Below are positions 1 through 22,497 of a stretch of DNA of 22,497 bases, one piece after another; position 1 is the stretch's first letter; every line of letters starts with the position of its first letter. The position numbers were made by a program, and so were the translations under genes. The notes beneath the pieces are model-generated. The model made no database searches. It was not told where the DNA came from and saw only the letters and a program-made list of their open reading frames with translations. Where the stretch lies: positions 1-22,497 of IMG/VR virus record IMGVR_UViG_3300017967_000237, one strand, 5' to 3'. Source of the stretch: a virus.

Positions 1-3000
1 CAAGAAAAAACAGCGGTAAATCAAGAACCTCTATTTGATATATTTGACAAAGACGGTTACTCTTATAGTGACGAAACACTATACGAAGCATCTACATTTC
101 AAGGTAACAAAATTTTTAGTTATAAAAAAGGAACAGGGGTTTCTGATACAGAATTAGGATTTGCACTCTCATACCAGAACATTGAAAACAGTGGAGACAT
201 TCTATTTGACTTTAATTTGTTAAGAGAATCAATGTCATATCAAGTTGATGATGCAGATGTAACAAAAAACACTGATATTGGATTTTTAAAAAAATATCAA
301 GATAGAGAAAATTTTATATACACAAATGGTTGGACAAAAGCAGACTTTGAAAGTCAGCAAAGTGTTATACGTCAATATGTAGCCACAACAAGTCAGTTAA
401 ATGATTTTGAAATTGATGTCTACAAAGACGCAGCATTATTAAATGACCTCTGGGTTCGTGTTTACGTTAATAACAAAATACAAGATCAAAACGCAGATTA
501 CACATTAACAAGCGGTTCTTCAGATCGATTATTTGTTACATTTAATTCGGATCTAAACGTAGACGATGTAGTACTAGTTAAGACAAGATCAGCAACACCG
601 AAAAATAGTAACGGATTTTATGAATTTCCGTACAACCTAGAGCGAAATCCAAAAAACGAAAATATAACTCAATTTACTTTAGGCGAAGTTAATGATCACG
701 TATCTTCTATGATAGAAGATCTAAACAACTTTACTGGAGATTTTCCAGGAACATCTAATTTGCGAGATCTAGGAAATCTCGACGGTTATGGTAAAAAGTT
801 CATACAACATAGTGGTCCTATAAACTTACCTTTGTATCATATTACCACAAAAGACGGAAATGTAATAAAAGCAATAAAGCAAGCAAGATATGATTATGGA
901 AAGTTTAAAAGAAACTTTTTGCAAACAGCACTTAATTTAGGATTTGATGGACCTATAAAACAACATGTTGATAAAGTTTTAGGTGAAATGAATCGTACTA
1001 AGACTGACGCAATGCCATACTACTTTAGTGATATGTTGGCTTATCAAAGTGTAAAAAGAACTGAATATATAGTTGAAGATCCTGGTAACGTATTTTTTGC
1101 TTTAACAAATTTTTTCACTTTAACAGAATCTAGTGATACTGCTGTTAATGTATATTTAAACGGCACTCAACTTTTGCACGGCAGAGATTATACATTTAAT
1201 GATGAAGGATTTTGTATAATCACAGCAGAAAAAGTCGCCGATGATGTGATAGAGTTATACGAGTACGAATCTTCAAACGGAAGTTTTATCCCACCAACGC
1301 CGACTAAATTAGGTCTTTATCCTAAGTATGAGCCTCAGATACTATTTGATGACACTTATTTTGCAGATGAGCCTGTGAAATTTATACAAGGTCACGACGG
1401 TAGTCTTGTAAAAGCATATGACGACTATAGAGATGAACTGCTTTTAGAGTTAGAGAAAAGAATTTTTAACAATATTAAACAGACTCTTGATCCTGAGATA
1501 TTTGATCTATATGCATTGCAAAATTCGGCACACAGAACAACCGGCGTTAGTAAAACAAAAATTGATAATGCCATGCTTAGTGATTTTGTGCAATGGTTAA
1601 AAATTGCAGGAACTCCTGATTACACAACAAACGAATTTTATACTGACGGCAATAAATTTACTTACAATTATAGTAGAACTACTGATCCTTATGGAAATAG
1701 ACATGCAGGATTTTGGAGAGGAATTTATAAGCATTTCTTCGATACAGATAGACCACATACCCATCCTTGGGAAATGCTAGGATTTACTATTAAGCCTCAA
1801 TGGTGGGAAGAAGTATACGGTCCTGCTCCTTATACTTTAAACAACACTATTTTATGGGAAGATTTGCAAAACGGTTTATTAAAAGAACCAAACAAGCCTA
1901 TCAAGGTGCTAAACAATTTTAAACGTCCTGGATTGCTTAATTACATACCAGTTGATGCACAAGGAAGATTAGTAGACCCTTTACAGTCAGGAATAGCAAA
2001 AAACTTTAATAACAGTCAGGCAAGCGTAAGTTTTAAATTTGGTGATATTGCACCCACTGAAGCAGCCTGGCGCAAGTCTTCAGAATTTCCGTTTAGTTTA
2101 ATTACAGCACTTTTGCTAAATCGACCTGCAAAAATTTTAGGATTGTTATTTGATAAAAATAATATTGAAAGAAATGTTGCAGGACAACTGGTAGAAAAAA
2201 CTACAGGAAAACGAATTGCTTTAACAGATTTAGAATTTCCTAACACTTGTGAATGTCCGAGCAGAAAATACACATCGGGTTTAGTTAATTATATTGCTGA
2301 TTACATGTACTCGAATGTAAATTCTTATTTTGATTACATTGATAATGTGAAAAACATTGATAATCAGATAGCACTTAAACTTGCAGGATTCACTGACAAA
2401 TCTAAATTTAAATTAATATTAGATTCTCGCTCACCATTTAACGAAGGAAATGTATTTGTTCCTGAAGAAAATTATCAAATATTTTTAAACAAATCCTCTG
2501 CTTCAGAAGTAGTATCTTATAGCGGTATAATTGTTGAAAAATCCCAATTAGGGTATATTGTACGAGGATACGATCTTAATAATCCTATTTTTAGAACATA
2601 TGATGTAATTCCTTCTTCAGCAGATCCAGTTTTAAGGATCGGTGGAGTCTCAGAAAAATTTGTAAACTGGAATGCTGGAAAACAATATGTACAAGGACAA
2701 GTAGTAAAGTTTACTGGAGAGTTTTATAGAGTTAAAGAAGGTCATTCCTCTACAAATCAATTTGACGGCACAAAATTTATAAAACTAGCAGAGTTGCCAA
2801 TTCAAGGTGGCGCTACAGCAAGAAGAAGAAAGAATTTTGAAAAGGAACTTAAAACTATTCCATACGGAACTGTGTTTAGTGATATTCAACAAGTAGTTGA
2901 CTTTATGTACGGATACGAACATTGGTTAATTGAACAAGGTTTTAAGTTTGATAATTACAATCCAGAATTTAATTTAATAGAAAATTTTGATTTAAGCATA

Positions 3001-6000
3001 AAAGAATTTTTATTTTGGACTACACAAAACTGGTCTGTAGGAACAGTTATTAGTGTAAGCCCAGCAGCATCAAAATTAATTTTTGAAAAAGAATATCATG
3101 CTGTTGATAATATTTTTGATAACTTCTATGATTACAGTGTGTATAAAACAGACGGCAATATACTACGTCCAGAGTTTTTAGAACTAAGCAGAGACGGAAA
3201 CGAATTTACTGCAACAGAAGTAGATTCCGCAGACGGAATTTACGCACTTAAAGTTCCTATTGTACAAATTGAACATGTTGTATTATTAGATAATAAGACT
3301 GTCTTTAATGATGTTATATATGACCCAGCACCAGGATATAGACAAGAAAGAATTAGAGTACAAGGATACCGTACTGACAACTGGGATGGAAGTTTAAATA
3401 TACCCGGATTTATATATGACAGTGCCGAAGTTCAAAATTGGCAACCGTACCAAGACTATGCTTTAGGTGATACTGTAAAATATAAAGAATTTTTCTACAG
3501 TGCAAACGAAAAAGTTACCGGCGGGTCAACTTTTATTGCAAGGCAGTGGAAAAGATTAGATTCAAGACCTGAGCCTAAACTAATAACAAACTTAGAATAT
3601 AAAACTAATCAGTTTGCAGACTTCTATGATTTAGATACTGATAATTTTGATTTAGAACAACAAAAATTTGCTCAGCACTTAACTGGCTATCAAAATAGAA
3701 AGTACTTGCAAAATATTATTAATGATGATGTTAGCCAGTATAAATTTTATCAAGGGTTTATTCAAGACAAAGGTACTCGAAACAGTTTAGATAAACTGTT
3801 TGATGCACTATCGAGTGCAAACAAAGAAAGTTTAGATTTCTTTGAAGAATGGGCATTCAAACAGGGCATGTATGGAGCCACAGACGGATTTACTGAAGTA
3901 GAATATAAACTTGATGAAACTAAATTTTTACTTAATCCGCAACCAATAGAATTAGTAAACAGCATTCCTCCTGAAAGTACTGATTTAATTTACAGAATAC
4001 TTCCTTTTGAAACTTATGTCAAGCCGGAAGAATATGATCATTCACCTTTTCCTGTAAACTCATCAAACAGTGAGTTTGTCAAAACGTCAGGATTTGTGCA
4101 TCCTGACGATGTACAAGCAATAGTGAGAACTAGAAACGATGTTACGGGTATTGATATTAATACTGTTAGCATCGGAAATTATATCTGGATAGGCCAAGAC
4201 AGGTTATCTTGGGACGTAGCAAAAATAGTTCAAAAGGATTATAGAATTATTGATATTGCAGATAGTCTTAATGACGAAATTGGACTATTGGTAGTGTATC
4301 TTAACCGCAGTGTAAAAGACGACATTAAAGTTGGTGAAATAATAGGATTATATGACGTAGATGATGCAAGCGGTTTTTACGTTGTATCAAGAATAGAAAA
4401 TAATATTATTGTTATAGAGAACTTTATAACACCGTTTACAGTTGGCTTGCCACGTGATGGCTTAGTAATCGGTCTAGAAAGTGCTAAGATAACTTCTATA
4501 GATACTTTAAATAATTATGCAGAAAATTTTGTAGAAAATAATGACTTTATTTGGTTAGAAGACGGCTTGAACCAAAAAGTTTATAGCCATAAAGAAGTAT
4601 ATCAGCAAAAAGAAATTTTAGAAAATCCACAAACTTGGCAAGACTTCAATTATGATGCATTTGGCGAAGCAATATCTACTACTTCGAATAATACAGTTCT
4701 TGCTGTTGGATCTCCGTATTACAAATTAAGCGAAAATGTAAGTGGTGTAGTAAACATTTATACTAGAGGATCTGAATTAAACAACTGGATACTTACGCAA
4801 ACAATAGAACCACAAACTAATATATTTGCTAGTGTAGATGCTACTTCTTTATTTGGAACTAGTGTAGCAGTGTCCCCGGACGGCAAATATCTTGCGGTAG
4901 GCTCGCCTAATGCAAGTAAAGTTCTTACACAGTATAAAGGCGATTACTCTGAAAACACAGACTATGTTACAGGTGAAATTGTAACTTACAACGATAACTT
5001 ATGGAAGGCTAATATCGATATATTTTCAGAAATTGCCAATATTGCATACACTAGTTTTGATAGTTATGCACAGTTTGCAATTGACACTGATAGCACAGAT
5101 TTAAGTTTAATAGTTGCAGGCAACTATGGACTCTATCAAGTAGAAACAGATCATATATTAGTAAGAGCACCAGCCGACCAGTACGAAGGTACAGAACCAG
5201 GCGATACAGTAGTATTTAGGTGGAACCGTTATTCTACTGCTAACTTAGCGTTAACGGAATCTCAACCATTTGCTGGATACTACACTCCGATTACTGCTGA
5301 CTTTATATCTCGTGAAGGTATCGGCGGATCTGCTGTAGGTCATGAAATTATAGAAAAAGTAGACAATATTTTTAACATTGACAATTACACAATTCTTCCA
5401 ACAGTAGGCGATACTGTTTATACAGATACAGGTTCTGCAGAAGTTGTGTATGTAAAAACACAAGAAACTTCTTTATTGCTATATGTGAACAATACAAATG
5501 GCGTGTTTGCTAATACAGGCATACTGTTCACTGCTGATGTTCCGATCGGAGCATACAGAGATGATTTCTATAACACTTCAGAAAAGATAGGCGGCTATTG
5601 GTATATAAACACCTCTACATATTTTACTACAGACGTAGATGACAACATATGGTCAGACACTGGAAGAGGTTTAGTATATAGAGATGTTTTAAACTTAAGA
5701 GGCGATGATGGAGATCTAGGAACACCTGATACTAGATCTACACCTAACTATTATTATAACATTCAAGATTATTTGCAAGATATTACAGTTACAAATCTAA
5801 ATGATCAAATAAGTTTTACTACACATTTAGCATACAGCGGCATCTTTGATACTCAAGAGCCTGTTATACCTAGCAACTTATGGGTATTTAGATCTCCAAA
5901 AGTGTTATCTGACACGTTAAGTGTTAGCGACACATTTGGTTTTTATCTAGATCAATTAGGAAGTTTAGATATTACAAATAGCGGATATACATTTGAAACA

Positions 6001-9000
6001 ATTAACAAAAATAACCATGAAGTTTTTGACTTATGGGATGGTTATATTGATATAGAGTTTACTGAATTTCCTCCTTTCGACGAAGATAGTGACACAAGAT
6101 TCGGAGATCCAATCCAGCCTGTACCTAAATACAACTACTACGACGAATCTACACAACTTTTATCAGATAATGCATTTGGTGACACTGTACAAGATGTAAT
6201 CACCGGCGCAACTGCTGAAGTTATGTATTATCAAAGATTCTTTAACACGGTAAGATTGTATGTTAAAAATGTAACAGGAACTTGGTTAGCAGGAGGAAAT
6301 TTTGGAGAAGTTGGAGCAATTCAAAGGAATGCTAATGCTACTTTTAGAGGAGTATCGGATGTAGACAGAGTGATTGGTGAAATTGTAGCAACTTCCTTAA
6401 CATCAAATGACGTCGGTGAACAAGTAGGTAAACTTGTAGTTGTTCAAAATAGCGAAAACTTTGACGGTACAACACACACTTTAGACTATAATCCTCAGTT
6501 AACTAATGTAGAATATTGGCTCTATAAAGAAGTTGATATACTAGGCATTCCAAGAGAAGCAAGTGTTCCTACAACTACAAACAACGAATGGGATCAAGTA
6601 TTTAATTTACCAGCAGATGCAAACGGAACATCTCAAGATTATATTGAAGAAGGTTTAATATCAGTTTACGGTCAAACTGGTTCAGGAGAATACCAGTTAA
6701 TAAATCACTTTACTTTGCCAAATCGTGACAACTATACTCATATTGGTAACAGATTAAGATTTACTAAGAGGGACGACCTTTATACTCTGTTTGCTGCCGA
6801 AGATGGCAATGGAGATAAAAATGATACTACTGTACCTAGTGGTCTCAACTATGGCAAATTGCATATTATTAAGAAAGGTATAGAAGACGGAGTTGAGTAT
6901 ACTTGGGATATCGGCAAGGACAAAAATTATTTTGGAGAATTTAGTTCTGCTTCGGCATATAGTGAAAACAATATCGTTGTATACGATAATGCTTTGTATA
7001 GAGCAATTACTAATATTTCCTCAGGCTTAGCGTTTGATACAGCCGATTGGGAGATCTTAGACGGATCTATATCTCGATTAGGTTATGTTCCTACACCTGA
7101 AACAGTTAAACTACCAGGCGAAGCAATTTTTAGTCCAGAAAATGGAATTTTAGAATTTGTAAGAGACTTTGATGTAAACGATGCAGGTAATGTAATTGCT
7201 ACAACAACTTCTTTATTAGCAGATGATAGCACTACTCGTAACACAGTAGCAGTTTATAGAGAAGTAAACGGAAATTATACATTTAGCCAATCTATTTCTG
7301 CAGAATCTACTGACGGTCCGGGCGTCGGAGCAGAAGTAACTGCTACACTTGAAACTACAGGATCAGTAAAATTTATGGATGTTACTTCAACTGGAGAGTA
7401 TGAGGTAACTCCAACAGTTACAATTAGCGGCGACGGCGACGGCGCAACAGCCGTTGTTGAACTTACAGAAGATGGAGGCATAAGCAGACTTCTAGTACTT
7501 GAGCCCGGACTTGGGTATACAGTTGCTCCGATAGTGCAAATTGAAACTACTGATAGTACTGGCACAGGCGCTGTAGTTGAGGCAGTGTTAACCGGTAGTA
7601 GTGTAACTTCTTATAATGTTATAGAAAGCGGCTCAGGCTATAATCCTACAACAATAATAATTAGTATTATAAAAGATCCTACTGAAACTTCTGAAATTCT
7701 AGAAGAAGCAACAGCATTTCCGATTATAAAATTTGCTGTAAACGACATTCGCATAACTAATTCAGGAAGCAATTACACTCAGTCATTAACTACAGCAACA
7801 GTTGACCGAAATGTAGATGATACTGCTACGTCTGACGCAGTTATTTCACCAGTAATAGGTTTTGCAGTAGACTCACTTACACTTGTTAATGGTGGATACG
7901 GTTACGACCCAGAGTACACATCAGTAAGATTTGGTAATAATGTTGCCGACTTTGGCAACGGGAATGGAGCCTCAGCATCATTGTCTATAAACGAACGCGG
8001 AGAAATTGAGTCAGTTACACTTACATCTTCTGGCTCAGGCTTTATAGACATTACTCCGGTATCAACTTCAATACCTTTTGTACAAATTGTTGATTCTCGA
8101 GAAGAAGCAAATTTTGGCGATAGTATTAGTATTAGCCAAGATGGCAAATTACTTGCAGTTGGAGAAAGTTTTAATGATACAGATGGCAGTAATCGAGGAA
8201 AAGTTTACATATACAAACAGGTAAATGGACTATACGAACTTAATCAAACTCTATCAAGTTTTAACAAAGAACCAGGTGAAGGGTTTGGACACAAAGTTAG
8301 TTTTGATGGAAATCAACTTGCAGTTAGTAGTATTAATGCTGACGCAAAAATATTTACTACTATTGATTCAGAGACAACAACCTTTGATAATGGTTTAACT
8401 AATATTATAAAAACTTCAAGTAACACAGGAGTTGTTTATATCTATGAAAGACTAGAAGATAATCTTGTTTATGCAGATCAAATAGAATATAATAATCTAG
8501 ATAACGACCAAGTTAGACAATTTGGCGACACATTGCTACTCACTAATAATCATATATATGTAGGTATGCCTAAATTACAAAAAGGTGTTGATACAGTTAA
8601 ATTTGTAGACGGAGCATCAAACATATTGCGTGTTGACAATGCAAGAAGATTTAAATTAAACGAAAGAATTCAGTTTACATTTTTTGATGATTCTACAGAT
8701 GCACTTATAAATTCAGGTTTAGAAGAAAGCAAAGATTATTTTATAAAAGAAATTATAAACGATACAGATTTTACAATAAGCGAAACTCAAGGCGGATCTA
8801 TAAAACAGTTAACTACAAACACTGTTGCTAAATTTAGAGTATCCGCTAATCGTGCAGTCCAAGGTTTATTAATTGATTATCAAAGACCTATTAATGAGAA
8901 AAGTTGGAACATTCATAGAGAGCCGTACGCTAGTGTTGATGTTTCTAAATTTAGAGGAGCATTCCTATATAACACAAAGACTAACAAACTTCTTGAGCAT

Positions 9001-12000
9001 ATAGATATATTAGATCCAGTGCAGGGAAAAATTGCTGGTATTGTTGAACAAGAATTAGACTACAAATTATATTACGATCCTGCTCTTTATAACGTAATTA
9101 ACAACGAAGATGTACAAAATACAGAAAGTTGGGCAGAAAATTATGTAGGGAAAACTTGGTGGGATTTAAACTTTGTGCGTTTTTATAATCCGTATCAAGA
9201 CACTAGTATATTCCAGAGTAATTACTGGCAGACAATTTTTCCAGAAACTGAAGTACGTGTTTACGAATGGATAGAATCTACTTTAACACCTGACCAGTGG
9301 GACACAATTTCAGGAACAGAAGAAGCACCGTCTCAAGGAGTGTCGGGTACTACAAGATACGGAAACAGTTTTTACGTTAAAAAGAAAAAATACGACAGCG
9401 TTGCTCAAAGATTTACTAACAAATATTACTACTGGGTTGAAAATAAAACAACTATACCCAATGTTGAAGGACGTAATTTAACTGTAAAACAAATGACAGA
9501 TCTTATAACTAACCCTGCACAGCAAGGTTACAGATTTGTTGCACTTATGAAAGATAATAGATTTACAGTTTATAATTGTAACAATTTGTTTGAAGATAAA
9601 AATGTAGCAATTAATTTTAGATACTGGACAATAGACGATCAAGAACAAAACATACACAGTCAATATCAAATATTATCTGATGGTTTAGCAACAAGCAGAC
9701 CAAATAAAGATATTGAGAAAAAATGGTTTGACAGTTTAATAGGTTACGACGAGTTTGATCGTCCTGTACCAAATCCTATTCTTAGCGATAAGCAAAAATA
9801 CGGCATACAGTTTAAGCCAAGACAAAGTATGTTTAAAAATAGAGTAGAAGCCTTAAAACAAGTAATAGAAAGAGTAAACAGTGTTTTAAGTACTAGAATT
9901 ACTGTAGATGATTTCAATCTCAGTTCGTTATCTAGTTTTGATCCTGCTCCAACTGCATTTAGTCGACTATTTGATGTTTCAATAGAAACGTTTGACGAAT
10001 TACAATTTATAGGAACAGCAAATCTAACACCAGCAATTATCGAACCTGTAATAGTTGACGGTTCGATTACACGTCTTAATATAATAAATGCTGGTAGAGG
10101 TTATAAAACTCCACCGTCATATGAAATTAAAGGCAACGGCGAAGGTGCTGAATTTGAGTTTGCAATTGATTCTGTTGGAAAAATCATAAGTGCTAATGTA
10201 GTACAAGGCGGAAAAAATTATCAAGATAACACAACAATAGACATTCGCAAGTTTTCTGTTCTAGTAGAAGCAGATAGCACTAATCGAGGCCGCTGGGTTA
10301 TTTACAATAGAAACAGTGTTACAAACGTCTGGGAAAGATCTATTATTCAGCAGTACGATGTAAGGCAGTATTGGAATTATGCTGATTGGTATGCCGATGG
10401 TTACGGATTGTTTACAATAACTAATTTTGAAATAGACGAAAGTTATGAACTTACATCTTTAGATGCTCCTATTGGAACTGTTGTAAAAATTAACAATATA
10501 GGTTCAGGAGGTTGGTTACTACTTGAAAAGATTGCCAACGAAGACACTGATGATTACACAGTAAATTATAAAACCATAGGTAGAGAAAACGGAACAATAC
10601 AGTTTAGTCAAGACTTATACAACTTTATAGAAAGCAGAGTAGGATTTGATGCTACAAGTTTCGATGCAAGGTACTATGACAATCAACCTATAATAGAAAC
10701 TAGAATTATATTAGAAGCACTTAGAGGTAATATACTAGTTGATGAACTTGCAGTTGAGTACAATAAACTATTTTTTGCAAGCATAAGGTATGTCTTTGCA
10801 GAGCAATTATTTGTAGATTGGGCATTTAAAACCAGTTTTGTTAAAGCAATTCATAATGTTGGAGAATTAGATCAACGAGTAAACTTTAAGAATGATAATC
10901 TAGAAAGTTATGAAGATTATATTAAAGAAGTTAAGCCGTTTAAAACCAAAGTTAGAGAGTACAGAAGCAGTTATGATAAGTTAGATCCTAGTAACACGTC
11001 AGTAACTGATTTTGATTTACCACCAAGTTACAGTAGCATAGATGCTAAAATAATACCAGAAAGTATAATTGCTACAACAAACAGTTTAACTAATTTAAGT
11101 ATAACAATAGACGAATATCCTAAAAAGCATTGGAAAGACAATGTTGGATTTACAATTACCGATGTGCAAATTGCTTCACAAGGTTCTGGGTATACACAAG
11201 CACCAACAATTAATTTTCAAGGCGGCGGCGGCACAGGAGCCACTGCAAAAGCATTTGTATCTAATGGTAAACTTACAAAAATACGTGTAACTAATCCAGG
11301 TACTGGATATCTATCAGCCCCTAGAGTAATTATAAACGGAAGTTTAATAGAAGGCGGAGTAGAAGCCACTGCTTCTGCTATAATTGGAAATAGTCTTGTA
11401 AGAAGCACACATGTAAGGTCTAAATTTGATAGGGTTACTGGTAATTTTTATATAACAAATCTACAAGAAACTGAAAACTTTGTTGGTTCAGGAGCCACTA
11501 CTACATTTACACTTAAATGGCCTCTAGATCAAAAATCTAACAGGATGACAATATATGTTGACGGTATAGAAGCACTTAGAAGTGAATACTCGTTTAGTAA
11601 TGTTTCTGACAATTCAAAAAGTTATACTAGATATTTAGGAAGAGTTGATTTTGTCGAACCACCTAAAACAGGTGCAGCAATAGAGGTAATCTATTTTAGA
11701 GACATAGATATGCTAGATGCTCAAGATAGAATAAACCTATTCTACAATCCAACTACAGGAATGATAGGCAATGATGTTGCACAGTTAATGGATGGTATTG
11801 ATTATGGCGGCGTCGAAGTTAAAAGTTTAGAATTTGAAGGCGCAGCAGGCTGGGACACAAAGCCTTGGTTCTCAACACTGTGGGATACTTACGACAATAC
11901 GTTTGAAGATGAAATTTTTACGTTTGATGATTCAACTGTACAAGTTGTGCTATCAAAGCCTTTAGAGGAAGGCATATCCTATAACGTATATCTAGACGGT

Positions 12001-14307
12001 ATTAGAATTGATGATCCTTTGTATGACGGAAGCACTGTTACATCTAATCCTAATGCAATTATGCAAACACTAGTAGGTGACGGAATAACACAGACTCTTT
12101 ATATAGACAACCTAAAATTAGAGCCATATGACGAAACCGGCAACAATACTGGTCCTGATTTAACTATACAAGAAGGAACATCGACATTAATTATTAGAAA
12201 AGTTACATCTGATGGTAGTTTTGTACCAGATCCAACAAGTTATGACACGCAACTTTCAGGTGGAAATATTAATTATAGCACTGCTACTGGATTAAACGCA
12301 GAAGATATAATTGTTGATGGTGATGGATTTGTTACGCCAACAACTTCAAAAGGCCCCGAAGAATTAGTCCCTGGACAGATTGTAGACACTTTGGATATTA
12401 GAGTATATCAAAGAGACAGTGCAGGAGGCAGCGCAATCTTTAGTCAAGCATATATCACTGACGGAGTACAAACAGTGTTTGATCTAGGAGTTATTCCAAA
12501 CTCTAGCGATGCAATTTATGTAAGAATTAATAATCAAGAGATATCTCAAGATGATTATGTAGTTAACTATTCCGCAGGAACGCTAACTCTTAACACTGCT
12601 CCTGCAATCAATAATGAACTACATATATTAACACTTGGAGTTGCAGCAGAAAACATACTTGTTATAGATACAGTAATTGCAGATGGAAATACTAATGAGT
12701 TTGTTACTACTGTAGAATGGAGAGACAATTTAAGTAGTTTTGTAAATGTCAACGGAGTCCCTTCAGAAATACAACTTGTACAAACTGGAAGGAAAGTTGC
12801 AATTAGATTCCCAGAAGCAGTTGAGGCTGACGCACAAATTTTCTACGGCATTTTCTATACTGAAGAAACAAACTTTAGTCAAGTGAAGAAAGATTTCTTA
12901 GTAGGAGATGGATCAACGTCAACATTTGAATTATCTCAAGCACCGTTTAATCAATTGCCTCTTTCACATAAGATAGTTGTTCAAGTTGACGGTCAGATAC
13001 TAAATGCAGGATACAATCAAAAATTTGCTGTTACCGCAGTTAGGGAATATCAACTTAGATTGTATCAACAGCCTAACGTATCTCTTCTACCTAATCAAAT
13101 CGAAGCATATTTGAATGGCACTAAGTTAGAAGAAACTGTTGATTATAGATGGGATATTTTTAATACAAGTATAACTCTATTCTCTGGTGTAGGAACAACA
13201 GGTGATGTATTAGAAGTGTTTGTTATTGATGATGGAGAATATACTTTTGAGAACAACCAGGTAACATTTGTAAGTACGCCTCCTTTAGATTCTGAAATAC
13301 AGATTACACAGTTTAGCAATCATGATATACAAGAAATAGAGCGTGTTAATTATGATGTTGTTGAAAGAACAACTTTGCAAGTCGGTACTGAAGAATATCA
13401 AGAGTACCATTCACTTACAACAGGGTTGATCAAGTTGCGCAAGCCTGCTATAGATGCTCAATATGTTTGGGTAACTAAAAACGGTGTTCAATTAACTCCT
13501 AGCGTTGATTATATAGTATTAGAAGATAATCGTTATTTGAAAATTAAAAACGTTGCAGAGGACGATGTTTTAGAAATCATACATTTTAGTAATCCGTTTG
13601 TTTCAAAAGATAGTTTCGGTTTTAGACAGTTTAAAGACATACTAAATCGTACACATTATAAACGTCTTAACGACAATGTGCTGTTTGAATTAGCGCAAGA
13701 TTTAAACTGGTATGATCTTAGGATTGAAATTAGTGACGCTTCAGAACTTCCAGTTCCTAGCAAGCAAGATAATGTTCCAGGAGTTTTATTTGTTAATGGA
13801 GAACGAATAGAGTATTTTATTAAAGAAGGTAATACATTACGACAAATACGTCGAGGCACATTAGGAACAGGAGTACCTACAGTTCATCCTTCGGGCACAA
13901 AAGTAGAAAATCAAAGTATAAGTGAAAATATACCTTATAAAGATGAAATGATTTCTACAGTATTTGAAGCAGACGGAAACACTAATACTTTCCAACTAGA
14001 TTTTACACCAGAAAGTATTAATGATTTTGAAGTGTTTGCTGCTGGCAAGCGTCTTAGAAAAGAGTCTCTTGCAGTATTTGATTTAACAATTGATCAAGAT
14101 TCCCCAGAAGGAGACGTAATTCAGCCAGCAGAATTTTCATTAGAAGGAAACACATTAACTTTACTAGCAACTCCGGAAGAAAATCAAAAAGTAATTGTTG
14201 TAAGAAAACAAGGAAAGATTTGGACACCTCTAGGAGAATCGCTAAGTAATGTTGAAAATAACATTGGCAGATTCCTGCGCGGAGCAACAGTTGACTTGCC
14301 TGAATAA
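1..14307 (+). CDS. Giant modular virion structural protein / tail adhesin (5' partial)
   Basis: The frame is open from base 1 to the TAA at 14305-14307, giving 4,768 residues with the N-terminus missing. The TTG at 217 is only an internal codon, since the frame continues upstream without a stop. Residues are counted from base 1. Seen in order: Ig-like NG/DY modules (about 141-196 and 363-424), a Trp-rich block with HTHPWE (about 586-665), CBM5/12-like modules (887-934, 1144-1190, 1645-1680, 2311-2355), blades of a FG-GAP-type propeller (about 1548-2865) with inserted segments, GxGY repeats (2457-2690, 3353-3413, 3721-3799), a Trp/Tyr-rich block (about 3035-3300), and a C-terminal Ig-like array (about 3827-4738). 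No enzyme motif was recognised. Similar giant proteins occur in marine T4-like phages. A tail or baseplate-associated adhesin role is inferred from the modules and from the fibre genes that follow. A divergent baseplate-wedge protein (T4 gp7/gp10 position) is an alternative. Confidence 0.85.
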   Translation, partial: QEKTAVNQEPLFDIFDKDGYSYSDETLYEASTFQGNKIFSYKKGTGVSDTELGFALSYQNIENSGDILFDFNLLRESMSYQVDDADVTKNTDIGFLKKYQDRENFIYTNGWTKADFESQQSVIRQYVATTSQLNDFEIDVYKDAALLNDLWVRVYVNNKIQDQNADYTLTSGSSDRLFVTFNSDLNVDDVVLVKTRSATPKNSNGFYEFPYNLERNPKNENITQFTLGEVNDHVSSMIEDLNNFTGDFPGTSNLRDLGNLDGYGKKFIQHSGPINLPLYHITTKDGNVIKAIKQARYDYGKFKRNFLQTALNLGFDGPIKQHVDKVLGEMNRTKTDAMPYYFSDMLAYQSVKRTEYIVEDPGNVFFALTNFFTLTESSDTAVNVYLNGTQLLHGRDYTFNDEGFCIITAEKVADDVIELYEYESSNGSFIPPTPTKLGLYPKYEPQILFDDTYFADEPVKFIQGHDGSLVKAYDDYRDELLLELEKRIFNNIKQTLDPEIFDLYALQNSAHRTTGVSKTKIDNAMLSDFVQWLKIAGTPDYTTNEFYTDGNKFTYNYSRTTDPYGNRHAGFWRGIYKHFFDTDRPHTHPWEMLGFTIKPQWWEEVYGPAPYTLNNTILWEDLQNGLLKEPNKPIKVLNNFKRPGLLNYIPVDAQGRLVDPLQSGIAKNFNNSQASVSFKFGDIAPTEAAWRKSSEFPFSLITALLLNRPAKILGLLFDKNNIERNVAGQLVEKTTGKRIALTDLEFPNTCECPSRKYTSGLVNYIADYMYSNVNSYFDYIDNVKNIDNQIALKLAGFTDKSKFKLILDSRSPFNEGNVFVPEENYQIFLNKSSASEVVSYSGIIVEKSQLGYIVRGYDLNNPIFRTYDVIPSSADPVLRIGGVSEKFVNWNAGKQYVQGQVVKFTGEFYRVKEGHSSTNQFDGTKFIKLAELPIQGGATARRRKNFEKELKTIPYGTVFSDIQQVVDFMYGYEHWLIEQGFKFDNYNPEFNLIENFDLSIKEFLFWTTQNWSVGTVISVSPAASKLIFEKEYHAVDNIFDNFYDYSVYKTDGNILRPEFLELSRDGNEFTATEVDSADGIYALKVPIVQIEHVVLLDNKTVFNDVIYDPAPGYRQERIRVQGYRTDNWDGSLNIPGFIYDSAEVQNWQPYQDYALGDTVKYKEFFYSANEKVTGGSTFIARQWKRLDSRPEPKLITNLEYKTNQFADFYDLDTDNFDLEQQKFAQHLTGYQNRKYLQNIINDDVSQYKFYQGFIQDKGTRNSLDKLFDALSSANKESLDFFEEWAFKQGMYGATDGFTEVEYKLDETKFLLNPQPIELVNSIPPESTDLIYRILPFETYVKPEEYDHSPFPVNSSNSEFVKTSGFVHPDDVQAIVRTRNDVTGIDINTVSIGNYIWIGQDRLSWDVAKIVQKDYRIIDIADSLNDEIGLLVVYLNRSVKDDIKVGEIIGLYDVDDASGFYVVSRIENNIIVIENFITPFTVGLPRDGLVIGLESAKITSIDTLNNYAENFVENNDFIWLEDGLNQKVYSHKEVYQQKEILENPQTWQDFNYDAFGEAISTTSNNTVLAVGSPYYKLSENVSGVVNIYTRGSELNNWILTQTIEPQTNIFASVDATSLFGTSVAVSPDGKYLAVGSPNASKVLTQYKGDYSENTDYVTGEIVTYNDNLWKANIDIFSEIANIAYTSFDSYAQFAIDTDSTDLSLIVAGNYGLYQVETDHILVRAPADQYEGTEPGDTVVFRWNRYSTANLALTESQPFAGYYTPITADFISREGIGGSAVGHEIIEKVDNIFNIDNYTILPTVGDTVYTDTGSAEVVYVKTQETSLLLYVNNTNGVFANTGILFTADVPIGAYRDDFYNTSEKIGGYWYINTSTYFTTDVDDNIWSDTGRGLVYRDVLNLRGDDGDLGTPDTRSTPNYYYNIQDYLQDITVTNLNDQISFTTHLAYSGIFDTQEPVIPSNLWVFRSPKVLSDTLSVSDTFGFYLDQLGSLDITNSGYTFETINKNNHEVFDLWDGYIDIEFTEFPPFDEDSDTRFGDPIQPVPKYNYYDESTQLLSDNAFGDTVQDVITGATAEVMYYQRFFNTVRLYVKNVTGTWLAGGNFGEVGAIQRNANATFRGVSDVDRVIGEIVATSLTSNDVGEQVGKLVVVQNSENFDGTTHTLDYNPQLTNVEYWLYKEVDILGIPREASVPTTTNNEWDQVFNLPADANGTSQDYIEEGLISVYGQTGSGEYQLINHFTLPNRDNYTHIGNRLRFTKRDDLYTLFAAEDGNGDKNDTTVPSGLNYGKLHIIKKGIEDGVEYTWDIGKDKNYFGEFSSASAYSENNIVVYDNALYRAITNISSGLAFDTADWEILDGSISRLGYVPTPETVKLPGEAIFSPENGILEFVRDFDVNDAGNVIATTTSLLADDSTTRNTVAVYREVNGNYTFSQSISAESTDGPGVGAEVTATLETTGSVKFMDVTSTGEYEVTPTVTISGDGDGATAVVELTEDGGISRLLVLEPGLGYTVAPIVQIETTDSTGTGAVVEAVLTGSSVTSYNVIESGSGYNPTTIIISIIKDPTETSEILEEATAFPIIKFAVNDIRITNSGSNYTQSLTTATVDRNVDDTATSDAVISPVIGFAVDSLTLVNGGYGYDPEYTSVRFGNNVADFGNGNGASASLSINERGEIESVTLTSSGSGFIDITPVSTSIPFVQIVDSREEANFGDSISISQDGKLLAVGESFNDTDGSNRGKVYIYKQVNGLYELNQTLSSFNKEPGEGFGHKVSFDGNQLAVSSINADAKIFTTIDSETTTFDNGLTNIIKTSSNTGVVYIYERLEDNLVYADQIEYNNLDNDQVRQFGDTLLLTNNHIYVGMPKLQKGVDTVKFVDGASNILRVDNARRFKLNERIQFTFFDDSTDALINSGLEESKDYFIKEIINDTDFTISETQGGSIKQLTTNTVAKFRVSANRAVQGLLIDYQRPINEKSWNIHREPYASVDVSKFRGAFLYNTKTNKLLEHIDILDPVQGKIAGIVEQELDYKLYYDPALYNVINNEDVQNTESWAENYVGKTWWDLNFVRFYNPYQDTSIFQSNYWQTIFPETEVRVYEWIESTLTPDQWDTISGTEEAPSQGVSGTTRYGNSFYVKKKKYDSVAQRFTNKYYYWVENKTTIPNVEGRNLTVKQMTDLITNPAQQGYRFVALMKDNRFTVYNCNNLFEDKNVAINFRYWTIDDQEQNIHSQYQILSDGLATSRPNKDIEKKWFDSLIGYDEFDRPVPNPILSDKQKYGIQFKPRQSMFKNRVEALKQVIERVNSVLSTRITVDDFNLSSLSSFDPAPTAFSRLFDVSIETFDELQFIGTANLTPAIIEPVIVDGSITRLNIINAGRGYKTPPSYEIKGNGEGAEFEFAIDSVGKIISANVVQGGKNYQDNTTIDIRKFSVLVEADSTNRGRWVIYNRNSVTNVWERSIIQQYDVRQYWNYADWYADGYGLFTITNFEIDESYELTSLDAPIGTVVKINNIGSGGWLLLEKIANEDTDDYTVNYKTIGRENGTIQFSQDLYNFIESRVGFDATSFDARYYDNQPIIETRIILEALRGNILVDELAVEYNKLFFASIRYVFAEQLFVDWAFKTSFVKAIHNVGELDQRVNFKNDNLESYEDYIKEVKPFKTKVREYRSSYDKLDPSNTSVTDFDLPPSYSSIDAKIIPESIIATTNSLTNLSITIDEYPKKHWKDNVGFTITDVQIASQGSGYTQAPTINFQGGGGTGATAKAFVSNGKLTKIRVTNPGTGYLSAPRVIINGSLIEGGVEATASAIIGNSLVRSTHVRSKFDRVTGNFYITNLQETENFVGSGATTTFTLKWPLDQKSNRMTIYVDGIEALRSEYSFSNVSDNSKSYTRYLGRVDFVEPPKTGAAIEVIYFRDIDMLDAQDRINLFYNPTTGMIGNDVAQLMDGIDYGGVEVKSLEFEGAAGWDTKPWFSTLWDTYDNTFEDEIFTFDDSTVQVVLSKPLEEGISYNVYLDGIRIDDPLYDGSTVTSNPNAIMQTLVGDGITQTLYIDNLKLEPYDETGNNTGPDLTIQEGTSTLIIRKVTSDGSFVPDPTSYDTQLSGGNINYSTATGLNAEDIIVDGDGFVTPTTSKGPEELVPGQIVDTLDIRVYQRDSAGGSAIFSQAYITDGVQTVFDLGVIPNSSDAIYVRINNQEISQDDYVVNYSAGTLTLNTAPAINNELHILTLGVAAENILVIDTVIADGNTNEFVTTVEWRDNLSSFVNVNGVPSEIQLVQTGRKVAIRFPEAVEADAQIFYGIFYTEETNFSQVKKDFLVGDGSTSTFELSQAPFNQLPLSHKIVVQVDGQILNAGYNQKFAVTAVREYQLRLYQQPNVSLLPNQIEAYLNGTKLEETVDYRWDIFNTSITLFSGVGTTGDVLEVFVIDDGEYTFENNQVTFVSTPPLDSEIQITQFSNHDIQEIERVNYDVVERTTLQVGTEEYQEYHSLTTGLIKLRKPAIDAQYVWVTKNGVQLTPSVDYIVLEDNRYLKIKNVAEDDVLEIIHFSNPFVSKDSFGFRQFKDILNRTHYKRLNDNVLFELAQDLNWYDLRIEISDASELPVPSKQDNVPGVLFVNGERIEYFIKEGNTLRQIRRGTLGTGVPTVHPSGTKVENQSISENIPYKDEMISTVFEADGNTNTFQLDFTPESINDFEVFAAGKRLRKESLAVFDLTIDQDSPEGDVIQPAEFSLEGNTLTLLATPEENQKVIVVRKQGKIWTPLGESLSNVENNIGRFLRGATVDLPE
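421..1272 (+). repeat. Two N-proximal Ig-like 'NG..L..DY' modules in the giant protein
   Basis: Two segments (421-588 and 1087-1272) share one pattern: a short V-x-V-Y strand, an N-N/N-G turn, a hydrophobic residue, then D-Y, and a closing strand beginning D-D-V (YVNNKIQ...ADYTL...VDDVVLV and YLNGTQL...RDYTF...ADDVIEL). The same pattern recurs many times at the C-terminal end of this protein. Such modules are common beta-sandwich spacers in phage fibre proteins. The fold is inferred from the pattern. Confidence 0.6.
1756..1995 (+). other. Trp/Pro-rich conserved-looking block of the giant protein
   Basis: This stretch contains HTHPWEMLGF, then PQWWEEVYGPAPYT, a LWEDL motif, KRPGLL and IPVDAQGRLVDPL. 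Its density of Trp, Pro and His is unlike the Ser/Thr/Asn-rich modules around it and suggests a compact, constrained domain. I associate the pattern with the large structural proteins of marine phages from memory only. No function is known to me. The HxH pair could bind metal, but nothing else supports that. Confidence 0.45.
2659..2802 (+). other. CBM5/12-like (chitin-binding type 3-like) module A
   Basis: Residues 887-934 read VNW-N-x-G-K-x-Y-V-x-GQVVKFTGEFYRVKEGH and then FIKLAEL. This matches the type-3 chitin-binding pattern: leading Trp, Tyr, G-x-x-V-x-(Y/F), aromatic-x-(A/V). In the known family the exposed aromatic residues bind polysaccharide. Sugar binding here is inferred. Confidence 0.5.
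3430..3570 (+). other. CBM5/12-like module B
   Basis: Residues 1144-1190 contain NWQPYQDYALGDTVKYKEFFYSAN followed by QWKRLD in shortened spacing, the clearest copy of the pattern: W, Y, Y, L-G-D-x-V-x-Y, F-F-Y-x-A, and a final W-x-x-L. It resembles module A but is separated from it by about 210 residues of unrelated sequence. Confidence 0.55.
4933..5040 (+). other. CBM5/12-like module C, inside the first propeller insertion
   Basis: Residues 1645-1680 contain YKGDYSENTDYVTGEIVTYN and then NLWKAN, fitting the Y..G-x-x-V-x-Y...W-x-A pattern. The copy is short and lacks a clear final W-x-x-L strand. It begins just after the LAVGSP strand of propeller blade 2. Confidence 0.45.
5401..6306 (+). 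repeat. Pair of G-D-T-V / L-Y-V repeats inside the first propeller insertion
   Basis: Segments 5401-5523 and 6172-6306 share a pattern: GDTV, a Gly-Ser/Ala turn, A-E-V-V/M-Y, then LLLYVNNTNGVF in the first and VRLYVKNVTGTW in the second. This is a short beta module that recurs in phage structural proteins. The copies are about 770 bases apart and diverged at DNA level, so the duplication is old. Confidence 0.45.
6931..7065 (+). other. CBM5/12-like module D, between propeller blades
   Basis: Residues 2311-2355 contain FGEFSSASAYSENNIVVYDN, then ALYRA, and end in DWEILDG. This matches Y..x-x-x-V-x-Y...Y-x-A...W-x-x-L. It sits between blade 3 (ending near 6905) and blade 4 (starting near 7123), so it looks like a loop insertion in the propeller. 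Confidence 0.5.
7369..8070 (+). repeat. GxGY glycine-rich repeat cluster 1 (between propeller blades)
   Basis: Several turns of the pattern G-x-G-Y-(T/D)-x-x-P-x-(V/I)-x-I, then G-x-G-A-x-A, then x-G-x-I-x-x-(L/V) occur here: PTVTISGDGDGATA, GLGYTVAPIVQI, GSGYNPTTI, GSNYTQS, GYGYDPEY, GNGASASL and a last GSGF. Repeats of this type are known from bacterial surface and phage tail proteins and probably form stacked beta arches. The cluster lies between propeller blades 4 and 5. Confidence 0.6.
9103..9900 (+). other. Trp/Tyr-rich conserved-looking block of the giant protein
   Basis: This stretch includes KTWWDLNFVRFYNPYQD, YEWIESTL, KYYYWVENKTTIP, LTVKQMTDLI, QQGYRFVALM and NRFTVYNC, then an amphipathic stretch (RVEALKQVIERVNSVL). 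It is not repetitive and is richer in aromatic residues and predicted helix than the flanking parts, so it looks like an independent domain. I do not recognise a family or function. Confidence 0.4.
10057..10240 (+). repeat. GxGY glycine-rich repeat cluster 2
   Basis: One and a half turns of the GxGY repeat: VDGSITRLNIINAGRGYKTP, then EIKGNGEGAEFEF, IISANVVQGGKNY. It is the same repeat type as at 7369-8070 and 11161-11397, here preceding an unrelated Trp-rich stretch (RQYWNYADWYADGYG). Confidence 0.55.
11161..11397 (+). repeat. GxGY glycine-rich repeat cluster 3
   Basis: This is the most canonical copy. It reads GSGYTQAPTINFQGGGGTGA, then TAKAFVSNGKLTKIRV, GTGYLSAPRVIINGS and EATASAI. Four consecutive GGC codons (11221-11232) encode the Gly run. 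It lies just before the C-terminal Ig-like array. Confidence 0.65.
11479..14214 (+). repeat. C-terminal array of about eight to ten Ig-like 'GDG..xxF...NG..L..DY' modules
   Basis: Successive modules follow a (V/A)-x-DG-x-T-x-x-F-x-L start, a (V/I)-x-(V/L)-(N/D)-G turn, D-Y, and a closing strand before the next module. Starts are near 11479 (YVDGIEA), 11920 (YLDGIRI), 12067 (VGDGITQTL), 12439 (TDGVQTVFDL, RINNQEI, DDYVV), 12655 (ADGNTNEF, NVNGVPS), 12883 (GDGSTSTFEL, QVDGQIL), 13045 (YLNGTKL, VDYRW), 13405 (TKNGVQL, VDYIV) and 13957 (ADGNTNTFQL). A different unit at about 13760-13940 carries FVNGERIEYF and RRGTLGTG. Modules like these make long shafts in phage fibres. Exact borders are uncertain. 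Confidence 0.65.
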
Positions 14308-14310
14308 ATA
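14303..14310 (+). promoter_or_regulatory. Late-promoter-like motif AATAAATA upstream of the 14330 gene
   Basis: AATAAATA matches the T4 late-promoter consensus TATAAATA at seven of eight positions. It overlaps the stop codon of the giant gene and lies 19 bases before the next ATG. Recognition by a gp55-type late sigma factor is inferred from the motif and position, and from two matching copies at 18776 and 21220. Confidence 0.5.
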
Positions 14311-14329
14311 CACAGTGAGAGATTAAAAA

Positions 14330-14932
14330 ATGGATAATATTCAAGAAAATCAAGGTATTTTAGTACAAGGTCATATAAAAATACATGACCCAGTGTCTAA
14401 AGAAGTTATAATTAACAAACGCAATGCAATTCATTACGAAAACATGAGTATATCTCTTGCTGAAAGTCTTGCAAATGCAGGCGAAGGCTGGATTTACGAA
14501 ATGAGTTTTGGAAATGGCGGCACGTCTGTTGATCCTACAGGAATAATTACATATCTTACTCCTAATAGTACAGGTACTAACGCTAGTTTATACAATCAGA
14601 CATTTACAAAAGTTGTAGATGACAGAAGTGTAAACAACATTGATCCTGTTAGAAATAAAATAGAAACAAGGCACGTAAGCGGAACAAATTATACAGATAT
14701 ACTTGTAACTTGTTTGTTAGATTACGGAGAACCAAGTGGACAGCAAGCGTTCGATACAGCAAGCGATGCAGACAGTGCTTATGTTTTTGATGAATTAGGT
14801 TTAAGAAGTTATTCAGCATCGGGTTCAGGCCGTTTACTTACACACGTAATTTTCCACCCTGTTCAAAAATCCTTGAATAGATTAATACAAATTGATTACA
14901 CTGTAAGAGTGCAAAGTTTGTCAGGGGTATAA
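14330..14932 (+). CDS. Virion structural protein of unknown function, 200 residues
   Basis: The ATG at 14330 follows a purine-rich but weak ribosome site (GTGAGAGA, 14315-14322). The product is soluble, with no signal peptide, membrane segment or coiled coil visible. Its middle contains FGNGGTSVDPTG, IITYLTPN and LYNQTF, and its C-terminal half has LLDYGEPSGQ, YVFDELGLRSY and LTHVIFHPVQKSLNRLIQIDYT. The tightly patterned C-terminal half suggests a single compact domain rather than fibre repeats. I recall similar proteins beside fibre genes in marine T4-like phages but know no function. It lies 22 bases after the giant gene and 12 bases before the collar fibre, so a connector or accessory role for these appendages is a reasonable guess only. 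Confidence 0.8.
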   Translation: MDNIQENQGILVQGHIKIHDPVSKEVIINKRNAIHYENMSISLAESLANAGEGWIYEMSFGNGGTSVDPTGIITYLTPNSTGTNASLYNQTFTKVVDDRSVNNIDPVRNKIETRHVSGTNYTDILVTCLLDYGEPSGQQAFDTASDADSAYVFDELGLRSYSASGSGRLLTHVIFHPVQKSLNRLIQIDYTVRVQSLSGV

Positions 14933-14944
14933 CAGGAGATATAA

Positions 14945-16972
14945 ATGGCATACGAAGTTAATTTTACAGATCAAGCAAACAAAGGTAGCATAATAGTAGA
15001 CGACAATACTATTAACCAGGAGACAAGTGTTGATCTTCCAGGAAGAAACAGTACTGCATATGGTACTAGTATTGCTGAAAATTTCCTACACTTATTAGAA
15101 AATTTTGCTAACACCTCAGAGCCAGAAAATCCTGTTGAAGGACAACTTTGGTATGATAGTAGTCCTGGTGTAAATCAACTTAAAGTTTATGATGGTACCG
15201 CTTGGGCAGCAGCAGGCGGCCTAAAAAAAGCAATAGCAGAACCAGATGTTAATAATTCAGTAACAGGTGACTTATGGGTTGATACTGATAACCAGCAACT
15301 ATATTTGTATTCAGGTTCTGGTTGGGTATTAGTAGGTCCTAGTTTTTCAGATGGTCTAAACACTGGCGCACGACCTATACAATTAACTGGAACAGATAAT
15401 ACAGATTATAGTGTTTTAGTTATTGAAGTTGAAGCACAACCTGTAGCAATTATTTCTACATCTACGTTTACACCTAAAGTTGCTATATCAGGTTTTGCTA
15501 GTCTTAAACCTGGTATAAATTTAACAACAAGAGATATTACAGGTGCTGGAGTTGCAAAATTTAACGGTACATCAGAAAAAGCAGAAGCACTTGTAGTAGG
15601 AAACACTACAGTTCCTTCATCTAACTTTTTAAGAACAGATCAAACAAGTATAACAAATTTTCCTATTAGAATAAAAAATAATACTGGTTTGCAGTTAGGT
15701 ACTGCATCACAGTTATCTATTGGAGTAGAAGGCGAAGCCGGAGTTATTACACACAACACAAGCGGCGCACAAATTAATATTAGAACAAATGATGGCGGCG
15801 TAACAAAGAATGTTCTTACCTTAGACGGAACAAATGTAGGTATAAACAACGGTGCTCCTGACCAGGCACTTGATGTAATAGGAAATATTCAAACAGATAG
15901 CAATTTATTAGTCGACGGCGCAACACAATCCGATACATTTAGTAGCGGCGCAGTAGTTATTAAAGGCGGCGTCGGCATTGCAAAAAACTTGAATATAGGC
16001 GGCAATGTAACAATAGAAGGCGGAACTCAAGTTAAAAATTTAACTCCTGATTTAAATAATCAGCGCATTTTAGGAACTGAATTAATTAGATGGCAAGCCG
16101 TTTATGCAAATACATTTTTTGGGAATCTAGTAGGAGATATTACTGGAACGATTACAGGTAAATCAACTAGCACTGATAAACTAGCCAGTAAGACAACTTT
16201 TAGAATGTCAGGAGATGTTTCTGCGCCTGAATTTACATTTGATGGACAAACAGGCGGAACAACAAAAACATTTAGCACATCTATTAGCAATAGTTTTATA
16301 GCAACCAAGCCAAGTCTTGGTTCTACTGAAGGTGATGACGAAATATTAATCAATAGAACTACAGGCACAACAGGATTATATAAAGTCAGTAGACGAGCAT
16401 TATTGTCTAGTGTTCCTACTAACCCTCCAGGAATTATTTTACCGTTTGGAGGAACAGTTATACCAGAAGGTTGGCTATTATGTGACGGTAGAGAAGTATT
16501 ACAAGTGTTATATCCAACACTATTTGAAGTAATTGGGTTTAACTTTAAAGACGCATCAGGCATTTCAGACGGCGGCACAGAATACTTTGCACTTCCAGAT
16601 TTTAGAGGTAGATTTGCACTAGGTCTTGATAACATGGGAGGCACTGCTGCTGATAGAGTAACTGGTCTTGGTGCTAGTGAACTAGGTAATGCAGGCGGCG
16701 CAGAAGATGTTAGTATAGGTATTGATAATTTGCCTGATCATGAACATGATATGAGGGCAGACAATGGAGATCAGTTTTATGCAATTAGCGATTTAACAAA
16801 AGGTCCTACTTCAGATCCAGAATCAATTGTGTACGATGCTCCTACAGGAACAGGTGTTGGGCAAGCACTGTCAACAAGCGGAGGCGTTTTAAATCCTACG
16901 CTAGGAGATGCAGTTAATGTTATGAATCCGTTTCTTGCTGTAAATTACATAATTTATCTCGGAGAAGTTTGA
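14945..16972 (+). CDS. Tail fibre protein with phage tail-collar domain, 675 residues
   Basis: The start is ATG at 14945 behind a good ribosome site (AGGAGA, 14934-14939). Residues 1-130 are the N-terminal module shared with the next two fibres: ENF-x-x-LLENF, then two turns of G-(Q/D)-LW-x-D...L-x-(V/L)-Y. The middle has fibre-shaft motifs (GGVGIAKNLNIGGNVTI, then RILGTELIRW and YANTF). Residues about 494-560 form a tail-collar domain: GGTVIPEGWLLCDG, YPTLFEVIG and LPDFRGRFALG (from residue 550), a close match to the family. The end, NPFLAVNYIIYLGE, is typical of collar fibres. In T4 the collar domain belongs to the short tail fibre gp12, which binds cell-surface sugars. A receptor-binding role here is inferred. 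The stop overlaps the next start. Confidence 0.9.
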   Translation: MAYEVNFTDQANKGSIIVDDNTINQETSVDLPGRNSTAYGTSIAENFLHLLENFANTSEPENPVEGQLWYDSSPGVNQLKVYDGTAWAAAGGLKKAIAEPDVNNSVTGDLWVDTDNQQLYLYSGSGWVLVGPSFSDGLNTGARPIQLTGTDNTDYSVLVIEVEAQPVAIISTSTFTPKVAISGFASLKPGINLTTRDITGAGVAKFNGTSEKAEALVVGNTTVPSSNFLRTDQTSITNFPIRIKNNTGLQLGTASQLSIGVEGEAGVITHNTSGAQINIRTNDGGVTKNVLTLDGTNVGINNGAPDQALDVIGNIQTDSNLLVDGATQSDTFSSGAVVIKGGVGIAKNLNIGGNVTIEGGTQVKNLTPDLNNQRILGTELIRWQAVYANTFFGNLVGDITGTITGKSTSTDKLASKTTFRMSGDVSAPEFTFDGQTGGTTKTFSTSISNSFIATKPSLGSTEGDDEILINRTTGTTGLYKVSRRALLSSVPTNPPGIILPFGGTVIPEGWLLCDGREVLQVLYPTLFEVIGFNFKDASGISDGGTEYFALPDFRGRFALGLDNMGGTAADRVTGLGASELGNAGGAEDVSIGIDNLPDHEHDMRADNGDQFYAISDLTKGPTSDPESIVYDAPTGTGVGQALSTSGGVLNPTLGDAVNVMNPFLAVNYIIYLGEV

Positions 16973-16974
16973 TG
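16961..16974 (+). promoter_or_regulatory. Ribosome site and TGATG stop-start overlap deciding the 16972 start
   Basis: GGAGAA at 16961-16966 lies five bases before an ATG at 16972-16974. That ATG overlaps the TGA (16970-16972) of the upstream fibre gene. This favours the ATG over the TTG three bases earlier and suggests translational coupling. The resulting N-terminus, MSYKLNKTDG, aligns with MAYEVNFTD and MAYQIDRYN of the sister fibres. Confidence 0.75.
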
Positions 16975-18774
16975 AGTTACAAACTAAACAAAACAGACGG
17001 AAGTCTACTAGTAGATTTAATTGACGGATTTGTTGACACAGATTCTACAAACTTAACTTTAATAGGTAGAAACTATTCAGGGTTTGGGGAATTTTTAAAT
17101 GAAAATTTTATAAAACTATTAGAAAACTTCAGTAACACAGTTGCACCTGGATCTCCTATTACAGGTCAATTATGGTATGATACTTCTGAAAGTAGATTAA
17201 AAATCTATAATGGTGAAGAATTTATAGTAGCAGGTTCTCCTTTTGTGCAACCTTCGCAACCTCAAATGGTTGCAGGAGATTTATGGCTGAATAATCTTAC
17301 AAATCAGTTATATTTCTTTGACGGGTCTGAATTAGAACTAGCAGGACCCATTTATACTGCGCAACAAGGAAAATCAGGATTTGAAGTTGCGGACATTCTT
17401 GACACCCAAAGTCGTACTAGAAGGGTACTAAAATTATGGATAGGTGCTCAATTAGTTGCAGTTATAAGTAACTTAACATTTACGCCATCGGAAGCAGATG
17501 AAATCGGTGAAATACCAGGCGAAATTAAAAAGGGAATTAATTTAGTAGATGAAACAGGATTTCAATTTTACGGCACTTCTAAATATTCTACAAGTTTAAT
17601 TACAGATGCAGGCGTTGTTAAAAACGCAAGTCAATTTTTACCTGCAGACGAAGACGGAACTACAGTAGGATCTTTAACAGTCCAAAACTCAAACGGTATA
17701 ACAATTGGATTAAGCCAGAACAACATACAGAAAATTGTTGGATCTACTGTAGTTGTAGAAAACCAACTTTTAGATCACGATTATAAAATTAGAGTAAGAA
17801 GTTCAGGCGCAGGCTCTTTGATTACAGATGCAATAACAGTAAAAGCAGCAGATCAAAGGGTGGGTATATTTCAAGGCAATCCTAGTTATAATTTAGATGT
17901 TACTGGTGATTGCAGAATTACTGGAGATCTAACTGTAGAAGGTGATGCAACTTATATTGATGTTACAACACTTAGAACTGAAGATAAAAATTTAGAACTT
18001 GCAATTACTTCAGATGGCACTGTATTAACAAAACTTCAAGTTGACGGCGCCGGAATAATAGTTAAAAATGATGCAGACGATATTAGTTTGTTGTATCAAC
18101 ATGCAAACACTAGTTGGTCAAGTACTGAAAATTTAAATATTGCAAGCGGAAAAAGTTATTTAATAAACGGTACCGATGTTTTAAATAATACAACTTTAGG
18201 GGCTACAGTTGTAAATTCCAGTTTAACAAATTTTGGCCTTGTTACAGAATTACAAGTAGACGATATAAATTTAAATGACTCGCAAATTACCACTACTGAC
18301 GCACTCATTATTGATAGTGCAGGACCAATCACTATCAATAATCAAAAAATTCAAGGTGTTGCAGATCCGGCTTCGGCACAAGATGTTGCAACAAAAAATT
18401 ATGTAGATACACAAATAGATAGTGAGCCAGTTGTTTTTAGTTTAGATATAACCGGACTTAATACAACACAAATAGCAACAGTTATAGATGAATTGTATCC
18501 TGCAAGCCAAAAAGAAATAGGCACTACTGCTACTATACATACTGTGTCGTATGTTGTAGAAGTTACTGGCATAGATGTAGCAGGTGCTACAAATAAATCT
18601 TTTGTTCCTGTAAGAAATGCAACAAATACTGGCACTGAATCTGTATTACAAGATGTTGATTTTGATTCTGTATCAGGAACAGGAACACTTGTAGCAACTA
18701 GAGGTAGATTGAGATTTACAGTAAACAGTTCAAATGTATGGCAGTATACTAGCGACTTAGGAACAAGTGTATGA
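16972..18774 (+). CDS. Tail fibre protein with shared N-terminal module, 600 residues
   Basis: Residues 1-130 repeat the attachment-like module of the flanking fibres (LNENF, LLENFSNT, then GQLWYDTSES and GDLWLNNLTNQLYFF). The centre has shaft motifs (YNLDVTGDCRITGDLTVEGD, NLELAI), and residues 459-481 carry the common phage fibre motif KIQGVADPASAQDVATKNYVD. The last 120 residues (from about SLDITGL to the end) show no domain I recognise: no collar, no chaperone or peptidase-like tip. The start is set by the TGATG overlap. A virion fibre is well supported. Whether it binds a receptor itself or forms a shaft for another protein cannot be told from the sequence. Confidence 0.85.
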   Translation: MSYKLNKTDGSLLVDLIDGFVDTDSTNLTLIGRNYSGFGEFLNENFIKLLENFSNTVAPGSPITGQLWYDTSESRLKIYNGEEFIVAGSPFVQPSQPQMVAGDLWLNNLTNQLYFFDGSELELAGPIYTAQQGKSGFEVADILDTQSRTRRVLKLWIGAQLVAVISNLTFTPSEADEIGEIPGEIKKGINLVDETGFQFYGTSKYSTSLITDAGVVKNASQFLPADEDGTTVGSLTVQNSNGITIGLSQNNIQKIVGSTVVVENQLLDHDYKIRVRSSGAGSLITDAITVKAADQRVGIFQGNPSYNLDVTGDCRITGDLTVEGDATYIDVTTLRTEDKNLELAITSDGTVLTKLQVDGAGIIVKNDADDISLLYQHANTSWSSTENLNIASGKSYLINGTDVLNNTTLGATVVNSSLTNFGLVTELQVDDINLNDSQITTTDALIIDSAGPITINNQKIQGVADPASAQDVATKNYVDTQIDSEPVVFSLDITGLNTTQIATVIDELYPASQKEIGTTATIHTVSYVVEVTGIDVAGATNKSFVPVRNATNTGTESVLQDVDFDSVSGTGTLVATRGRLRFTVNSSNVWQYTSDLGTSV

Positions 18775-18775
18775 A

Positions 18776-18783
18776 GATAAATA
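18776..18783 (+). promoter_or_regulatory. Late-promoter-like motif GATAAATA upstream of the 18814 gene
   Basis: GATAAATA begins two bases after the stop of the 600-residue fibre and ends 30 bases before the next ATG. It matches the T4 late consensus TATAAATA at seven of eight positions and is identical to the copy at 21220. It would start a transcription unit with the 485- and 302-residue genes. Confidence 0.55.
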
Positions 18784-18813
18784 CTATTAATGTATTTCAG
18801 GGGTTAGACTAAA

Positions 18814-20271
18814 ATGGCATATCAAATTGATAGATACAATAATACCTTATTAACTTCGGTCGAAGATGGTACAATTGACCAAACTACCGATCTTAAGTTT
18901 ATAGGTAAAAACTACGCAGGATACGGAGAAATCCAAAACGAAAACTTCCTGTTTCTGCTAGAAAACTTTTCCGGAGCAACACAACCACCAAGACCGCTGT
19001 CAGGGCAGTTATGGTTCGACAGTGCAAACAGCAAATTAAAATTTTATGATGGTAGTCAATTCCGCACAACAGGCGGCGCAGAAGTAAGTCCTACACAGCC
19101 AAGCGGACTTTCAGAAGGCGATTTTTGGTGGAATACAACTAATCAACAGTTATTTGCGTTTAATGGTACAGATTTCACTTTAGTCGGTCCCCAATCTGCA
19201 CCAGGCGCAGGCGTAACACAGATGCAGAGTGCATCTGTTACTGATATTGATGACAACACTAGAACAATTATTAAAGGTATTATTGACGATGTAGTTGTTA
19301 TTATTATTTCTGATGAAGAATTTACATTAAGTGTTGCTTCAGCCATTCCAGGTTTTAGTCTAGTCAAGAAAGGTGTTACAATGGTTAACACTGACGCTAA
19401 CGGCATTACATCTGGAGGATTTTTATATTGGGGTACAGCCTCTAACGCTACAAAACTTGGAGGTATTGATGCTGCCGATTATATTACATCATCCGATCCG
19501 TCATTTACTAGTCTAGTATCGTTCGTTGATGCTGGCATATCTATTGGTAATTCTGAAGATTTAAAAATATATATCGAAAACGACAATCAAGCGGTAATAG
19601 CAAATGAAGTAGGCAATTCTAATTTAATTAAATTTAAAGCAAATAACGGCAGTGGTGTTAATCTACATAGTTTAAGTATTACAGCAACAGGAATGCAACC
19701 AGCATCAGACAGCACTTTTGATTTAGGCACATCAAGTATAAAGTTTAGAACAGCCTATGCTGATACTTTTGACGGCACAGCAACAGTAGCAGAACAACTT
19801 ACCTTAGCCAGTGTTTTATACCAGCCAAGTTTGGGTGCGGTAAATAACACTGTTGCACTACGAGACAGTAGCGGTGACATTACAGCAAACGAATTTATTG
19901 GTGTAGCACTTAGTGCAAAATTTGCTGACTTAGCAGAAATATACGAAACGGACGCAGAATATCCAGTAGGAACTATAATTTCAATTGGAGGCGAAAAAGA
20001 AGCAAGAGCAGCAAAATTAGGTGAAGTAGTTGTTGGAGTAATATCTGAAAATCCTGCTTACTTAATGAACGCAGAAGCAAAAGGACAAGCAATAGCACTA
20101 AAAGGCAGAGTTCCTGTAAGAGTACTAGGACCAATTTCAAAAGGTCAGCCAGTATATATTGGTGAAGCAGGAGTAGGAAGCACTATTGCTTCTTCTGGGC
20201 TAGTTGGAGTTGCACTCGAAACTAACAACGATGCAGACGAAAAACTAGTAGAATGCATCTTAAAGGTATAA
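18814..20271 (+). CDS. Tail fibre protein with peptidase-G2/decoration-like C-terminal domain, 485 residues
   Basis: Residues 1-130 are the third copy of the shared fibre N-terminal module (NENFLFLLENFSG, GQLWFDSANSKLKFYDG, GDFWWNTTNQQLFAF). The middle has a LGTSSIKFRTAYADTFDGT element matching the collar fibre's GTELIRWQAVYANTFFG. The C-terminal domain, about 368-485, starts AKFADLAEIYETDAEYPVGT and continues with VVVGVISENPAYL, GRVPVRV, KGQPVYIG and GLVGVALE. The first half resembles the autocleaving chaperone domain of some fibres and neck appendages (peptidase G2 type). The second half resembles capsid-decoration beta folds. I cannot identify catalytic residues, so cleavage is not claimed. 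The ribosome site is weak (CAGGGG), and a late-type motif lies upstream. The next gene follows after 10 bases. Confidence 0.85.
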   Translation: MAYQIDRYNNTLLTSVEDGTIDQTTDLKFIGKNYAGYGEIQNENFLFLLENFSGATQPPRPLSGQLWFDSANSKLKFYDGSQFRTTGGAEVSPTQPSGLSEGDFWWNTTNQQLFAFNGTDFTLVGPQSAPGAGVTQMQSASVTDIDDNTRTIIKGIIDDVVVIIISDEEFTLSVASAIPGFSLVKKGVTMVNTDANGITSGGFLYWGTASNATKLGGIDAADYITSSDPSFTSLVSFVDAGISIGNSEDLKIYIENDNQAVIANEVGNSNLIKFKANNGSGVNLHSLSITATGMQPASDSTFDLGTSSIKFRTAYADTFDGTATVAEQLTLASVLYQPSLGAVNNTVALRDSSGDITANEFIGVALSAKFADLAEIYETDAEYPVGTIISIGGEKEARAAKLGEVVVGVISENPAYLMNAEAKGQAIALKGRVPVRVLGPISKGQPVYIGEAGVGSTIASSGLVGVALETNNDADEKLVECILKV

Positions 20272-20281
20272 AGGACAAAAC

Positions 20282-21190
20282 ATGGCCGTCGGCGATATAA
20301 TTACAGCAGCACGATACAATCTTATACAAGGCAGAATTGAAACAGTTATGGGGTTAGGTTCCGGCGACTTTGGATACGGACAAACACTAACAAGTAGCCA
20401 GGTTAATGTTGAAAAAATTATCGAAGCAGATGATTTGAATGCACTCTACACTGATATGTCTAAAGCAAGAATTCATCAAACTGGATCAGTTCCTAGTGTC
20501 ATTGCTCAAGTTGCAGAAGGTGATATAATCGAAGAATCGGGCTCGGTTGAACCTACAGGATTTGCTGATTTTGAAAGTTTAATGACGGACATTGAAACTA
20601 ATAGGTTTGATATGGCTGAAAGTCAGTCCACAACTTCTACTGGAATAACTTCTCAAAGAAGCACTCCGTGGAATACTACACTTACACACACAATTGATAT
20701 TAATTTTACAGACACAGATACTATAAGACATTTTTTTAATGCGGGCGGCGAGTTACGCCTTCAAGCAGGCATTACCGGCGGCTCTGGTTCTAAAACAACA
20801 AATTGGAAAACCATGTTGTCAAACATGGGCATTATAAAACTTAACTATGCAAATACAACTTCTACAGGAACTGGGGCAGATAGCGGCACCGGCTTTTATG
20901 ATCTAGGTTCATCCTGGGCAACAATTTTTACAAAATCTGGATCAGGCATATATTCTGAAAACTTGTACAAAGTTGAAGCACGTCGACCAACGGCTACAAA
21001 AGTACAACTAAGAGCAAGTTTTCAAGATCTAGATCCTACAGCACCAGATATAGATAATCCAAGTTATCCTCCAGTAGACGAAAATGTTGACGGTGTTCTT
21101 TTAAGTACTTGTCAGTACAAGATTGCTTCGGGTGTAAACGTGTCTCTTGTAGATAGAACACCAGCATTTAGCAACGCAACTACTATCTAA
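20282..21190 (+). CDS. Virion structural protein, 302 residues (tandem paralogue 1)
   Basis: The ATG at 20282 has AAGGA (20270-20274) at good spacing, ten bases after the preceding stop, so it is likely co-transcribed with the 485-residue fibre. Features: an N-terminal MAVGDIITAARYN segment with an amphipathic stretch, an IHQTGS motif near residue 65, RHFFNAGGELR near residue 150, GFYDLGSSW, SGSGIYSENLYKVEAR and YPPVDENVDG near the end. Length and architecture match the neighbouring 304-residue protein, with 26 of the first 40 residues identical. No membrane segment or signal peptide is visible. I recall this family as uncharacterised structural proteins of marine and other tailed phages. A fibre-tip or accessory adhesin role is a guess from the neighbours. 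Confidence 0.8.
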   Translation: MAVGDIITAARYNLIQGRIETVMGLGSGDFGYGQTLTSSQVNVEKIIEADDLNALYTDMSKARIHQTGSVPSVIAQVAEGDIIEESGSVEPTGFADFESLMTDIETNRFDMAESQSTTSTGITSQRSTPWNTTLTHTIDINFTDTDTIRHFFNAGGELRLQAGITGGSGSKTTNWKTMLSNMGIIKLNYANTTSTGTGADSGTGFYDLGSSWATIFTKSGSGIYSENLYKVEARRPTATKVQLRASFQDLDPTAPDIDNPSYPPVDENVDGVLLSTCQYKIASGVNVSLVDRTPAFSNATTI

Positions 21191-21219
21191 TCTAATTAAT
21201 TTTTCTTGCTTTCTGCAAA

Positions 21220-21227
21220 GATAAATA
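21220..21227 (+). promoter_or_regulatory. Late-promoter-like motif GATAAATA upstream of the 21254 gene
   Basis: GATAAATA lies in the 63-base gap between the two paralogues, with its end 26 bases before the ATG at 21254. It is identical to the copy at 18776 and matches the T4 late consensus at seven of eight positions. It suggests that the second paralogue can be transcribed on its own. Confidence 0.5.
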
Positions 21228-21253
21228 TATAAGTATTTTATTAGGAAACGTTT

Positions 21254-22168
21254 ATGGCCGTCGGTGATACTATCACAGCACTAAGGTATAATAACCTACA
21301 ATCTGACATTGAAACTATACTCGGCAACGGCTCAAGTACAAGCGGTTACGGTCAAACAGTAACTAGTGCCCAAGTAGCAGTAACAGCCACAGTTCAAGCA
21401 TCAGATATGCAAACACTGTACAATGATATGGTAAATGCCAGGGGACACCAGACTGGAAGCACACCTACTGCTATTGCTTCTATTGCAGTTGGCAATGTTA
21501 TTGGAGAAGACACATCAGACAATCCAGACGGCACTGCAAAAGGATATACCGATTTTGAAGCATTAATGGCTGATATTATTGCCGATAAACTTGTTGTTGC
21601 TGGCTCAGAAACTACACCTGCAGTTGCTCGAACAAGTGCAATGAGCAATTGGAATGGTGTACATTCACACGTTGTAAGATTTACTTGGCCGAGCAGTGAT
21701 GCAAGACGCCACTTTTTTAATACCGGCGGAGAACTTAGAACCAGTGCAAGTCTCTCAGGCGGCACAAATTCTAAAGCAACAAACTGGTCCTCGATGTTTA
21801 CAGCAATGGGCACAATCAAAATGAATTATACAGAAACTGTTTCTTCTTTAGGATCCGGTACAGGCAGCAATGTAGGATTTTATGATTTAAATACCGGTTG
21901 GCAGCGCCTTTATAGTAAAGCAGGAAGCGGAGTATATGCAGAAAACGATTATTGGGTAGACGGCCGGGCAGCAACCGCTACAACAGTTGACATACGTGTA
22001 TATTTTCGAGACGATGACCCTGCAGACGAAATAGCAGGAAGCCCTCCATATCCACCGGTAGATGAAAATGTAACAGGCACTACAACAAGTACTGTAAGTT
22101 ATTTACGTGCTTCAGGAAGTTACGTGAGTATACCTGCACCAACCTCTGCTAACACAAGCACACTATAA
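21254..22168 (+). CDS. Virion structural protein, 304 residues (tandem paralogue 2)
   Basis: The ATG at 21254 follows AGGAA (21243-21247). The protein is colinear with the 302-residue upstream neighbour: MAVGDTITALRYN, GYGQTVTSAQV, RGHQTGS, RHFFNTGGELR, GFYDLNTGW, SGVYAENDYWVDGR and YPPVDENVTG recur in the same order. The middle (about residues 85-135) and the C-terminus differ most, which is where different partners or ligands might be contacted. Both genes open with nearly the same 15 bases, consistent with a tandem duplication that later diverged. It is the last gene of the late block: the next gene has a different promoter type. The molecular role is not known to me. Confidence 0.8.
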   Translation: MAVGDTITALRYNNLQSDIETILGNGSSTSGYGQTVTSAQVAVTATVQASDMQTLYNDMVNARGHQTGSTPTAIASIAVGNVIGEDTSDNPDGTAKGYTDFEALMADIIADKLVVAGSETTPAVARTSAMSNWNGVHSHVVRFTWPSSDARRHFFNTGGELRTSASLSGGTNSKATNWSSMFTAMGTIKMNYTETVSSLGSGTGSNVGFYDLNTGWQRLYSKAGSGVYAENDYWVDGRAATATTVDIRVYFRDDDPADEIAGSPPYPPVDENVTGTTTSTVSYLRASGSYVSIPAPTSANTSTL

Positions 22169-22181
22169 GCCTTATCTTTCC

Positions 22182-22210
22182 TTGACAAATGCCTTTTTAG
22201 CATATATAAT
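22182..22210 (+). promoter_or_regulatory. Consensus sigma-70-type promoter
   Basis: TTGACA (22182-22187) and TATAAT (22205-22210) are separated by exactly 17 bases, a perfect match to the bacterial housekeeping consensus. It lies in the gap before the 22238 gene, whose ATG is 28 bases downstream of the -10 box. T4-like phages use such promoters for early genes read by the unmodified host polymerase, so this gene is probably expressed early. Confidence 0.85.
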
Positions 22211-22237
22211 ATACGTAGTTTATTATAGGAGTACCTT

Positions 22238-22497
22238 ATGGACGAACGTCTCGAGAAAGCATTAGATTTTTCTAACTACAGTATTACACTTAACAATCAA
22301 AAAAGATTGTTACACGAACAATTTCAACAAGAAGCAGTGCACTATTTTAAAGGTGGCCAGTTTTCTGTTACACAGCAGTTAATAAGTTTTTGTCAAAGTT
22401 TATTAGCCTTAGAGCAGGAAACAGTTGTATTAATTGACGATAACCAGCAACCGATCGAAATTGATCCTTTAGAAGAGTTCCTTCAAGAAATATTAAG
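22238..22497 (+). CDS. Hypothetical phage protein (3' partial), at least 86 residues
   Basis: The ATG at 22238 has a strong ribosome site (AGGAG, 22227-22231) six bases upstream and a consensus sigma-70 promoter, so the start is secure. The frame is open to the window end. The visible part begins MDERLEKALDFSNYSITLNN, followed by a likely long helix (QKRLLHEQFQQEAVHYF), an FKGGQFSVTQQLISFCQSLL segment, then ETVVLIDDNQQPIEIDPLEEF. The V-L-I-D-D-N-x-x-P-(I/V) turn and acidic end recall a small conserved protein of marine T4-like phages that I cannot name. It is non-membrane and non-repetitive, unlike the fibre genes to its left, so it is unlikely to be structural. Its function is unknown. Confidence 0.75.
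   Translation, partial: MDERLEKALDFSNYSITLNNQKRLLHEQFQQEAVHYFKGGQFSVTQQLISFCQSLLALEQETVVLIDDNQQPIEIDPLEEFLQEIL

Follow-up and report, generated by a model that had tools for sequence, protein, structure and literature searches.

In phage T4, gp10, gp11 and gp12 are described as products of one mRNA that have a common fold and lie together on the baseplate rim, and the N-terminal 200 residues of gp10 share 23% identity with gp9, the two having different places on the baseplate (PMC3004832). In CBA120, TSP1-3 dock on TSP4, and for RaK2 the long-fibre proteins are proposed to sit on gp528 (PMC8825819, PMC10253068). As for the jumbo phage CBB, mass spectrometry of virions gave 2 peptides (12.7%) for CBB_230 and 12 peptides (53.3%) for CBB_231, and six short fibres are visible beneath the baseplate, with protein make-up left unassigned in that report (PMC5259590). 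Infection by PA5oct is reported to require LPS and a second receptor (PMC6950013).

The locus studied here comes from a large uncultured phage and contains three neighbouring fibre genes with a common start and differing ends. The window (the whole stretch of DNA analysed, 22,497 nucleotides) holds, on the plus strand like its other genes described below, a giant virion structural protein of 4696 aa (217..14307; phrog_10938) with two CBM_5_12 stretches and an FG-GAP repeat. It is probably a wedge-associated scaffold adjoining the fibre cassette. Large virion structural proteins occupy the equivalent place, 3' of baseplate wedge genes, in Atu_ph07, Phosso and PA5oct. Then follows a 200-aa protein (14330..14932), called the adaptor here for its presumed role; the phrog_11259 profile covers its residues 6-195 of 200 with an E value of 9.6e-71, which places it in that family. 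A literature search for phrog_11259 by name found no paper.

The three fibre genes are P1 (14945..16972; 675 aa, Collar-domain tip), whose orthologues occupy position 1, P2 (16972..18774; 600 aa), whose tip is the fastest diverging, and P3 (18814..20271; 485 aa, Peptidase_G2-like tip), whose module diverges slowest of the three. The length of P2 is counted from its ATG; the mechanical list of open reading frames begins one codon upstream, at TTG. All are co-directional, with a gap of 12 nt between adaptor and P1, an overlap of 1 nt between P1 and P2 (TGATG) and a gap of 39 nt between P2 and P3, and this compactness suggests that P1, P2 and P3 are co-expressed. The initial annotation gave the unit as 14945-19236, which stops within P3; it extends to 20271 and includes the adjoining gene at 14330-14932. 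The NCBIfam search assigned no family to six window proteins.

The three proteins were said to share an N-terminal module, and alignment of the three N-termini bears this out. The module comprises residues 1-137 of P1 (14945..15355), 1-133 of P2 (16972..17370) and 1-132 of P3 (18814..19209). Aligned globally over their first 135 residues, the three pairs gave identities of 55/126, 53/128 and 56/134 and scores of 246, 244 and 300, against shuffle controls (200 per pair) with means of about -13, standard deviations of 12-13 and a top score of 32.5. BLASTP E values range from 7e-37 to 7e-43 for the pairs with P2 and from 2e-29 to 6e-32 for P1-P3, and tblastn with P3 as query against its own record recovers all three genes (E 0, 6e-41 and 2.4e-33). 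Both of the expected G-(Q/D)-(L/F)-W turns are found, as GQLW/GDLW in P1 and P2 and as GQLW/GDFW in P3. The similarity does cover the first 130 residues, as annotated, but does not stop there: pairwise alignments extend to 325/324 (P1-P2), 296/292 (P1-P3) and 209/215 (P2-P3). The stretch past residue 230, searched alone, shows no significant similarity (best E 0.014, in a three-sequence database). In most distant relatives, a stretch of about 47-80 residues close to the N-terminus is still recognisable. The first ~50 residues have the pattern G[RK]N..YGE..ENF..LLENF, with a predicted helix at 37-50.

In terms of the C-terminal parts, the annotated difference was confirmed, with a Collar domain in P1, an unrecognised domain in P2 and a Peptidase_G2-like domain in P3. 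The P1 match to Collar (PF07484; residues 496-557, 16430..16615) has an E value of 9.8e-15 and 54.7 bits over a cut-off of 24, sufficient for family membership, and the P1 profile also matches the T4 short tail fibre 1ocy (E 3.6e-4). Gp10_C (PF21939) is absent from the P1 matches at E <= 0.1, Collar being found there instead. In P3, residues 328-421 (19795..20076) form a Peptidase_G2 / IMC-like stretch, for which PF11962 scores 28.5 bits over a cut-off of 25 and is covered only at profile positions 8-100 of 228. For the P2 tip, no Pfam family rises above its cut-off. The P2 profile matches chain 23sh_r of the tail fibre gp9 (E 7.6e-5) at an ATKNYVD hinge region, residues ~455-488 (18334..18435; place approximate, in profile numbering). 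The C-terminal domain of P2 (residues ~485-600, 18424..18771) has no recognised family or fold: taken from an AF2 model of poor quality (mean pLDDT 62.4), it matched no compared PDB chain at Z >= 5. The Pfam profile search recognised no depolymerase domain in P1-P3.

Relatives were collected by searches seeded with the window's own proteins and their relatives, with a limit of 80 loci per search. The matches listed include 232 viral loci, 182 of them distinct by exact protein sharing and 136 complete. An array was counted as complete if it begins with the adaptor and ends with a closed module gene (one with the P3 tip, or one of any kind followed by 3 kb of sequence); one locus (L239), with its final module gene unlabelled and near the contig end, was excluded. 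The exact order adaptor-P1-P2-P3 is present in 112 of the 136 complete arrays from viral contigs among the matches listed (114 with two broken-frame trios), a count in which the completeness rule favours arrays ending in P3. The adaptor open frame ends -33 to +16 nt from the first module frame in 136/136 complete arrays, all of which start with the adaptor by selection. One relative is located on a 335-kb contig. Nine relatives come from genome assemblies whose metagenome bins disagree on phylum, and we therefore name no host.

For comparing modules and tips, six of the 112 trio arrays were dropped because of an open adaptor frame, leaving 106. In these arrays the modules are three position-specific types, vertically inherited and without exchange between paralogues. 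For 318/318 modules the best match is the same position in another genome, and 0/318 are closer to their own paralogue; the same holds in increasingly dissimilar sets, with 216/216 (72 arrays), 87/87 (29 arrays) and 63/63 (21 arrays). In the module tree, all 16 sampled trio-array P1 modules are split from P2 and P3 by a starred branch (99), with support of 85 for the P2 group and 87 for the P3 group, neither starred. Across the 72 non-redundant arrays, 18 module positions are at least 90% common to all three types; type-specific positions number 2 for P1 and 3 for P2, which is few, and 8 for P3.

Tips of trio arrays diverge faster than modules. No swapped tip was seen in 55 close pairs (adaptor identity >0.93, trio arrays), with a lowest tip identity of 0.53, and the lowest P2 tip identity is 0.44 in 98 pairs at adaptor identity of at least 0.90; since tips had to match the P1-P3 tip profiles to enter these comparisons, wholesale replacement of a tip is visible only in non-trio arrays. 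The remaining 22/136 arrays show insertion of a fourth gene, replacement of the second tip and, in five cases, a mismatch between tip and module. The second-gene tip is replaced on a P2-type module in L154, L155 and L170. Among labelled modules of non-trio arrays, 5/63 are nearest a type other than their tip's, hence module and tip are not strictly linked; there is a collar tip on a P2-like module in L149 and a P2-type tip on a P3-like module in L115. The module is portable, carrying extra or replaced tips in some relatives.

The explanation that we favour, with modest confidence, is a constitutive cassette of homotrimeric short fibres at distinct positions of the baseplate rim, all three in each virion, like T4 gp9-gp12. 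Phage fibres like these are usually homotrimers, and P1, P2 and P3 would each form one. The first ~50 residues would dock on the rim where the adaptor and the giant protein lie, or close by, with the two GxLW hairpins holding the trimer above the docking part. The three fibres would fill three non-equivalent positions in every virion. Such positions are probable in view of the link between module type and gene position, although they are not proven: three copies that arose long ago at a single site, with no exchange afterwards, would also give position-specific modules. Most sampled relatives keep all three genes in order, which points to a fixed set of specialised fibres and not to spare parts for host change. 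The fibres would probably act on the cell jointly or sequentially, as T4 gp9-gp12 divide the attachment, pin and receptor roles. New tips would arrive through an inserted fourth gene, replacement of the second-gene tip or occasional recombination onto another module type, with no reversible switch.

The initial annotation had instead one kind of socket filled by P1, P2 or P3 trimers, so that fibres would be mixed or alternative and the host range broader or switchable. We consider this unlikely. The 18 common module positions, the portability of the module (fourth genes, the tip replacement in three arrays, the 5/63 mismatches in non-trio arrays) and the existence of phages with a single module gene are in agreement with it. 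However, the modules of trio arrays are position-locked, gene number and order are constant in most arrays, and the compact co-directional genes suggest co-expression. Furthermore, a shared N-terminus need not imply a shared site, since T4 gp9 and gp10 have similar N-terminal sequences and different baseplate places. The cassette region also has no long inverted repeats: over 14200-22497 a search returned no inverted pair longer than 17 nt (88%) and no direct repeat longer than 38 nt (74%). On this ground an inversion or a diversity-generating template was rejected as a local switch, although a template may lie farther away, the 22.5-kb virus record carrying no statement of completeness. What is supported of the earlier interpretation is the shared module, the differing C-termini and probable joint assembly. 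A single site with alternative occupancy is not supported, given the split of the modules into position-specific types (318/318, and 87/87 in dissimilar arrays), and neither is switching, with order fixed in 112/136 and 0/55 swapped tips; the proposed comparison of gene number and tip identity across relatives gave a mostly constant trio.

Comparing 58 modules with the single T4 gp10 and gp9 sequences by hhalign found nothing (probabilities 1.1% and 0.2%), and T4 gp9, gp10 and gp12 were set aside as direct module homologues, profile comparison against single sequences having found no similarity. Profiles against PDB sequences gave nothing for the three N-terminal 300-residue stretches and nothing for P3, and Foldseek against the PDB gave no match at E <= 0.001 for both predicted monomer models. 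With VIA-align, Z is below 5 in every row, and the list is headed by coronavirus nsp9 chains (Z 4.5), not taken as kinship; accordingly, short matches to trimeric hairpins (TSP3, rmsd 1.0 over 36; Mtd, rmsd 2.3 over 36; the collagen XVIII trimerisation domain) are weak hints too, and a chito-oligosaccharide deacetylase matches the hairpin stretch about equally (Z 3.2). The GxLW hairpins, which belong to the shared region, may serve as a trimerising shaft instead of a docking surface.

The module also aligns weakly and partially with CBA120 TSP4 (7rfo; Z 2.4, 77 residues, rmsd 6.5). Another reading is a branched complex in which one member, probably P1 beside the adaptor, is anchored on the baseplate and carries the other two. 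In agreement with it are this weak alignment and the precedent of branching through conserved N-terminal domains, which is established in CBA120 and has been proposed for RaK2 (PMC8825819, PMC10253068). We regard such a complex as doubtful, somewhat more so than the single socket: the same kind of module is present on all three proteins, whereas the CBA120 organiser is described with extra XD domains, which a sequence search (a weak test) did not recognise in P1-P3, and single-module phages need no organiser.

Named phages, tallied as 17 loci in 16 phages, add the gene context. It reads gp25-gp6-giant-adaptor-module gene in Phosso, likewise in Atu_ph07 with two small genes 5' of the adaptor, and wedge-giant-small gene-adaptor-two module genes in PA5oct (NC_071039). 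PA5oct gp358 has a Gp10_C domain (E 9.8e-24), and an ESI-MS/MS note accompanies the PA5oct adaptor, both module proteins and the gene that follows them. Homologues of the adaptor and of the single-module protein are present in virions. In phAPEC6, the virion proteins gp250c and gp251c agree in size and order with expectation (PMC7247149) but are not used as evidence here. RaK2 gp098, a baseplate receptor-binding protein (PMC10253068), was set aside as a module homologue, the RaK2 module protein being gp065 (ORF065). XacN1 has an adaptor-like protein distant from six module genes; its paper reports no tail fibre homologues (PMC5852040), and the six module proteins are candidate fibre proteins.

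This context weighs on whether the proteins could instead form appendages at another place on the virion (whiskers, or fibres of the neck or head), which is improbable. PHROGs places phrog_14394, found in the CBB and RaK2 module proteins, in the category 'head and packaging', and hair-like appendages of unassigned make-up are described on CBB and Atu_ph07 (PMC5259590, PMC6102473), yet baseplate wedge genes lie nearby in Atu_ph07, Phosso and PA5oct, and the Collar tip of P1 and the Gp10_C tip of PA5oct gp358 are both known from T4 short fibres or pins. Finally, a heterotrimer of single P1, P2 and P3 chains, with a shared N-terminal prism and three tips per attachment point, would explain exactly three paralogues without module mixing in most relatives but is very improbable, given the single-module phages and tip kinds that form homotrimers elsewhere.

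Returning to the constitutive cassette, we infer the baseplate location, the distinct sites, the stoichiometry and the role of the adaptor. If true, baseplate fibres have assigned addresses, and change means a fourth fibre or a replaced tip, not switching. The phage group is widespread and uncultured and appears to carry a fixed three-fibre set, with attachment modules following gene position. The finding also connects proteins that 60 named phage records for the most part annotate as hypothetical.

Compared with known systems, PA5oct gp357-gp360 is alike in having a wedge gene, a giant protein and an adaptor, then Gp10_C-tipped and G2-type (tip3-profile) module proteins; unlike the window, 2 of its 3 fibre-size genes have a detectable module, in the first ~85-90 residues. 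In Rak2-like and related jumbo phages (CBB_230/CBB_231, RaK2 gp064/gp065, 121Q 576/577), a phrog_11259 adaptor is likewise directly followed by a protein with a module match of 47-77 residues, but the module protein is single, with another C-terminal part (phrog_14394) and a different gene neighbourhood. CBA120 TSP1-4 and the RaK2 long fibres also join several receptor-binding trimers on one baseplate through conserved N-terminal domains (PMC8825819, PMC10253068); there, as described, a single organiser protein has XD domains and the tips are mostly depolymerases, whereas the window modules are homologous and of equal rank. Lastly, the window module has no detectable sequence similarity to T4 gp9, gp10 or gp12, its N-terminus is common to all three proteins and the T4 tip order is not kept, but, as with T4 gp9-gp10-gp11-gp12, the fibres are encoded by neighbouring genes 3' of wedge genes and the set includes a collar-type tip.

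The three consecutive fibre genes P1 (675 aa, 14945-16972), P2 (600 aa, 16972-18774) and P3 (485 aa, 18814-20271) are found on the plus strand of the window, a 22,497-base viral record, behind the genes of a giant structural protein of 4696 aa (217-14307) and of a 200-aa phrog_11259 protein, called here the adaptor (14330-14932). Downstream of P3, on the same strand, the products of two genes (20282-22168), 302 and 304 aa long, have no match in Pfam, PHROGs or NCBIfam at the thresholds used. Adaptor and P1 are separated by 12 nt, the P1 stop and P2 start overlap by 1 nt (TGATG), and P2 and P3 are 39 nt apart, with a purine-rich stretch, a candidate ribosome-binding site, before each fibre start. 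Within 14000-22497, promoter-like sites (30, against 27.0 +/- 6.0 by chance) and terminator-like sites (3, against 4.6 +/- 2.3) are at chance level. The cassette genes are likely co-transcribed. In addition to phrog_10938, the giant protein contains an FG-GAP repeat and two stretches of the carbohydrate-binding CBM_5_12 type, and so may bind polysaccharide itself.

As the initial annotation had claimed, the N-termini of the three fibres align, with 55/126, 53/128 and 56/134 pairwise identities in the first 135 residues, far exceeding 200 shuffles per pair. The limit of about 130 residues given to this shared module has to be corrected, since alignments extend to residue ~325 (P1-P2), ~296 (P1-P3) and ~215 (P2-P3). 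Similarity beyond residue 230, taken alone, is not significant (best E 0.014). The C-terminal tips do differ: P1 has a Collar domain, P3 a Peptidase_G2-like domain, and P2 a domain for which Pfam and PHROGs profile searches recognised no family. P2 also has an ATKNYVD hinge region, as in other fibres.

AlphaFold modelling of the module from 58 sequences (mean pLDDT 79.3, but only 61-65 in the N-terminal 40 residues; pTM 0.50) places a helix at 37-50, hairpin strands bearing the GxLW motifs at 66-92 and 104-123, and further strands at 136-172. Residues 52-87 superpose on parts of two phage proteins that are trimers, CBA120 TSP3 (Z 3.5, rmsd 1.0 A over 36 residues) and Mtd (Z 2.5, rmsd 2.3 A over 36), and residues ~86-135 superpose on the trimerisation domain of collagen XVIII (Z ~3, rmsd 3.6-6.0). 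These likenesses are hints only, because a chito-oligosaccharide deacetylase fits residues 52-127 about equally well (Z 3.2) and coronavirus nsp9 gives the top rows overall, at residues 131-207 (Z 4.5). They hint that the GxLW units might be trimerising hairpins; the ENF..LLENF helix region would be the likelier docking part.

A search with the P3 N-terminus returned at least 80 viral loci. Three module genes are present in 65 of 81 loci (the best 80 and the window); the remaining 16 have their first module frame no further than 1,521 nt from the locus start, which would leave out any module start upstream of it. The set was enlarged by two further searches, one started from the adaptor and one from a mixed alignment with the Phosso protein at its head, and loci were classed by means of adaptor and module profiles and one profile for each of the three tips. 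A module was present in 232 viral loci; 182 of these were distinct, of which 136 held complete arrays. Every search was seeded by the window or its relatives and took the best 80 loci, so the following counts, among the matches listed, are not unbiased frequencies. The trio adaptor-P1-P2-P3 forms 112 of the 136 complete arrays, and 2 more have it with the frame of the adaptor or of P1 interrupted. An extra module gene lies between P2 and P3 in 9, and in 1 more with a split P3 frame. The rest have two P3-type genes behind P2 (2), five genes (1), an unlabelled second tip (4), P3-M-P3 (2), M-P3 (2), where M is a module gene without tip label, or P1-P3 (1). The reading of several fibres on one module, probably carried together, is supported.

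In two loci (L021 6022-8043, L214 3196-5216) the P1 frame is split into two open frames, by a real break or a sequencing error. Adaptor-bearing contigs L252-L260, one of 335 kb, come from metagenome bins assigned to widely different bacteria and archaea, and are probably mis-binned phage contigs; L260 has frames of 200, 686, 622, 491 and 313 aa, ordered as in the window.

In the trio, modules follow gene position. In 106 trio arrays, all 318 modules have their best match elsewhere at the same position of another genome, and none is closer to an own-genome paralogue (median 117 bits, against 248 for best orthologues). Near-copies do not explain this, as the pattern is unchanged after thinning to 72, 29 and 21 arrays (216/216, 87/87 and 63/63). 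In a quick-method module tree (143 rows, 130 columns), 16 sampled trio P1 modules are separated from P2 and P3 by a starred branch (99), while the P2 and P3 groups have support of 85 and 87, under the star threshold. Across 72 non-redundant arrays, 18 module positions are common to all types, with 2, 3 and 8 specific to P1, P2 and P3. The triplication is therefore old, its copies kept separate.

The interpretation given by the initial annotation is partly supported. It had further proposed one virion attachment site with alternative or mixed fibres and a broader or switchable host range. Switching finds no support: in 55 pairs of arrays whose adaptors share an identity above 0.93, tip identity never falls below 0.53, 0.66 and 0.65 (P1, P2, P3), so that close relatives show no tip switching. 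Over the 106 trio arrays, median pairwise identities are 0.62, 0.61 and 0.69 for modules, 0.43, 0.34 and 0.50 for tips, and 0.73 for the adaptor; tips thus drift faster, that of P2 most. Nor is a single shared site supported. The position-specific modules favour distinct partners or positions but do not prove them, since vertical inheritance alone gives the same pattern.

The module itself is portable, and this much of the initial annotation's idea survives, since the minority arrays do show changes. In L154, L155 and L170 the second gene has kept a P2-type module, followed by another protein that is shorter (350-464 aa). The genes inserted in four- and five-gene arrays carry modules that BLAST places closest to P3; in the tree, five fall inside the P3 group and nine form a separate clade (95*) outside it. 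In L176 (14567-17819) the inserted fourth fibre gene has fibre-like shaft matches; behind it come a phrog_13209 protein, one that matches 2OG-Fe(II) oxygenase weakly and below cut-off, and another of 152 aa, and the four may travel as a unit. In non-trio arrays 58 of 63 labelled modules match the class of their own tip, and another 20 modules have no tip label. The five mismatches (L115, L117, L135, L149, L163) speak against a strict module-tip rule.

The adaptor is present in 60 phage records. Among 14 named-phage loci that were fetched and matched the adaptor, 12 have a module gene directly behind it: Atu_ph07, Phosso, PA5oct, 7t3, fENko-Kae01, 121Q, XbC2, pEa_SNUABM_19, RaK2, Vibrio 2.275, SCTP-2 and CBB. 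The adaptor-like protein of XacN1 and of Stenotrophomonas CM1 is longer, and the fetched stretch contains no module gene. Elsewhere in XacN1 (L085, AP018399.1, 7498-16554), the module is matched by six genes in a row, ORF237-ORF232, whose products are candidate fibre proteins; according to section 13 of the XacN1 paper, tail fibres were not observed and homologues of them were not found (PMC5852040). RaK2 gp065 (L246 20491-21723) probably begins ~42 codons later than annotated: in its annotated form it shares ~107 nt with the adaptor gene, and no residue before 43 is aligned by the family profile.

Atu_ph07 and Phosso have a single module gene with a P3-like tip, behind wedge and giant-protein genes. 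PA5oct has two, with Gp10_C and P3-like tips, and its record carries ESI-MS/MS notes for the adaptor, the giant protein and the next three proteins. PA5oct is described as depending on LPS together with another receptor, for example type IV pili (PMC6950013); this would be compatible with different tips acting jointly. The CBB virion contains the adaptor (2 unique peptides, 12.7%) and the module protein (12 peptides, 53.3%), and the same account describes six short fibres beneath the baseplate, with no gene assigned (PMC5259590).

What is shown is the homology, the gene order, the position-specificity in trio arrays and the presence of homologues in virions. On the best reading, which is inferred, P1-P3 would each form homotrimers and serve as short fibres of the baseplate rim, every one at its own position and all carried by a virion simultaneously, with the adaptor as their putative socket or neighbour. 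The five tip-module mismatches count against it, and the PHROGs category of the CBB/RaK2 module family, head and packaging, against a baseplate location. Also against it, profile comparison with single T4 sequences detected no similarity of gp9, gp10 or gp12 to the module. T4 offers a precedent in the account cited: gp10, gp11 and gp12 come from one mRNA, have a common fold and sit together on the baseplate rim, and gp9 and gp10 have N-terminal sequence in common while holding different places (PMC3004832).
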